64,000 nt of DNA. It comes from Paraburkholderia phytofirmans OLGA172 (GTDB taxonomy: Bacteria > Pseudomonadota > Gammaproteobacteria > Burkholderiales > Burkholderiaceae). Under the pieces are notes generated by a model. The model saw only the letters and a program-made list of their open reading frames with translations, did not search any database and was not told where the DNA came from. The position numbers and the translations under genes are program-made. The DNA is taken from assembly GCF_001634365.1 (NCBI RefSeq), contig NZ_CP014578.1, positions 2,232,001 to 2,296,000 on the forward strand, in the 5' to 3' direction. This document shows positions 1 through 64,000 of the stretch, piece after piece. Within the stretch, counting starts at the first letter, position 1, and each line of letters begins with the position of its first letter.

Positions 1-52
1 CGCGGGTTCTTTCTACTATGTGCTCTCAGGAATGCAGGTCAGGAGGTAACGA

Positions 53-1210
53 ATGATAGCAACACCCGTGAAGATCGAGAGCGTGGAGACGATTCTCGTC
101 GATGTGCCGACGATTCGTCCACACCGGCTTTCGGTTGCGACGATGAACTGCCAGACGCTTGTGCTGGTGCGCATCCGCTGCGCCGACGGCGTGGTCGGCG
201 TGGGCGAGGGCACCACCATCGGCGGCCTCGCGTACGGCGAGGAAAGCCCGGAGAGTATCAAGGTCAACATCGATACGTACTTTGCGCCGCTGCTCAAGGA
301 CATGGACGCGACCCGTCCCGGCGCGGCGATGGCGAAGCTGCGCGCGCTGTTTCAGGGCAACCGCTTTGCCAGATCGGCGGTTGAAACCGCTTTGTTCGAT
401 GCCCAGGCGCAGCGTCTCGGCGTGCCCTTGTCGGAGCTGTTCGGCGGCCGCGTGCGCGATTCGGTGGACGTGGCGTGGACCCTCGCGAGTGGCGACACGA
501 CCCGCGATATCGACGAGGCCGAACGTGTTTTCGAAGCGAAGCGGCATCGCGTGTTCAAACTGAAGATCGGCTCGCGTGCTGTTGCAGACGACGTTGCGCA
601 CGTCGTGGCCATTCAGAAAGCGCTGCAAGGACGGGGTGAAGTGCGGGTCGACGTGAACCAGGCATGGACCGAATCCGAAGCGATCTGGGCCGGCAAGCGT
701 TTCGCCGACGCCGGAATCGCACTGATCGAGCAACCGATCGCCGCGGAAAATCGCGCGGGCCTCAAACGTCTGACCGATCTCGCTCAGGTTCCGATCATGG
801 CGGATGAGGCGTTGCACGGTCCGGCCGATGCCTTCGCCATCGCCAGCGCGCGCGCGGCCGATGTCTTCGCCGTCAAGATCGCGCAATCGGGCGGTCTGAC
901 TGGCGCCGCGGATGTGGCGGCGATCGCACTCGCGGCCAACATCGACCTGTACGGCGGCACGATGCTCGAAGGCGCGGTGGGCACGATCGCCTCGGCGCAG
1001 CTATTCAGCACCTTCGGCGAACTGAAGTGGGGCACTGAACTGTTCGGGCCGTTGCTGCTGACCGAAGATATTCTCACTGAACCGCTGCGCTACGAGAATT
1101 TTGCTTTGCATCTTCCATCAGGACCTGGTCTCGGCATCGCGCTCGACTGGGACAAGATCGATCGCTTGCGGCGCGATACGCGCAAGGGCGCAAGCGTCAC
1201 CACGAACTGA
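53..1210 (+). CDS. catB: Muconate cycloisomerase
   Basis: Converts cis,cis-muconate to muconolactone in the beta-ketoadipate (catechol ortho-cleavage) pathway, in the cytoplasm. The 385-residue protein has the enolase-superfamily (muconate lactonizing) layout: a catalytic KxK pair (K169, K171), metal ligands D200, E226 and D251, and the second catalytic lysine K275 in a VKIAQSGG context. The ATG at 53 follows a strong AGGAGGT ribosome site. catA and catC lie downstream on the same strand, which supports a cat operon. A chloromuconate cycloisomerase is a possible paralog assignment, but the neighbouring catA and catC favour catB. Confidence 0.93.
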   Translation: MIATPVKIESVETILVDVPTIRPHRLSVATMNCQTLVLVRIRCADGVVGVGEGTTIGGLAYGEESPESIKVNIDTYFAPLLKDMDATRPGAAMAKLRALFQGNRFARSAVETALFDAQAQRLGVPLSELFGGRVRDSVDVAWTLASGDTTRDIDEAERVFEAKRHRVFKLKIGSRAVADDVAHVVAIQKALQGRGEVRVDVNQAWTESEAIWAGKRFADAGIALIEQPIAAENRAGLKRLTDLAQVPIMADEALHGPADAFAIASARAADVFAVKIAQSGGLTGAADVAAIALAANIDLYGGTMLEGAVGTIASAQLFSTFGELKWGTELFGPLLLTEDILTEPLRYENFALHLPSGPGLGIALDWDKIDRLRRDTRKGASVTTN

Positions 1211-1257
1211 CGGTTCATCAGTTAGCTGCCAAGACCATTAAACGAAGGAGATACCCC

Positions 1258-2166
1258 ATGAACAAGCAAGCCATCGACGCGCTGTTGCAGAAGATCAACG
1301 ACAGCGCCACCCATGAAGGCAATCCGCGCACGAAACAGATCGTCAACCGCATCGTTCGCGATCTGTTCTACACGATCGAAGACCTCGACGTGCAGCCGGC
1401 CGAATTCTGGACCGCGCTGAATTATCTCGGCGACGCGGGCAAGAGCGGCGAGTTCGGTCTGCTGGCCGCGGGCCTCGGCTTCGAGCATTTTCTCGATCTG
1501 CGTATGGACGAAGCCGAAGCGAAGGCGGGGATCGAAGGCGGCACGCCGCGTACCATCGAGGGACCGTTGTATGTGGCGGGCGCGCCCGTGTCCGAGGGGC
1601 ATGCACGACTCGATGACGGCACCGATTCCGGTCAGACGCTGGTGATGCGCGGCCGCGTGTTCGGCGAAGACGGCAAGCCGCTGGCCAATGCGCTGGTTGA
1701 AGTGTGGCACGCGAATCACCTCGGCAACTATTCGTACTTCGACAAGTCGCAGCCGGCCTTCAATCTGCGCCGCTCGATTCGCACGGATGCCGAAGGCAAG
1801 TACAGCTTTCGCAGCGTGGTGCCGGTGGGTTACTCGGTGCCTCCGCAAGGGCAGACGCAGTTGCTGCTCGATCAGTTGGGCCGTCATGGGCATCGTCCGG
1901 CGCATATTCACTTCTTCATTTCGGCGCCGGGCTTCCGCAAGCTGACCACGCAGATCAACATCGACGGCGATCCGTATCTGTGGGACGATTTCGCGTTCGC
2001 CACGCGCGACGGCCTCGTGCCGGCCGTCAAGCAGGCCGAGGGTGCGGAAGGAAAACCCTATGGCGTGGAGGACAAGTTCGCGCTGATCGATTTCGACTTC
2101 ACGCTGTTCACCGAGCGCGACAGTTTGCCGGGCGCGGAAGTGGAGCGCCCGCGCGCGGAAGCATAA
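1258..2166 (+). CDS. catA: Catechol 1,2-dioxygenase
   Basis: Intradiol ring cleavage of catechol to cis,cis-muconate using non-heme Fe(III). The 302-residue protein has the N-terminal helical dimerisation region of the family, then the intradiol beta-sandwich. Expected iron ligands are visible: Y158 (GNYSYFD), Y192 (GYSVPPQG), and the last two histidines of HRPAHIH (H216, H218). An AAGGAG site sits just before the ATG. It starts 47 bp after catB, which suits co-transcription. The length and ligands are normal for a group 1 intradiol dioxygenase. Confidence 0.95.
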   Translation: MNKQAIDALLQKINDSATHEGNPRTKQIVNRIVRDLFYTIEDLDVQPAEFWTALNYLGDAGKSGEFGLLAAGLGFEHFLDLRMDEAEAKAGIEGGTPRTIEGPLYVAGAPVSEGHARLDDGTDSGQTLVMRGRVFGEDGKPLANALVEVWHANHLGNYSYFDKSQPAFNLRRSIRTDAEGKYSFRSVVPVGYSVPPQGQTQLLLDQLGRHGHRPAHIHFFISAPGFRKLTTQINIDGDPYLWDDFAFATRDGLVPAVKQAEGAEGKPYGVEDKFALIDFDFTLFTERDSLPGAEVERPRAEA

Positions 2167-2211
2167 AGCGCTGACGCCTGAAAGGCACAGACGTACCGCA
2201 TGAATCTATCG

Positions 2212-2253
2212 ACCCTGGCTGCGCGGCGAAGTTTTCCGGCAAGCCAGGGTTTT
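2212..2253 (+). terminator. Stem-loop followed by T tract between catA and catC
   Basis: A perfect 9-bp inverted repeat (ACCCTGGCT at 2212-2220, AGCCAGGGT at 2242-2250) with a 21-nt loop is followed by TTTT. It resembles a weak intrinsic terminator or attenuator inside the cat operon and could lower catC expression or protect the catBA mRNA 3' end. Confidence 0.6.
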
Positions 2254-2282
2254 GTATTACCGATCAGAAAAGGAGCACAAGC

Positions 2283-2573
2283 ATGCTGTTTCACGTTGAG
2301 ATGACTGTCAACCTGCCGCCCGACATGGACGCCGAGCGCGCCGCGCGTTTGAAGTCTGATGAGAAAGCGATGTCGCAGAAACTGCAGCAGGAGGGCGTGT
2401 GGCGGCACCTGTGGCGCATCGCCGGCCGCTACGCGAATATCAGCGTGTTCGACGTGGAAAGCCCCGCGCATCTGCACGACGTGCTGAGCCAGTTGCCACT
2501 GTTTCCGTATATGGATGTCGAGGTGCGCGCGCTGTGCCGGCATGCATCGTCGATTCGCGACGACGACCGGTAA
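2283..2573 (+). CDS. catC: Muconolactone delta-isomerase
   Basis: Isomerises muconolactone to beta-ketoadipate enol-lactone, the step after CatB. At 96 residues it has the normal family length and the typical N-terminus (MLFHVEMTVNLPPDMD) and core (QEGVWRHLWRIAGRYANISVF split across the centre). An AAAAGGAG site precedes the ATG. It is 116 bp downstream of catA, beyond a stem-loop, and is probably the last gene of the catBAC block. Confidence 0.95.
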   Translation: MLFHVEMTVNLPPDMDAERAARLKSDEKAMSQKLQQEGVWRHLWRIAGRYANISVFDVESPAHLHDVLSQLPLFPYMDVEVRALCRHASSIRDDDR

Positions 2574-2576
2574 GTC

Positions 2577-2615
2577 GTAGGCGCTTGCATTTGAAACGGG
2601 TTGTACTTGCATTCC
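2577..2615 (+). repeat. Dispersed 38-39 bp repeat, copy 1
   Basis: This is the first of three copies in the window of a short element with the core CTTGCATTTGAAAC and a second CTTGC about 16 bp later. The other copies are at 26581-26618 (same strand) and 27240-27273 (opposite strand). This copy ends just before the 784-bp tandem duplication begins. Confidence 0.65.
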
Positions 2616-2636
2616 GTCGCCGCGTTCTCACATCGA

Positions 2637-3420
2637 TACGCGCTCGCACCCGGCCGTGTCCAGCGTGTTGCGTTGCAGATCGCGGTGCTGGTCGTGCGTC
2701 CCGACGCGAGCGTACCGAATCAACTTGCGAATTCACTTTTTTGCGATAGAAGTTCTCTATATATTCGGACGTCGAAAGATGGACGCTGATACTGGATGAC
2801 TTTTATGGGGCTCGCGGTGATATCTGATCCGTGCCTGGTCAGCATCCGATAAATCATTGTTTATTGGCCGGACGGTGAATGGCAACCCAACTGAAGACGA
2901 ATTCCCGACATCGCAGCATGCGTTATGGCAAGGGAGGCGCACTTTCTCGACGCGTGAGCGGTTTGGCCGTTGGTGCATTGCTGACCCTGTCGGCTTGCGC
3001 GGGAACCGGACTGCCCGATGACCCATTTGCCGGAGAGGGCACGGCGATGGCGATGGTGCCGATCAATCATACGGACCGTTACGCCGTTAACATCTTTATC
3101 GACAAGTACTGGGCGGGAGATGCCGCTGACCATGCGGGTGGCGGAGCCGCCGCCTGCTGCTACCCGGGTCTTAAGGATTGGAGCCAACCCGTCACAGTCA
3201 CGTGGACGTGGGGCACCGAAGAGGATCCGAAGACCAAGGCCATCACGAAGCGCCGCGAACAGCGCACGATGGTTGCCCGCTTCCCGGCAAGCGGCCCGCA
3301 CAGCGATCACGATCCGATGAAGGATGACGCCTACGTCTGCGTGATCCTGCGTGACCTCGACAAGGCAGAACTTGCGTTCTCGCCTACAGCTTCAGGCTGC
3401 GCTGATCAGTAACTCTCAAA
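2637..3420 (+). repeat. 784-bp tandem duplication, unit 1
   Basis: The unit covers the upstream region and whole DUF3304 gene at 2879. It is followed directly by a second diverged unit starting at 3421; the ATGs of the two genes are exactly 784 bp apart. The second unit runs to about 5390 because an IS5-family element is inserted in it. Small substitutions throughout show the duplication is not recent. Confidence 0.9.
2879..3412 (+). CDS. DUF3304 lipoprotein, probable Tle1 immunity protein
   Basis: A 177-residue predicted lipoprotein: positively charged N-terminus, hydrophobic segment, and lipobox LSAC with the lipidated cysteine near residue 40. The body carries the DUF3304-like stretch NIFIDKYWAG...CCYPGLKDW...VTWTWG and ends with DAYVCVILRDLDKAELAFSP split over the last third. 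The family is commonly encoded beside DUF2235 (Tle1) lipases. From that context I infer a periplasmic immunity protein that protects the producer from the phospholipase encoded at 5405. The second copy is broken by an IS, so this may be the only working immunity gene here. A start at a downstream ATG (residue 14) is possible. Confidence 0.75.
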   Translation: MATQLKTNSRHRSMRYGKGGALSRRVSGLAVGALLTLSACAGTGLPDDPFAGEGTAMAMVPINHTDRYAVNIFIDKYWAGDAADHAGGGAAACCYPGLKDWSQPVTVTWTWGTEEDPKTKAITKRREQRTMVARFPASGPHSDHDPMKDDAYVCVILRDLDKAELAFSPTASGCADQ

Positions 3421-3874
3421 TACGCGCTCGCACCCGGTCGTGCCCAGCGCGTTGCGTTGCAGATCGCGGTGCTGGTCGTGCGTCCAGACGCGAACGTACC
3501 GAATCAACTTGCGAATTCACTTTTTTGCGATAGAAGTCCTCTATATATTCGGACGTTGAACGATGGACGCTGATACTGGATGCCTTTTATGGGGCTCGCG
3601 GTGATATCTGATCCGTGCCCGGTCAGCATCCGATAAACCTTTGTTTATTGGCCGGACGGTGAATGACAACCCAACTGAAGACGATTTCCCGACATCGCTG
3701 CATGCGTTATGGCAAGGGAACTGGACTTTCTCGATGCGTGAGCGGTTTGGCCATTGGCGCATTGCTGACCCTGTCGGCTTGCGCGGGATCCGGACTGCCT
3801 GATGACCCATTTGCCGGAGAGGGCGCGGCGATGGCGATGGTGCCGATCAATCATACGGACCGTTACGCCGTTAA

Positions 3875-5057
3875 GGAAGGTCTGCAAAAGTCCTGGCATT
3901 GCGTTGCTGCTGAGCTATCCTGGAAGCAGAGCCAATTAGGTGGGGAGCAGTGTAATGACGCAACTTGGTCTTGGTCTGGATCTGTCAACGAAGCGCACGC
4001 GCAAGCGGGAATTTCTCGATGAGATGCGACGCGTTGTGCCCTGGTTGAAGCTGATTGCGCTGATCGAGCCGCACTATCCCACGGGCAAAACCGGTCGGCC
4101 GCCGTTCCCGATTGCGACGATGCTGCAGATTCATTTCATGCAGCAATGGTTCGGTCTGTCAGACCCTGCCATGGAAGAGGCACTCTATGACGTGCCGCTG
4201 TATCGCGAGTTCGCGGGTCTCGACGGCGGGATGGTCCGCTTGCCGGATGAAAGCACGATTCTCCGGTTCCGCCATCTGCTGGAAACGCACGGTCTGGCGG
4301 TGCAAATGCTGGCGCTGGTCAATGAAATCCTGACGGAGAAAGGCCTGATGCTTAAGGCTGGGTCGGCAGTCGACGCCACCCTGATCGCCGCGCCCGGTTC
4401 GACAAAGAATGGCTCCGGCACGCGCGATCCTGAAATGCAATCAACGCAGAAAGGTGGCAACTGGTACTTCGGGATGAAAATGCATATCGGCGTGGACGCC
4501 GATTCGGGCCTGGTCCATACGGTCATTGGAACGGCGGCCAATGTTCACGACATTACCGTAGCCCAGACGTTGCTGCATGGTGAAGAAACGGATGTGTACG
4601 CGGACGCCGGATATCAGGGTATCGAAAAGCGTTGTGAGCCTGAGGCGGTGCGTTGGCATGTTGCAATGCGACCGGCAAAGCGCAGGAAACTGGATCTGAG
4701 TGATTCGTTGGACGCGATATACGATCAGATCGAACGCCTGAAGGCGGGTATTCGGGCCAAGGTCGAACACCCGTTTCGCATCCTCAAGCGGCAGTTCGGT
4801 TACATGAAGACGCGCTATCGTGGTTTGCCGAAGAACATCGCCCAGATCACCACGCTGTTTGCTTTGGGCAATTTATGGATGGCTCGCAGAGCTTTGCGCA
4901 AAGCTTGAAACACCGGGCCGATGAAGGCCATATGTCTGGTTGGAGCGCTCCGGAGCGCGGAAAACCCCTCGCAATCAGCTCACCAACAAAGATCTGAACG
5001 CCGAGGTTGCGCTCGATGTGAAAGGTAACGCTTCAAAGCTAGTTGTGCAGAGCTTCC
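3875..5057 (+). mobile_element. IS5-family insertion sequence (1183 bp)
   Basis: Bounded by imperfect terminal inverted repeats (GGAAGGTCTGCAAAAG left, GGAAGCTCTGCACAAC right, read inward) and flanked by a TTAA target duplication at 3871-3874 and 5058-5061. It carries one DDE transposase gene. Comparison with the intact tandem copy proves the boundaries. Confidence 0.9.
3955..4908 (+). CDS. IS5-family transposase
   Basis: DDE transposase of about 317 residues. The N-terminal IS5-type domain contains PTGKTGRPPFPIATMLQIHF; catalytic acidic residues are seen in AVDATLIAAPGS, YADAGYQGIEKR and AKVEHPFRILKRQFG. The start is placed at the ATG at 3955 after a GGGGAG ribosome site. The gene is full length and the element ends are intact, so it is probably still active. 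Confidence 0.92.
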   Translation: MTQLGLGLDLSTKRTRKREFLDEMRRVVPWLKLIALIEPHYPTGKTGRPPFPIATMLQIHFMQQWFGLSDPAMEEALYDVPLYREFAGLDGGMVRLPDESTILRFRHLLETHGLAVQMLALVNEILTEKGLMLKAGSAVDATLIAAPGSTKNGSGTRDPEMQSTQKGGNWYFGMKMHIGVDADSGLVHTVIGTAANVHDITVAQTLLHGEETDVYADAGYQGIEKRCEPEAVRWHVAMRPAKRRKLDLSDSLDAIYDQIERLKAGIRAKVEHPFRILKRQFGYMKTRYRGLPKNIAQITTLFALGNLWMARRALRKA

Positions 5058-5404
5058 TTAACATCTTTATCGACAAGTACTGGGCGGGAGACGTCGCCGA
5101 CCATGCAGGTGGCGGAGCCGCCGCCTGCTGCTACCCGGGTCTTAAGGATTGGAGCCAACCCGTCACAGTCACGTGGACGTGGGGCGCCAAAGAAGATCCG
5201 AAGACCAAGGCCATTACGAAGCTCCGCGAACAGCGCACGGTTGTCGCCCGTTTCCCGGCAAGCGGCCCGCACAGCGATCACGATCCGATGAAGGACGACG
5301 CCTACGTCTGCGTGATTCTGCGTGACCTCGACAAGGCAGAACTTGCGTTTTCGCCCTCCAGATTGGGCTGCGCCGACAAGTAACCCACGACTACAGGAGA
5401 GCCA

Positions 5405-7024
5405 ATGACTGTTCGCCAAGCCGGCGCACCAATTGCCGACCAGGAATTCAAGCTGGCCGCCCGTCAGGGCGGAGACAAGCTCATTGGTGAACTCTTTCGC
5501 CCGGATAACAAAGACGGCCCGCACTCTTTCAAAGACGCCAAATGCCGCCTGTATCCCAAGCTCAGCTTCTTCTTCGACGGCACCAATAACAATCTGGAGC
5601 GGGACACTCCACTTAACCGGCTGTCGAATGTGGCCAAACTCTATCGCACCGCTGTCGACGACCGGCAAAAACGAGGCGCTTCGCCAACCTACATTCCAGG
5701 CGTTGGCACACCGTTCAAGATTCGTAAGATCATGGGCTACACCGACACACTCGAGGATGATCAGGGCGGCATGCTCGGACTCGGGTTGGGCGCCGGTGGC
5801 GACATGCGCATCAAGTTTGCGCTCGCCGAGTTTTCCCAAATCCTCGAACGCGAGTGGAGTCCACCTTCATGGAAATACATGCAGTTCATCAGCCTCGCCA
5901 TCTTCGGCTTCTCGCGTGGAGCTACTGAGGCGCGTGCCTTCGTGCGAAAACTGATTGAAACCCGGTGCGAGCGCACCGATGGTGGCTTGCGGTGGAAAGC
6001 GCCGGATGGCGAGCGCGTGCCGCTGCGTATCAGGTTCATGGGCCTGTTCGATACGGTCGCGTCGGTCGGCGGACCCGCACTGCATCTCGATTGGGGCGCG
6101 GAACTGGCGATCCCGCCCGAAGTGGAGCGGTGCGTGCATTACGTCGCCGCGCACGAGGTAAGACAGGCATTTCCACTCGACTCCGTGCGGGTAGACCGCG
6201 CCTATCCCGCCAACTGCGAGGAAGTCGTCTACCCCGGCGTGCATTCGGACGTGGGCGGCGGCTATGCACCCGACGAGCAGGGCCGCAGCAACCGGCTGTC
6301 GCGCATCCCGCTGCGCCATATGCTTGCCGAGGCCCTGCGTGCTGGCGTACCGCTGCGATTGCCGGAGCAGTTGACGCTAGACTTTCGTGAGGATTACACA
6401 CTGCCGGACGACGATCCGGTGGTGAGCCTGTATCGCGGCTACATGGCGGCCCTGCCTGCTGCGAGCGGCAGCGACGTGGAATCACTGATCCAGGCCCATC
6501 GCCGTCTGAACTTTCAGTGGCGCAGCATGATGACCCGGCAGTCCACCGACACGCGCGTACTCGGGCAGCTCTATGGCAAGGTCAGTCGGACAGCCTGCGC
6601 GAGCGTGCCACCCGCCACCGATAGCGATCATCCCGCCTGCTCGCCCAACAGGTGGGTCTATGACGTCCCGCCCCGTCCTGAAGAACAGGCGCGGCAACTG
6701 CTTGCCGAGCAGCGCCGCCTCGTGCAGCGGGTCGCGTTTCTGCGCAACCCCGTCGATCCGCGCGCCGGCAGCCGCGACTGGCCGCCACCGGCACCGCGTC
6801 CACGAAGCGCCTATGAAGAACAGATTCTTGCTGCGTGGGATGAGCAAAACGCAGTGCCATCCGCGGTGGACGGATTGCTGGCGGAATACGTGCATGATTC
6901 GGTGGCGCACTTCACGTCGTGGCCGTGCGCGTTGTACGACCCGCGCGGCATTTATTGCGACCAATCCAGCTACTTGGCCGACAATCGCGGCATCCGCCAA
7001 CCTGGGGGTGCCGCTGCGGCCTAG
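5405..7024 (+). CDS. Tle1-like type VI secretion phospholipase effector (DUF2235)
   Basis: The 539-residue protein has the DUF2235 alpha/beta-hydrolase fold signature: an early FFDGTNNN motif, the nucleophile elbow G168-F-S170-R-G172, and a conserved VHSDVGGGY segment whose Asp is near residue 282. Tle1-family enzymes are antibacterial phospholipases delivered by the T6SS into the periplasm of rival cells. No signal peptide is present, as expected for a T6SS cargo. Two DUF3304 lipoprotein genes lie directly upstream as probable immunity genes. No vgrG, hcp or paar gene is in the window, so this is an orphan effector cassette. An ACAGGAGAG site precedes the ATG. Confidence 0.85.
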   Translation: MTVRQAGAPIADQEFKLAARQGGDKLIGELFRPDNKDGPHSFKDAKCRLYPKLSFFFDGTNNNLERDTPLNRLSNVAKLYRTAVDDRQKRGASPTYIPGVGTPFKIRKIMGYTDTLEDDQGGMLGLGLGAGGDMRIKFALAEFSQILEREWSPPSWKYMQFISLAIFGFSRGATEARAFVRKLIETRCERTDGGLRWKAPDGERVPLRIRFMGLFDTVASVGGPALHLDWGAELAIPPEVERCVHYVAAHEVRQAFPLDSVRVDRAYPANCEEVVYPGVHSDVGGGYAPDEQGRSNRLSRIPLRHMLAEALRAGVPLRLPEQLTLDFREDYTLPDDDPVVSLYRGYMAALPAASGSDVESLIQAHRRLNFQWRSMMTRQSTDTRVLGQLYGKVSRTACASVPPATDSDHPACSPNRWVYDVPPRPEEQARQLLAEQRRLVQRVAFLRNPVDPRAGSRDWPPPAPRPRSAYEEQILAAWDEQNAVPSAVDGLLAEYVHDSVAHFTSWPCALYDPRGIYCDQSSYLADNRGIRQPGGAAAA

Positions 7025-7059
7025 CCATCCGCCAACCTGGCGGTGCCGCTGCGGCCTAG
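6991..7059 (+). repeat. 34-bp tandem duplication across the lipase stop codon
   Basis: The last 34 bases of the lipase gene including TAG (6991-7024) are repeated with one mismatch at 7026-7059 (CATCCGCCAACCTGG... ending CGGCCTAG). Replication slippage is the simplest explanation. The second copy is untranslated. Confidence 0.85.
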
Positions 7060-7267
7060 CTGCGCTGCCCGGTGAGCGGGCGTGTCGTCGATAACGTGGC
7101 AGAGAGTCCGCGCGGACGCTTTCGAGGTCAGCGGACAAGCGCAATCCGTATCAACACGTGCCGGATGATGCGCACGTCGAATGAATCGAGCGCGTTCGAT
7201 TCGCCGTTAGCCGCCGAAGCGGGCTCAGCGGCGCAACGTATATCCGGCCGAACATAACGTCGGCCAT

Positions 7268-7351
7268 CTGTTGTTAGAGCTGTTGTTAGAGCTGTTGTTG
7301 GAGCTGTTGTTGGAGCTGTTGTTGGAGCTGTTGTTGGAGCTGTTGTTAGAG
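7268..7351 (+). repeat. 12-bp minisatellite, seven units
   Basis: Seven exact-length units of CTGTTGTTRGAG (three with A, four with G) lie between the lipase gene and the LysR gene, ending four bases before the LysR stop codon. Antisense or sense ORFs through it give low-complexity Ser-Asn or Leu-Glu peptides and are not credible genes. Confidence 0.9.
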
Positions 7352-7355
7352 CTGT

Positions 7356-8246
7356 TCATCGAGCCGTTGATTGAACCGTCACGGCTACGCCCGTCAACTC
7401 CACAGCAAACAACGCATCCAACAGATTCGACCCCGGCCGCCCGGCGAGCCGCGTGAGCGATTCGATCATCTGCACCTGGCAATCCTGAAGCGGAATCATC
7501 CTGATCCGCCGCGATTCGTTAAATTCGGCGCGCGCGATCACGCCCACCCCCATGCCTTGCGCAACCGCTTCCTCCAGCGCTTCACGCCCGTCCACATACA
7601 TCACCGGTTCGACCTGCAACGACTCGCGCACCAGTTCGATCTCCAGCAACTGCTGCGTGACCGATTGCGGCTCGCGAAAAATCATCGGCTGCTGCACGAG
7701 TTCCGCGTAGCTCAGCTTGCGTTTTTTCGCCACTGGATAGCTTGCCGGCACCATCGCCACCAGCGGATCGCGCCGCAGCACGCGCGACTCGAGCCGGCTA
7801 TGCACCTGCGGGGCGGCGGTAATGGCGGCATCGACCGCGCTCGACAGCACACGCTGCATGCAGTCCGCGGCATTGGCGATCGAGAGCGTCACGACGATCC
7901 CCGGATGCAGCTTGCGAAACGCGCCGATCAACGCAACCGCCAGATCGGGCGCGTCGGCGACCAGCGAGAGCGAGCCGGATTCGAGCCCACCCGCCGATTC
8001 GAGCAGTTGCCGCGCGTCGCGCTCGCAACTGAGCATCTGCCGCGTCACGCTGAAAAGGCGCAGACCGAGTTCGGTGGTTTCGACGCCGCGCGGGCCGCGC
8101 TCGAACAATTTGACGCCGAAGTCCTGCTCGAGCCGCTTCACGTGATCCGACACCGCCGGCTGCGTAAGCGACAGCGCCTGCGCCGCCCTGGAAAACCCGC
8201 CATGTTCCGCGACCGCATGAAACGCCCGCAATTGCGCGTATTGCAC
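7356..8246 (-). CDS. LysR-family regulator, probable phnWX activator
   Basis: A 296-residue LysR-type protein with an N-terminal winged HTH (residues about 1-60, AAQALSLTQPAVSDHVKRLE) and a substrate-binding domain. It is divergent from the 2-aminoethylphosphonate genes phnW and phnX, so control of phosphonate catabolism by 2-AEP is the natural inference. The shared intergenic space (8247-8365) is AT-rich with TATCGAT/ATCGATTTTACCGAT-type imperfect symmetry that could hold the operator. Its 3' end abuts a 12-bp minisatellite. Confidence 0.85.
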   Translation of the reverse strand: MQYAQLRAFHAVAEHGGFSRAAQALSLTQPAVSDHVKRLEQDFGVKLFERGPRGVETTELGLRLFSVTRQMLSCERDARQLLESAGGLESGSLSLVADAPDLAVALIGAFRKLHPGIVVTLSIANAADCMQRVLSSAVDAAITAAPQVHSRLESRVLRRDPLVAMVPASYPVAKKRKLSYAELVQQPMIFREPQSVTQQLLEIELVRESLQVEPVMYVDGREALEEAVAQGMGVGVIARAEFNESRRIRMIPLQDCQVQMIESLTRLAGRPGSNLLDALFAVELTGVAVTVQSTAR

Positions 8247-8365
8247 GTTTGCCTCGTCGATAGATAAGTTTTTACGATACCTTCATCAATTATATCGATT
8301 TTACCGATGGGCAGCGTTTCTGTACTGTGTCAAGCACCGAAACAGCGATATCGGAGATTCCGAAC

Positions 8366-9595
8366 ATGGAAAGCGCGATCGACAGTTCCCCGGCAGTGTC
8401 CGCAATGCCGTCAACCGTGACCTGCACCGCGCCGGCGAGAGGCGAGCCGTATCTGTTGACCCCGGGACCGCTGACCACGGCGCTCTCGACCAAGGAAGCG
8501 ATGCTGCGCGACTGGGGCTCGTGGGACGGCGACTTCCGCGCAATGACCGCCCAGCTGCGCCGCAGCCTGCTGGAGATTGCCGGCGATACCGCGGGCGAGT
8601 ACGACTGCGTGCCGCTCCAGGGCAGCGGCAGTTATTGCGTCGAAGCGATGCTCGGCAGCCTGATTCCGCGCGACGGCCACGCCTTGGTGCTGGCCAATGG
8701 CGCCTACGGCAAGCGCATTGCGACCACCCTCGGCTATCTCGGCCGTGCCTGCACGGTGCTCGACAAGGGCGACTACCTGCCGCCGCGCGGCGCCGAAGTC
8801 GAAAGCATGCTGGACGTCGATCCGCGCATCACTCACGTAGTCGCGGTGCATTGTGAGACCAGCTCCGGCATTCTCAATCCGATCGAAGAAATCGCCGCCG
8901 CCACCGCGAAAAAAGGCCGCAAGCTGCTGATCGACTCGATGAGCGCATTCGGCGCGGTGCCGCTCGATGTGCGCCAGATTCCGTGCGAGGCCTTCGTGTC
9001 GTCGGCGAACAAATGCATCGAGGGCGTGCCCGGCTTCGGTTTCGTGATCGCCCGCAAGCGCGCGTTGCAGGAGGCCAAGGACCGCAGCCATTCGCTCTCG
9101 CTCGACGTGTACGACCAGTGGGACGTGATGAACCGCACCGGCCAATGGCGCTTCACGCCGCCGACGCATACGGTGGCTGCGTTTATCGAGGCATTGCGTC
9201 TGCATAAGCTCGAAGGCGGCCAGGCCGGGCGTCTCGCGCGTTATGCGAATAACCGCGACGTGCTGGTCGCGGGCATGCATGAACTCGGTTTCGAGCCGTT
9301 GCTGAGCGCGCGTTGGCGCTCGCCGATCATCGTGACGTTTTTCGCGCCGGCGCATCCGTCGTTCAAGTTCGAGCGCTTCTATGAATTGATGAAGGAGCAG
9401 GGTTTCATCATCTATCCGGGCAAGCTGACCGTAGTGGACAGCTTCCGCATCGGCTGCATCGGTCAGGTGGATGAGCATGTGATGCGCCGCGTGGTGCAGG
9501 CCTGTGCGCAGTCGTTGCAGGCGATGGGCGTCGACCACGCCGCGCCGCCGGCGATGGCGATCGAAGAACGCAAGACGCTGGCCGAAGCGGCGTGA
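8366..9595 (+). CDS. phnW: 2-aminoethylphosphonate:pyruvate transaminase
   Basis: PLP-dependent class V aminotransferase that converts 2-aminoethylphosphonate plus pyruvate to phosphonoacetaldehyde plus alanine. Family features include LLTPGPLTT near the start, MLRDWGSWD, the GSGSYCVEA segment, and SSANKCIEGVPGF with the probable PLP lysine. I place the start at the ATG at 8366, which has GGAG nine bases upstream, rather than the in-frame GTG at 8327. phnX follows, giving the complete two-step 2-AEP degradation route. Confidence 0.93.
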   Translation: MESAIDSSPAVSAMPSTVTCTAPARGEPYLLTPGPLTTALSTKEAMLRDWGSWDGDFRAMTAQLRRSLLEIAGDTAGEYDCVPLQGSGSYCVEAMLGSLIPRDGHALVLANGAYGKRIATTLGYLGRACTVLDKGDYLPPRGAEVESMLDVDPRITHVVAVHCETSSGILNPIEEIAAATAKKGRKLLIDSMSAFGAVPLDVRQIPCEAFVSSANKCIEGVPGFGFVIARKRALQEAKDRSHSLSLDVYDQWDVMNRTGQWRFTPPTHTVAAFIEALRLHKLEGGQAGRLARYANNRDVLVAGMHELGFEPLLSARWRSPIIVTFFAPAHPSFKFERFYELMKEQGFIIYPGKLTVVDSFRIGCIGQVDEHVMRRVVQACAQSLQAMGVDHAAPPAMAIEERKTLAEAA

Positions 9596-9737
9596 ACAGG
9601 GCGGCCTGGGCGCGTGGCGCGTGGGCCGCGCATCGGTGATGCACGGATCAAGTCTTGGCCCCACAAGCAGTCGTACACAGCCATATATACGCGCGGCGCG
9701 CCGCGCGCGCTTTACAACCTCCTGAGTATCGAAGTAA

Positions 9738-10541
9738 ATGAAACACGTAAAAGCAGTGATTTTCGACTGGGCCGGCACGGTGGTCGACTATGGTTCGTTG
9801 GCGCCGATGGGCGCATTTGTCGAGACGTTCGAGCAGTTCGGCGTGTCGATCACGATCGACGAAGCACGCGGCCCGATGGGTATGGCCAAGCGCCCGCATA
9901 TCGCCGCGTTGATGGCGCTTCCGCGCGTGTCGCAAGCATGGGCCGACAAGTATGGCCGCGCGCCGGGCGAAGCGGACATCGACGCGGTGTACGACGTTTT
10001 CGTGCCGAAAAACATCGCGGTGGCCGCGAGCTACAGTTCGGTGATTCCGGGCGTGGCGGACGTGGCGAGCGCGCTGCGCAGCGACGACATCAGGATTGGC
10101 ACGACCACCGGCTATACGCGCGAAATCATGGCCGAGATCGTGCCGGGCGCGGCGGCCCAGGGTTTTTCGCCGGATAGTATTGTGTGCACCGGTGACACGC
10201 CGGAAGGGCGCCCGTCGCCGTACATGATCTACAGGACGTTGCCGGAACTGGGTGTGTGGCGCGCCAGGGACGCGATCAAGGTCGACGACACCGAGGTCGG
10301 CATCGAGGAGGGCATCAACGGCGGCACGTGGGCGGTGGGTGTCGCCGTGAGCGGCAATGCTTTTGGCATGGCCGAGGAGGATGTCAAAGCGTTGGCGCCG
10401 GATGAATTTGCATGGCGGCGCAAGGCGGCGATCCAGAAGTTGCAGGCCGCCGGGGCGCATTACGTGATCGATAGCGTTGCCGATCTGATGCCTGTCGTGC
10501 GTGAGATCGATGCGCGCCTGGCGCGAGGCGAGCGGCCTTAA
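9738..10541 (+). CDS. phnX: Phosphonoacetaldehyde hydrolase
   Basis: HAD-superfamily enzyme that cleaves the C-P bond of phosphonoacetaldehyde to acetaldehyde and phosphate. The 267-residue protein has HAD motif I with the phosphonatase form (VIFDWAGTVVD), a cap domain with the Schiff-base lysine region (GPMGMAKRPHI), motif II in TTTGYT, and motif IV in KVDDTEVGIEEG. It lies 142 bp after phnW on the same strand and is probably co-transcribed and regulated by the divergent LysR protein. Confidence 0.95.
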   Translation: MKHVKAVIFDWAGTVVDYGSLAPMGAFVETFEQFGVSITIDEARGPMGMAKRPHIAALMALPRVSQAWADKYGRAPGEADIDAVYDVFVPKNIAVAASYSSVIPGVADVASALRSDDIRIGTTTGYTREIMAEIVPGAAAQGFSPDSIVCTGDTPEGRPSPYMIYRTLPELGVWRARDAIKVDDTEVGIEEGINGGTWAVGVAVSGNAFGMAEEDVKALAPDEFAWRRKAAIQKLQAAGAHYVIDSVADLMPVVREIDARLARGERP

Positions 10542-10633
10542 GTTGTCGACGCGCGGGCTTCGGTGGGTCTCACCGTGCTGCGCGCGGCGTCGAGCACGAT
10601 CCGCTCACCGTCCCTGACGAATTGCTCGAGCCG

Positions 10634-13585
10634 TCACGGCGTTGCCGCGATCAGCTTCAGCCCGGCGGGCAGCGATTCGCCGAACACCCGGCCTTCGTCG
10701 GCGTCATCGAGCTCTACGGTCTCGCTGACCATCGTGATCCACGCGCGCGGCGCATTGGCCGTTTCGAGCCTGCGCACTACCGTCTGGCGCAACGCCTCGG
10801 GCAGGTCGCGCGAGCGGTCGCCGGTCATCCGGGCGATCTGCACGGCGGCGAATGCCGCGGGGTCGACCTTCTTCCAGTCGAGCGCGAGGATTGCGTCCAG
10901 CCACTGTGCCGCGATGTCCGGCGGCACGACGCTATGCGCGCTGCCATAGAACGGCCGCCGCGCGCCGATGCGGCCGACCGCCCACCAGCTCTGATGGTTT
11001 TCCGCGGGCTTCTTCAGCCGCGTGAGCACGGACTCGCCGAGCTCGATCTTGCGTTCGACCGGAATGCGTTCGAGCGATGCAGCGAGCCGGACCATGTCGG
11101 TGAAGCCGGTTTTCGACACGTCGAACGGCAGCTTATGGCGCGATTGCGCGGCTGTTTGCAGATAGGCCATCGCGTCGAGCACGCGCAGCTGCGCGCTTTC
11201 GTCGAGGCCGCCCGCGGCGCGGCGCCATAGCGTCCACCATTCCGACCAGACCTGGCTGTCGTTGACGTACTGGATGCCGTCGTCGAAGAGCGACCAGAGT
11301 TGCGCGACGCGCCATTCGTCGAGCGGATAGCCGAAGCCCGGCCGTACGCAATAGCCGGCCAGATTCAGCCACAAGCGTTCGTGGTCCGCCGAGCGCCGCC
11401 GGCGGCGCGCACGTTCCCATAGCGCACCGAACAGTTCGCGCAGCAGCGCGCTGTTCCAACCCTCGCGCGCGCCGAGCAGCTGTTCGAGTTGCGAACGCAG
11501 GCGTTTGACTTCCTTGGGGTCGACCTTTTGCGCGCGCGAGCCGAAGCAGCGGTCGATATGGTCGATGGCTTCGCCGAGCGCGGGGTGCCGGGCTTGCGCC
11601 GGATCCGCCGACAGGTTCGCCTGGGCGCTCGCCTCGGCGTCTGCGTGGCGCAACTGGAATTCGAGCAGCCAGCGCTGCGCCGGATTGTCGAGCTCGATGC
11701 AGTGGACTTCGAGCGTGCCCACTTCCGTAAGGGAGGTGGCGATCTGTACCGCGGTTTCGCCACGCACCGTGCTCGCGCCGCGTGCTTGCACGATCGTCGC
11801 GATGGGTGGCAGCCGAACGAAGTCGCCTTGCGCAAGATTGGCAAGTTCGCCTGGTTGGTAGAGCGTGTCCGCGCTTGAAGAGGCCAGGTGAAAGCGCACA
11901 GGGTGTCCGAGGCGCAGTGCGAACGTGCGGTCTTCGATCCGGATCTCGTGGCCTTCTTCGGTGCCGCGCGGCAGCAGGCAGATGCCGCGTTGCGCCGGTT
12001 CGGCGTCGCGTTCGCCCGCGCCGGTGTCGTCCAGCACGAGGAAGTAACTGCGCGCCGAGCCGCCGCCGATTTTCGGCGCCTGGCCCGCGCGGGCGAGCGC
12101 ATAAGCGACCGCGCCGCGCGCCACGGCGACGTCCGGATTGTCGTTGTGCAGAACATTGAGCGGCTCGCCGCGCCATGTGCCCAAGGTGCTGGACAGGCGC
12201 TGCGTGAGCGCCTCGGCGCGAAACACGCCGCCGTTCAGCAGCAGCGTGTCGGGTACCGGCAAGGACTCGTCCTGAGCTTCGGCTGTATCGGAGGAATGCG
12301 CGGAGGAACCGGCAGAGGAATCCAGCGCTTTACGCGACTGCGCTGCGAAACGGCTCAGAAACGCCGCGATATGACGCGTCACTGCCGCATCGGTGGCATA
12401 GGGCAGGCCGAACTCGACGATCGCACCGCGCGGCCTTCCGGGCCGTTCGTGCGATGCCACCGCCGGAAAGAATCCGTCGACGATGATCTGTTCGACTTCC
12501 TCGCGCGTGACCTGCGCCGTGCGCGCGCCGCCGATCAGCTTCGAGCCCGCGCCGAGCAGCGTGATCGAAGCGGATTCCGGCGCGTGCGGGCCGAGCAGTT
12601 GTTCCTTCGCGCCGCGGCAACGTTCGACGAGTTGCGACAGACTCGCCGCCGACAAACGCTGGCGCTCGTTGCCCGCTTGAGGCAAACGCGCCTCGACCCG
12701 ATGCGCGAGCGCGAGATCCATGTTGTCGCCGCCGAGCATCAGATGGTTGCCCACGCCGATACGCGTGAGCTCCGGCTCGCCGTCGCGCATGCGGACTTCG
12801 ATCAGTGTGAGGTCGGTGGTGCCGCCGCCGACGTCGCAGATCAGCACGAGCCGGGTGTCCGACAGTTCAGTTGCAAGGCTGTCCCGATGATGAAACAGCC
12901 AGTCGTAGAACGCGGCCTGCGGCTCTTCCAGCAGCCTTAAGGTGGGCAGGCCCGCCATCCGCGCCGCTTCCACCGTCAGCGCGCGCGCGCCTTCGTCGAA
13001 AGAAGCGGGCACCGTCAGCACGACGTCCTGCGCTTCGAGCGGCGCATCCGGAAAGCGCTGGTTCCAGGCCGCCCGCACGTGCGCCAGATAGCTCGCGCTG
13101 GCTTCGACCGGCGAGACCTTGCGGACATCGTCCGCGGCGCCCCACGGCAGAATCGGCGCGACCCGGTCCACCGACGCGTGCGACAGCCAGCTCTTTGCAC
13201 TCGCTACCAGCCGCCCCGGCACCTGGCCGCCGAGCGTACGCGCGAGCCGGCCGATCACGACCGGCTGATCTACCTGGCCTGGCGCGCTAGCGTCCGAGCC
13301 ATCGGCCGCGCGCCAGGGCAACTGCAAATCGCCCGTGCTCAGCTCGTCAGGCGCGGCGTGATACCGTACTGAAGGCAGGAGCGGCCGCGCGGCGACTTCG
13401 CCGAGACTCACCAGCTGATCGATCTCGAACACGCGAATGTCCTGCGAACCCGCCGCGGGATCGCCCGCCGCGGGATCGCCCGCCGCGGGATCGCCCGCCG
13501 CGGGATCGCCCGGCGCGGCATACGCCAGCACCGTGTTGCTGGTGCCGAGATCAATGCCGACGCGGTAGCGCTTCATCTCGGTCAT
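10634..13585 (-). CDS. Large Hsp70-family protein (983 aa)
   Basis: The N-terminal actin-like ATPase has the phosphate-1 motif VGIDLGTSNTVLAY, phosphate-2 motif ICDVGGGTTDLTLI and adenosine motif LLNGGVFRAEAL. The roughly 450-residue C-terminal half has no DnaK-like substrate-binding domain that I recognise. It is the third gene of an overlapping operon (DUF2760, 616-aa Hsp70, this gene), joined to the second by an ATGA overlap. A run of GDPAA repeats near residues 25-45 is encoded by a 15-bp minisatellite. The trio is conserved in Proteobacteria but its function is not established; a dedicated chaperone pair is plausible. Confidence 0.85.
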   Translation of the reverse strand: MTEMKRYRVGIDLGTSNTVLAYAAPGDPAAGDPAAGDPAAGDPAAGSQDIRVFEIDQLVSLGEVAARPLLPSVRYHAAPDELSTGDLQLPWRAADGSDASAPGQVDQPVVIGRLARTLGGQVPGRLVASAKSWLSHASVDRVAPILPWGAADDVRKVSPVEASASYLAHVRAAWNQRFPDAPLEAQDVVLTVPASFDEGARALTVEAARMAGLPTLRLLEEPQAAFYDWLFHHRDSLATELSDTRLVLICDVGGGTTDLTLIEVRMRDGEPELTRIGVGNHLMLGGDNMDLALAHRVEARLPQAGNERQRLSAASLSQLVERCRGAKEQLLGPHAPESASITLLGAGSKLIGGARTAQVTREEVEQIIVDGFFPAVASHERPGRPRGAIVEFGLPYATDAAVTRHIAAFLSRFAAQSRKALDSSAGSSAHSSDTAEAQDESLPVPDTLLLNGGVFRAEALTQRLSSTLGTWRGEPLNVLHNDNPDVAVARGAVAYALARAGQAPKIGGGSARSYFLVLDDTGAGERDAEPAQRGICLLPRGTEEGHEIRIEDRTFALRLGHPVRFHLASSSADTLYQPGELANLAQGDFVRLPPIATIVQARGASTVRGETAVQIATSLTEVGTLEVHCIELDNPAQRWLLEFQLRHADAEASAQANLSADPAQARHPALGEAIDHIDRCFGSRAQKVDPKEVKRLRSQLEQLLGAREGWNSALLRELFGALWERARRRRRSADHERLWLNLAGYCVRPGFGYPLDEWRVAQLWSLFDDGIQYVNDSQVWSEWWTLWRRAAGGLDESAQLRVLDAMAYLQTAAQSRHKLPFDVSKTGFTDMVRLAASLERIPVERKIELGESVLTRLKKPAENHQSWWAVGRIGARRPFYGSAHSVVPPDIAAQWLDAILALDWKKVDPAAFAAVQIARMTGDRSRDLPEALRQTVVRRLETANAPRAWITMVSETVELDDADEGRVFGESLPAGLKLIAATP
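13453..13512 (-). repeat. 15-bp coding minisatellite, four units
   Basis: Four copies of a GCCGCGGGATCGCCC unit lie in frame in the large Hsp70 gene and encode repeated GDPAA between the phosphate-1 motif and the rest of the ATPase. Multiples of 15 bp keep the frame, so copy number may vary between strains without inactivating the gene. Confidence 0.9.
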
Positions 13586-15432
13586 GCATTGGCGCTGCCG
13601 CGCACGTCGAACTCGACCTTCCAGCGTTCGTCGGTGCCGCGCGGTATGGCTTCGAGTTCGAGCGTACCGGCCTCCGTGACGCGCGCATGGAGTTTGACCG
13701 GCACGACTTCACCGGCGGTGCGGCCGGCGGACGGCAGCGTCGCCTGGATTTCTTCGAGCTCCTGCAATTCCTCCGGGCCCCAGAAGTCGAGCAGCGTGCC
13801 GACCTGATCCTGACGGCGCACCGACGAGCCGAAGAAGCGGAAGTGCACCGGCTCGCCGACGACCAGCCCGAACTCCTGCGCCGGCAATTCGGCGTCCGTG
13901 CCTTCCTCCATGCCGAACGGTGCGACGCACAGCGCCTGCACCGGCGGCTCGAGACCGGGGACGGCGGGCATCGCCGATTCGATGGCGATGTAGTACGCGC
14001 GTGCGGTGCCGCCGCGAATGCGCACGCCCTGGCCGCGCCGCACGTAGCCGTAATAGGCCGCGCCGCGCGCGACGGCGAGATCGAGATCCGCGCCTTCGAG
14101 CAGGCGTGCTTGCGGCGCGCCTTCGGCGCTGAGCCAGCCATGGAGCGTGCCCATGATCCGCTCGACCAGCAGCGGCGACTTGAACACGCCGCCGTTGAAG
14201 AGCACGGCGGTGGGATGCAGGAAGGTCGCACCTTCCGCGGTGGCGATCTCGCGCAAGCCTTCGAGCTCGGCGAGCGCACCCACCTGACGGCCGAGGAAGG
14301 CCGCCAGATGCCGCGTGATGCCCGCATCCTGCGCATACGGCAGGCCGAGCTGCGTCAGGCCGGCACGCGCGCGGCTCACCGGGCGCGCCGCGCTGTCGAC
14401 CTGCGGGAAGAAGCCTTCGAGAATCGTCTGGGTCAACTCCGCACGCGTGAGCTCGGTGCGGATCGAACCGCCGATCAGCTTCGAACCGCGGCTCGGCACG
14501 ACGAGCGGCACGGTATCCGTCGACGGGTCGCCAAGCTGCGTTTCCTTCGCCGAGCGGCAGGCATAGGTGAGGGCGCGCAGTTGCCACGCGTCGGCCTGGG
14601 TCCCTTGCGCTGCAAGCTTGCGCGCCACGACGTGAGCAAGCGCGAGATCCATGTTGTCGCCGCCCAGCAGAATGTGTTCGCCGACCGCGACGCGATGCAG
14701 TTCGAGATTGCCGTCGCGCTCGACCACGGCGATCAGCGAGAGGTCGGTCGTGCCGCCGCCCACGTCGACCACGAGAATGATGTCGCCGACCTTGACCTGT
14801 TTGCGCCACTGGCCGCCGCTCTTCTGAATCCAGCTATACAGCGCGGCTTGCGGTTCTTCGAGCAGGGTCATGCGGCCGTAACCGGCGGCCTCGGCGGCTT
14901 CGGCGGTCAACTCGCGCGCGGCCGGATCGAACGACGCGGGGATCGTCACCGTGATGTCCTGCTGGCTGAACGGGGCGTCCGGATGCGCGTGGTCCCACGC
15001 TTCGCGCAGGTGCGTCAGATAGCGCACCGAGCTTTCGAGCGGCGAGACGCGTGCGACTTCAGGCGGTGCATCGTTCGGCAGAATTGCCGCGCGACGGTCG
15101 ACGCCTGGATGGCACAGCCAGCTCTTGGCGCTCGACACGAGCCGGATCGGTGTGGCCGCGCCGCGGCTGCGGGCGAATTCGCCGACCGCGAATTCACGCT
15201 GGCCGGTCCATGGCAGGTACAGGTCGCCCGAGGCGAGTTCGTCCGGGTGCGGCAGGTAGAGGAAGGAGGGCAGCAGATCGAGGTTGTCGATCGCGCCGGG
15301 GCCGGTGAGTTGGGCAATCGGCAGCACGCCCTGGGCGGTCTTTTCGCCGTCGCTGGCCGTGGTGTCCACGTAGGACAGCGCGCAGTGCGTGGTGCCCAGA
15401 TCGATACCGATTGAAAAACGCGCGTCGCTCAT
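13582..15432 (-). CDS. Hsp70-family protein (616 aa)
   Basis: A DnaK-like ATPase with IGIDLGTTHCALSYVD near the N-terminus, VVDVGGGTTDLSLI centrally, and FNGGVFKSPLLVERI before a short C-terminal beta-rich region. At 616 residues it has room for an ATPase plus a reduced substrate-binding part. The start overlaps the stop of the DUF2760 gene (ATGA), and its own stop overlaps the start of the larger Hsp70, so the three are translationally coupled. No dnaJ or grpE is nearby, which argues for a specialised, non-housekeeping chaperone. Confidence 0.87.
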   Translation of the reverse strand: MSDARFSIGIDLGTTHCALSYVDTTASDGEKTAQGVLPIAQLTGPGAIDNLDLLPSFLYLPHPDELASGDLYLPWTGQREFAVGEFARSRGAATPIRLVSSAKSWLCHPGVDRRAAILPNDAPPEVARVSPLESSVRYLTHLREAWDHAHPDAPFSQQDITVTIPASFDPAARELTAEAAEAAGYGRMTLLEEPQAALYSWIQKSGGQWRKQVKVGDIILVVDVGGGTTDLSLIAVVERDGNLELHRVAVGEHILLGGDNMDLALAHVVARKLAAQGTQADAWQLRALTYACRSAKETQLGDPSTDTVPLVVPSRGSKLIGGSIRTELTRAELTQTILEGFFPQVDSAARPVSRARAGLTQLGLPYAQDAGITRHLAAFLGRQVGALAELEGLREIATAEGATFLHPTAVLFNGGVFKSPLLVERIMGTLHGWLSAEGAPQARLLEGADLDLAVARGAAYYGYVRRGQGVRIRGGTARAYYIAIESAMPAVPGLEPPVQALCVAPFGMEEGTDAELPAQEFGLVVGEPVHFRFFGSSVRRQDQVGTLLDFWGPEELQELEEIQATLPSAGRTAGEVVPVKLHARVTEAGTLELEAIPRGTDERWKVEFDVRGSANA

Positions 15433-16028
15433 AGCTCCACCTCGGCCGGTGCGATCACCTTGGCGTTATGGCTGCCGGCCAGTTTCGGCAGACGCACTTC
15501 GTCGACCCGCCAGCCGCGATGGCTGATGCTGCCGTTAAACGGCGCCTTGCCGACGACGTTGCCGGTCAGGCGAATCGAGGTGGCGTCGAAACCTTCGGCC
15601 AGCGTCACGCGGCTGCCTTCGGCTTCGTCGCGCACCGGACGGATCGTGAAATGCTCGCGCAGCGTCGCGCGGCAGCCCGCGTGCACGAGGCGCGCGGCGG
15701 CGCCGATGTCGGCGTCGCTATAGCCCTTGATGTCTTCTTCGACGAAATCGATGAAGCGCGCGTCGCGTTGCAGCAGGCCGAGCAACTGGAGCGCGGCGTC
15801 CGGGCTCGCTTCCTTCAGCGTGGGCGCCGGCTGAGGCGCGGGGGCCGGTGCCGCGACAGGCGCGGGCGTGGCGGCGGGAGGTGCGGCGCTCGCGGCAGCG
15901 GCGCTGCCCGCGGTGCCCTTACGCAGGCGCAGCACTCCGGCGGCGAATTCGCCATCGCCGAGGATGCCGAAAAACGTACTCACGGCAAGTGAAATCCTGC
16001 CGAGGAAAGAGGGGGTCGAATCGTTCAT
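15429..16028 (-). CDS. DUF2760 protein, first gene of the Hsp70 operon
   Basis: A 199-residue protein with a hydrophobic N-terminal segment (FLGRISLAVSTFFGILG), a long Ala/Pro linker (residues about 40-70), and a conserved C-terminal domain ending in SHRGWRVDEVRLPKL. DUF2760 proteins are typically encoded just before a pair of Hsp70-like genes, as here. It may act as a membrane anchor or adaptor for the two ATPases; that role is inference. The A/P-rich linker suggests a flexible tether. Confidence 0.82.
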   Translation of the reverse strand: MNDSTPSFLGRISLAVSTFFGILGDGEFAAGVLRLRKGTAGSAAAASAAPPAATPAPVAAPAPAPQPAPTLKEASPDAALQLLGLLQRDARFIDFVEEDIKGYSDADIGAAARLVHAGCRATLREHFTIRPVRDEAEGSRVTLAEGFDATSIRLTGNVVGKAPFNGSISHRGWRVDEVRLPKLAGSHNAKVIAPAEVEL

Positions 16029-16309
16029 GAATGCTCCTGAGGGGCTCTGTTAAAGGACGAGCTGTCCTTGCTGTGCCGCATGCGGCGGGCTCCACTTGCC
16101 AGATTGGCGTGCTGGGCCGTTGTCATGCGTCATTGCGAGGGTCGGCGGCAGGTAAGCCGCCAAAGTCTGATTCATCCGGTCGGCGGCGCGTTCTACACGC
16201 GCAAAACCCGTATTTTGCCTTGTCGCGCGCCCGAAGCGGGCAAAGCCGGCAATTCTAGCGCTCCACACGCTATCAAGCGGAAAAATCAGTCGATGCCGAC
16301 CGCGATGCC

Positions 16310-16540
16310 TTATGTCTTTGGCAACGTGGATTTTCCGCCACGACTGCGCGGCTTCGGCTCTATACCCACGCGGGGATCGCGCGCGAGCACGAGTGCCGTC
16401 ATTCTTGCCGCGATGGTTTCAAATGCCGGTTCGTCTTGCGGCACATAAAGCCACTTTCCGGGTACCGTATGCGGCCGCAAGGCACGGTATTTCATTCTTC
16501 CATTCGCATACCATGACGGAAAGGCCGCGCAAATTTGCAC
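16310..16540 (-). CDS. Small hypothetical protein
   Basis: A 76-residue basic ORF with a natural-looking composition (GKWLYVPQDEPAFETIAAR...) and a C-terminal KPRSRGGKSTLPK tail. No family was recognised. It stands alone between the Hsp70 operon and a small membrane-protein gene, with no clear ribosome site, so coding status is uncertain. Confidence 0.35.
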   Translation of the reverse strand: MQICAAFPSWYANGRMKYRALRPHTVPGKWLYVPQDEPAFETIAARMTALVLARDPRVGIEPKPRSRGGKSTLPKT

Positions 16541-16862
16541 TGTTCATGCTCAGACCCATGCACTATACGGTTCATTGGGAATCGGTCCGGGAGTCAACGT
16601 GAGAGAAGCCGGCGTGTAAGCCGATGCGAGGCGCGCCGCATATGGCCGCCATGATAGTCGGCCTGATAGGGCTGAGCGCGCTGTCCGTGTCGATCACCTG
16701 GGTGGCCGCGGTTGTCGTCGATTACGACATGGCTGGTCTGAGCCCGGCTACTGGCACGACTTCTTTGGCTACTACTATCCGAGCGCCGGGTTGCTGCATC
16801 CTTTGCACGTATTGCAAACCGTGTTGCTTGCCGGGCAGGTTGACAACCCGTCCGGCCTCCCT
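16541..16862. other. Intergenic, nothing supported
   Basis: Overlapping ORFs occur on both strands, but none has a recognisable motif, ribosome site or consistent composition. Confidence 0.4.
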
Positions 16863-17084
16863 TCATCGGGCGGTCGTCAGCATCAGAATGTAGGTGATCG
16901 TCGACACAACGATGACGCACACGCCGGCCATGACCTTTGTGTGGTTGAACTCGACGAGGCCAAACACGCAAATAGCGATGCCGAAAACCGCCATCAAAGT
17001 GCCGATGGCCGCAAGGAGGACGCATACCTTGTTTCCCGTCGTTTCCTCCGGATTTTCACTCGCTTCCACCTGATCGGGTTCCAT
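16863..17084 (-). CDS. Small two-span membrane protein
   Basis: A 73-residue protein with an acidic N-terminus (MEPDQVEASENPEETTG) and two hydrophobic helices, about residues 19-44 and 50-69, separated by a short EFNHTK loop. The hydrophobic pattern is clearly protein-like. No family was recognised. It is monocistronic in this context. Confidence 0.55.
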   Translation of the reverse strand: MEPDQVEASENPEETTGNKVCVLLAAIGTLMAVFGIAICVFGLVEFNHTKVMAGVCVIVVSTITYILMLTTAR

Positions 17085-17245
17085 GTGGAATCCTTGCGCG
17101 ACACGAGCGCGCGGCCTTCAGCCATCGATAACCGGCGGGGGAGATTGTTCAGGCAATCTGGCGCCCCTGCGTACCGGTACATTCATTGTAGAAAGTCTGG
17201 TTTACACATCAACACGCGTTGCGCCTACAGCAGTCGGATGACGAG

Positions 17246-17356
17246 TTAGGACTGGATGCCGGCGACAACCGGCTTTTCGATCGCCGGCAGTTCGAAACAG
17301 AATGCCGTGCCCGTTCCCGCGCGCTCGAGCAGACGTATCTGGCTGTGCAATTGCAG
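17246..17356 (-). pseudogene. Remnant of a sensor histidine kinase C-terminus
   Basis: The last ~35 residues of a minus-strand ORF (LQLHSQ...GTGTAFCFELPAI) resemble the end of a histidine kinase ATP-binding domain, where a GxGTxF motif precedes a final beta strand ending in LP. No upstream H-box or N-box is present, so this looks like the tail of a deleted kinase gene. Confidence 0.4.
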
Positions 17357-17530
17357 CATGCGCAAGCGTCGGCACCACGCTGTTGCTGGCGGCTTATGCG
17401 GCCGGCGCAGCGCAGGACAAGGGAGTTTCTGGATCCCGGTGTGCAAGCATATGCGCATACATTCGGCTAAGCTGAGACGGACAGCGTGAGTCGATCACGC
17501 TTTGAAAGACTGACACCCAGAGGTCCCGAA

Positions 17531-18397
17531 ATGGATCGTCAGCAAAAGCTTGCCCTCGTCCGCCGAGCGTATGCGCGGCGGCTCATGGCCGCAGCCGGCA
17601 TTGCAAATCCGGGCGTCGAGGCGGCATTCGCCGCTGTCGAACGAGAACGCTATCTGGGTCCGGGGCCGTGGCCGATCCTGCGTTCCGTCGGCTACATCCC
17701 CACGCCTGACGCCGATCCTGTCCATCTCTACGACGATGTTCTGATTGGCATCATTCCGGAACGTGGCCTTAACAACGGCATGCCGTCCTACCACGTGCCG
17801 CTTCTCGCAAGCGCCGGCATTCGAGCTGGCGATCACGTGGTCCATATCGGAGCGGGTGTCGGTTACTACACGGCCATCATGGCCTGTCTCGTTGGCCCCG
17901 CCGGCAGGGTCACTGCCATCGAGTTCGATGCCGGCCTGGCGAGGCGTGCGGCTGTGAATTTCTCGACTGCGCGGAACGTTCAGGTTCTTCAGGGCGACGG
18001 ATTCTCGATGTCCTTTGATTCTGCTGATGTGATCTATGCCAACGCGGGCGTAACCCATCCCGCCGACATCTGGCTCGATCGTTTGAACGACGGTGGCAGG
18101 TTGATTCTCCCCCTCACGGTGGAGAGGACCTGGCTTCCTGGTGGCGCGACCCCGATCTCTCCATACGGCGCGGTATTTCGAATTGAACGCGATGGGGATG
18201 AATATTTCGCCGCCTGGATCTCCGCGGTCGGCCTCTACCCGTGTGAAGGAGGGCGCGACGACGCGTCGGAAGCCGCGCTCGACGCCGCCTTTCAAAAGGG
18301 CGGCTGGCGTTCTGTGACACGCTTGTATCGCACCGGTGATTTGCCAGATAAGCGATGCTGGTTGCGTGGAACCCGGTGGGCCCTGGCCTACGACTGA
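17531..18397 (+). CDS. PCMT-like SAM-dependent methyltransferase
   Basis: A 288-residue protein related to protein-L-isoaspartate O-methyltransferases. The N-terminal part (VEAAFAAVERERYLGPGPW) matches the family lead-in to the Rossmann core, and SAM motif I is seen as HVVHIGAGVGYYTAIMA, followed by an acidic residue in AIEFD. I chose the ATG at 17531; the ORF opens earlier at a GTG (17486). The true substrate is unknown because many PCMT-like proteins do not repair isoaspartate. It is a single gene, with about 300 bp of sequence before katG. Confidence 0.75.
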   Translation: MDRQQKLALVRRAYARRLMAAAGIANPGVEAAFAAVERERYLGPGPWPILRSVGYIPTPDADPVHLYDDVLIGIIPERGLNNGMPSYHVPLLASAGIRAGDHVVHIGAGVGYYTAIMACLVGPAGRVTAIEFDAGLARRAAVNFSTARNVQVLQGDGFSMSFDSADVIYANAGVTHPADIWLDRLNDGGRLILPLTVERTWLPGGATPISPYGAVFRIERDGDEYFAAWISAVGLYPCEGGRDDASEAALDAAFQKGGWRSVTRLYRTGDLPDKRCWLRGTRWALAYD

Positions 18398-20950
<2,553 letters not shown>

Positions 20951-20961
20951 GCGGGTGCGAG

Positions 20962-20996
20962 GTCCCGTCGGGGCTGTGGCCCTGACGGGACTTTGC
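20962..20996 (+). terminator. katG terminator hairpin
   Basis: GTCCCGTC pairs with GACGGGAC, with an inner GGGGC/GGCCC stem, followed by CTTTGCCTT. The stem is strong and the U tract is weak. It lies 11 bp after the katG stop. Confidence 0.75.
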
Positions 20997-21037
20997 CTTC
21001 GCACGCTGGCGGATTATGTCCAAAAGGAGAAAACCAA

Positions 21038-21499
21038 ATGTCACGATCCATCTCGCAGCGCGCCTTCATGGTGTTCGGTGGTCTAGCCTTGGCAGGTGCA
21101 TTGAGCTTGGCGCAAGCGGCACCGGTCTCATTTGACGTGCCGTTGACGGGTGCCCAACAGGTTCCGCCCGTGCAGACTCCAGGCCGCGGCAGCGCCAACC
21201 TCACGTACGACTCCAGTACGCGGGTCGTTACCTGGAACATCAGCTTTAGCGGATTGTCGAGTCAGGCCACGATGGCGCATTTCCATGGGCCCGCCCCGGC
21301 CGGCACAAACGCCGACGTGAAGATCTGGCTCTCGCAGAAAGGCAGCATGGAGACGACGAGCCCGTTCAGCGGTCAGGCCACGCTATCCCCGGACAACGCC
21401 AAGATGTTCGAAGCCGGCGACATGTACATCAACGTTCATACCAAGAACAATCCGAACGGCGAAATCCGCGGCCAGGTGGTGCCGCCAAAGAGCAACTGA
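21038..21499 (+). CDS. Secreted CHRD-domain protein
   Basis: A 153-residue exported protein. It has a signal peptide (AFMVFGGLALAGALSLAQA, cleavage after AQA) and one CHRD domain with characteristic segments DVPLTGAQQVPPV, HFHGPAPAGTNADV and MYINVHTKNNPNGEIRGQ. CHRD domains are extracellular or periplasmic folds with a conserved histidine; their molecular role in bacteria is unclear. The ATG at 21038 follows an AAAAGGAGA site. It follows katG but beyond a terminator, so separate expression is likely. Confidence 0.88.
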   Translation: MSRSISQRAFMVFGGLALAGALSLAQAAPVSFDVPLTGAQQVPPVQTPGRGSANLTYDSSTRVVTWNISFSGLSSQATMAHFHGPAPAGTNADVKIWLSQKGSMETTSPFSGQATLSPDNAKMFEAGDMYINVHTKNNPNGEIRGQVVPPKSN

Positions 21500-21543
21500 C
21501 GCGACCATCGAAGCGGCACCCTGAGATCAGGTTCGCGGCAAGC

Positions 21544-22236
21544 TCAGAGATATGCCGCGAGCAGCATCACCACGGCAGCGCCTACGCCGAGTGGCAGCAG
21601 CGCGAGCAGCGCTGGTGTCTGTCGCGGTGCGTCGATGGACAAGGGCAAGAGCTTGTAGCCGGTTAGCATTGGACGCAGCAGGTTGTGTCCCTTCGCTACC
21701 GCATAGAGAGCGATCACGAGCACGTGCAGCATCACCGCAGCGAGCAGCACGTACCAAACAAGCCCGTGCAGTGTCGAAATCGCATTGGCGAGCCACGCGG
21801 GCACCACTTCGCTCAACGGCCCTTCGTCGGCAATGTCGTTGTTGACGTAGAGCCCGCTCAGTGTCTCGACCAGCAGCAACGCGAGCAGCAGCAGGACCAT
21901 CCAGCCGCCGGCCGCATTGTGGCCCACCTGCACATCCGGCTCGCGGCGAAACAGGTGGCGCAAATGGCGAAGTGCAGCCGCGGGCGACGCCACGAAACTG
22001 CGAAAGCGCGCGGTCTCACTGCCAAAGCAGCCCCATAGCAGCCTGGAAACAACCAACGCGAGCAGCGTCTCGCCGACCCGGATGTGCCAGTCGATCCAGT
22101 TCAGCTTCAAGGTGACATAGGCCGCCGTGACCAGCACCACCACCAGCCAGTGAAACAGTCGCACCGGCGCGTCCCAGACCAGCACCGGGCGGCGGACAGG
22201 CTGTGCCGGCCGCGTGACAGTCTCGTGAGCATCCAT
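21544..22236 (-). CDS. Cytochrome b561-type membrane protein
   Basis: Four- to five-helix membrane protein of the prokaryotic cytochrome b561 / Ni-Fe hydrogenase b-type cytochrome superfamily. Likely heme-ligating histidines sit in the helices at RLFHWLVVV, HNAAGGWMV and ISTLHGLVWYVLLAAVMLHVL. The start is set at the ATG at 22236 because a perfect AAGGAGG lies eight bases upstream; seven extra codons precede it in the open frame. Such proteins move electrons between periplasmic donors and quinone. No cytochrome c partner gene is adjacent. It is convergent with the CHRD gene. Confidence 0.82.
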   Translation of the reverse strand: MDAHETVTRPAQPVRRPVLVWDAPVRLFHWLVVVLVTAAYVTLKLNWIDWHIRVGETLLALVVSRLLWGCFGSETARFRSFVASPAAALRHLRHLFRREPDVQVGHNAAGGWMVLLLLALLLVETLSGLYVNNDIADEGPLSEVVPAWLANAISTLHGLVWYVLLAAVMLHVLVIALYAVAKGHNLLRPMLTGYKLLPLSIDAPRQTPALLALLPLGVGAAVVMLLAAYL

Positions 22237-22680
22237 GTGTCGTGCCTCCTTCTGCAAGCGGCTGGAAGAGACGCAGGCCCGGCCTGCACACCACGCCGAA
22301 GAATAGCAACTCGGTGACGCAGTAGTTCATCATGTTCCGTACGCCAGGCCCCGCAATCGCGAGCGCCGGCAACGCGCAGAACCTTTGCGCCATATTACCG
22401 TCTCCATCCTGTCCTCGTCGGCCTCAGGATGGCCCTGCCAAACGTGCGTCATTTTAAAATCCTTAAATATGACGCAGAACCTGGCGAGTTCGAACCGCGC
22501 TGCCTTCCCCGACATCAAACCGACGCGTACCCTTGTGAAGCGCACAGGGCAGAGGGCTGTACAGGAGTGCGGACCTGCCAGGCCGGTGTATCGGCAAACG
22601 CCCGGGGTTACAGGTCGATACCACTAAGGGTGCATCGGCTGGTGCTGTCTTGACGCCAGTCCCATGAAGGAGCATTCAGC
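22237..22680. promoter_or_regulatory. Divergent intergenic region
   Basis: A 444-bp non-coding stretch between the divergent cytochrome gene and the DUF1989 gene, presumably holding both promoters. An AT-rich patch (ATTTTAAAATCCTTAAATATG) around 22450-22470 is the best promoter candidate. No operator was recognised. Confidence 0.35.
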
Positions 22681-23535
22681 ATGTTGAACTACCCTGCCGC
22701 CTATCAATCCACCAAGGGTTCCGCACTCGACGTCGACAAGGCGTTCTATCAACGCGTCGCCTCACAGCACGACACCCGTACGCTGATCGAATCGATCGTC
22801 GTGCCGATCCGCTCGGGTCAGGCGTGGACCGTGGAAGCCGGCCAGATATTTCGCATCGTGACGATCGAAGGTCCGCAGGTGGCCGACCTGAATATCTGGA
22901 GCCTGCACAACCCGCGCGAGCGTATGTGGGCCGCGCGCACGCGCCAGTTGCAACAGGCGCACGTGAGCACGTTCGACCGCCTGTGGTCGACGCTGCCGTT
23001 CCTGCGTCCGATGGTGACGATCACGGACGACAGTCTCGCCGACTACGGCGTCGACGAGCATGGCGGCCGCGTTCACGATCTGCTCGGTACGCGGTGCGAT
23101 CCCTATGTGAACCGGATGCTGACCGGTGAGGATTTCCATTTTCACTGCCACTCCAACCTCACACGCGCGATTGCTCCGTACGGATTGACCGAATACGACG
23201 TGCACGACGTGCTCAACGTGTTCCAGTGCACCGGCCTGAATCTGGAAGACAAATATTTTATGAAAGCATGCCCGGCAAAGAAGGGCGACTACCTCGAATT
23301 CTTTGCCGAAATCGACTTGCTGTGCGCGCTGTCGACCTGTCCGGGCGGCGATCTCTCGGTGCCGATGTGGGGGCCAAACGCGCGTGATCCGCTGGAGGTG
23401 TGCCGGCCACTCGGCATCGAGATTTACCGGCTGGCGCCGCAAATGCTGGATGGATGGGCGCCGCCATCCGTCGCTGCGTACAAGGGGCAACATGGAATGC
23501 TGCTGCAGCAGCCGAAATGGAAATGCGGTTGTTGA
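22681..23535 (+). CDS. DUF1989 / urea carboxylase-associated family protein
   Basis: A 284-residue protein of the DUF1989 family. Visible family features are [18 protein letters not shown], the metal-type segment [10 protein letters not shown], and VFQCTGLNL. Family members occur beside urea carboxylase genes, but none is present here, so the substrate cannot be assigned. An AAGGAGC site precedes the ATG. It is followed by a LysR remnant on the other strand and then an SDR gene. Confidence 0.8.
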
Positions 23536-23559
23536 TGATCGACTGTGCCGACGAGCGGC

Positions 23560-23776
23560 ACGGCGTCTTCGCCCTTAGCCAGAACTCCAGCAGATGCGCC
23601 GCTGCCTCGGTCGGCTTGACGCTGCGCGCCTCACGCTCGAAGAGTGTCGTACCCAGCGCGTCCTCCAGCAGCTTGATCTGCCGCGTGATCACGGACGGCG
23701 ACGTATTGATGTGGTCCGCAGCGCAGGCCGGCTTTGCGGTGACATTTGTTCCTCTCGCGCAAAATAGTTTGTCCAT
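23560..23776 (-). pseudogene. Degraded LysR regulator N-terminus
   Basis: The minus strand encodes [20 protein letters not shown]...[15 protein letters not shown], the recognition helix and wing of a LysR HTH. The first helix is shortened and the frame then runs into unrelated sequence, so no effector domain follows. It lies just upstream of and divergent to the SDR gene, which suggests it once regulated that gene. Confidence 0.7.
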
Positions 23777-23877
23777 AGCGGGTGTTTGCTCGGCGCGCGA
23801 ATACACCTAGATTAGGCACCTATCGGAGCCACCGGCCCCGTGGGCAAGAAAGCCCAATCCAATATTCGAGGTATTCC

Positions 23878-24588
23878 ATGAGCACGTCGCAAAAGGTCGT
23901 AGTCGTTACTGGTGCATCGCAAGGCATTGGCGCGGAGACCGTCAAAGCATTCCGCAAGCTTGACTACCGCATCGTCGCAACGGCACGCAGCATCAAGCCG
24001 TCCGAAGATCCCAACATCGTGACGGTGGCGGGTGACATCGCTGACCCAGCGACGGCGCGTCGCGTAATTGCAGAGGGCGTGGCCCGCTTCGGCCGCATCG
24101 ACACGCTGATCAACAACGCCGGTGTCTTCATCGCCAAGCCGTTTACCGGTTACACGGCTGAAGACTACGCTGCGGTGACGGGCGTGAATCTGAACGGTTT
24201 CTTCTACATCACGCAGTTGGCGATTGCTGAAATGGAGAAGAACAACAGCGGCCATGTGGTCAGCATCACGACCAGCCTGATCGACCACGCCATCGACGGT
24301 GTGCCGTCGGTGCTGGCGTCGCTGACGAAGGGCGGTCTGAACGCAGCCACGAAGTCACTCGCAATCGAATACGCGAAGCGCGGCATCCGCGCGAACGCGG
24401 TTGCCCCTGGCATCATCAAGTCGCCGATGCACGCCCCCGGAACGCACGCGGCACTCGGCGCACTCCACCCGATGGGCCACATGGGCGAGATGAGCGACAT
24501 CGTCAACGCGATTCTTTACCTGGATGCGGCGCCGTTCGTGACGGGCGAAATTCTGCACGTCGACGGCGGTCAGAGCGCTGGGCACTGA
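23878..24588 (+). CDS. Short-chain dehydrogenase/reductase with altered active site
   Basis: A 236-residue classical-length SDR. It has the cofactor motif TGASQGIG near residue 14, the NNAG motif, and the C-terminal HVDGG motif. The usual YxxxK is replaced by ASLTK: the lysine is kept but the catalytic tyrosine position is alanine, and the expected serine region reads SITTS. The enzyme must use another residue or have lost oxidoreductase activity. The ATG at 23878 has GAGG six bases upstream. A LysR remnant lies divergently upstream. Confidence 0.85.
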   Translation: MSTSQKVVVVTGASQGIGAETVKAFRKLDYRIVATARSIKPSEDPNIVTVAGDIADPATARRVIAEGVARFGRIDTLINNAGVFIAKPFTGYTAEDYAAVTGVNLNGFFYITQLAIAEMEKNNSGHVVSITTSLIDHAIDGVPSVLASLTKGGLNAATKSLAIEYAKRGIRANAVAPGIIKSPMHAPGTHAALGALHPMGHMGEMSDIVNAILYLDAAPFVTGEILHVDGGQSAGH

Positions 24589-24898
24589 AGCAACACGATA
24601 TTTCTAATGAGCCAGAACCGGACATTTCTATAAAGCTACTACAATCTAAAATGTTGATTCTTGGCACCTATGGCGTGGTGTTGCGTTGGTTTTGGTTTTT
24701 CATATTTTGTTATATTTCAACGGGTAAGGCGACCGACTTATCCACAGGATATCCACTTTTTCAGGGGTTTCGTGTTGCGTGACCGGAGCACGGGCATTTG
24801 TTGCGTCAATGCTCATCCGAGAACGCAACAGGGTGAGGCGCGGCGACGTGATGCCGCCAGAGTCAGTGTTGCGTTCCCGCCGGTCCCTTGCTTCCGAT
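24589..24898. other. Intergenic spacer, AT-rich
   Basis: About 310 bp between convergent genes. The first 130 bp are AT-rich relative to the neighbours and mark the junction between the metabolic region and the accessory region. No gene or terminator was recognised. Confidence 0.4.
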
Positions 24899-25399
24899 CT
24901 AGGGCCGGCTTTTCGGTTTCACACCCAGTTCCCACAGTATGTCGATGTTCCTGAGATACGTAGCGACGTTCTCGGCCGAGCTGTGGATGATCGAATGTTC
25001 GTGGCCGTCAGCGCTGTCGACTTTCGCCGACCATGGGTCTTCCAGACTCTGGCAGATGTCGTTGATATCGTCGTGATACTGCTCCAGGGTTTCCGGGTCC
25101 CAGCTCCGCACAACATCAGGGGCCAGCAGCACCGAGAGCGTACCTTTCCGCTCGCCGATATACCGTACCGGCGCGAGCAAGCCACTGATGTAAAGCACCA
25201 TAATCGCGTCGATCACGCGATCGTCATGATCCTCATCCCAGATGATGGCGAAGTCGAGGAACGCGCAACGTTCGAGCCGGTTCATGAACTCGTTGTGCCA
25301 GACCGGTGCCCGCAGAACAGAGTAATGGGTTCCCCGGCCGAGATTGCCCACGGGGCGCGTTTCATCGTGCAGGGTCTGGAAGAAGGGGCAGTAGGACAT
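24899..25399 (-). CDS. Unknown protein downstream of RES toxin-like gene
   Basis: A 166-residue acidic protein (MSYCPFFQTLHDETRPVGN...). The ATG at 25399 follows an AAAGGAG site; the frame is open for 23 more codons upstream. It has no signal peptide and no family I recognise. It lies 95 bp downstream of the RES-domain gene on the same strand and is probably co-transcribed, so it is a candidate antitoxin, immunity or accessory protein. It is not Xre-like, unlike the usual RES partner. Confidence 0.6.
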   Translation of the reverse strand: MSYCPFFQTLHDETRPVGNLGRGTHYSVLRAPVWHNEFMNRLERCAFLDFAIIWDEDHDDRVIDAIMVLYISGLLAPVRYIGERKGTLSVLLAPDVVRSWDPETLEQYHDDINDICQSLEDPWSAKVDSADGHEHSIIHSSAENVATYLRNIDILWELGVKPKSRP

Positions 25400-25494
25400 G
25401 TAACACTCCTTTCGGGAGAGAAGCGGCTTCCGCCGCGAAGCTCGGCCATTTCGTAGCCGAGGCATCATCGATACCGTAACAACGGAGGGCCTCG

Positions 25495-26559
25495 CTATTC
25501 GTCCTCGAAGTCGACGTAGGCGACGTCGATCTCCCGAATTTCCACGAGCCTTGATGCTCCTATCGTGACCAGCTCGGGGTCGAACAGAACGATGTTCGAG
25601 CCGCCAGGCGCCATGGCACTTGGGTACCGAATGCCATCATATAGGCCACTTTTCCGGATGCGCTCGACCAGTTTCTGGCAGGGGAGGTACTCGTGCTCGT
25701 CGTCTGTACGACGCAATGGTCGCGACAGTTCCTCCCCAAACGCTCGAAGCAGGTGCTCCAGTTCCAACTCGTATCGAGGAACATCATCGGCAAACGGGTT
25801 CGATGGGCGCACGGGTTTGTTCAGATCGACCAATCGAAGGCTTCGGACAGCGTGGACCTCGGCAACCGAAACCAGTAGGCCGCGCGCGGGCCGAACCTCG
25901 GCAATCGCTGTCGGTTCTTGATCGGCGACGTAGAGCACAACTTGACGTAACCGGTTTGCTCGCCCTGGCTTCGCTTTGCCTGCCGGCGGGGCACCGATGC
26001 CAACGCCAGCGTGGGGTTCAATAGTCCCGCCAATTTGCGTAAAGCCGAGGCGCGCTCGATACAGGATGGCTCCAGGGAGGACGTCGGCTTCTTGTCGGCC
26101 CAGTTCTTCGTCGAACAGCATCGGCATACGAGGTTTTCTACGTGGGTGCTCTTTGACCGCCGCACAGTACTCGTTCCATTCATCGAGCATGGTGGGACCA
26201 GTCCACGATCGACGATACAGCTCGTGCGCCCGAACTGGCGACTCGCCGCTGTCGTCGTCCCAGCCCGTTGCCAGAATGTCTTCGAGCAGGCCCGCTGCTC
26301 CATCAGAGCAATACAGGCCATCCTCGAACACTTCGTAATCCCACTGGATGGCATAGATGAGCATCTCGCCGCTCGCGTCATCGCTGGGAGCATACAACTG
26401 CATCAGATTCCTGAACGGCTCGTAGAGAACGTCGATATCGATAACCTTTACGCCGCTGGCCCCGCAGTAGTCGCAAGCGCCAATGCCGTTGCTTCGATCG
26501 CGGGCATATTCGCGCACCCATTCATGCGCGAAGCATTCCGGGCAACACTTTTTCGCCAT
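25495..26559 (-). CDS. RES-domain protein with N-terminal zinc ribbon
   Basis: A 354-residue protein. The N-terminus has a zinc-ribbon pattern (CCPEC near residue 6 and CDYCG near residue 30), followed by a helical region, then a C-terminal RES domain from about residue 160. RES signs are LYRARLG, GRANRLRQVVLYVAD, PTAIAEVRP and NIVLFDPELV. RES toxins degrade NAD+ (ParT/MbcT type). The long zinc-ribbon form matches the subgroup with an extra N-terminal HEPN/RES-associated domain rather than the short Xre-RES toxins. No Xre antitoxin gene is adjacent; a gene of unknown function follows. Confidence 0.8.
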   Translation of the reverse strand: MAKKCCPECFAHEWVREYARDRSNGIGACDYCGASGVKVIDIDVLYEPFRNLMQLYAPSDDASGEMLIYAIQWDYEVFEDGLYCSDGAAGLLEDILATGWDDDSGESPVRAHELYRRSWTGPTMLDEWNEYCAAVKEHPRRKPRMPMLFDEELGRQEADVLPGAILYRARLGFTQIGGTIEPHAGVGIGAPPAGKAKPGRANRLRQVVLYVADQEPTAIAEVRPARGLLVSVAEVHAVRSLRLVDLNKPVRPSNPFADDVPRYELELEHLLRAFGEELSRPLRRTDDEHEYLPCQKLVERIRKSGLYDGIRYPSAMAPGGSNIVLFDPELVTIGASRLVEIREIDVAYVDFEDE

Positions 26560-26580
26560 CACAATGTCGCATCCTCACCT

Positions 26581-26618
26581 GTAGCGACTTGCATTTGAAA
26601 CGGGCGTGCTTGCGTTCC
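26581..26618 (+). repeat. Dispersed repeat, copy 2
   Basis: Reads GTAGCGACTTGCATTTGAAA and onward, matching copy 1 at 2577 and pairing as an inverted repeat with copy 3 at 27240-27273. The two copies bracket the small periplasmic-protein gene. Confidence 0.7.
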
Positions 26619-26714
26619 ATTGTCGCCTGCTCACATTATCTGCAACCTGCACAGGAGGGCGTTGGCGTTGGCCCGAAACGGCTAGATTTCGCCACGTCAG
26701 CCACGGAATTGCCT

Positions 26715-27032
26715 TCACTTACAGGATGTCTGCCCTGCATAGGTAACACACGTTGGACCATCATTGTCCTGTTGCCGTGCCCGCTGCGTCTGCTGACCGG
26801 AGTTCCAGGCCCGCATGCTGCTGTCAAAGAGCGTTTCATGAGGCTGCTCTTGCTGCTGCCGCTGCTCCTGCAATAGTTGTCGCGCCATCTCGTTCCCTTG
26901 CTGCTGTTGCAAGAGGGCCTGATCGTGCATCTCATTACGCTGCGTAGCGTACGCGTCGCCCGGTACGTACTGTGCGTGAGCGGTTGATGCGGCAGCTAGT
27001 GCCAGCATGGTCAATGCAATGTACTTGTTCAC
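26715..27032 (-). CDS. Small Gln-rich periplasmic protein
   Basis: A 105-residue exported protein with a signal peptide (YIALTMLALAAASTAHA, cleavage after AHA). The mature part is very rich in Gln/Arg (LLQEQRQQQEQ) and ends with a cysteine pair (TCVTYAGQTSCK) that could form a disulfide. The start is the GTG at 27032, which has GAGGTGA just upstream; the open frame begins earlier. The gene sits alone between inverted copies of a dispersed repeat. Function unknown. Confidence 0.65.
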   Translation of the reverse strand: MNKYIALTMLALAAASTAHAQYVPGDAYATQRNEMHDQALLQQQQGNEMARQLLQEQRQQQEQPHETLFDSSMRAWNSGQQTQRARQQDNDGPTCVTYAGQTSCK

Positions 27033-27239
27033 GATCGTCACCTCGCGCCCGCGTAGACAAAGGGGCTCAACTAGCATAGCAGACGGGACTTACGAGGCCA
27101 CATGCGCAGACAGACAGCCGAGTGCATCGAGGAAAGAGGGGTGCCCTCAAGAACGGCTGAATGCAGGCATGGATGCAGATAATCCGAGCACGCGCATTCC
27201 GTCAGTTGCAGTTATTTCGAGCAGGAAACCGCGTCGATT

Positions 27240-27273
27240 GCAAGTACGGCCGGTTTCAAATGCAAGTCGCTAC
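27240..27273 (-). repeat. Dispersed repeat, copy 3 (inverted)
   Basis: The minus strand reads GTAGCGACTTGCATTTGAAA, identical over its first 20 bases to copy 2 at 26581, in opposite orientation. It lies at the edge of the recombinase operon and may mark an element end or a repeat hot spot. Confidence 0.7.
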
Positions 27274-27301
27274 ATCTAGTGCCTGCTATATGGCCCCTCG
27301 C

Positions 27302-27811
27302 TCAACGCCGCTTTCTTCTGCCGTCTGTGGAAGCCGGCTTTGCCCGCATTTCGGACGTCATCGAGGACACTGTCGCGGCAGGAACCGCGCCAAGCTTGTC
27401 GAGTCTATCGCGTGCCTCGCGATACTGCTCATAGAATTTCGCCCACTTGCTGAAGCCACCGAGTTCGCCGACGGCACGCAGCATGGCGAGGTGGGAGGCG
27501 GTAAGCAACTGCACGGTGGCCTCGAGCTCTGCAATCCGGATATCCTTGTCGGCGAGCGAGGTCGCGGTGTCGGAGCCGGAACGCTTTGCGACGCGGCCGC
27601 GCCAGCGCCGGTATTCCGACTGGCGCTGCTGATACTCGGCAAGCAACCTGCTGCGCAATTCGCTGCGGGTAATCGACGATGCCGCCTTGATGGACGGATG
27701 CAGCCGGGCAACGGCGCGCGCCGTGATGTCTCCGTCGTCGGCCAGCAACGTCTCGAGAATCTCGCGCATCTGCTCGTCACCAGCCAATGCCGTTTCAATG
27801 GGCTCAGTCAT
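27302..27811 (-). CDS. Small helical protein, last gene of recombinase operon
   Basis: A 169-residue protein starting at the ATG at 27811, which overlaps the stop of the 774-aa recombinase gene (ATGACTGA). It has an N-terminal helical part (MREILETLLADDGDITARAV) and a central coiled-coil-like segment (DKDIRIAELEATVQLL), then a basic tail. By position, size and coiled coil it resembles the third protein (TnpC type) of Tn554-like transposons, where a small helper accompanies two tyrosine recombinases. That comparison is an inference, not a sequence-search result. Confidence 0.65.
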   Translation of the reverse strand: MTEPIETALAGDEQMREILETLLADDGDITARAVARLHPSIKAASSITRSELRSRLLAEYQQRQSEYRRWRGRVAKRSGSDTATSLADKDIRIAELEATVQLLTASHLAMLRAVGELGGFSKWAKFYEQYREARDRLDKLGAVPAATVSSMTSEMRAKPASTDGRRKRR

Positions 27812-30128
27812 CAAGTACTCCACGTGGTCGGGGCAGTGAGAGGTCGACGCCATCGGGGAAGGGGTGTTCGCCCGGCGGAGTCGCGAGCAGCTTCTGTACG
27901 CCAGCCAGCCGTTTTTCCGCATGCTCTAGCTGGTTTTTCCAGCCGATACTCGTCGAAGGACGAGCTCTGATCGTCTCCAGTGCCTGCTTGAACGTGCCCT
28001 CGAGCCGGATCAGATTCTGCCGATGTTCCGGCAGGTCAGTCGCCGAGAGATGCCGGCAGTCAGCGAAACACTCGAGATGCTTGGGGCAGGGGTCGACTGT
28101 GAACGAGTTCAGGCAGTGCCCGTACGGGGTCGCATGGAATCCGTCCGCCTCGGCGCGCAGGTATTCGTACGCAGCCGCGTCGCCCTCGGTGGCCTGGATA
28201 CGCAGGAAGGCACCGACGATCGGCCCGCTGGCCCTGCCGTCCTTGATGAGCCTGGCTACGGTGCTGGCTTTCTCGCCGAGCATGATCTCAATGTCCTGCG
28301 GAATCTCGATCTGTTCGAGATCCTCAGCCAGGCTGCGATGATCGTACTCGTAGCTCTGGGTGACACTGCGCCGGTTGAAGCGCTTCGAGATGATCGTATC
28401 CGCAACACCTAGGCGGAACAGTTCGGTGTTTTGTAGATGACGCAGCATGTGCGACTCGATCTTCAAGGCCCGGTCTTCATCGGTCTGGCCATATTTTTCG
28501 AACAACGATGGCAGGTTCTTCGCGTCGCCGAGCGCCTGTCCGATGAACGTAGGGTCCGGGCGGTTGACCGCCATGTAGCGCGCCACGTCGCACAGGCCAT
28601 CGTTGCGCTCTTCGGCGAGCGAGCGCTTCGGCTGGAGGAACAGGAACTCCCACGGTTGAACGGACCCAACTGCCAGCGGCAGGGGAGTGAGGTCGGATAC
28701 CTTCGTCGGCGTCGTGAGCCGGATGTGTTCCTCGAGCTCGCCGACGTGCAGATGCGTCGCATGCCATTCCATCCGATCGAGGAGTTTGACCGGCGAGCCG
28801 TCGCCATGGCGGAAGCACAGACTGGTCTCGCCCTCAAGCATCGCTGTTTTCAGGCGATTCCCGAACTGATAGACGGCCATGTCGAGAGTCAGGTCGCCAC
28901 TGCGCCGCCGTTCATGCTGGTATTCGTGCAGTTCAGCAAGGACCGCGGGATCGAAGCCATCCCGATAGCGTTCGATGAACGGTTCCCGTTCAATTTTCAA
29001 CCAGAACGGGTTGCCCATGAGGCGTGTATAGATTTCAATGACGGGCACGACGCTGTCGAGCGAATACCATGGCAGCAGCCGGCCCGTTTCGCATTGCAGC
29101 TTCAACGTCGCACGCAGTGGCTCCGTGATCCGGGCCACGTGGTCGAGTGTCTCTGTCAACAGCGTCCGGAACATCTCGGGCACGGGCTGGGTCTCTTCAC
29201 GCAGCACGCGGCTGTCGGTCTCATCCTCCTGCTGCTTTTCCGCGAAGTGGCGCAGCATCAGGGACGTCGAGATGCCGCCGGATTCGCCGGCTGGCCGTCC
29301 CTTCGAATCCATGTACGTTCGCTCCCGCTTCCAGTCAACCGGCAACAGTGCGACTTCACCTGCACGCATGCCGGTCACGATCAAGGAGCGCATCGCGGCG
29401 AACCGCAGATCGTCCATGAACGTTCTCGGCTTTTCAGTCATCACGATGCGGGTCAGCTCCCAGAACGCCCGACGCTCCGGCAGACGCTCGCCACGCTTGC
29501 GGGCCTCGAGATCCTCGCGAAGCTCTTCCTGCGACCAGGTATGTTTCGCCTTGATCGCACTTTTCATTTTCATGCGCGGAACAGAGAGGGACGAGTACAG
29601 TGGACCGGCGTCGCAGATGTGCTGGGCATCGAGCACTGTCTTGATGATGCCGACCACCAGGTCTCCCAGCTTTCCTGTGGCCTGGATTGCTTTTCCGACA
29701 CGGATCGCCAGACGCAGATCGTCGACGGTCAGTTGCCAGGGGTCCTTTTCCACGCACGTTGCAACCACCCGTAGCGGCCGCGCGATGTTTTGCATCACGT
29801 GTCCGGTAGTGTTCCGCTTGAACAGCAACTGTTCGGCAACGGCCGCCTTGATCAGATCCTGCCACGCTGACGATAGCGGGCGTCGGGGCAGCGGCGTCAG
29901 GCCCCGCTCTGCGCGCTCCGTGTTTACGATCGCCAGTGCCTTCGCATCAGGTCCCAGGTCTCGCAGGTAATAGGTCGGCGGCGGTACGTCGCCGGCAACG
30001 ACGGTGAGGTTCCATCCGACGCCGTCGCATGCGGCGCCTGTTTCGTCGAGAGGCATGCGCCATGACAGGCCTTTCTCATGGGCCAGCGTTTTGCCCAGAT
30101 CGATGAACGCGGAGTAGTGTGGATTCAT
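27804..30128 (-). CDS. Large tyrosine recombinase-like protein (774 aa)
   Basis: Third gene of the operon. A tyrosine recombinase catalytic core is spread over a long insertion: first arginine in VTGMRAGEVALL, then HMLRH (HxxR box), and a candidate nucleophile in TQSYEYDH. About 250 residues separate the first Arg from the HxxR box, far more than usual. A cysteine-rich stretch near the C-terminus (HCLN...CPKHLECFADC) may bind zinc. Four-base ATGA overlap with the preceding recombinase implies translational coupling. Confidence 0.72.
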   Translation of the reverse strand: MNPHYSAFIDLGKTLAHEKGLSWRMPLDETGAACDGVGWNLTVVAGDVPPPTYYLRDLGPDAKALAIVNTERAERGLTPLPRRPLSSAWQDLIKAAVAEQLLFKRNTTGHVMQNIARPLRVVATCVEKDPWQLTVDDLRLAIRVGKAIQATGKLGDLVVGIIKTVLDAQHICDAGPLYSSLSVPRMKMKSAIKAKHTWSQEELREDLEARKRGERLPERRAFWELTRIVMTEKPRTFMDDLRFAAMRSLIVTGMRAGEVALLPVDWKRERTYMDSKGRPAGESGGISTSLMLRHFAEKQQEDETDSRVLREETQPVPEMFRTLLTETLDHVARITEPLRATLKLQCETGRLLPWYSLDSVVPVIEIYTRLMGNPFWLKIEREPFIERYRDGFDPAVLAELHEYQHERRRSGDLTLDMAVYQFGNRLKTAMLEGETSLCFRHGDGSPVKLLDRMEWHATHLHVGELEEHIRLTTPTKVSDLTPLPLAVGSVQPWEFLFLQPKRSLAEERNDGLCDVARYMAVNRPDPTFIGQALGDAKNLPSLFEKYGQTDEDRALKIESHMLRHLQNTELFRLGVADTIISKRFNRRSVTQSYEYDHRSLAEDLEQIEIPQDIEIMLGEKASTVARLIKDGRASGPIVGAFLRIQATEGDAAAYEYLRAEADGFHATPYGHCLNSFTVDPCPKHLECFADCRHLSATDLPEHRQNLIRLEGTFKQALETIRARPSTSIGWKNQLEHAEKRLAGVQKLLATPPGEHPFPDGVDLSLPRPRGVLDD

Positions 30129-31663
30129 CGGTTGTCGGCTTCCAGTTCCTCGATGACTGTCTGTATCTCGGCGATCGTGCGCTGCAGTTGCAGATAGGCA
30201 GGCGACCTGGTGTCGCCGCGGGAACTCTGGTCGAAGAAGATCACCACTTCGCGCATCTCGGCCAGCACGCGCTCATGCATCGTCTTGTCGTGCAGGGGCA
30301 TGAACTTCCTGCATCCGTAGCACGACGTGACCGGGTTGTAGGGGCAAGCGGGCTGACCAGATTTGCAGCCGCCGATACCGGCGATCGGAATTCCGTGAGG
30401 CACGCCGGCAATCTGTTGCTCCCCTTTGAGTTGGGTGAGCTCTTCCGGGGAGATGAACCGGTCGTGCGCAATCTTCGCCACACGCCGGTATATGTCCGAC
30501 GCACCGAGCGCCCGGTTCACCCGCTCCGCGTGGGTGGCCGATGTCGCGTAGTAAACCAGCCCGGTCTGCACATGCGAATGGCCCATGAATTCAGCGAGCT
30601 CCTCATGACTGGCACCGGCGTCAACGAGTCGCTGCGCCGCGGTATGACGAAGGTCCATAGCGCAAGCATCGTCGCCGATCAGGATTTCCACGCGGCGGGC
30701 AATGCGAGATCCGGCTTCATGATTGGATTTGACGCCGAAGACGCGATCATTGGCATCGCGCCCCTGAGAGTCTGCATACGCAACCAGCGCGATGAACAAT
30801 ATCCCCCATTCCTGTTTCACACGACGGACCATCGGTCTCTTTCGAAGCTTCCCCTGTTGCTTGACCATGAGAAACGTGAGATGCACGGTCGGCTCGCCAC
30901 TGTGTTCCAGATCCCATATCCGTACGTCACGCATCGTCAGCATCGCGATCTGAATCGGACGCATGGCAAACTGGTAGGAACAGAGCACCATCGCCGCATC
31001 GCAAAGTGCCTCGTATGGAAGACTTGACCAGCCGCTTGTCCTAATGAGATTCGACGTTTCATCCAGATAGCGCACAATCGCGGCTTCCTCGTCAACGGAC
31101 AGAAACACATCGCCTGATCGCACACGGGCATACTTGTCTGTTGCGGGGCCGGGCAGGCAAGCGCTGACATAGGCCAGATATGACTCGGACCAGCCATACA
31201 GGCGATGCCGGCATAGCAAACGCAGCACGGCCTTGACGAAACGATAGGCGTGAACGACTAACTGGCGGCCGCGCAGCGTCATCCATATCGTTGATATGCG
31301 GGTTGGTCCGGCTTCGACGATGCGTTCGACATCATGAACATCAAGATGCATTGCTGCGTTCAGAACATTGAAGCAGGTCGAGATATGCAGGTCTTCACCC
31401 AGCAGGAAGACCAGCAGATGCTTCTGGAGGGTGCCGTACGAAGAAGGGTACCGACTAAGATCAAGCCGGAACAGTCGACCATTGATGTGAAGCCCGAGGA
31501 TATCGGCCTGGCGGACTTCGGGCACGGAGCGCAGCGTGTCGTCGAAGTCGTCGTAGTAGCGCACGACCGGCGGCAGTTCTGGCAACGACGACACCATGCT
31601 TTCAAGCACCGATGGCTCGATTCCCAGGTGAGTCTGGGACGACGGAGCTTTTTGCATGTTCAA
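30125..31663 (-). CDS. Tyrosine recombinase (512 aa)
   Basis: Second gene of the operon. The catalytic domain shows Arg in YQFAMRPIQIA, DLRHTAAQ (HxxR box with Asp in place of the first His), MGHSH, and the nucleophile in GLVYYATS. After the catalytic core is a ~120-residue extension with a cysteine cluster (CKSGQPACPY, CYGCRKFMPL) likely to bind zinc, then a helical tail. The start overlaps the previous gene by ATGA. The extension distinguishes it from simple phage integrases. Confidence 0.85.
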   Translation of the reverse strand: MNMQKAPSSQTHLGIEPSVLESMVSSLPELPPVVRYYDDFDDTLRSVPEVRQADILGLHINGRLFRLDLSRYPSSYGTLQKHLLVFLLGEDLHISTCFNVLNAAMHLDVHDVERIVEAGPTRISTIWMTLRGRQLVVHAYRFVKAVLRLLCRHRLYGWSESYLAYVSACLPGPATDKYARVRSGDVFLSVDEEAAIVRYLDETSNLIRTSGWSSLPYEALCDAAMVLCSYQFAMRPIQIAMLTMRDVRIWDLEHSGEPTVHLTFLMVKQQGKLRKRPMVRRVKQEWGILFIALVAYADSQGRDANDRVFGVKSNHEAGSRIARRVEILIGDDACAMDLRHTAAQRLVDAGASHEELAEFMGHSHVQTGLVYYATSATHAERVNRALGASDIYRRVAKIAHDRFISPEELTQLKGEQQIAGVPHGIPIAGIGGCKSGQPACPYNPVTSCYGCRKFMPLHDKTMHERVLAEMREVVIFFDQSSRGDTRSPAYLQLQRTIAEIQTVIEELEADNR

Positions 31664-32877
31664 CGGCCCTGTGGAAGCGCGCGCAACACAGCCACACGAT
31701 CATCGAATTCGTCGTTCCATACGCTCGCGAGCCGGTTTTCAAAGACGGCCCTGGCATAGCGCGAAGGCATGTCTGATTCTTTTGACCAGCCGAAGAACGT
31801 GCGCATCTTCTGTAGTGCTTCGTCCATCGCGTCGCCTCGCTCCAGTAACTGGTGAAGCCTCAGCACAGCGCAGGTGTGCCGGAGGTCGTGACAGGTAACC
31901 GATTTTTTCCCGGTGCGATCGTGCAGTTCCTGCAGCACCTCGGCTGGCAATGCCTTCGATATCAACGTAAAGATCTTGGTCAATGACTCTGTGGACAGAG
32001 GACCGCCAGTCTGGGCATTAAGCATGAACGAATGGGAAGGTCGCCCCCGGTAATTGTCGCAATAGGCCTGCACGAGGCGCGCCGTCGCATCGCTTACCGG
32101 TATCTGCCTGATCGAATGAAGCGTCTTGATGCTCGGTTTCGAGTAGCGGCTATCGCCGTCTGCTTCTTCATACCCATTCTGTCGGACGTTCAGCCAGTAC
32201 CGTGTCCGATCAAGCTTGCGGTCATGGCTGCTTTTGATGGCATCCGCGGTCAGCAGCAAGAGTTCGCCCCGGCGCAGTCCCTGATGGAGCATCAGCACGA
32301 ATGCAATGAAGACCCGCCAGCGCGTCTGGGAACGTCGGAACGGATTGGCATCCGACTCCGGATCCAGTATCTGATAGAGGCTTTCGACCACACAGGCAGG
32401 CAGCGATCGAACCATCTCACTTCGGCCGCCTTGCCGTATGTGAAGCTGGCTGTAAAGCGTCGACAGGCGATGGATCCGCGCTTCGATCTGCTGCATTTTC
32501 GCGTCGGCAGATTTCGAAAGCCATGTGACCACCGATGTTACGAAGGTCAGTCCGGTCTGCCACCGATCCTCGTTGCTGCTGGTCGCCGCAGGCTGGTTGC
32601 GCAGGCTGACAAACCACGATTCGAGAATGTCCGCGAGCTGGGCGTCGTCGAGACTGGACAGCGCATCATCGAGCGCATTCGCCCGGAATGACCGATCAGC
32701 GTGTTCATACAGGCTCTCGATGTACCGCAGCCGCATCGTCTGCGTAGACGTCGCCCATTGTGACGCAGCGACGACCAGCCAGACTGAGGCCCAGTATCGA
32801 GGAGCGTGATTGCTGTCAGCCAGCAAGACGCCTCGAAGCGAAAGCGGCACGGCCTCGGCGCTGATCTGAACGAACAT
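31660..32877 (-). CDS. Tyrosine recombinase (405 aa), first gene of the operon
   Basis: Catalytic residues are complete: Arg in QGLRRGELLLL, HDLRHTCAV (HxxR), Trp in FFGWSKES at the His/Trp position, and the nucleophile in SRYARAVFE. The N-terminal ~190 residues would form the core-binding domain. I place the start at the ATG at 32877; the frame opens nine codons earlier. It leads a four-gene overlapping operon of three different recombinases plus a helper. Together they probably mobilise this island. Confidence 0.85.
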   Translation of the reverse strand: MFVQISAEAVPLSLRGVLLADSNHAPRYWASVWLVVAASQWATSTQTMRLRYIESLYEHADRSFRANALDDALSSLDDAQLADILESWFVSLRNQPAATSSNEDRWQTGLTFVTSVVTWLSKSADAKMQQIEARIHRLSTLYSQLHIRQGGRSEMVRSLPACVVESLYQILDPESDANPFRRSQTRWRVFIAFVLMLHQGLRRGELLLLTADAIKSSHDRKLDRTRYWLNVRQNGYEEADGDSRYSKPSIKTLHSIRQIPVSDATARLVQAYCDNYRGRPSHSFMLNAQTGGPLSTESLTKIFTLISKALPAEVLQELHDRTGKKSVTCHDLRHTCAVLRLHQLLERGDAMDEALQKMRTFFGWSKESDMPSRYARAVFENRLASVWNDEFDDRVAVLRALPQGR

Positions 32878-33562
32878 AAAAACCCTGCAACCAGAACACA
32901 ACACCGAAACCTACCATAAGTACATGTAGCCGTTGCGGTATCTAAGGCTTGAACGCTGTCCAACATGCAACACCCTAAAACATACCAACAGTGTTGATAA
33001 TTTATCTTATGTCAAATTACAAACGCAGGAAGCGCCATCCGAGTCCCGCAACAGATTTCCTTCCCCTCGCCGCCTAAACCGCCACGTCCCCTCGGCTACA
33101 CGCTCCGGAGCGATTCCGCACGATTGACGTCGGGCTTCCACGCGTTTGTTATCCTTTTTAGGGATTTTGGCCCGATTCTCGTTGCCGGCTTCATAGTCGT
33201 GGTGAAAATTTTAAGGATATCCACGCGTTTTCCGCCCATTTGGGGTTCATTCCGCAGCATTCTGACCGGAAGATGACTAAGCGCTGGCGACGAGTCCGCG
33301 TCTTTCGCGCCGGATCTGAGACGGCGAGTTGACATAATTTGTATCCCCGTGTCGACAAATGTATGCAGCCCGTCAGACCTATGGCTGTTGACGTCGGCTG
33401 TAAGCCCTTGAGTCAGCTGCGTACGCTGATGCATTCGCGACGTTAGTCTGCTCGGCGTTAGGTTGAATCGGCGTTTCCATTCCGCACGCGCTTATGCGCG
33501 CACAGCTGGTCCCCCCACCAACGGGTTAGGCCTGTCGAAGAAGACTTCTCCAGCAGCGGGCA
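32878..33562. promoter_or_regulatory. Upstream region of the recombinase operon, possible element end
   Basis: About 685 bp without a supported gene. An AT-rich segment at 32915-33020 (with AACAGTGTTGATAATTTATC) is the likely operon promoter. An ORF at 33096-33434 on the minus strand lacks a ribosome site or family. Because the recombinase genes point away from this side, the element's own recombination site could lie here. Confidence 0.4.
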
Positions 33563-34084
33563 TTATTCGCCGCCCGCAACAACTCTCGAAGACCGTCGGG
33601 CGAGACGACTGTCGTATTCACGCTGAGGGACCGGCATCAACAGGTCGGCAACTGATACACCGAGAATCGTTGCAATTGGCTCTAGGTTCCCTACGGCTGG
33701 AACACTTACCAGCAGTTCGAGTTCGGTTACATACGTTCGAAAAAAGCCAGCGGCTTCCGACAGGCGCTCCTGGCTAAGCCCGATGCCTGCACGAAGTCGA
33801 AATATATGACACGCAGCTCGTACAGCCGCTTCCTGACTCGACACTTTTTGCTGTTTCTCACCGGCGGAACGTACAAGGTCAACGACATCGAGATGCAGGA
33901 CGCTGGCCAGTCTGTCGAGACTTGAGAGCCGGAGGTTGCCCGATTTCCGTTCAATCGTCGCAATGTGTCCTCGCGAGAACCCGGTTGCGTCGGCAAGATC
34001 CTGCTGTGTCAGGCCGAGTTCCTGCCGCTTCGAACGGACGGCGTCACCTAAATGGAGTGTGCTCTTGGCAATCTTTTTCGGCAT
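33563..34084 (-). CDS. Two-HTH Xre-family regulator
   Basis: A 173-residue protein with two helix-turn-helix domains of the Cro/Xre type: residues about 14-68 (ELGLTQQDLADATGFSRGHIATIE) and about 88-145 (GIGLSQERLSEAAGFFRTYVTELE). Two HTH domains in one chain would bind both halves of an operator as a monomer or four half-sites as a dimer. It is divergent from the gene at 34323, with direct AGATTCAC repeats between them, and probably regulates both. Confidence 0.85.
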   Translation of the reverse strand: MPKKIAKSTLHLGDAVRSKRQELGLTQQDLADATGFSRGHIATIERKSGNLRLSSLDRLASVLHLDVVDLVRSAGEKQQKVSSQEAAVRAACHIFRLRAGIGLSQERLSEAAGFFRTYVTELELLVSVPAVGNLEPIATILGVSVADLLMPVPQREYDSRLARRSSRVVAGGE

Positions 34085-34132
34085 ATGGCCGAGAGGATCG
34101 CCGAGAGCGTTTCTTTTTTCTAGATAGTAAAC

Positions 34133-34155
34133 AGATTCACCTTATGTAGATTCAC
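34133..34155. promoter_or_regulatory. Direct repeats upstream of the Xre regulator
   Basis: AGATTCAC occurs at 34133-34140 and 34148-34155, 15 bp apart, in an AT-rich divergent promoter region. The spacing of about one and a half helical turns would suit the two-HTH regulator encoded next to it. Candidate operator only. Confidence 0.4.
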
Positions 34156-34322
34156 TTGAAATAGATTACAATACAAATCCGGTTAGGCTTCCCGTAACGC
34201 GATGCTGGGGCTTGTTCGTTCGCCCGCTCGAGGGAATGTTTTGTATAGGCGGTTCGCGCGACGTGTGCCGAACAGAGCGGCGCCTTTAGTGATTGCACTC
34301 GCAAGTCCTTTCAGGAGGTATC

Positions 34323-34739
34323 GTGACCGAGCCCGAGCATGAACCTGACACGGCGCGTACGGTAAAGACGGCCTTTGAACTCCCGCTACGTACCCTGTTT
34401 CTGATTGACCTTGTTCTTGACCCTGCAACGATTGTCAATGAAGCAGCATCGGTTCGAGTCATCCTGTCGACGGGTTCGGGCGTGGTGAAGATGCTGACGG
34501 CCACCGGCGCGACCGCTGCCCAGGTTCACGTTCTGCATAGCCACGAACGGATCATTGATGAGCCATCGGTATCCAGAGTGGCTGATTTACACGTTTCCGA
34601 CGACGGAAAACTTGTGTATTCGCTTGAGTCGGGCGAGCAATTTCTGGTAGACCGCGATTCCGAGCCAGTCTTGTTGCTCCCGCTGTTGCCTGCCACCGGC
34701 GAAGCACGGGGCGTCGTGGACACGGCGGCTGACGCTTGA
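34323..34739 (+). CDS. Hypothetical protein divergent from the Xre regulator
   Basis: A 138-residue acidic protein with a start at the GTG at 34323, which follows AGGAGG by four bases. The middle part is rich in short beta-type segments (ADLHVSDDGKLVYSLESGEQFLVD). No signal peptide and no recognised family. Expression is probably controlled by the divergent two-HTH regulator. Confidence 0.6.
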   Translation: MTEPEHEPDTARTVKTAFELPLRTLFLIDLVLDPATIVNEAASVRVILSTGSGVVKMLTATGATAAQVHVLHSHERIIDEPSVSRVADLHVSDDGKLVYSLESGEQFLVDRDSEPVLLLPLLPATGEARGVVDTAADA

Positions 34740-35138
34740 TCTCCAGGGCGGCTATGGACTGGGTGGGAGCGCCGTGCTGCGGTCTACATGGCAGATTAAA
34801 GAGGCGGTCTCGCAAACTGGCGACCAGATCTTCTTCGAGTGGGAACGGCGCGGATGAAATTTTGCTGGCGCCGTCTTCGACGCATCACGGGCAATGGAGA
34901 AAATGGATTGCAGCACCCGCGTTCCGCCCGTAACAATCGAAGAGGTGGAATACCTCGCAAACTTCTGTTCGACGTGTGCCGTCACCTGAAACAAGCCGCG
35001 GACATGGCGACTCAGTGCGTACCAGTCTGTCGATGCGGCATCGGCCCACTCGTGCGTTACGAAGTTCAGTCGGTCCGTGGGTGCATTCGAATTCCGCCCG
35101 GCGTAATTCCCGGAACCGGGCGCTGCTTACTTGCGATT
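34740..35138. other. Intergenic, nothing supported
   Basis: About 400 bp between convergent genes with only short overlapping frames. No hairpin terminator was recognised. Confidence 0.4.
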
Positions 35139-36392
35139 TCACATTTCCGTCGCTTTCCAGTCTAACTGATGGCGGCTAACGGTTTGACGGTGACGCTCAT
35201 CATCCTCTGCATGCAGATAGATGCTGGTGGTGTTCAATGAAACGTGGCCAAGGTTGTCGCGGATCAGCCTGAGGTCGACTCCGCCGTCGGCCATTCGGGA
35301 ACCCGCTGTGTGGCGCAACCAGTGAGCAGAAGCCCGTTCGAGTTCTGCGGCACTGCCGTGATAGTCTGGTCCCCGGGACCTCAGCCACTTGGCCGTCCCT
35401 TCGAAAATCCCCTTGACTGCATCATGTAACGCAGATCGACTCAGATTTCGCATCTTGCCCCCGCGAGGCACGACGAGCGGCGTTTCCTCTCCATGCCGAG
35501 GCAACTGGGACAGACCGTTCACTGCCCGATAGCGCGATAGCTCGATGATCAGCTCGGGCGAAACCGGCACGATCCGCTCCTTGTCGCCCTTCCCCAGCGT
35601 TACCAGCCACCACTGGTCCTTTCCGTCTGGCGCGAGCCTTCGCATGAACTGTCCCATCTGGCCGCCGGCAACTTCGGAAATCCGCATGCCCTGCAGATAG
35701 AACAGGGTGATCAGCCATCGGCTGCGCGAGTAGTAAGCCTTCTGCAGATCCGTATCCTGCGGGAGCTGCTCAACGAAGCGTTTCACTTCGTCCCACAGCG
35801 AGACCGGAAGATACCGGCTGACACGCGGCGCGGTTCTTTTTCCCCGCTGACGCAGCAGCGCCATCGGGTTGCCACGCAGGTACCCTGCACTCACCAGCCA
35901 CGTGAACATCGCGTTCAGGATGACCAGCGCCTGACGCTGACTCGCTGGCGACAACGGTCCGTTGAACGGCCGCCAGCGCTCGTCGCCGCGTGGATACTTT
36001 CCGCCACTGGCGGACACCCAGCGGCTGGCCGGCCGGGGGTCAACAAGAAACGCCTTGAACATCAGCAGATCCTCGTGCGTGAGCGATGACAGTGGCTTGC
36101 CGAGCTGCACCACGGACCACAGCAGCAGCCGTTCAGCTTCCTTGCGATAGCTGTCGAACGTGGTCTTCGTGTCACCGTGATTCGACAGCCACGCACGGAC
36201 CGCGTCCAGATCGTTGCGTGCGGACAGCTGGGATCCTTCGGCGGGCGCGCGGTTCGTGCCCTCGCGCCCATTCAGGTGCTCCGGGACGACGAGCGATTCC
36301 ACGGGCTGGACGGTGGCGATTGTGGCGCTGGACACGATCGGGGCTCCGTTCTGGGTGTGACGCGACGTTGGTGTGCCGATTGCAACCGGCAC
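35139..36392 (-). CDS. Xer/phage-type tyrosine recombinase
   Basis: A site-specific recombinase of up to 417 residues. Catalytic set: Arg in LQGMRISEVAG, Lys in TLGKGDKERIVPV, HWLRHTAGS, NLGHVSLNTT and nucleophile in TSIYLHAED. The N-terminal SAM-like binding domain is at about residues 60-190. The longest frame begins at a GTG (36392) inside a palindromic operator, so a later GTG or ATG start is likely. It is divergent from a KfrA-like gene across that palindrome, a common plasmid/ICE maintenance layout. Confidence 0.88.
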   Translation of the reverse strand: MPVAIGTPTSRHTQNGAPIVSSATIATVQPVESLVVPEHLNGREGTNRAPAEGSQLSARNDLDAVRAWLSNHGDTKTTFDSYRKEAERLLLWSVVQLGKPLSSLTHEDLLMFKAFLVDPRPASRWVSASGGKYPRGDERWRPFNGPLSPASQRQALVILNAMFTWLVSAGYLRGNPMALLRQRGKRTAPRVSRYLPVSLWDEVKRFVEQLPQDTDLQKAYYSRSRWLITLFYLQGMRISEVAGGQMGQFMRRLAPDGKDQWWLVTLGKGDKERIVPVSPELIIELSRYRAVNGLSQLPRHGEETPLVVPRGGKMRNLSRSALHDAVKGIFEGTAKWLRSRGPDYHGSAAELERASAHWLRHTAGSRMADGGVDLRLIRDNLGHVSLNTTSIYLHAEDDERHRQTVSRHQLDWKATEM

Positions 36393-36418
36393 ACGACATT
36401 ATAACAGTAATGTCGTGT
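36391..36418. promoter_or_regulatory. Perfect palindromic operator
   Basis: ACACGACATTA (36391-36401), a 6-bp spacer TAACAG, then TAATGTCGTGT (36408-36418): an 11-bp perfect inverted repeat. It lies between the recombinase gene and the KfrA-like gene. KfrA proteins are known to repress their own promoter by binding such sites, so this is the probable KfrA operator. Confidence 0.75.
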
Positions 36419-36646
36419 ATCAGGATTCGAATGTAGTAAACTTATCGTTATACGTTGTATTATCAACATATCAGATCCCACAGGACACTCGCCTTCGCCA
36501 TGTCCCTCGAAACCGACATTGAAGCCGTGCGCGAGCGCGCTAATGACACGCAGGCGCTGTATCGCGAGGTCTGCGCGCTGCTGTTCTTCCGCTACGGCGA
36601 AACACCGTAAGCGATCAGCGAAGCACGTCCCTCCCGCAGACTTGAC

Positions 36647-38248
36647 CTAGACGTTTTTTTCGTGCTCCCGCTTGCCCAGCTTCCAGGGTAGCAGCGCCTC
36701 GTAGTCGTCGGCGCTCTTTGCGTAGGGCAGCGCCTTGAACAGATCAGTCAGGTAGCGGTAGATGTCGACGCGATTGGCCTTGCACGACTCAACGAGCGAA
36801 TAGAGGTTGGCACTCGCTTTCGCCCCGCCCACCGTGTCCGCGAAGAGCCAGGAGCGGCGGCCTACCGTGAAGGGTCGGATTGAATTTTCGCAAGGGTTAT
36901 TGTCGATGGGCCACGCTTCGTTCTCGACATAGCGGTTCAGCTTGGGCCACTGCCCGGCCAGGTAATTCAACGCCTTGCCCAGCAAGCCCTTGGGTGCAGT
37001 CGTCTCGAGGTGATGATCCAGTAACGCTTTGATTTGCGCGAGCACCGCGCGGCTATAGCGTCGGCGCAGCCGCGCCCGCCGATGCGGTTTTTCGCTGGCA
37101 CGCGACTCCGCCGCGTACAGCTTGCCAATCAGATGGATGAACTGCGTCGCGGGTTGATGACGGCCACGCGCCTCTTTGGGCAAGACCGCCTCGGCTTCTA
37201 CGAAGTAGCGGCGGCAATGGGCCCAGCATCCTAAATGCACGAGTTCGTTCGCGCTGGCGATCGCGTTATACGGCTCATAGCCATCGGTCATCAGCACGGC
37301 GCCACGGCGCATGCCGACCCACAGGTCCGCTCCCAGCTGTTTGCTGCGCCCGGGCGCATAACTGAACAGCCGCACCGGCGGCCCGCTGCCGTTCATTTGC
37401 GCCCACATGTAACTCTTCGTCTGCGGGGCCCGTCCGGGCTCCTTGAGAACCTGCACCGTGGTCTCGTCGCCAAACACGATCTCGCTGTCCAGCAGATGAT
37501 CACGCATCAGGTTGATGACGGGCTGCACCGCTTCGCCCAGGCGCACCACGCTGGCTGCCAGCGTATTGCGCGAGATATCGCCGCCGAAGCGCCGCAGCAG
37601 TGCAGCGATTCGATACAGCGGCAAGCCGTCCACGAACTTCGAGATGACGAACCACGCCAGCGCCGCTTCAGTGAACAACCCCTTCGGGATGATGCGCGAG
37701 CGCGCCGGCGTGGCCTTCATGCCTTGATCACAGCTCGGGCACGCATACTTCACGCGCTCATGACGGATCACCCGCACCTGCTGCGGAATGATGTCGAGCT
37801 GCTCGCTGACCTCGACGCCGATCTCCACCCGCACGCTGCCGTCGTGCGGGCAGATGCGCTCCTCTTCAGAGAGTTCGTAGCGGATCACCTCGCGCGGCAA
37901 GGCCGGATCGAGCGGCTTGCGTCCGGACTTCTTGCGCCGGTGGCCGGCCACCGGCGTGCTGTCGACTTCGTCTTCCTGAGCCGGGAGCGTCGCCGCCGTC
38001 GGCGCCAGCGCTTCCGCCTCGTTCAGGAACAGATCACGCTGATCCGCGCTGCGTGCCTCGCTCTTCGCCCCGAACAGCCGGCGCTCGAACGCCTTGAGCT
38101 GCTCCTTCAGAAGATCGCGCTCGACCTTCGTTACCCGCAGTTCGCCACGCAACGCGTCGCGTTCAGCAAGCACCGCATCGCGCTCGGCGATGAGCGCGGC
38201 GAGTTCCTCGGCGGTGATCGAAGCGGGTTGAACAGAAGCGCGTGTCAT
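36647..38248 (-). CDS. tnpC: IS66 transposase TnpC
   Basis: A 533-residue DDE transposase. Parts in order: N-terminal coiled coil (LIAERDAVLAERDALRGELR), a zinc-finger region (CPSC), and the catalytic domain with FGDETTVQVL, MTDGYEPYN and ENSIRPFTVGRRSWLF. Start set at the ATG at 38248; the longer frame overlaps tnpB. Apparently full length. Confidence 0.95.
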   Translation of the reverse strand: MTRASVQPASITAEELAALIAERDAVLAERDALRGELRVTKVERDLLKEQLKAFERRLFGAKSEARSADQRDLFLNEAEALAPTAATLPAQEDEVDSTPVAGHRRKKSGRKPLDPALPREVIRYELSEEERICPHDGSVRVEIGVEVSEQLDIIPQQVRVIRHERVKYACPSCDQGMKATPARSRIIPKGLFTEAALAWFVISKFVDGLPLYRIAALLRRFGGDISRNTLAASVVRLGEAVQPVINLMRDHLLDSEIVFGDETTVQVLKEPGRAPQTKSYMWAQMNGSGPPVRLFSYAPGRSKQLGADLWVGMRRGAVLMTDGYEPYNAIASANELVHLGCWAHCRRYFVEAEAVLPKEARGRHQPATQFIHLIGKLYAAESRASEKPHRRARLRRRYSRAVLAQIKALLDHHLETTAPKGLLGKALNYLAGQWPKLNRYVENEAWPIDNNPCENSIRPFTVGRRSWLFADTVGGAKASANLYSLVESCKANRVDIYRYLTDLFKALPYAKSADDYEALLPWKLGKREHEKNV

Positions 38249-38345
38249 GGCGTAACCATAGCGAATCCCGAGGCGCCGTGGGTTTACGTAAATTTGTAAC
38301 GTCGCCGTCCTCTGTCGCGTCTGAGCTACACCCCAGCGAACGCCA

Positions 38346-38696
38346 TCAGCTGACACGGGCATAGTGCCGCGCCGGATGCTTGCGTATCGCCGCCAGGTCG
38401 ATGCCCTCAAGAAGCCAATGAAGTTGCTCTACCGTCAGCTCAAGTACGGCCGCTTCGCGTGGCCATATAAAACGGTCAGCCTCGAGGCGCTTCAACATGA
38501 GCCAGAAGCCGTTGCGCTCCCACATGAGTAACTTGATGCGATCGGCCCGCCGGTTGCGAAACACATAGACGGCCCGGGCGAACGGATCGAGTCCCAGCGC
38601 CTGCTCAACCAGGGCCGACAGACCCGTGATGCTCTTGCGGAAATCCACGGCGTCGCGATGGACGTACACCTTCAGGTCAGCGTCGAGCCGGAACAT
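38346..38696 (-). CDS. tnpB: IS66 accessory protein TnpB
   Basis: A 116-residue IS66 Orf2 protein with the family hallmark segments HRDAVDFRKSITGLSALVE and VYVFRNRRADRIKLLMWERN. It overlaps tnpA by 20 bases and is required with TnpA and TnpC for transposition in this family. Confidence 0.96.
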   Translation of the reverse strand: MFRLDADLKVYVHRDAVDFRKSITGLSALVEQALGLDPFARAVYVFRNRRADRIKLLMWERNGFWLMLKRLEADRFIWPREAAVLELTVEQLHWLLEGIDLAAIRKHPARHYARVS

Positions 38697-39180
38697 CGCA
38701 GCGCCCCAGCGTTTCGATCATCACCGACACCAGCGTCGCGTCCTGTCCGGCACACTCGAGCCTGAGCGTGATGCCGTTGGGCAACTCCGCCATCAGTCTC
38801 GATGGCGCCGGCGTGTATGGCAATGCACGGTCAGGCTCTGGGCGCGTCGGCGCGAGCGTGACATGCTCAGGCTTCGTGTGGACGCTCTCGATTCGGTCCA
38901 CCGCGACGACCGGCACAAACGCCGGCATCGCGCTTCCTGTCACGGTCGTCGCAACGTGCCCGCCTTGCTCCTGCTGATGCTGGCTGATCCATTTGCGCAG
39001 CAGGTTCGCATTCAACTTGTGCTCCAGCGCCATCCTTGCAACCGATACGCCAGGCTGCAAGCACGCCTGTACCAGTTCACGCTTGGCCTGTGGATCGAAG
39101 CGCCGGCGGCGCCCGCCTCGCTCAAAGCCTGCTACCAGGCGCTCGTTCAGATCGCTGCTGTCTGCTGCCATAGTGTCCAC
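38677..39180 (-). CDS. tnpA: IS66 accessory protein TnpA
   Basis: A 167-residue protein with a transposase_8-like HTH at about residues 25-75 (RRRRFDPQAKRELVQACL, ARMALEHKLNANLLRKWI). It is the first gene of the IS66 operon and starts 73 bp inside the right end of the element. Confidence 0.93.
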   Translation of the reverse strand: MDTMAADSSDLNERLVAGFERGGRRRRFDPQAKRELVQACLQPGVSVARMALEHKLNANLLRKWISQHQQEQGGHVATTVTGSAMPAFVPVVAVDRIESVHTKPEHVTLAPTRPEPDRALPYTPAPSRLMAELPNGITLRLECAGQDATLVSVMIETLGRCDVPARR

Positions 39181-40207
39181 CTCCGATTTAAGTGGACACT
39201 ATCGTCGCCTCTCCGGGCGCGTGGCGATAGGGCGTCAATGAACGATCGCTTACGAAACACCGACCGCAAACCGGCTTTACCAGCTGGTTCGCAAGGGCAG
39301 CATGAGCGCGCCGGCCAAAGCCCTGCGTGAGTTCTGGATTGAGGTGCGTGACAGGACGCGGGTCGACGTCGGTCAGCCAGATCTGCCGCCGGAGGTGGCG
39401 ACGGCAGCTGGCGAACTGGCGGCCACCCTGTGGCGCCTGTCGACCGACGCCGCAAATCGAGGGCTGGACGTGTTCAGGCAGGACGCGGAACGGGATATCG
39501 AACTCGCGCGGGAGGAGGCGTGCCGGGCGGACAGCGCGCGTGCGGCCGCGCTACTCGCAATCGACGAGGCCGCGGCGATTACAGCCACAGACAGGCAGCG
39601 CATCGCGGGGCTTGAGGAACGTCTGGTCGAGCAGCAGACCGCGAATGCCATGCTGCGCGAGCAACTGACGACAGCAAGAAGCGAAAGCAGCGCGGCAGCG
39701 ACCGCGCTCGCCGATGCGCGGCGCGACTTTGCTGGCGAACTTGAAAAGTTGCGCCACGCACTGACTCAAAACGAGCAGCGGCTGGCCGCGGCGGAAAGGC
39801 GTGCGCTCCTCGAAATCGAGAGTGAGCGCGCGGCCGCTACCCGTGCGCGGAAAGATTTTCAGGCCGCAAACGAACGGCTGCTCGAGATTGATGCGGCGCA
39901 TCGTGCTGAACGTGATAGTTTGCGCGACAGCCTGGCGAGCTTGAAAACCGAATTGGCCGCCACGGTAAGGGATAGCGCAAGCGTACAAGAACAGCTGGCT
40001 ACCAAGGAAGCCCTGCTCACGAACCAGATTTCGGCTACAGAATCCCTGCGTCAACGACTTGAAACGCTGTCAAAACGTCTGGAGACGGGGCGCAGTGCAA
40101 CGCCCCGCTCTGCCCTACGGCCGCAAGTTGTCCCGGTTCGCCGAGCCCGTCGGCATGTCGACCTTTCGAAACTCCCATTTCCCAAGCGAAACGCCAGTGG
40201 TCAGTGA

Positions 40208-40386
40208 GATATATTGGAGCGACTGATGGGCGCCGCCGAGGCTGTCATCGATGGCGGGGTCGTCCGAAAGAAGAACTGGAGATTGCTTAACCATTGGTCT
40301 TGTTGTTGCGTTCTCTTGACGTCTTAACTGAGGGGTACGTGATTCTCTGACGATACGTAGGTGACACGGTATGCGCAGCAACTGTG
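40208..40386. other. Convergent intergenic region
   Basis: 179 bp between the KfrA-like 3' end and the helicase stop codon. No clear terminator hairpin was found. Confidence 0.3.
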
Positions 40387-42354
40387 TCAATTCGATAACC
40401 GTTCCATCGGAACAATCTCATCCGGTTCGAACCACCCGCACTCTTGGATTCTCTGTTGCGCGGCCGTCGGGTCCTTGGCCCAAAGCACCAAGGCGAGGCT
40501 CTCCTCGGCGCGGCTGCACGTCACGTAGAGCAAGCGCAAGGTTCTGTCGATAGTGGTCTCTTTGCTATCCGCCGCGTTATTCAGGTCTGTTTCGCTTAGC
40601 TGGGCACCCCCGAATACCTTGTCATAAGAGATTAGGAAACCACCGGCGTCCTCGTCATCCATGACGACCATGACGTGCTTGAACTCGGACCCCTTGACGA
40701 CTTGGTGCGTCGCCAGATCGGCACCACCCGAGAGATAGCATTGATATCGTTCGACCTCACTCCACTTGCAGGCAAAGAGCGCATGCCAACCTCGCTTTCG
40801 TCGATCCTCCTTCGGCTCACTCGATTTGTTCTTCGGAGCTGCCGGTGGTTCCGAGTTGTCCAAGTACGCTCGAATCAACGGAGCACCGGACTCAAGTAGG
40901 TTGGCGTTGACAATGGTCGCTAAAACTTCGCGCACGGTGGAGCCCTTCTTGGAGCACATCCGCGCAAAGTCGGCGACAGCATGATGCATATTCGCAAGTG
41001 CCGTTCGGCGTTCCCCAGTTTCATCGGGGAGGCGTTCCAACATGCCGTTGCGACGAAGGACGTTCATCGAGGCAAACTCATCTACCGTGTCGTCGTCGCG
41101 GGCGCAATGAGCGTGGTCAATCACTGGGCCAAGGAGCAATCGGGCTACCGCAGGCCCCGTGTTCTCACCGTTGCCTTGCGGGGCGGCGGCATCTTTGTCG
41201 AGGAGCTCCATTGCGATGTAGGCATCGTAGAAGTCGCCCCGTCGCGCCGCCAATTTGTGCTCGAGCGCGAGCACTTTGTAGCTGCGCGAAGCGAGAAGCC
41301 AAGACGGCGAGCCTGTGACGCCGGCCATCAGCTGCGCGCATGCGGCCTCCTTGACGAGCTTCTCTTCTGGGCTGAGGTTCGTATCTCCAACGAAGATTCT
41401 CACTGTCCCGCCTGTCTTCTCTTCACGGGGATGTTGCGCGACGCCCGTCTTCGGTTGCGTTCGCCCTTCGACATCCGCATCCCAGATTTTGTTGATAAGA
41501 TCAACAATGCGTCGCTGGCTGCGGTGGTTCATCTGAAGTGCGGGTTTCGCCCACGCTGCCGGGATCTGCGAGGGCAAATCGTCGTGTCCGTGCCCGTAGA
41601 TCCGCTGTCTGTGATCACCAATCAGACCGAGCGTGATCCTGCCGGGTCGACTATTTGCAAGTTCGAAGAGTGCGTCGAGAACGCTTTTCATCGTGTCCTG
41701 CGATTCGTCGATGAGGATGAGGGGATGTCGATCCTCTAGGATCCGCTGAAGGGTCGGACGATGCTTGATGAGCCACGCGGCTACGTCTAGCACCTGCGTG
41801 TGTTGCAGCGCACCCTGGCCATACGTATTCCGATCAGGGTGATAGATGAACCTCGCAGTCGAAGCAATTTCCTCGATCTTGGCCTCGCGCTCTGCAAATT
41901 TCTCCTTATCTCTATCACTTACGCCCTTGGCCTTGTTTTGGGCTTCTCGTATTGCCTCTTCAAGTTCGGCACGTTCGATGGCAATACGCGCTTCTCGAAT
42001 GTCGTCGTCGAAGCCCGCGATAAGCTCCCAGCAGAATGAATGGATGGTCGACACCGCAGTCAAATAGTTTTCGCCGAGCCGTCCGTTGACCACGGCCGTC
42101 GCATTTTTTGTGTACGTGACGACGCGAACTGATTGACCTCGAGTTCTGAGGCGCAGAGCATACTGGCCGCCGTTGTCATGCGGCACCACGCCCGTGATTC
42201 GTCGAAGCACTTCGACCAGCGTGCGCGTCTTGCCCGAGCCAGCGCCCGCAAAGAGAAAAAAACTACGCGCCGGTACATCCGTAATGTAGCCGCATATCTC
42301 TTGCACGACATTCGCATCGCGATCATTGCCTTGTGGTTGCACAACTGAGCTCAC
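40387..42354 (-). CDS. UvrD-like helicase of a Gabija-type defence pair
   Basis: A 655-residue superfamily 1A helicase. Motifs in order: Walker A FAGAGSGKT (residues about 35-43), Ia VVTYTKNA, II LILIDESQD, III GLIGDHRQRIYG, IV MNHRSQRRIV, V KGSEFKHVMVV and VI YVTCSRAEESL. The start is the GTG at 42354, overlapping the TGA of the nuclease gene by four bases; the annotated frame is open further upstream but inside that gene. Pairing of an OLD-type nuclease with a UvrD helicase is the Gabija (GajA-GajB) antiphage arrangement. This protein is longer than typical GajB (about 500 residues). Confidence 0.82.
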   Translation of the reverse strand: MSSVVQPQGNDRDANVVQEICGYITDVPARSFFLFAGAGSGKTRTLVEVLRRITGVVPHDNGGQYALRLRTRGQSVRVVTYTKNATAVVNGRLGENYLTAVSTIHSFCWELIAGFDDDIREARIAIERAELEEAIREAQNKAKGVSDRDKEKFAEREAKIEEIASTARFIYHPDRNTYGQGALQHTQVLDVAAWLIKHRPTLQRILEDRHPLILIDESQDTMKSVLDALFELANSRPGRITLGLIGDHRQRIYGHGHDDLPSQIPAAWAKPALQMNHRSQRRIVDLINKIWDADVEGRTQPKTGVAQHPREEKTGGTVRIFVGDTNLSPEEKLVKEAACAQLMAGVTGSPSWLLASRSYKVLALEHKLAARRGDFYDAYIAMELLDKDAAAPQGNGENTGPAVARLLLGPVIDHAHCARDDDTVDEFASMNVLRRNGMLERLPDETGERRTALANMHHAVADFARMCSKKGSTVREVLATIVNANLLESGAPLIRAYLDNSEPPAAPKNKSSEPKEDRRKRGWHALFACKWSEVERYQCYLSGGADLATHQVVKGSEFKHVMVVMDDEDAGGFLISYDKVFGGAQLSETDLNNAADSKETTIDRTLRLLYVTCSRAEESLALVLWAKDPTAAQQRIQECGWFEPDEIVPMERLSN

Positions 42355-44636
42355 ATTGTCTCTCCGCTCGTCGGCGTCAGGTGGGTTTGAAGCCACGTCA
42401 ATGCGTCCGCTATGTACGCTGGGCACGTGATAGGTTGATTTGCATTCAACTGTTCGAAAATCGTCGCTGCAAAGTCCCCCTTGTTGAAGCTACCGTGGAG
42501 CAATTTGTGAAGCGCCTTTAACAACTCGGCATGATCTGGATGGTCGGCCACCAGTGAGATTAGTCTTCCGAGTGTGCCGATGTGTTCCTTCTCTTTCCCA
42601 GTCTTCGGGTCGATCTCCTTTCCTAACGCCTTGAACCAAATGAGGTTGGACAAAACCAAAGAGTCTTCGAAGGAACTAGGCCATCGGTTGCTAGCCTCCG
42701 CGACAGGAAGCTGCCAGGCGAAGCGGACCTTTACGCCGTTCGGTGACGCCCACTGTAGGTCCTCAGGCTTCGGCGTTCCATAAGCCTGAAATTCCGCGAG
42801 CTTTGGATGCCAGGAGGTGAGCGTGGCATTTCCGCATTCAAGGTCCTCTTGGTCTTCGATGTGAACCGCGACTTTTACAGTGCGGCCCTTCTCATTCTCT
42901 GTTGGTTGGACAGGGTCAAGATCCGTGATGATGACAGTGGGGATTCCGAGTCGTTCAACCAACGGCTGAAGGCGATGCGCGTGACTTCCCCCGATATCGA
43001 GGAAAGATACATACCTCTGGCTGAGCTTCTTGAAATAGCGCTCGATGAAGAGCGGGATCAACATGCGCTCAGCGGTCCCTTCCACGAACACTGCGGCATC
43101 CGCGAACAAGAGATCCGTGTGTTGCACCTGAAAGTACCGTTCGGCAAAAATCTGCGTTTCCGTGTCGTTGCCGAAAGCGTCACCTAGATTGACTACCTCG
43201 GTGCTGGGCATCGTGCCCTCACCTTGTTTGGACAAGCGGCGCACATAGCGAAGGCGGGCGAAACTATCCGCGTGTGCCAAGTGACTCGAGTGGGTACTAA
43301 TCAGGAGCTGGCTGCGAAGGTTGCTGTGCTCAGCGGCCTTCGGACAGATCAAGCCATGCGCCTTTTGGGGAAGAATCCTCTGAACCTGGACATGTAGGTG
43401 CGCTTCCGGTTCTTCCAGCATTACGAGGTGAACGGGAGCGGGCGCGCCTTGAGATGGATTCAACCGCGCTGTACGGAACGACACCAGCTGGAAGCTTAGC
43501 GATTGAAGGTTTTGATACCCAAGGCCGATGGAGTGCTCAGGCAGTAACTCGTCGACAGCTTTTTTATCCAAGCGATACTGGACTGCCGTACCGTGTGCAA
43601 GGAGGTCTGCGGTCTGGATGCGCGTTCGGAAGAGTATTTCCTGCGGATCATACAGACCTGGGTACCCAAGCACCTCGACGTCCTCCATGGAAGGCTTGAG
43701 GGCCCTATATATAGTGTCGTCAAAGTCCGCTTGGGCTTTGGCGATTGCCGTGGCCAATTCCTCGGGTTGCCGGGTACCGGGCGTGCCAACGTTTAAGTGC
43801 TGCCGCGCAAACTTCAGAAGTTGGCCTGTAAACAGACCGGGGCGAGCGCCGACCGACTCGGAACGGGCTTCGTCTTCCTCCACGCCCAGTCCACGTTGCG
43901 CAGCAATAAAGTCCACGCGGATAAGACGTCGCAGGTGCTTTAGATCCACCGGTTCTGTATCGGGTTGTAGGGCTTGCACCTCGTACGGAGTCGCTCCTCC
44001 TTGTGGCCCTTTCGCCGGATCCAAGCGATAAACGACAACCCGGCGCGCCAAGTCATTCGACTGACGCAGCCAGTAGTCCAGCAGATCGATAGGCCAGGCA
44101 TGTCCATCCTTCAGTTTGCTAACGGGGGCTCGAGCCTCCCGATAACGCCACGCAAGCGACTGTAACTCGTCTATCGTGGATGCAGGTTCGAGCCTCAAGC
44201 GAATGCCGACCGGGCCACCCGACCACTTTAACGAGGTGATGAACGGGGCCACATGGTTATATGCCCCTTCCTTGGCGTCGAACCACAAGTCCACAAAGGG
44301 CATTGTCGCCAAGAAGTCGCGTAGTTGGTCATCCCACTTGTCGCGGGTACTTGAATCAGTTGCAGGATCTTCCGTTAGTGCTTCCCAAAGCCGCCCTAAC
44401 TCGCGGAGCTTCGGCCACTGGGACAGACTAATGTCAAATGCCTTAAAGCGCGGTGACTCATCTAAAAAGTTACGGATTGCGGTAAGCAGCGACGTTTTCC
44501 CGCTGTTGTTCGCGCCGACCATTATCGTTGTAGCCTCATCGAGGTCGAGCCGCGTTTGCGCTAGTCTGCGGAATTTCGAAACTTCGACGGAGGCCAGACG
44601 GATGGACGGCGAAACGGGAGAGGTATGAGTTGACAT
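42351..44636 (-). CDS. OLD-family ATPase/TOPRIM nuclease (GajA-like)
   Basis: A 761-residue class 2 OLD-type protein. It has an ABC-like ATPase with Walker A GANNSGKT (residues 41-48), Walker B HLVMLEEPEAHLH and H-loop ISTHSSHLA, then a C-terminal TOPRIM domain with the VEGTAE glutamate (near 516) and the IITDLDP acidic pair (near 570). In Gabija, GajA is a DNA-nicking enzyme released from inhibition when phage replication depletes nucleotides, and GajB is its helicase partner. This version is longer than usual GajA (about 580 residues). I prefer the ATG at 44636. An IS630 element ends only 42 bp upstream and may supply or disrupt the promoter. Confidence 0.82.
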   Translation of the reverse strand: MSTHTSPVSPSIRLASVEVSKFRRLAQTRLDLDEATTIMVGANNSGKTSLLTAIRNFLDESPRFKAFDISLSQWPKLRELGRLWEALTEDPATDSSTRDKWDDQLRDFLATMPFVDLWFDAKEGAYNHVAPFITSLKWSGGPVGIRLRLEPASTIDELQSLAWRYREARAPVSKLKDGHAWPIDLLDYWLRQSNDLARRVVVYRLDPAKGPQGGATPYEVQALQPDTEPVDLKHLRRLIRVDFIAAQRGLGVEEDEARSESVGARPGLFTGQLLKFARQHLNVGTPGTRQPEELATAIAKAQADFDDTIYRALKPSMEDVEVLGYPGLYDPQEILFRTRIQTADLLAHGTAVQYRLDKKAVDELLPEHSIGLGYQNLQSLSFQLVSFRTARLNPSQGAPAPVHLVMLEEPEAHLHVQVQRILPQKAHGLICPKAAEHSNLRSQLLISTHSSHLAHADSFARLRYVRRLSKQGEGTMPSTEVVNLGDAFGNDTETQIFAERYFQVQHTDLLFADAAVFVEGTAERMLIPLFIERYFKKLSQRYVSFLDIGGSHAHRLQPLVERLGIPTVIITDLDPVQPTENEKGRTVKVAVHIEDQEDLECGNATLTSWHPKLAEFQAYGTPKPEDLQWASPNGVKVRFAWQLPVAEASNRWPSSFEDSLVLSNLIWFKALGKEIDPKTGKEKEHIGTLGRLISLVADHPDHAELLKALHKLLHGSFNKGDFAATIFEQLNANQPITCPAYIADALTWLQTHLTPTSGETM

Positions 44637-44675
44637 GATGGTCGGTTGGGGTGTTCGCTGCAATTTCAACATGCC

Positions 44676-45758
44676 CTAGTGTTCCGTCCCAGAAATAACT
44701 TTGCATAGCCGGGTCACTTTCTGCAGAATGGAATCGGCTGTCGCGGTCCATACGAACGGCCGCTTGTGCTGGTTGTACTGCTCGGTATAACGCTCGATGC
44801 TGGCGATGAGCTGGCGCACGTTTCTGAATGACCCGCGACGGATCGCCTGCTGCGTAATCAGGCCAAACCAGCGTTCAACCTGATTCAGCCAGCTCGAGTA
44901 GGTTGGCGTGAAGTGCATGTGGTAGCGCGTATGCCTGGCGAGCCACGCCCTGACCCTCGGATGCTTGTGTGTCGCGTAGTTGTCGACGATCAGATGCACA
45001 TCGAGATCGACCGGCACCACCTGGTCAATATGCCTGAGGAACGCCAGGAATTCCTGATGCCGGTGGCGCGGCTTGCATTGAGCAATGACTTCGCCCGTTG
45101 CTGCATTGAGCGCAGCGAACAGGGTTGTGGTGCCATGCCGGACGTAATCATGCGTCACCCCTTCGAGATAGCCCAGCCCCATCGGCAGCATCGGCTGCGT
45201 GCGCTCCAGCGCCTGACATTGGCTCTTCTCGTCGACGCACAGCACCAGGGCGTTGGTGGGCGGGCTCAGGTACAGCCCGACAATATCGCGCACCTTCTCG
45301 ACGAAGAATGAATCGGTAGACAGCTTGAAGCTCTTTGAACGATGGGGCTGTATACCGAACAGCGACAGATACCGGGCCACCGAACTCTTCGAAATCCCTG
45401 TCCGCGCGGCAGCAGAACGCACGCTCCAGTGCGTTGCCCCGTCCGGCTTCTCATGCAACACCCTGGCCAGCAATTCCGCGACCGCCTCGTCGTCATGTGT
45501 GCGCGGTCGGCCTGGGCGAGCTTCATCATGCAGACCCGCAAGCCCCTGAGCGACAAACCGCTTCTTCCAGTGCGTGATCGCCGGTGGCGTCACTTCGCAC
45601 TGCATCGCAATTTCCTTGGTCGTGTGACCGTCAGCGGCCATCAGGACAATCTTTGCCCGACGGACCAGAGAATGAGGCAACGAACGCGAGCGACTCATGG
45701 ACAGCAACTGTTCTCGCTCCAGTTCTGACACCACAACCTCGATCCCCTTGCGTCCCAT
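44676..45758 (-). CDS. IS630-family transposase
   Basis: A 360-residue single-ORF transposase. It has an N-terminal HTH ([18 protein letters not shown]), a second HTH ([18 protein letters not shown]), and the catalytic triad in [17 protein letters not shown] and [13 protein letters not shown]. The stop codon TAG is formed by the duplicated target TA plus the host base beyond the element, so reading-frame closure depends on the insertion site. Confidence 0.95.
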
Positions 45759-45833
45759 GATCGCCTCCTGTCCATCACCGTTCGATCATAGAACAATCCC
45801 AATTTACGTAAAGTTATTTCTGGGACGGAACAC
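44679..45833 (-). mobile_element. IS630-family insertion sequence (1155 bp)
   Basis: Perfect 24-bp terminal inverted repeats (beginning GTGTTCCGTCCCAGA) and flanking TA dinucleotides at 44677-44678 and 45834-45835, the IS630 target duplication. Inserted just upstream of the GajA-like gene and inside or at the end of a short gene on the same strand. Confidence 0.95.
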
Positions 45834-45835
45834 TA

Positions 45836-46013
45836 GCAGGCGATATGCTGCGCCGTCGTCAATGTGTGGATTGAACGGCTGCATGGTTCCCGCTACACGC
45901 GGGACCAGATCGCTTTCTGTCGACCACAGGAGTGTTAGGCTCATAGTCTTCGCTGCGCTTTCCAACATCTCACGCAGCGTCATCGTGCCGACCGTCAACT
46001 GATTTTGATTCAT
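45836..46013 (-). pseudogene. 5' part of a gene cut by the IS630 insertion
   Basis: About 59 codons (MNQNQLTVGTMTLREMLES..., IDDGAAYRLL) run into the IS630 end. The TMTLREMLE...SLTLLW pattern is like the C-terminal domain of TcpQ/PilL-type pilus or secretin-associated proteins, but the piece is too short to be sure. If the IS is removed the frame stays open for some 45 codons into the start of the OLD gene, so the original 3' end is uncertain. Confidence 0.4.
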
Positions 46014-46123
46014 TTTCGATTTGTACCCGTAGTGTGAGTCGATTCACGGTTGCCCGGCCCGCCGGGCAACCGGCAAGCGGCTTTTCCTTGGCTATTCGGT
46101 CCTGGACCTGAGTGTGGACCGAT

Positions 46124-47116
46124 CTATATCTCAGGTTGGCCGGGCTCGACGATGTATTGTTCGAAATCTTCGCTTACCGTCAGTGCCCGCCTGGGATAAG
46201 TGGCCCCGAGTTCACTGACGTCTAGCTCGGAGCGACCAAGGTTGAAAGTTCCCCTTACTTCACTCATCTGATACAACTCGACTGTCTTGTCACGTCCGTT
46301 CAACGCAGCCGCCACAGTGTGCATCACCGTGCGTGGACATCGCATGCCGAAATGAATCTCGACCATCTCGAGCGACGAGTCGGTAGCACCGCGTGGGCCG
46401 AGCATCCGCCATTCCTTTTCGTAGTGCCAATCCGAAGCTTTCCGTAGTAGCACTGCTTCGTCGACTGATTTGCGGGCGGCCACTTCGCTGTAAAGCACCA
46501 TTTTTACAACATCGCTGGCGCGTACGCGGCGCTCTCCTCCGTAACGCACCTGGTGGATCTTGGGCTCGTACTTTTCCGGCAGGGCATAGCCGATGCATAG
46601 CCCCCGATGTTGATCACCATAGTGGCTCCACATCAACGGACAGTCGTAGCGCGTTGCAAGGGACAGGACGCCTGTCTCATAGCGCCGAAGCAGCTCCGAT
46701 TCAATGGCCCAACTAAGCTCGTTCGCAAGGGGACCCGGTGGCTCGTCGCTATGATCTGGATCTGTTGCCCGATAGCGCAATTCGTCGAGAAACTTCTGTG
46801 CAGCTGCGCGACTGTGCTTGTCGATGTGCTCCATCGTTCTCGGGCCTCGATATTTGATCGAGCTCGCAGCTGCTTGCATCTCAGCGTGGACGCGGCGACG
46901 CACCATTTCGAATACGGCCTGCTCCATTTGCCCCTTGTCACAATCAATCTCGACACACGGCTTTGCGTCGAGCGGATCATTGAAGGACGCGGGATCCGCG
47001 AAATAAGCAAGGTCAGCACACAGGAGTTCTATAGTCCGCTCATTGAAGTGGCGGTATTTATAGAGCACCTCAGGGATAGGCGTCGACATGTTGATCCGAT
47101 CGAAATTTTCAGACAC
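46124..47116 (-). CDS. DUF2971 protein
   Basis: A 330-residue protein of the DUF2971 family, seen often in accessory and defence regions. Family features: an early LYKYRHFNERTIELL, FNDPLDAKP, the central CPLMWSHYGDQHRGLCIGY and KEWRMLGPRG. The start is a GTG at 47116, with an ATG eight codons later as an alternative. It begins seven bases after the stop of the HEPN-like gene, so the two are probably co-expressed. The molecular function of DUF2971 is not established. Confidence 0.8.
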   Translation of the reverse strand: MSENFDRINMSTPIPEVLYKYRHFNERTIELLCADLAYFADPASFNDPLDAKPCVEIDCDKGQMEQAVFEMVRRRVHAEMQAAASSIKYRGPRTMEHIDKHSRAAAQKFLDELRYRATDPDHSDEPPGPLANELSWAIESELLRRYETGVLSLATRYDCPLMWSHYGDQHRGLCIGYALPEKYEPKIHQVRYGGERRVRASDVVKMVLYSEVAARKSVDEAVLLRKASDWHYEKEWRMLGPRGATDSSLEMVEIHFGMRCPRTVMHTVAAALNGRDKTVELYQMSEVRGTFNLGRSELDVSELGATYPRRALTVSEDFEQYIVEPGQPEI

Positions 47117-47123
47117 AGTTTTC

Positions 47124-47633
47124 CTATAACTCTGGGTGACGCTTCAACCAAACAGCGAAGGCCTTCATCGCGTCCGAAAACTCGCCGCCGAGTGGTTCGA
47201 CCATCGGCAACGCACGCATGATCATAGATACCGGTTGAATTCGCTCGACCTCGAAATGAGTCTCCGAAGGGTCACCTGCGTGCTTCGCCTGGTTTCTGGC
47301 TTCGTTCAAGATGTCCGTGATGAACTTCCTATGCTCACGGTCGGTTTCTGTATCTGTTTCCCCACGGTAGTAGTCAACAACGAAGTCAACGGCGTTCGGT
47401 AGCTCGGCGCGCTGCGAAAGCGCCCCAAGAATGCCCTCTGCAGCCCCAGCTAAAGTGAGCGACGAAACGTAGTCCCCGCCGAAAAAGAGGCGAATCGCGG
47501 CGTCAAGTTGAACCGTCGCGACTTCGAGCTTCGTGATCACGGCTGGCTGGGTCGCGCTGGCATAACTCTGGATGGCCATTGCCGCGCGCTGCTCACGTGT
47601 ACCCCGCCGTTTCGCTTCACCCATAATCTGCAT
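47124..47633 (-). CDS. HEPN-like protein
   Basis: A 169-residue all-helical protein. It starts with the common small-protein lead MGEAKRRG and contains a helical pair typical of HEPN folds (VQLDAAIRLFFGGDYVSS, LAGAAEGILGAL). The motif R113-N-Q-A-K-H118 fits the RNxxxH catalytic signature of HEPN ribonucleases. HEPN proteins are frequent RNA-cleaving toxins and abortive-infection effectors. Pairing with a DUF2971 gene seven bases downstream makes a two-gene defence or toxin-antitoxin module plausible. Confidence 0.6.
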   Translation of the reverse strand: MQIMGEAKRRGTREQRAAMAIQSYASATQPAVITKLEVATVQLDAAIRLFFGGDYVSSLTLAGAAEGILGALSQRAELPNAVDFVVDYYRGETDTETDREHRKFITDILNEARNQAKHAGDPSETHFEVERIQPVSMIMRALPMVEPLGGEFSDAMKAFAVWLKRHPEL

Positions 47634-47653
47634 TTACTCCGCATTTCCGTGTG

Positions 47654-47917
47654 CTAGATTGAACTCAGCAAAAGGGAGACAGCGCCGAGAGCGGCTGCGG
47701 CACCACTCCAGCATGCGGCAGTCCGATTCAGGCGAGCCGCGTCGACAATATCTTTGGTCATGCCCAACATACTAACGGGGGCAGTCGGCCTGCCCGTCGC
47801 AGCGTCAATCTCCGGCAACTTTGTCTGCGATGCCTTGAACCAGAACCATGCCGCGACGAGCGCGCTTAGCGCTCCGAGTATGTTGACTGCGACTAGTGCG
47901 ATTTTCACCGTCATCAT
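47654..47917 (-). CDS. Small membrane protein
   Basis: An 87-residue protein with two hydrophobic helices (residues about 3-27, VKIALVAVNILGALSALVAA, and about 66-86, AACWSGAAAALGAVSLLL) joined by a polar loop. It lies 20 bp upstream of the HEPN-like gene on the same strand and may belong to the same operon. No family was recognised. Confidence 0.55.
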   Translation of the reverse strand: MMTVKIALVAVNILGALSALVAAWFWFKASQTKLPEIDAATGRPTAPVSMLGMTKDIVDAARLNRTAACWSGAAAALGAVSLLLSSI

Positions 47918-47950
47918 CCTTCTGCTTTTCCTTCGTTCCTGCGATTTGAG

Positions 47951-48241
47951 TCAATCAACGCAGCGCCAAGCGTCGCTGATAGCATTGAACACGATCGGCA
48001 CAAAATCGTGCCCCTCGAACGAGACAGGTCGGTCGTCTGTCGGATAGTCAAGAGCCGCTGGGGCGCGCAGCATGTTCAGAATCCTCTGACTGTGAGGGCC
48101 GGCAGCAGCGACCTCAGCGAGCACTTCGGCTTCAATCTGATGAAGCAGGCGCCACGTCAAGATATCGGCCGAGCGGTGGCGACGCACAACAGCTGGTACC
48201 GCGTCTCGGACCGCTGCTTGGGCGGCAAACAACACTTCCAT
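47951..48241 (-). CDS. Small hypothetical protein
   Basis: A 96-residue ORF, acidic and helical in its first half (ADILTWRLLHQIEAEVLAEV) and ending in SFEGHDFVPIVFNAISDAW. It forms a tight same-strand series with the membrane protein at 47654 and the ORF at 48268. Function unknown. Confidence 0.5.
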   Translation of the reverse strand: MEVLFAAQAAVRDAVPAVVRRHRSADILTWRLLHQIEAEVLAEVAAAGPHSQRILNMLRAPAALDYPTDDRPVSFEGHDFVPIVFNAISDAWRCVD

Positions 48242-48267
48242 TCAAGCTCCGTTCTTTTCTTGGTGAT

Positions 48268-48483
48268 TCACCGGTTCGCGACGCCGCACCAGATGGTGTC
48301 GTAGTCATTTGGTGACACGCCAGCAGCAGTGTCCTCCGCGCAGTTGCCGCGCGAGTCTCCGACTTCCAACTGACCGCGGCCCCGTACAGCACTGTCAATT
48401 TCGTTCTTAAGCCAATTGGCAAAGCACACGACCGACAATACAGCTACAGCCAAAAGCGCGGATTCCATTTTTCCCAGGCACAT
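48268..48483 (-). CDS. Small anchored hypothetical protein
   Basis: A 71-residue ORF with one N-terminal hydrophobic helix (SALLAVAVLSVVCFANWL) and a polar tail with two cysteines. First of four short same-strand ORFs that lead into the HEPN/DUF2971 pair. No recognised family. Confidence 0.45.
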   Translation of the reverse strand: MCLGKMESALLAVAVLSVVCFANWLKNEIDSAVRGRGQLEVGDSRGNCAEDTAAGVSPNDYDTIWCGVANR

Positions 48484-48653
48484 TTTCCGTTCAACTTTTT
48501 TATCCTGTTACCGCGCGGTAGGTACTCCCATGCCATTACTTGTCGCCATAAGGGTCTTAGCGGCGCCAACACTCGGCAACAGCATCCGTTTCAAGGTCAA
48601 CTTCGATTTTTTTGTGAGCCATGATAGGTTATCGGCCAAATAGGGCCTGCGCT

Positions 48654-49370
48654 TTAGGCGTCGTCGTGGTCTGGCATGAAGTCCGCGCTAAACGCCTCCA
48701 ACGCCGCGCGAATGCGTGCTGGGTCGTCGTCGAGATACGACATGACATGGTCAAGTTCCGCGTGACCTAGCAGGGTCTGCACCGTTTCTAGGGATTCACC
48801 CTGCGCTAGAAGACGGTTGGCGAAAGTCCGACGACCAGAATGGGAACTGTAGCCACGCCGCAGGCCTGCCGCACGGTACAGGCCGGTGACGTAGCTCTGA
48901 AGGCTGTCAGCGGCCCAATAACCCACTTGACCGCCCTCGCCGTTTGTGCGCCGCTTCAAACTCAGCTCGTAAGCTGTGCCCTTGTGCGTCAAGATTAGGC
49001 GATTGGACGCAATCAGGCCACGATATGCGCGGTCGTCGAGGGATGTTCCCAACTGCCGACTGATCCGGAGCGCGAGATACCGTTCGAGCGCCGTACGAGT
49101 TTTCTCATGAGTAAGGTACACGCAGCGCTGGCGCGAGCCCTTCGTAATCGCAGCTCGCAGGCTAACTTCAGTTCGAATGGCGCCCGACTGCGCTACCACA
49201 TCGGCAATTTCAACGCGCGCAATTTCTGTGACACGCATGCCACAAGTGATGCCCAGCAGCAAAATGAGTGCGTCTCGCTCTGGGTGTCGGCTTGTTGCTT
49301 CCGTCACACGCAGCAGATGCCGTATCTGCGACGGTCGCAGCACTACGGCATGACTCGTCATAAGTGGCAA
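48654..49370 (-). CDS. Short tyrosine recombinase
   Basis: A 238-residue protein made almost only of the catalytic domain: Arg in GITCGMRVTEIAR, Lys in AITKGSRQR, HSGRRTFANR (HxxR box), LLGHAELDH and the nucleophile in VMSYLDDD. It lacks a separate N-terminal core-binding domain, like small integrases and some resolution recombinases. It closes the accessory block that begins with the three-recombinase operon. Confidence 0.82.
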   Translation of the reverse strand: MPLMTSHAVVLRPSQIRHLLRVTEATSRHPERDALILLLGITCGMRVTEIARVEIADVVAQSGAIRTEVSLRAAITKGSRQRCVYLTHEKTRTALERYLALRISRQLGTSLDDRAYRGLIASNRLILTHKGTAYELSLKRRTNGEGGQVGYWAADSLQSYVTGLYRAAGLRRGYSSHSGRRTFANRLLAQGESLETVQTLLGHAELDHVMSYLDDDPARIRAALEAFSADFMPDHDDA

Positions 49371-49958
49371 CTCATATCGGAATGTTACGACTGGCGATTA
49401 TATTCCGATGACGTTTTCGGAGCAGAGCCTGAAACGGGGGAAGCTACGGATCTGTTGAGGTCCTCGGAAAAATCGGCTGCGCGGTGCCCCCCCTGCCCGC
49501 CGTGGCCTGCCCCCGCCCCCGCCGGGCCCACCGTGCGACGCGGGCGGCGCTGTCGGCGCCATCGGGCCACCAGGGTTCGTGACCGGTTCCTGCCCCTCCT
49601 GGGCGGACCTTCCGCCGCCGCCCTCCCCAGGTGACTTTCGCGCAGTGTGCGGCCATTTCTGATCGCCGGCCAAACAAGATCCCGGGGTGCGAGGCGTGAC
49701 TGGCCAACCGGTCCAGGGCGTCACCGCGCAGTCCCCACGCAGAACCGCCAGCCCGACGCCCGCACTGAAGCGGCGCACGTGTGCGCCATGGAAACCATCG
49801 ACGACATCGACGACATCGACCGGACCCTGCCTGAACGGGGCCTTGGGCAACCTTGATGCAGCCCAATCCCGGATCCCGGCGCTCGATAGCGACCTGCCAG
49901 GCGTACCTGCTGGGCACAACCCCCGGGTCATGACTGATGCGGTCGACAGCAGCTGTCA
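49371..49958. other. Non-coding GC-rich stretch
   Basis: About 590 bp with C/G homopolymer runs (around 49490-49530) and no credible gene; overlapping frames on both strands give low-complexity Gly/Arg/Pro peptides. Confidence 0.4.
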
Positions 49959-50291
49959 TCATGCCGGTACCACTACGCTTCTTCGGAGTGCGCCACCGCA
50001 ATCGTCGACCCATACCCACGCACTGACATACGCGCCGTCCGTAAACTCGGACACGAGCGGGTCGTTGTCGAAGTGGATATCCCCGCCTCCGCGGTCACAG
50101 CTGCGGCGTGCCTCTTCGATAAGCGGATTGCCGCGCCAGTCCTCACCAAAAAACTTCAGGCAATGGTCAAACGTGAGGCCTCGACGTTTCAGGCGCAGGA
50201 GTTCCAGAAGCATCTCGCCCGTGCATCGCGCGCGCTCTTCGTCGGAAGGCAGTAACTCAATCTGGACCTCCATCTTCTGATGGCTGTTCAT
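49959..50291 (-). CDS. Single-copy YVSAWVWV-domain protein
   Basis: A 110-residue protein with one copy of an unrecognised domain (residues about 27-95): helical LLRLKRRGLTFDHCLKFFG, then GDIHFDNDPLVSE and the end motif GAYVSAWVWVD. The same domain occurs twice in the protein encoded at 58117. The ATG at 50291 has GGAG five bases upstream. No signal peptide. It is an isolated gene; the shared domain is evidence that it is real. Confidence 0.65.
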   Translation of the reverse strand: MNSHQKMEVQIELLPSDEERARCTGEMLLELLRLKRRGLTFDHCLKFFGEDWRGNPLIEEARRSCDRGGGDIHFDNDPLVSEFTDGAYVSAWVWVDDCGGALRRSVVVPA

Positions 50292-51450
50292 GCAAACTCC
50301 GGTCGGTTACAGGAGCACCTTGAAACAGTCCCGGTGCGTTATCCGGTATATGGAGCATTTTTAGCCATCCACCCTGTCCGACCATCGACGCCGCGCGGAC
50401 CAGCGTTTCCGGCGCTGAAGCCGACGGAATCACGCGGTCCGCTGCACGTGAGCTCACTGCCGATACGTTTCCGCAACCCGGTCACATCATGACGGTCAGG
50501 CCGACGTTGACCCGGATGATTTCGCCCGCTTCGCAGGCGGCGACGAAACGCCGTACTCAACGCGGTTCATCCGGCCTAAGGATCGCGGCTGGTCCCGTCC
50601 GCACGCGATGCCTTGCTGCAGCAATGAGAGCAGCTGGGCGGGCGTACCTCCCCCGTACTGGACTGTGTGCGGTCACATACGGATGAAGCCCATCGGGCGA
50701 GTCCCCTCACAGTGCCACTGCCTCGCAGGCTGCGCCTGGTCACGCCCGCCACCCACGAACAGCCGGGCCGCCTCGTCGTTGCGCGCGTCGAGGGTATCGG
50801 GCGCCTCACGGGTTCTTTCAGAAACCGCGGCCGGGCATCCCGGAGGGCCACTGCCAGGATACTTGCGCAATGGTGCCACCCGCGCATACGCGGCGCACGA
50901 AAGGTCGCCCATACCCGCGCACGACAATAGCCGGAAATGCAGCTCTTACGAGCCGAAACCGGGCTTAAGAGGTGCAATTGCAGCTATTGTGGCGACCGCG
51001 CCAAGGCGCAACCCACGTCGTTCAATTCGCGGGTTCAGGCAACCTTCCTCCAGTCGGGCTGAGTCGCCCGCAGGCATCCAGACCGCGCACCTGCGCCGTC
51101 ACCCAGGACTCGCACCTGCGTGCGGACGGCGTAAGACAACAGCCTGGTCACGGCCGCTCCCCGTCCCACAACATCGCAACTGATTGGCGGCACCGCAACC
51201 TGTCGGTCAATCTGATGAGGCGGTGCCAGCCCTGGCCTTCGCGAATGCTCCCTGCGTGGCTCCCCCTGATCTGAATTCAATGAACGGCATCCCGTCGGTT
51301 GCCACAGACGTCAGTCCGTCGAAACGCACGCACCAACCGCCGGTTTTACCCAGAAAAAATCAGTAGAAAAATCGCCTTCGCGCGATCCGGCAACGCCTCG
51401 GCTAAAAAGCATTCGCTGCACTTTGGTTCCTACATCAATACGGAATCAAG
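50292..51450. other. Long stretch without a supported gene
   Basis: About 1.16 kb of GC-rich sequence with overlapping Arg/Pro/Ser-rich frames on both strands. None has a recognised motif or ribosome site, so this is probably decayed DNA or an untranslated region before the methyltransferase. Confidence 0.4.
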
Positions 51451-52797
51451 ATGCCGTTCGAAGAATTCAAAAATGCTCAACTCAATGTCGTTGAACTGTT
51501 CGCCGGGGTCGGCGGATTCAGGCTGGGGCTGGAGGCGGTCCACGCCAGCCCATTCGTTATCACCCTGAGCAACCAGTACGAGCCCGCGCGGAAAGCCCAG
51601 CACGCCAGTAACGTTTACCGGAGTCACTGGCCCGATGGCGTGCATCTGAACGAAGACATCGCCACGGTCCTGACGTCAGAAGCAGGTCAGCGGGCTATCC
51701 GCGTTGCAGCACCGGACGTGGTCGTCGGCGGCTTCCCCTGCCAGGACTATTCGGTGGCCAAGCCGCTTTCGCACTCGAAGGGACTCGACGGAAAGCGGGG
51801 CGTGCTGTGGTGGTCAATTGCGAAGCTGCTCCGGCAGCGGATTGACGATGGCCAACCCGTGAAATACGTCATGCTCGAAAATGTCGACCGCCTGCTCTCG
51901 TCCCCCGCGTCCTGCCGCGGACGGGATTTTTCAGTGGTCCTTTCGACGCTCTACGGACTGGGCTATGCCGTGGAGTGGCGGACTGTCAATGCCGCTGAAT
52001 ATGGCTTCCCACAACGCCGCCGCCGCATTTTCATGGTCGCGTACCACCAATCGACCGGCGTCTATGGACGCATGATGAAGGAGCTGGCAACGGGCACCGG
52101 ATGGCACCCCCAGGCCGTCCTGACGAAAGCGTTTCCTTCCACCTTGGCAACGCCACTCGATGCCGTCAACCCCTGCCTGACCATCCGCAATGAACCATTT
52201 GCGCAGCAATTGAGGTACACGCCCTTGTCAAGCGGCAAATCGCGGTTCGCAAACGCAGGCCTCATGGTGGAAGGACAAGTCTGGTCTTGTCGCGTCAACA
52301 CGGAGGTTCAGGATGGCTATGCCGAATTCACCGGCGTTTCCACCGCGCGAACGCTTGGAGACGTCATCAACAAGACATCTCCTGTTCCGACCAGATTTTA
52401 TGTGCGGGACGACGATGAAGAGCGATGGCGGCACGCGAAGAGCGCGAAGAGTATTCCGCGAGACAGGGACGGTTTCTCATATACCTATTCGGAAGGCGCG
52501 ATGCCGTACCCGGACAGGCTGGACCGGCCGGCCCGAACGATTATCACGTCAGAAGGTGGCGCAACCGCGACGAGGACCAAGCACGTGGTCAGGGAACCGT
52601 CCGGTCTGCTCCGGCGACTCGTACCCGAGGAATTGGAAGAATTGAATGGATTCCCACGCGGCTTCACCGACCGCGTGGGTGTATCGGACACCACACGTGC
52701 AATGCTGATGGGAAATGCACTTGTTGTTGGATTGGTGACCCGAATTGGTAACGCGCTGGTCCAGGCCATCGCACTGGATCAGCCCTCGTTCGGGTAA
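51451..52797 (+). CDS. DNA cytosine-5 methyltransferase
   Basis: A 448-residue C5-MTase. Motif I is VVELFAGVGGFRLGLE, motif IV the catalytic VGGFPCQDYSVA, motif VI MLENVDRLL, motif VIII EYGFPQRRRRIF and motif X MGNALVVGLV. The variable target-recognition region spans about residues 220-380. No restriction endonuclease gene is adjacent, so it may be an orphan enzyme, a phage-type anti-restriction enzyme, or the survivor of a broken R-M system. A hairpin and a group II intron follow directly. Confidence 0.93.
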   Translation: MPFEEFKNAQLNVVELFAGVGGFRLGLEAVHASPFVITLSNQYEPARKAQHASNVYRSHWPDGVHLNEDIATVLTSEAGQRAIRVAAPDVVVGGFPCQDYSVAKPLSHSKGLDGKRGVLWWSIAKLLRQRIDDGQPVKYVMLENVDRLLSSPASCRGRDFSVVLSTLYGLGYAVEWRTVNAAEYGFPQRRRRIFMVAYHQSTGVYGRMMKELATGTGWHPQAVLTKAFPSTLATPLDAVNPCLTIRNEPFAQQLRYTPLSSGKSRFANAGLMVEGQVWSCRVNTEVQDGYAEFTGVSTARTLGDVINKTSPVPTRFYVRDDDEERWRHAKSAKSIPRDRDGFSYTYSEGAMPYPDRLDRPARTIITSEGGATATRTKHVVREPSGLLRRLVPEELEELNGFPRGFTDRVGVSDTTRAMLMGNALVVGLVTRIGNALVQAIALDQPSFG

Positions 52798-52821
52798 GCG
52801 ATGTTGTTGGCAAGGTCAGAA

Positions 52822-52841
52822 CGGCAGGAGCACTCCTGTCG
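52822..52841 (+). terminator. Hairpin downstream of the methyltransferase
   Basis: CGGCAGGAG and CTCCTGTCG form a 9-bp stem (one G-T pair) with a 2-base centre. No T run remains because an intron begins 20 bp later. Group IIC introns typically insert just after such terminator stems. Confidence 0.6.
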
Positions 52842-53292
52842 TCCTGATGCAGGTTACGGGTGTGCGCCGTGAAAAGGCGGCGCTTTCCAGCGGGTGTAAG
52901 TCCCGTCCGGCAACCGCTCCAGCCGGAAGCAACCGGAGCAGTCATGGAGGTAACGAAATGGCTGAAGCCTTCGGGTAAGCGTGTCACGAATTGGTGACAG
53001 CGCGAGTGTGCAGGCCGTAACGTGAGTGAACGCTGAGCAAGCCTCGAAAATGCCGATGCGCAGGCCGACCCGGCGACCCTTTCGGGGAAGGCTGATACGA
53101 CTGGATGGATGAGCGAAGCAGTGCCGCCAGTCGCTGCGCCGGGGTAGTGGCGACAGCATGTGCACAAGGAAAGCGCACGCAACACGGGAAGCCCCTTGGC
53201 GTGTTCAGGGATGAGCAACCGGACGCCCGTGAGGGACAGGCCGGGCGCCTTGGGGTGACGGAGAGGCCCGTAATACCGATGAAGCTGGTGTA

Positions 53293-54681
53293 ATGCCGGT
53301 GGAGGGAAGGGGCCTCAGTTCAAGACAGACGCAATACGTAGTGAGGACGTGGAGATTGGGCAACCTATCAACTCCGATTCGTGTTCAGAAGCTGCAGATG
53401 GCGTTACACGCGAAAGCGAAGGCAGCAGCCGGGTATCGCTTTTATGCCTTGTACGACAAGATCTATCGCGAGGATGTGCTGGCACATGCGTACGCCCAGT
53501 GTCGCTCGAACAAGGGCGCGCCGGGTGTCGATCGGCAAGACTTCGCGGAGGTCGAGGCGTATGGGGTACAGAAGTGGCTCGGCGAACTGGCGCTTGCGCT
53601 CAGGCAGGAGAGTTACCGGCCGGACCCTATCAGAAGAGTGTTTATCCCGAAGGCCAATGGCAAGCTGAGGCCACTGGGCATCTCGACCTTGCGAGACCGG
53701 GTGTGCATGACAGCAGCGATGCTGGTGCTCGAACCGATCTTCGAAGCCGACCTTCCACCCGAGCAGTACGCCTACCGGCCGGGCCGCAACGCCCAGCAAG
53801 CGGCGGTCGAGGTGGAAGAACTGCTGTTTCGCGGTCACACGGACGTTGTTGACGCCGACCTCGCGGACTACTTCGGAAGTATTCCCCACGCCGAACTGAT
53901 GTTGTCGCTGGCGCGACGCATCGTTGACCGGCGCGTTCTGCATCTGATCAGGATGTGGTTGGAGTGCTCCGTTGAAGAAACCGATAACCGTGGTCGGAAG
54001 ATGCGGACGACTGAGGCCAGGGACAGCAGGCGCGGCATTCCGCAAGGTTCACCCATCTCACCATTGCTCGCGAATATTTATATGCGCCGGTTTGTGTTGG
54101 CATGGAAGAAGCTCGGGCTTGAGCGCAGTCTTGGCAGTCGAATCGTGACCTACGCGGACGATCTGGTGATCCTGTGCAAGCGAGGTAACGCTGAGAAAGC
54201 GTTGTCGCAACTGCGCGCGATCATGGGCAAGCTGAAGCTGACGGTCAACGAGGAAAAGACACAAATCTGTTCGGTGCCGGAAGGCGAATTCGACTTCCTG
54301 GGTTTTACGTTTGGGCGAATGTACTCAGCGACAACTGGTCAGGCCCGTATGGGTTTGCGCCCGTCGAAGAAGAGTATCCGGCGCATGGTCGAAAAGATTC
54401 ATGCGCTGACTGCCCTTAAGACGGCATGGCAAGAGACCACGGCGATGGTGGGCAAGTTGAACCGCTCGTTACGCGGCTGGGCGAACTACTTCCAGGTAGG
54501 GAGCGTTAGCCGCGCATATCGCGCGCTCGACAGCTACACCGCGACGCGGTTGCGCCGGTGGCTACGCAACAAGCATAAGCTCAGGCGACGCAGGGGCGGG
54601 GGCTATCCACTCCCGCACCTCTACGGGCACTTCGGGCTCGTACGTCTGAGCGCCCGCGGGGGCGTAGCCTGGCGTGTGTGA
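53293..54681 (+). CDS. ltrA: Group II intron reverse transcriptase/maturase
   Basis: A 462-residue intron-encoded protein with RT domains 0-7 ([28 protein letters not shown], the [13 protein letters not shown] block, [15 protein letters not shown] and the catalytic YADD in [10 protein letters not shown]), followed by the maturase domain ([17 protein letters not shown]) and a short basic C-terminus. No HNH endonuclease domain is present, in line with group IIC mobility that relies on hairpins or replication forks. Confidence 0.93.
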
Positions 54682-54701
54682 AGGCGTGATGTCTTGTCCG
54701 A

Positions 54702-54734
54702 GAGCCCAGTGCGGGAGATCTGCACGCTGGGTTC
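54702..54734 (+). ncRNA. Group II intron domain V (forward intron)
   Basis: A 33-nt hairpin in which GAGCCCAG pairs with CTGGGTTC around an inner TGC/GCA stem. It is the catalytic domain V of the intron whose ORF ends at 54681. Confidence 0.75.
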
Positions 54735-54829
54735 GATGAGCGGGGTGTGGAAACGGGGTTAGGGCTAGGTTATTCGGGCACCGCCAAACGAAAGGGGCGG
54801 CAACAGACAAACCGAACCTAATGCGACCG

Positions 54830-55727
54830 CGAGAGGGTAGCCCCACTGCCTCTCGACAGCAGGGCCCCCGAAGAACCGTGCATGCGACTTTCGCCGCACA
54901 CGGCTCGCGCACAGCATGAAACGTCACACTGACGCCGGTCTTGTCAATCTGCACAAGCCCTTCGCACGCGTCACCTCGTCGATTCATCTCATTGCTGAGA
55001 CGAGGGCGCTGAACCGCAAACAGCCGGTCTCTCTCAAGCTGCCCCACGGCGAATCTAAAAAGTGGACCTGCGACAGCTGCACCACACGGAAGTCTGCACC
55101 CTTTCAGGTCGAGGCAAATCTTGAACCTCTATGCAGCCCGTTACAGGCCGCCATTCGCTTTCTCCGCGTTCTCACACCCGCTTCGTCAACAGCGCTCCTC
55201 ACGGTTTGCCTGCCTTGATGGCTGTGTTCCGGAATCAAGGCGATGAATCGGGCTTACCACGTTCCCAGTCTTGCCGATTCGATTGTTCCCGAATCTATCC
55301 GTTTAGCGCCCGCCTCTTCCTCGGTAGCGATGATGACGACGTGCACCCAATGTGGAAGGGAGCAACCTGCTACGCACCGTTTGGTCAGGGCCTGACAGCA
55401 GCTTTGGCCCATCAGTCGTGACGAGGTTTATCGGCAGTTCACTTAAGTTGCGCATGCGGAACTTGCCTCGTCCCTATACCGCGTCGCTGCTCGCAGTGTC
55501 GGTTCCTTGTCACCAAGGTGGACCGTCCGTCGGAAGGGTACTTTGTCCCCGGAGCTTCACACCCGACGGTCTCCCGTCGCGCATGTCCAGGTAGGCAACT
55601 GTTGGTCGTACAACAGGTCACGGCTTCAACCTCCAAACTTCGACTGCTGAATGTGACAAGGCAAAACAGAGCTTTACCATCTACAGCATGCCGCATAACG
55701 CGCGGCTGACGGCGACACGTGTCGCAC
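54830..55727 (-). mobile_element. ORF-less group II intron, reverse orientation
   Basis: On the minus strand a GTGCGAC 5' consensus at 55727 (an alternative one lies at 55782) is followed about 820 bp later by a perfect 34-nt domain V (54873-54906: GAGCCGTG paired with CACGGTTC, inner TGCG/CGCA, GAAA loop) and a domain-VI-like stem ending in CTACCC. No RT frame lies within, so the intron is either a deletion derivative or one that depends on a maturase in trans. Its 3' end faces the 3' end of the forward intron. Short plus-strand frames here are not genes. Confidence 0.7.
54873..54906 (-). ncRNA. Group II intron domain V (reverse intron)
   Basis: A 34-nt sequence on the minus strand folds as the standard domain V: 8-bp outer stem, 2-nt bulge, 4-bp inner stem and GNRA-type loop. 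It clearly marks a second intron. Confidence 0.85.
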
Positions 55728-55786
55728 CCACATCTCGACTCTACCGATGTCGAAACGCATGGTTGCGCAAACGACGTCGCACCTAC

Positions 55787-56323
55787 TCACAAAGGCCGTA
55801 CGAAGTTAATAGCCAACACGACCACCCCAAGCACAATCTGGTCCGCTCGCAACCGTCCATTTTTTGGAACCCGACGAAATGCCAAATTCTCTCCGGACAT
55901 CGTCGCGATCACATCGTTGGCCCTCGCCGTTAACAATGGGTCGACAACTGCAACCGTTCCTTTCGGCAACCCATAGTCACAAAACTCGTCACTATTAACC
56001 TCGTATCCGACGCATCTGTCTCCTGTACCTTGAATGAGAGACGTCAGTTGCTGTTGCGTAAGGAATCCATTGGATGAACCGGCTGATGAAAGCGTCGTCG
56101 ACAATCCCGGCTCGAGGAGCAATGGCCCAGGCGCGAGCGAACGTCCTTCAAGCCTGACGAGATAGCCCGCTGAAATCAGCCTTTGAACGGCCGTCCACAA
56201 AGAACCCCTCGAACTCATGCCGAAGAGCGACCCGACACGGCCAAACGGCGGCAATGTCTTGTGAATGCGCCAGTATTCCCGCAACGCCGAAACGTACTCG
56301 GCATCTCGATTTGGTCGGGGCAT
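55787..56323 (-). CDS. LexA/S24-like regulator
   Basis: A 178-residue protein. The start at the ATG at 56323 gives an N-terminal winged-helix region (YVSALREYWRIHKTLPPFGRVG, LWTAVQRLISAGYLVRLEG) like LexA, and a C-terminal S24-type fold. The usual serine region reads NSDEFCDYGLPKGTVAVVD, and the expected catalytic lysine position reads AFRRV, i.e. arginine. It therefore may bind DNA and sense partners without self-cleavage. It could control the accessory genes around it. The regulator is alone on its strand. Confidence 0.75.
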   Translation of the reverse strand: MPRPNRDAEYVSALREYWRIHKTLPPFGRVGSLFGMSSRGSLWTAVQRLISAGYLVRLEGRSLAPGPLLLEPGLSTTLSSAGSSNGFLTQQQLTSLIQGTGDRCVGYEVNSDEFCDYGLPKGTVAVVDPLLTARANDVIATMSGENLAFRRVPKNGRLRADQIVLGVVVLAINFVRPL

Positions 56324-57012
56324 AGAAAAATATCGGCAGTGCCTGTGAACGGACAGTAAAAGCTCTGTATCAGCAAATTGTATAGTAAAGGCAAGCCTGC
56401 AGACGGATGGCCGTCGTCCGCGAGTGCACTTGCCAGCGAACCTGCATAGTCCCGGCACTGCCGCGTCGGGAGCTGCTTGCGCACCGACCTGCTCACGCCA
56501 GTAGCACCGTTTGCCGCGGTTTTGTTTATGCCTCGCGACGGCTTAACAAACACAACAATCTACAGCCGTGGCGATGCTTCCCGTAGTCTGAATTTATAAG
56601 ATGGCTGCGGTGACGTTCGTTCCGGGTTACACATCAACTGCCTTCATCACGTCACATCGCCGGTCGCCTGTTCCCAAACCACGCACACAGTGAATCCGGT
56701 CGCCCATATACCCCCGGTTGAGGGTACCAGGTTCTGCACATCTGCGATGTCAAGCATGACCCGCGTCCCCCATTGACCAAAAGGATCACGATGCTCACGG
56801 CCAACCGAAACGTTCGGCCGTCGCACTCACAGCACGGACCGCTGCACTCCCCACATCCGGGCGGCGCCTTTCGAGGTCGGACTGTATAAAAAATACCCGT
56901 TGCAAGGCCTCGAAACCCGCGTTAACATCAGCTCAACAAATGTCTTTCAACTACATGCTTTTTATACGTTTTTATACGATACCCCCTATTAAATCCTTAA
57001 ACCAAACGAACG
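56324..57012. promoter_or_regulatory. Long intergenic region upstream of two divergent genes
   Basis: About 690 bp between the LexA-like gene and the gene at 57013. The last 100 bp are AT-rich, with two TTTTTATACG repeats at about 56955-56980, a likely promoter for the plus-strand genes. No other feature was recognised. Confidence 0.4.
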
Positions 57013-57713
57013 ATGAACATCCCTAAACACCCTGAAATTCCATTCAACGAAGCACCACATAGTAAGGATACCTTTCTTTTGCGCGGCGCCGAAATCAGAA
57101 CCTTCGTTCCGATCGAAGGAGACACTCCTTTTATGAAGCGACTAGCTGGCATGCCAACCTTGCGAATCCATACGGATTCACTCGAGTGGCGAGAGTGTCG
57201 GGCCGACTACGCTTCCTTGACGCTGGGGGCCACGAAACGCCACTGGGCCCATTGCTGACCATTCAATTTCACGTTGCCAATTGCTGGCTATTCGTGTTTG
57301 CTGACTATGGAGACCCAGAACTCTGGACACTCCTGGATTCGTGGGCCGAGTCTCGATGCGCCCTGGTAGAGGTCGTAGTAGGGTTAGATGTCTACCGGGA
57401 ACTGCTCCCAGTCGGCGATCTCCGCAGTTTCGCAAAGTACCGTTCCGAGCTTGACATCCCGGACCGCTCGGGTTTCATGGAAGCTGTTGTGCGCTTTCTA
57501 GACAACCGTGCACCCGAGCGCCATGTCCTGTCTAAAACGGAGAACGGGACGCGGCACCAGGTTGTCGAGGTCAATCTTCTGGCAACAGCGAGCGTAGTTG
57601 ACAGCGTGACACAAATGAACATCTTCTCGGTGATACCCAAGACTCATTCATGTCCAACCGGGAAGGACTGCCGCGGCAGTGTTTATCCGGGCGGCGCCGC
57701 CCCGCTCCACTGA
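57013..57713 (+). pseudogene. Hypothetical gene with an apparent frameshift
   Basis: Two overlapping plus-strand frames, 57013-57258 and 57186-57713, look like parts of one protein. The first is natural up to about residue 60 (TLRIHTDSLEWRE) and then turns arbitrary; the second becomes natural from SGRLRFLDAGGHETPLGPL onward. A single indel near 57190-57215 would join them into a ~230-residue protein. No family was recognised. A sequencing error or programmed shift are alternatives to mutation. Confidence 0.5.
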
Positions 57714-58116
57714 CGGACTCGCGCGGCGACGCAGCTCTGCCCCACACCCCGCGAGGCGGGCATAGCGGTTATCCGACGCAGGATAGCTCATCGAGCACGA
57801 AACAGCGGCGCATTGGAGTTTTCCGTGAGGACGCGCTATCGCCTTCAGCACCGGCGACGCGCGTGATCTCGGCGAAACGACGAATTCCCGACTTATCTGC
57901 ACATCACCTGCCGCCATACTACGAAAATGAGTCGTCGCACACATCGCGTCAAACCTCTCCTGCGCCCGTGAAGGTTCAGTTGACACCTGTCTCGCACACC
58001 GGACCCGCTTCTCGCGATGAAAATGCGCCGAAGGTTAAACAGTGGCGCTATACGAAGAAGAAGCTCTCCTCCGAGCACGTTTCCATTCCAAACTACCTCT
58101 ACCTGCAACTCGCATC
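57714..58116 (+). other. Spacer of doubtful coding content
   Basis: A plus-strand frame from 57650 to 58120 runs through this stretch, but its composition is Ser/Pro/Arg-rich with no motif and it overlaps the preceding gene, so I do not call it. Confidence 0.3.
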
Positions 58117-58890
58117 ATGAAAATTTCTGTCGTACCACCATCCAGCACACGGCCCCAGTTGGCGAAAAACAGCGTCATATCCGACGAATACCTCTACGCT
58201 ATGGGTTTTCGAACACTACGCTATTTTGAGTTACAACTCTCCAAACTTCAGAGCGAAGGGTTGCTTCCCGGTCATTTCATCGACTTTTTCGGGAAGCAGT
58301 CGGCGGGAAGTCCGTTCATCGCCGCCGCTGAACGCATCTTTGACCACGGAACGGGGGACATCAGCCTTGACCCGGCGCCAATCGTACTTGTGTCCGAGTA
58401 CGGCGCGTATGTCAGCGCCTGGGTGTGGGTCGACGGAGACCCTGAGCAGGTTAGTCTCAATGCTGCTGCCGACGGTTCTCCGAAAAAACAACGAGAGGAT
58501 TTCTGCGAGCAATTGGGCAGGATGCAGGCTGACGGGTTAACGTCACAAATGTGTATCGATTTTTTCGGGTTGCAGGAAACCAAACATCACTACATCGTCC
58601 AAGCGCGCAGACGGCACGCGCACGCACGGGGTGTGGTGGTCTTCGACGCAGACCCGATGGTCTCTGAATCGTTGTCTGGCGCGTACGTCAGTGCGTGGCT
58701 GTGGGTGTGGAACCGGGATATTGGCGCTGATGACTCGCCCAAGACCACTCTCCAGCCTCCCCGCAAGTGCTGCCGGAGCCCGGAAGCAAGCAGCGGCCAA
58801 GTTATACCGGACTGTGCTCATTTTACAGATGACGCCGCCGCGACGACGCGATGGAAGTCGGATTGCGTAGGGCAGTTTGTCAGACGATAA
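58117..58890 (+). CDS. Protein with two copies of the YVSAWVWV domain
   Basis: A 257-residue protein with two tandem homologous units: residues about 38-105 (LQSEGLLPGHFIDFFG ... GDISLDPAPIVLVSE ... GAYVSAWVWVD) and about 129-197 (MQADGLTSQMCIDFFG ... VVFDADPMVSE ... GAYVSAWLWVW). A third copy is the whole of the small protein at 49959. The start at the ATG at 58117 is preferred over the open frame from 58042. The family is unknown to me. The strong conservation of FFG, DxxPxVSE and GAYVSAWxWV suggests a compact fold rather than low-complexity sequence. Confidence 0.65.
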   Translation: MKISVVPPSSTRPQLAKNSVISDEYLYAMGFRTLRYFELQLSKLQSEGLLPGHFIDFFGKQSAGSPFIAAAERIFDHGTGDISLDPAPIVLVSEYGAYVSAWVWVDGDPEQVSLNAAADGSPKKQREDFCEQLGRMQADGLTSQMCIDFFGLQETKHHYIVQARRRHAHARGVVVFDADPMVSESLSGAYVSAWLWVWNRDIGADDSPKTTLQPPRKCCRSPEASSGQVIPDCAHFTDDAAATTRWKSDCVGQFVRR

Positions 58891-59134
58891 AACACCCAAG
58901 GGACGCAGAATCCGGCAAGCGTACAGACACCCTATCGCCCCTGATCGGCGATGCGCAGAAACAATGAACGACGACGGTTCACGGGCTAATATATAAAAGA
59001 TCAAAACGACCTATAATCGCTTCAGTGATGCCTGATCGGCCTGCTTGCCGTCCGCGCTTTGTCCGACTGAAAATTTCCGGACAGTTCGCATATTCGACGC
59101 GGTGCCGATGTTGACGTGTGTCCCGCAATAAGGG

Positions 59135-59614
59135 GTGAAATTGCAAGAAGATAGCGCTCCACCACTAGACGGTGAATGGCGCCTGCGAGTCACCGCGTGC
59201 GAGTGGCAGCACGGTGAGTTGCCGCCTCCGTGTATTGCGGAACAGCAAGGCCTAGGTTCGCCCGCTCGGTGCGGGAGATCTTTCGGGCACCGAGCGATAG
59301 AGGCGCTGGAGGCGGTCAGGAAATATATGAGGACGGATGCGCCCGCACCTTTGCGAAAAAATGCCGACGATGGCGAGTGTTACAGCTACTCCGTTTACGT
59401 TGGCGCACACCACCCGGACAGTTGGCGCGTTCCAGTCGCACGCTTCGATGTTGTGATGCGATCCGGCGTTGCGAACGCGAGCATTCTGTTGGTTGATTCT
59501 CCCCGCTTCGATCTTGAACCGCTCGGCTACAAGCCCGAGGATGGAATATGGGACGTGGTTCGATTGATCTTGTCAGCGCTACTCGCGCCCTCGCATACGG
59601 CGCAACAGCGATGA
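59135..59614 (+). CDS. Hypothetical protein
   Basis: A 159-residue protein beginning at a GTG (59135), or a TTG two codons later that better fits the AAGGGG site. The second half has a regular pattern (YSYSVYVGAHHPDSWRVP, ARFDVVMRSGVANASILLVD) suggesting beta strands. No recognised family. It is the first of a run of short plus-strand genes. Confidence 0.55.
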   Translation: MKLQEDSAPPLDGEWRLRVTACEWQHGELPPPCIAEQQGLGSPARCGRSFGHRAIEALEAVRKYMRTDAPAPLRKNADDGECYSYSVYVGAHHPDSWRVPVARFDVVMRSGVANASILLVDSPRFDLEPLGYKPEDGIWDVVRLILSALLAPSHTAQQR

Positions 59615-59704
59615 GTATGGACACCATGGGGAGGCGCAGCCCTTCAAAGGGCGCTCCTCCTACAACAAACCCCGCTCAATTATTCTCGACCGGGAGGCAT
59701 TTGT

Positions 59705-59860
59705 TTGACACAGATTACTGCACATCAAGCCTTTCTGCTGGCGTTTCCCGTCGTAATCGTATTGCTGGCCGGTTTGCTAGTGTTATGGCTGCGGAATGCA
59801 TTGAGATACCTTGTATTTAGGAAAGCCGCACCAAAACGCGGGAGAACAACGCGCCGGTGA
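59705..59860 (+). CDS. 51-residue single-span membrane peptide, TTG start
   Basis: Starts at TTG 59705, with GGGAGG seven bases upstream, and encodes a peptide with one hydrophobic helix (FLLAFPVVIVLLAGLLVLWL) followed by a strongly basic tail (KAAPKRGRTTRR). The ribosome site and helix-then-basic design support a real membrane peptide. It could be a toxin-like or regulatory small protein in this accessory cluster; no homology was recognised. Confidence 0.5.
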   Translation: MTQITAHQAFLLAFPVVIVLLAGLLVLWLRNALRYLVFRKAAPKRGRTTRR

Positions 59861-60030
59861 ACGTCGGCCTTCACTGCTCTGTGACTACGACTCATCGAAA
59901 GGGGTTCTCTGCAGTCGCCTTGGCGAGACCAGACGCCAGGCCGGCAAAGACAGCTCGATCTCCCGTGCGATTAATGGACAAGGCGGGTTCAGTACATCTA
60001 TCGATGCCCAACATTTAGAGGATAGGTAAA

Positions 60031-60825
60031 TTGCGCATACAGATTGCGTCAGACCTGCATCATGAACATTTCAGAGATGGCGCACCAGGGAGCGAAGCGC
60101 TAGCGCTGGCACCGGGCGTTGACCTGCTCGTTCTCGCCGGGGACATTCATGCTCGCACCAAAGCTATTGGTTTGTACGGTCAGAGTGCGGTCCCGGTGTT
60201 GTACGTCCACGGCAATCATGAGCTCTACGGCAACGAATTTTTCACGGTCCAGCATCAGCTACGTACAAACCTGGCCGGGACGCCGTTGCACTTCCTTGAG
60301 CGCGATGAATTTATCAGTGATCGCATTCGATTCCTCGGGTGCTGTCTCTGGACAGACTATGAACTGCGTCCGCAGTGGAAGGCAGTGGCGATGCGCGAGG
60401 CAGAAATTAGCATGAACGACCATAGACTTATACGATACGGCGCCCTGCACGAATTTGCACCACGCAATGCCGCGACTGAACATGTGACGTCCAGGACCTG
60501 GCTGGAGAGTCGACTGAGCGCTCCGTTTGATGGCAGAACGGTGGTCGTGACTCACCATGCGCCGCACCCTCGATCGGTTCCTTCGGAATACTCGGACGAC
60601 GTCTTGTCTGCGTGTTTCGCGAGCGACCTGACACCGCTGGTCGAAAAGGCGGACGTTTGGATACACGGGCATATCCATCGCTCAGCAGACTATAGGGTCG
60701 ACAGATGCAGAGTCATATGCAACCCTCGGGGTTATCCCACCCGTCACTCGACAAATGCTACGCCTGTTACCTTCGAGAATCCGGACTTCGACCCGGCGTT
60801 TGTGATTGATGTCCAGGCCCCGTGA
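60031..60825 (+). CDS. Calcineurin-like metallophosphoesterase
   Basis: A 264-residue metallophosphoesterase starting at a TTG (60031). Metal-binding motifs in order: IASDLHHEH (D-x-H form), LVLAGDIHA, VHGNHELYG (GNHE), VVVTHHAPHP and IHGHIHRSAD. All ligands are present. Its stop overlaps the next frame by the GTGA tetranucleotide, and the downstream HAD-like phosphatase is probably co-translated, so the two may act on the same nucleic-acid or nucleotide substrate. Confidence 0.85.
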   Translation: MRIQIASDLHHEHFRDGAPGSEALALAPGVDLLVLAGDIHARTKAIGLYGQSAVPVLYVHGNHELYGNEFFTVQHQLRTNLAGTPLHFLERDEFISDRIRFLGCCLWTDYELRPQWKAVAMREAEISMNDHRLIRYGALHEFAPRNAATEHVTSRTWLESRLSAPFDGRTVVVTHHAPHPRSVPSEYSDDVLSACFASDLTPLVEKADVWIHGHIHRSADYRVDRCRVICNPRGYPTRHSTNATPVTFENPDFDPAFVIDVQAP

Positions 60826-60827
60826 CC

Positions 60828-61340
60828 ATGGCTCAACTCGTGTTCGACGCGCAAGCGCCGGCCCTCTACCTGGATATCGACGGAACACTACATGCTGGTT
60901 CTGCGGTCATTGATGACGCAGGAGACATCAGTCTCGAGAGCGGAGGAAAACTGTTTGAATTCGCGCCGATACTTATCGAGCTACTTGCGCCATACCCACA
61001 TGTTCAGATTGTACTGACCACATCCTGGCTGAAGCATGTCGGCCGGGAAGGCATTCTCCCCTTTTTACCCGACGGCCTCCGTTATCGGGTGGTCGACGAT
61101 ACTCTGCGAGTCAGGACCAAACTGGGAGAGGCGCGAGACGGCACCGACCGGGTATCAAAAATTCTGCGCCACGTCTGGTCTCGCGATGTCCTCACATGGC
61201 TTGCGCTCGACGACCGGGCATTGGGCGTTCCGATCGGGTATTGCCAACATTTCGTTCATCTCTCATCCGAGAGCGGCATTAGCTCGCCTGATGCGCGTGC
61301 GCAGATTGAATCGTGGCTACATGAAATCCAGGCACGGTAG
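60828..61340 (+). CDS. HAD-like phosphatase (Swiss-army-knife type)
   Basis: A 170-residue protein with HAD motif I in LYLDIDGTLHAG, motif II in IVLTTSWLKH, and a late acidic motif in WLALDDRALG, plus an Arg in between. This compact layout matches HAD domains annotated as Swiss-army-knife RNA repair-like, without an inserted cap. It directly follows the metallophosphoesterase gene; the alternative GTG at 60822 would overlap it by four bases. Confidence 0.75.
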   Translation: MAQLVFDAQAPALYLDIDGTLHAGSAVIDDAGDISLESGGKLFEFAPILIELLAPYPHVQIVLTTSWLKHVGREGILPFLPDGLRYRVVDDTLRVRTKLGEARDGTDRVSKILRHVWSRDVLTWLALDDRALGVPIGYCQHFVHLSSESGISSPDARAQIESWLHEIQAR

Positions 61341-61358
61341 CTTCTGCACAATGGCGCG

Positions 61359-61508
61359 ATGTTGGGGACTAGTACAGGGCTTGACTTAGTGCAGTACAGC
61401 GCACTCGTCTTCGCAGATTGTTGGCGCAACGAGAGTCTCCGAGAGGCGATTTATTGGCTGGGGCGCACGATTGAAATCGCTGCTCGTACCAGTCCTTTCG
61501 CATGGTAG
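61359..61508 (+). CDS. Small ORF overlapping the next gene
   Basis: A 49-residue ORF (MLGTSTGLDLVQYSALVFAD..., AIYWLGRTIEIAAR) between the HAD gene and the zinc-motif gene. Its composition is protein-like and its stop overlaps the open frame of the next gene. No convincing ribosome site, so it may be a real short gene or the remains of a longer one. Confidence 0.35.
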   Translation: MLGTSTGLDLVQYSALVFADCWRNESLREAIYWLGRTIEIAARTSPFAW

Positions 61509-61525
61509 GTTCAGTTGGAGGAACT

Positions 61526-62017
61526 GTGGACCAGTTCGACGATGAATACGAATGCTTCACCTGCAAGCGGCGATTCCGCGCCGCGCTGTTCTCTATATCG
61601 AGGGAATGGGACCGCGTTCATTATCACGAAGGCGAAACTGAGGTCGAAATATCGGGAAGCGAGGGTCTCGAATGCTACTGCAGCCAAGTCTGTGGCACCG
61701 CCCGGCGCGCCCTAGTGATGGCCAGAGAGGGCGTCCCGATTCGCCGCCCGGGACTCGGGCCCATTGAGCCCTGCTCGAAATGTGCGGCGCCAGTGGATAT
61801 GGCGGAGTTCCATCTCACCTACCTGGAGAGCTTCGATGTGCACGAGAGCAGTTTGGTCGTGAGAACGGTAACCGTGGACTACCTCGCGGTCCTGTGCCGA
61901 AAATGTCGGCCGCCGCAATCTGGCGAGGCCAGCCTTGAGTACACCGTGGCCCATCACGAGATCGCCGAACCAAACGCCTCTGCGTCTACGCCGCTATTGT
62001 CCAACATCAATACATAA
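61526..62017 (+). CDS. Hypothetical protein with CxxC motifs
   Basis: A 163-residue protein with zinc-type cysteine pairs: CFTCKRRF near the start, CYCSQVCG, CSKCAAPVD and CRKCRPP. The GTG at 61526 follows GGAGG closely and is preferred over the ATG at 61502. Four cysteine pairs suggest two zinc-binding ribbons. Function unknown. Confidence 0.6.
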   Translation: MDQFDDEYECFTCKRRFRAALFSISREWDRVHYHEGETEVEISGSEGLECYCSQVCGTARRALVMAREGVPIRRPGLGPIEPCSKCAAPVDMAEFHLTYLESFDVHESSLVVRTVTVDYLAVLCRKCRPPQSGEASLEYTVAHHEIAEPNASASTPLLSNINT

Positions 62018-62371
62018 AAATATGCGATACACGCAGTCTCGCACGCGTCTGTTATAAAGGATATTTAACATCGCTTATACAGATAACGATCTTAGGTCCA
62101 GTTGTCCACCTGACTTCGTCTTACGGTTAGTGCCAATTTTCTGTTCGACATACCTAGTTTGGTCTGTTTTTTTTGCCTGACTGACGGAGATTGAACTTCC
62201 AGAATCCAGTCGTCACGTTGGCAGCAACCATCGCTGCGCGTAATGCCACACGGATTGAGGCTTCAGTAATGGAGATCCTGAGACGTACAACGGATACAGC
62301 ATCCGCGCGATGCGCGAGAGGTATATCACTACAAGGATTGATTTTCGCGTACGAACAAGGAGGCAAAAACA
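62018..62371. promoter_or_regulatory. AT-rich spacer upstream of the 62372 gene
   Basis: About 350 bp with marked AT-rich patches (62020-62170). It likely contains a promoter; an AGGAGG site sits seven bases before the downstream ATG. A plus-strand frame at 62191 is not convincing. Confidence 0.4.
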
Positions 62372-62830
62372 ATGCTTCGCATAACTGTAGAGTTGCTGCC
62401 CGGTGGTCACGAAAGTGGAAGGCGAATACTCGCGCATGCTGACATATCGAACGTCAAATCCGGCGCACTGGCGAACTACGAGGTCGAACTGCACGATGAC
62501 ATACTCGGCAATATTGGCGCAGCATCTCTGACAGGCTATCCACGGATGGCGGCGAGTGTATGGGACCTCGTCGCGCGATGCATCACTGTCGTGCTGTCCG
62601 GCCAGGAAGAGCTTCCGCCACGCCCCCAATCGCCTGACGTCCCGATCCACAGAAGTTACGGCGGCTCAGGCATACCATACGTACGATTAAGAGAGATCCC
62701 TGAGCCCGCACGAACGCTCTTTCAGCGCAACCTAGCAGGCTCGACGCGCCCTCTTGTCGAAGATGACCCTGAACCGATGGACTGCGCGCACCTGTCGGAC
62801 TGGACGGATTTTCTTGCCGGGTGGAGATAA
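62372..62830 (+). CDS. Conserved-looking hypothetical protein
   Basis: A 152-residue protein with an excellent AGGAGG ribosome site. The first 55 residues show a beta-strand-rich start (MLRITVELLPGGHESGRRILA, ALANYEVELHDD), then GYPRMAASVWDLVARCIT, a region of the kind seen in phage- or island-encoded unknowns. No catalytic motif was seen. Confidence 0.6.
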   Translation: MLRITVELLPGGHESGRRILAHADISNVKSGALANYEVELHDDILGNIGAASLTGYPRMAASVWDLVARCITVVLSGQEELPPRPQSPDVPIHRSYGGSGIPYVRLREIPEPARTLFQRNLAGSTRPLVEDDPEPMDCAHLSDWTDFLAGWR

Positions 62831-63165
62831 TGATGATGAGGCGACGGTTCGGACCGTGCTAACAGGCGTGAGAATATGAAAGACGAATGCTTCTTTTGAA
62901 CAAACGCTCACCTCGAGGCAGGCACATTTGATCTGGATGACCGCGAGCAGCATGCCGTCTCGCGAGGGCCGGCTCCCGAATACGCGGCGATAGCGTCAGA
63001 AGTGAATGCAGGAAACGTCCGGGAGCTATGCGTAGCATAACCGCAGTCGGAAAACGCGTGATCAATATTCCCGTCGCCCCTTTCGTCAGACGCACAACAG
63101 TCAGTGGTTTCCCCCCCCATGGTTAGAGATTCCTCGCAGGAACCACATACCGTCCAGCGCCCCCT
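62831..63165. other. Intergenic, nothing supported
   Basis: About 335 bp with short frames on the minus strand only. A C-tract (63107-63120) is present. No promoter or gene can be assigned. Confidence 0.35.
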
Positions 63166-63705
63166 ATGAAACCAGAATCCCGACCTGACGCAGTTGATCT
63201 GGCTGAGCGCTGGCGAGACCTTGCTGCTGGGAAAATCATCCCTGGCTGGCATTGGCACGAGCTCGACGATCGTGGCGAGGTCATCATGAAGCCGCGTCCA
63301 AGCGGTCCATTCCGAGCCCTCACCAGCGCCGTCGCGACGCAACTCGTCAATAAGCTGGGTACGAGAGTCTGCTGTGAAGTTCCGGTGATAACCAACACAT
63401 TCGGTGTGCGGGTGCCGACCATCGTCTGGGCACCTCCTGAGCGTTGGCAAGGAATTGAATTAAACGAACCATTGCCCTTCGTGCCGGACCTATGCGTCGA
63501 GGTGCTCGACCCGAAACACGTTGGACACAGGACCGATCTGAAAATAGCAGCCTATCTCGAAGGTGGGGCACGCGAGGTGATGGTCGTCGAAATGTCGTCT
63601 GGCATAACATACTGGGACGTACGAGGCGAGCGACAATTTCCCGCATTGGGCGTTGAGTTGTCGCTGGGCCAACTGTCGCCCTGCGGAGTTGGCGGTTGCC
63701 TTTAG
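63166..63705 (+). CDS. Uma2-family endonuclease (PD-(D/E)XK)
   Basis: A 179-residue protein of the Uma2/DUF820 family. The restriction-endonuclease-like core is visible: FVPDLCVEVLDP (acidic residues of the active site), DLKIAAYLEGGAREVMVV with the lysine and glutamate, and a final YWDVRGER segment. These nucleases are widespread in mobile and accessory DNA, and their role is unclear. No ribosome site is obvious before the ATG at 63166. Confidence 0.8.
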   Translation: MKPESRPDAVDLAERWRDLAAGKIIPGWHWHELDDRGEVIMKPRPSGPFRALTSAVATQLVNKLGTRVCCEVPVITNTFGVRVPTIVWAPPERWQGIELNEPLPFVPDLCVEVLDPKHVGHRTDLKIAAYLEGGAREVMVVEMSSGITYWDVRGERQFPALGVELSLGQLSPCGVGGCL

Positions 63706-64000
63706 GTTCTTCGCAGGTTTTTTCAGTCAAGACGGTCGACGAAGGTGTAGCCGAATCGAAGACGGAGAGCCGTAATTCGCCAAGGTGAAGACGCGACGGT
63801 ATGGCTTCCGATCCAGTTGGATCCGACTCGCGCTGAGCTCCAATACCCAGCCTCGCGAGTCAAGTCACAAACCTGATAAGTCATCTATTCCAGCAGCAGC
63901 CTCAAATCATGGTCTTAGCAGTGCACACATCCGTATTTCGGCCATAGCGGTCATCAACGCTGAGCGGCCAACAATGGCTCATCAACGACCGGTTCCGCGT
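63706..64000. other. Window end, nothing supported
   Basis: The last 295 bp have no supported gene; the sequence ends mid-region. Confidence 0.4.

Follow-up and report, generated by a model that had tools for sequence, protein, structure and literature searches.

A GInt island carrying its own recombinase operon lies at dif on two large contigs of Paraburkholderia phytofirmans OLGA172

Four consecutive minus-strand genes in the window (the whole 64,000-nucleotide stretch of the Paraburkholderia phytofirmans OLGA172 genome analysed here) are ginABCD, the movement machinery of a GInt, one of the mobile island types already described in bacteria. The new part is dif as the target; the number, order and layout of the genes are those of known GInts. 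The best explanation of the operon, and one we regard as highly probable, is that these genes belong to a GInt that targets dif, the chromosome dimer-resolution site. Cells use dif to separate joined chromosomes; the site is conserved, needed and bound by the host recombinases. Published GInts target an ABC transporter gene or ssb, unlike the present element, and no link between GInts and dif was found in the literature searched.

The gin operon and its products

The operon encodes three tyrosine recombinases of 405, 512 and 774 aa and a 169-aa helper (Table 1). Its open reading frames overlap by 4, 4 and 8 bases, as initially described, the first of these resting on the TTG start of ginB; an in-frame ATG lies six bases further in and would leave no overlap between ginA and ginB. 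The proposed organization of three recombinases plus a small helper also holds beyond this genome: ginABCD is complete, ordered and on one strand in 66 of 79 GinC-encoding loci (the best 79 of 99 stretches encoding a relative). Among the other 13 of these 79, 11 are without a detectable gene and two are reordered, several lying at contig ends. On plasmids, the order is kept in all six records examined, out of 42 with a GinC match. The same gene number, order and layout characterize the ginABCD of GInts (Bardaji et al. 2017, PMC5385486), termed the Tn6571 family in PMC10121019. One relative, L165, comes from Stutzerimonas stutzeri, the species of one GInt prototype, and shares the gene order at 32-47% identity, with the dif motif absent; homology to the prototypes is thus suggested by architecture and this same-species relative rather than by the published Gin sequences.

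Table 1. Features of the GInt and its flanks in the window
Feature	Start	End	Strand	Description
IS1202-family (ISNCY) element tip	24596	24643	-	48 bp; just outside GInt
Right 6-nt exchange segment ATTTTA	24647	24652	-	CGGACT at C2 copy; taken as the target's
GInt element	24653	32986	-	8334 bp between the two 6-nt exchange segments; identical second host copy
Right-end arm GTGCCAAGAATCAAC	24653	24667	-	resembles XerC half of dif
Cargo 189-aa protein	24899	25468	-	no family match; stretch recurs in other GInts
Cargo RES-domain protein	25495	26562	-	355 aa; PF08808 E 1.3e-19
ginD	27302	27811	-	169 aa small helper, ATG at 27811; place and sequence conserved, 13 aligned members
ginC	27804	30128	-	774 aa, large tyrosine-recombinase-fold protein, conserved Cys cluster
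ginB	30125	31663	-	512 aa tyrosine recombinase, TTG start, conserved Cys cluster; PF00589 29.2 bits
ginA	31660	32877	-	405 aa tyrosine recombinase; PF00589 33.5 bits, cut-off 27.1
Left 6-nt exchange segment ACTGTT	32987	32992	-	same in both host copies; taken as the element's
Regenerated dif, ginA end	32990	33017	-	ATTTGACATAA XerD arm, GATAAA core, TTATCAACACT XerC arm

With the Phage_integrase profile (PF00589), GinA and GinB score above the cut-off and GinC is sub-threshold (E 0.022), while GinD gives no match to it in the Pfam search. Curated families (Pfam, NCBIfam) return generic integrase hits for the operon and none names GinC or GinD, neither of which has an NCBIfam match; profiles of these two proteins against PDB sequences gave no significant match. 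The catalytic residues are widely retained in alignments from which proteins with internal stops were skipped: R202, H330, R333, W364 and Y374 of GinA in 65-66 of 68 rows; R235, R339, H362 and Y371 of GinB in 67-72 of 75, a set in which the box-II His is not conserved; and R255 (68 of 76), H560 and R563 (75 of 76) and Y595 (74 of 76) of GinC, where the remainder are gaps. The distance from R255 to H560 in GinC is about 304 residues, not the roughly 250 first estimated between the catalytic Arg and the HxxR box. The putatively zinc-binding cysteine clusters noted in two of the recombinases are conserved: C433/440/448/451 of GinB are invariant in 7/7 sequences and C672/681/687/691 of GinC in 7/7 and 17/17. 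The 17-sequence GinC alignment (A5) leaves out L123, L133 and L153, and the 13-member GinD alignment (A6) leaves out L124, L151 and L157. The predicted structure of GinC resembles the folds of XerD, XerH and Cre, in a model of moderate quality (mean pLDDT 78.8, pTM 0.50) in which residues 569-600, including the candidate tyrosine, fall below 50. GInt papers describe GinC as being without the first Arg, or without the Tyr; the present GinC differs in having both positions filled, with the Tyr in the expected region.

Ends and cargo of the element

A second copy of the island lies on the other large contig of the host (G000:C2) and is identical over 8353 bp, which fixes the ends at 24653 and 32986. 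The same ends are seen in 18 mini-GInts and in other GInts. The two host copies have different bases at 33006, within the left Xer core, and different right-hand 6-nt segments and flanks. ATCAAC was at one point considered as the exchange segment and, after alignment of the mini-GInts, was dropped in favor of the six bases outside it.

As in other GInts, the operon lies at one end, with the cargo past ginD and a short AT-rich far end, although the AT richness is moderate (58% in the last 108 bases against roughly 40-45% in the remaining cargo). The published elements likewise display short imperfect direct repeats (10-17 nt), a 6-nt exchange segment and high target specificity: here, the repeats are AATTATCAAC-ACTGTT and AAGAATCAAC-ATTTTA, identical at 11 of 16 positions, and a dif or dif-like site is present at both host copies and in several relatives. 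Against the published GInts, this element is small (8.3 kb) and has gene-less mini-GInt counterparts. Its 2.6-kb cargo includes the RES-domain gene, whose product has no PADLOC match and whose region is unmatched in the GInts of genomes G005 and G029. The stretch coding for the 189-aa protein, which has no Pfam, NCBIfam or PADLOC match, recurs in the GInts of G005 (two copies) and G029 at 76-93% DNA identity.

The dif target

On both large host contigs, the ginA end adjoins dif (ATTTGACATAA-GATAAA-TTATCAAC). The GInt is inserted at the outer margin of the XerC arm, leaving dif almost whole—the last three bases of the TTATCAACACT arm come from the GInt segment. With the element removed, the site reads ATTTGACATAA-GATAAA-TTATCAACATT and, by our count, matches the reverse complement of the Burkholderia mallei chromosome 1 dif, taken from a published table, at 25 of 28 positions. 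A dif pattern with at most two mismatches occurs in 64 of 97 genomes of the genus and its reversed control in none; the C2 site, GTTGACATAA-TATAAA-TTATCAAC, has more than two mismatches to this pattern and is therefore missing from that listing. When an E. coli-like dif pattern is used instead, both GInt ends are outscored by six sites of the host, and the control gives more hits. The GC skew flips sign near both GInt copies, with one sample past the window being positive again (0.0137 at 2.296 Mb).

Just upstream of ginA, the motif ACATAA-N6-TTAT is found in 24 of 62 related loci from the same best 79 of 99 and the exact motif is absent in the other 38; a count over both strands of the complete 1,227,401 bases gives 32 sites. 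The remaining 17 of the 79 were left out of this check, with GinA missing or reversed or fewer than 120 bases upstream.

For the GInt of genome G115, genome G061 offers a closely similar site that is not interrupted. For the insertion in the window, no empty site was found, the XerD-side flank having no useful match in 97 genomes. The dif of G074 (L197) was considered as a clean empty site and rejected: a homolog of the gene at 22681-23535 is nearby, but the orientation is reversed. With the joined flanks of the G005:C11 element as query, 144 genomes yielded no empty site in synteny; matches were obtained to dif-like sites that have the same sequence context on the right, and one of these sites pairs with G115.

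Alternative explanations

The preliminary description saw in the operon a distinct element type carrying the neighboring defence island as cargo. Defence genes do occur 8-20 kb away, and families naming GinC or GinD are absent from the curated collections; but Gabija (40387-44672), a PDC-S31 candidate (46124-47116) and a methyltransferase (51451-52797) all lie beyond dif, on the opposite side from the GInt, and the element ends exclude them. That description would itself have yielded to a known element with the same four-gene order, and the published ginABCD is identical in layout. Contradicted by both the ends and the published operon, this proposal has hardly any probability left. The adjacent IS1202-family tip was our first idea for the target, with dif being incidental, as the copies in the window, C2 and G029 have such a tip 8-9 bases past their right ends. 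However, the copies of G005, G101, G105 and G115 have no tip in that position but keep the dif-like site, and IS1202-family elements themselves insert 5 bp from the XerC arm: by our own reading, a tip lies at exactly 5 bp in 15 of 29 parsed dif loci of the genus. As dif explains both, a tip-directed GInt is likewise exceedingly improbable.

Somewhat less remote, though still very unlikely, is that the host XerCD integrated the island at dif as an IMEX, with the gin genes as passengers. The island does sit in dif with dif at one end, and the known dif islands GGI and LME-1 are described as IMEXs. Against this, an IMEX is flanked by Xer arms and core, but neither an XerD arm nor an Xer core is present at the far end of the island. 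At the junctions, it is the 6 nt past TTATCAAC that change, and these are external to the Xer core. The island also encodes three recombinases with conserved catalytic residues, in a type of operon that others have shown to perform the recombination.

Relationship to other systems

The gamma-mobile-trio comprises the GmtX, GmtY and GmtZ proteins. RIT elements, as described, have three recombinases of 315-410 aa as their only genes, against 405, 512 and 774 aa and a fourth gene here. The operon was rightly read at the outset as recombination machinery from a mobile element, with a logic related to that of Tn554: Tn554 and the strand-biased circularizing elements (SEs) are described, like the GInt, as having several tyrosine recombinases, a small auxiliary protein and a 6-bp footprint (PMC10214605). 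In gene content, Tn554 differs in having two recombinases (TnpA and TnpB) plus TnpC, with GinD and TnpC showing weak identity (Bardaji et al., PMC5385486), and the SEs in combining two recombinases with a fold protein and Srap; the SE genes are reported to lack BLAST similarity to those of GInts (PMC10214605).

IMEXs (CTXphi, GGI and the Legionella LME-1) are described as also occupying dif and leaving a near-complete dif behind, but with host Xer enzymes and exchange inside the Xer site; the GInt encodes its own recombinases, and its exchange takes place outside TTATCAAC. The IS1202 family, described as dif-hunting insertion sequences (Harmer et al. 2023, PMC10132070), resembles the GInt in choosing dif and dif-like sites on their XerC side, and differs by its own transposase, its position 5 bp from the XerC arm, a 5-bp duplication and the absence of gin genes. 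IS1202-family tips and gene-less 0.2-kb mini-GInts are also found at dif-like sites.

A proposed mechanism

From the sequence, we propose that the GInt moves to dif as follows. GinA, GinB, GinC and GinD would form a circle in which, at the joint, a 6-nt segment links GTGCCAAGAATCAAC to the left-end arm GGTATG; the circular form and the need for all four gin genes are extrapolated from other GInts, for which Bardaji et al. showed both (PMC5385486). The right-end arm resembles dif in its XerC half, with 8 of 10 bases shared between AAGAATCAAC and AATTATCAAC, and a Gin protein could read dif independently of XerCD. The Gin proteins would then swap strands across the 6 nt that border TTATCAAC on its outer side, at the outer margin of the XerC arm, such that the six bases of the circle land beside dif and those of the chromosome at the other end of the island. 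Insertion would preserve 8 of the 11 XerC-arm bases along with the XerD arm and the Xer core; judging from this retained sequence, the dif beside ginA probably still works, with Xer leaving the island unexcised.

Implications

It is likely that one branch of the GInts consists of Xer-independent dif hunters whose own recombinases took over the XerC half-site. With this half-site as the landing address, such GInts would occupy dif on several replicons of one cell and move between chromosomes while leaving chromosome dimer resolution working, and they would form layers at dif with IS1202-family elements and with mini-GInts moved in trans. The described tyrosine-recombinase islands at dif, the IMEXs, borrow host enzymes; an element that supplies its own enzymes, cuts at the margin of the XerC site and spares nearly all of dif would be a different solution. 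An island with its own enzymes that keeps dif would explain how one element comes to lie at the same address on two chromosomes. The division of target choice and catalysis among the four GInt proteins becomes directly testable, with the natural 0.2-kb mini-GInts as non-autonomous donors. More generally, dif emerges as a landing site common to unrelated mobile elements, close to defence genes.

Operon conservation and catalytic residues

The mobile island in the window fits the published description of a GInt. According to Bardaji et al. 2017 (PMC5385486), a GInt is defined by a ginABCD operon, which encodes a small protein as well as three tyrosine recombinases, and by cargo located beyond ginD; its far end is short and AT-rich, and its direct repeats are short and imperfect. 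The operon, cargo placement, far end and repeats of the window agree with this definition, and the distinct element type envisaged in the preliminary description gives way to a known one. The gin gene order is identical in all six plasmid records examined for it out of 42 with a GinC match (P. koreensis, P. aeruginosa, Caulobacter, Bradyrhizobium, Cupriavidus and P. megapolitana). In a scan of genome contigs, 66 of 79 GinC loci (the best 79 of 99 stretches) carry the complete ginABCD series on a single strand. By their record titles, the 79 come mainly from alpha-, beta- and gammaproteobacteria, with a few others.

GinA R202, H330, R333, W364 and Y374 are conserved in 65-66 of 68 aligned rows, and GinB R235, R339, H362 and Y371 in 67-72 of 75, the box-II histidine position of GinB being occupied by M, T or other residues. 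In GinC, R255 is present in 68, H560 and R563 in 75 and Y595 in 74 of 76 rows, the non-matching cells at these positions being gaps. GInt papers describe the first arginine of GinC (Bardaji et al. 2017, PMC5385486) or its tyrosine as absent; both positions are filled in the branch considered here. The putative GinC nucleophile, Y595, lies in a part of the structural model that has low confidence.

Element ends and the dif target

The host's other large contig, C2, holds a further copy (C2:1501262-1509680). Read in the gin direction, the copy on C1, the contig of the window, and that on C2 are identical over 8353 bp, differing on the left by a single base in the Xer core (33006) and diverging on the right from 24652-24647 onward. 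Ends identical to those of the window emerge when 18 gene-less relatives are aligned, N6-GGTATG ... GTGCCAAGAATCAAC-N6. Because the two approaches agree, we place the element at 32986-24653 (8334 bp).

The GInt target is dif, the chromosome dimer-resolution site. With the element removed, the window site reads ATTTGACATAA-GATAAA-TTATCAACATT. The dif of B. mallei chromosome 1, given as AATGTCGATAATTGATATTATGTCAAAT by Carnoy and Roten 2009, has the reverse complement ATTTGACATAA-TATCAA-TTATCGACATT, identical to the window site at 25 of 28 positions by manual count. The genus pattern TTTGACATAA-N6-TTATCGACAT, with up to two mismatches, is present in 64 of 97 genomes. Of these 64, 57 have between one and three occurrences. 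The reversed control pattern had no match in the 97 at the same threshold. A few matches are a different repeated sequence with a TTGCA-like core, also found on host contig C3, and some are sites already occupied by a GInt. The C2 site, more than two mismatches from the pattern, is absent from the list. The Xer core varies between replicons; the GATAAA of the C1 copy and the TATAAA of the C2 copy both recur at dif of other genomes. An E. coli-like dif pattern with three mismatches gives 54 matches in the host genome versus 71 for its control; both GInt ends are among the 54, but six scattered host sites score higher, so the two ends could not be identified from this pattern on its own.

GC skew was sampled on each contig in 20 stretches of 20 kb; it is mainly positive ahead of and negative beyond both copies, pointing to replication termini. 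On C1 it runs from 0.053 at 2.21 Mb to -0.025 at 2.264 Mb and -0.037 at 2.40 Mb, with a lone positive sample (0.0137 at 2.296 Mb), and on C2 from 0.048 at 1.44 Mb to -0.012 at 1.54 Mb. One 6.98 Mb contig (G101:C1; L069, L070) has two GInt copies at two dif sites, with cores GATAAA and TATAAA, as if two chromosomes had been fused or misassembled.

The uninterrupted site of genome G061, gccgttcgcggaTTTTGCATAA-AAGAAA-TTAGCAAC-ATCTGA-ACGGTCGTGCTTTT, closely matches, over the short flanks compared, those of the G115 GInt, which lies between gccgttcgcggaTTTTGCATAA-AAGAAA-TTATCAAC-ATCAGA and ATTTGA-ACGGTCGTGCTTTT. Thus, the far six bases are target-like and the near six belong to the element, the assignment also found in both host copies. 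The G061 site is one of eight dif-like sites, all in other genomes and free of an insert, that have the right-hand context CGRTCGTGCTTTTT in common. This context begins about 8 bases past these sites (L301-L308) and recurs in the right flanks of G005, G115 and several mini-GInt insertions.

Other occupants and neighbors of dif

IS1202-family (ISNCY) elements are dif hunters that insert 5 bp from the XerC arm, according to Harmer et al. 2023 (PMC10132070). Among 30 genus dif loci fetched from the pattern matches, 29 were parsable and, judged by eye, 16 have an IS1202-type tip, exactly 5 bp distant in 15. In the window, a 48-bp IS tip is left beyond the GInt. The start of an apparent second GInt end in G108 is split by an IS that has a 5-bp duplication. 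A Bradyrhizobium plasmid (L087 688-12298) has two successive GInt starts adjoining an ISNCY transposase.

Mini-GInts retain both GInt ends but no gene, measure about 0.2 kb and are likely non-autonomous, MITE-like derivatives. The 18 copies aligned come from 8 of the 97 genomes; judged by eye, 10 have a dif-like left flank and four an IS end, two are the second member of a tandem pair and two are ambiguous. A genome may hold as many as seven copies, and there are two tandem pairs.

Cargo genes, dif neighbors and mini-GInt loci
Feature	Location	Remark
189-aa gene	24899-25468	cargo
RES-domain gene	25495-26562	cargo
120-aa ORF	26715-27077	cargo; may be a small exported protein, judging from sequence
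Integrases	window 35139-36392, 48654-49370	XerD side of dif
IS66	window 36647-38410	XerD side of dif
Gabija GajB/GajA	window 40387-44672	XerD side of dif
DDE transposase	window 44676-45758	XerD side of dif
PDC-S31 candidate	window 46124-47116	XerD side of dif
Cytosine methyltransferase	window 51451-52797	XerD side of dif
Group II intron reverse transcriptase	window 53293-54681	XerD side of dif
Mini-GInts	L269-L294	G019, G071, G097, G114, G075, G007, G101, G029

The XerD-side neighborhood as a whole spans 35139-54681 of the window. Other GInts adjoin defense-type genes: Qat genes follow ginD in the GInt of P. aeruginosa pBJ86 (L085 7259-12232), and AbiE-like genes lie close to a Cupriavidus GInt (L088 283-1954). 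The host also has a distant gin-like pair on opposite strands of C1, near 405066 and 1314189 (L017, L018), with 28% (GinC-like) and 32% (GinA-like) identity.

Breadth of the association and proposed mechanism

GInts, dif hunters and IMEXs (elements integrated at dif by host XerCD) are already known; a GInt-dif connection was not found in a non-exhaustive literature search, and the GInt papers checked never use the word dif. ACATAA-N6-TTAT lies within 350 bp upstream of ginA at 24 of the 62 loci examined, against a total of 32 such sites on both strands of the whole 1,227,401 bases. Upstream of ginA in Xanthomonas arboricola (L120), TCTGACATAA-TATACA-TTATGCGA resembles the X. campestris dif given by Carnoy and Roten 2009. 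Among the 38 loci lacking the exact motif, some show a dif-like sequence that is weaker or reversed, and none was recognized upstream of ginA in the rest, including S. stutzeri L165; therefore, dif targeting belongs to one branch rather than to all GInts. Rhizobial GInts (L130, L132, L140, L147, L149 and L087) have, on weaker evidence, a dif-like GCATAA-N6-TTATGG in the opposite orientation about 317-329 bases ahead of ginA.

We propose that strand exchange occurs across the six bases outside TTATCAAC, which would account for the listed junctions. Such an exchange leaves the XerD arm and Xer core intact together with 8 of 11 XerC-arm bases, and alters the final three from ATT to ACT. The right-end arm AAGAATCAAC imitates AATTATCAAC at 8 of 10 positions. 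Candidate arm sites are GTGTTGC, close to the left end, and its complement, GCAACAC, close to the right end. Movement may be of the cut-out or the copy-out kind; the identical C1 and C2 copies are compatible with copying as well as with reinsertion following replication. The far end has neither a XerD arm nor a Xer core, so XerCD should be unable to excise the element and is not expected to have inserted it.
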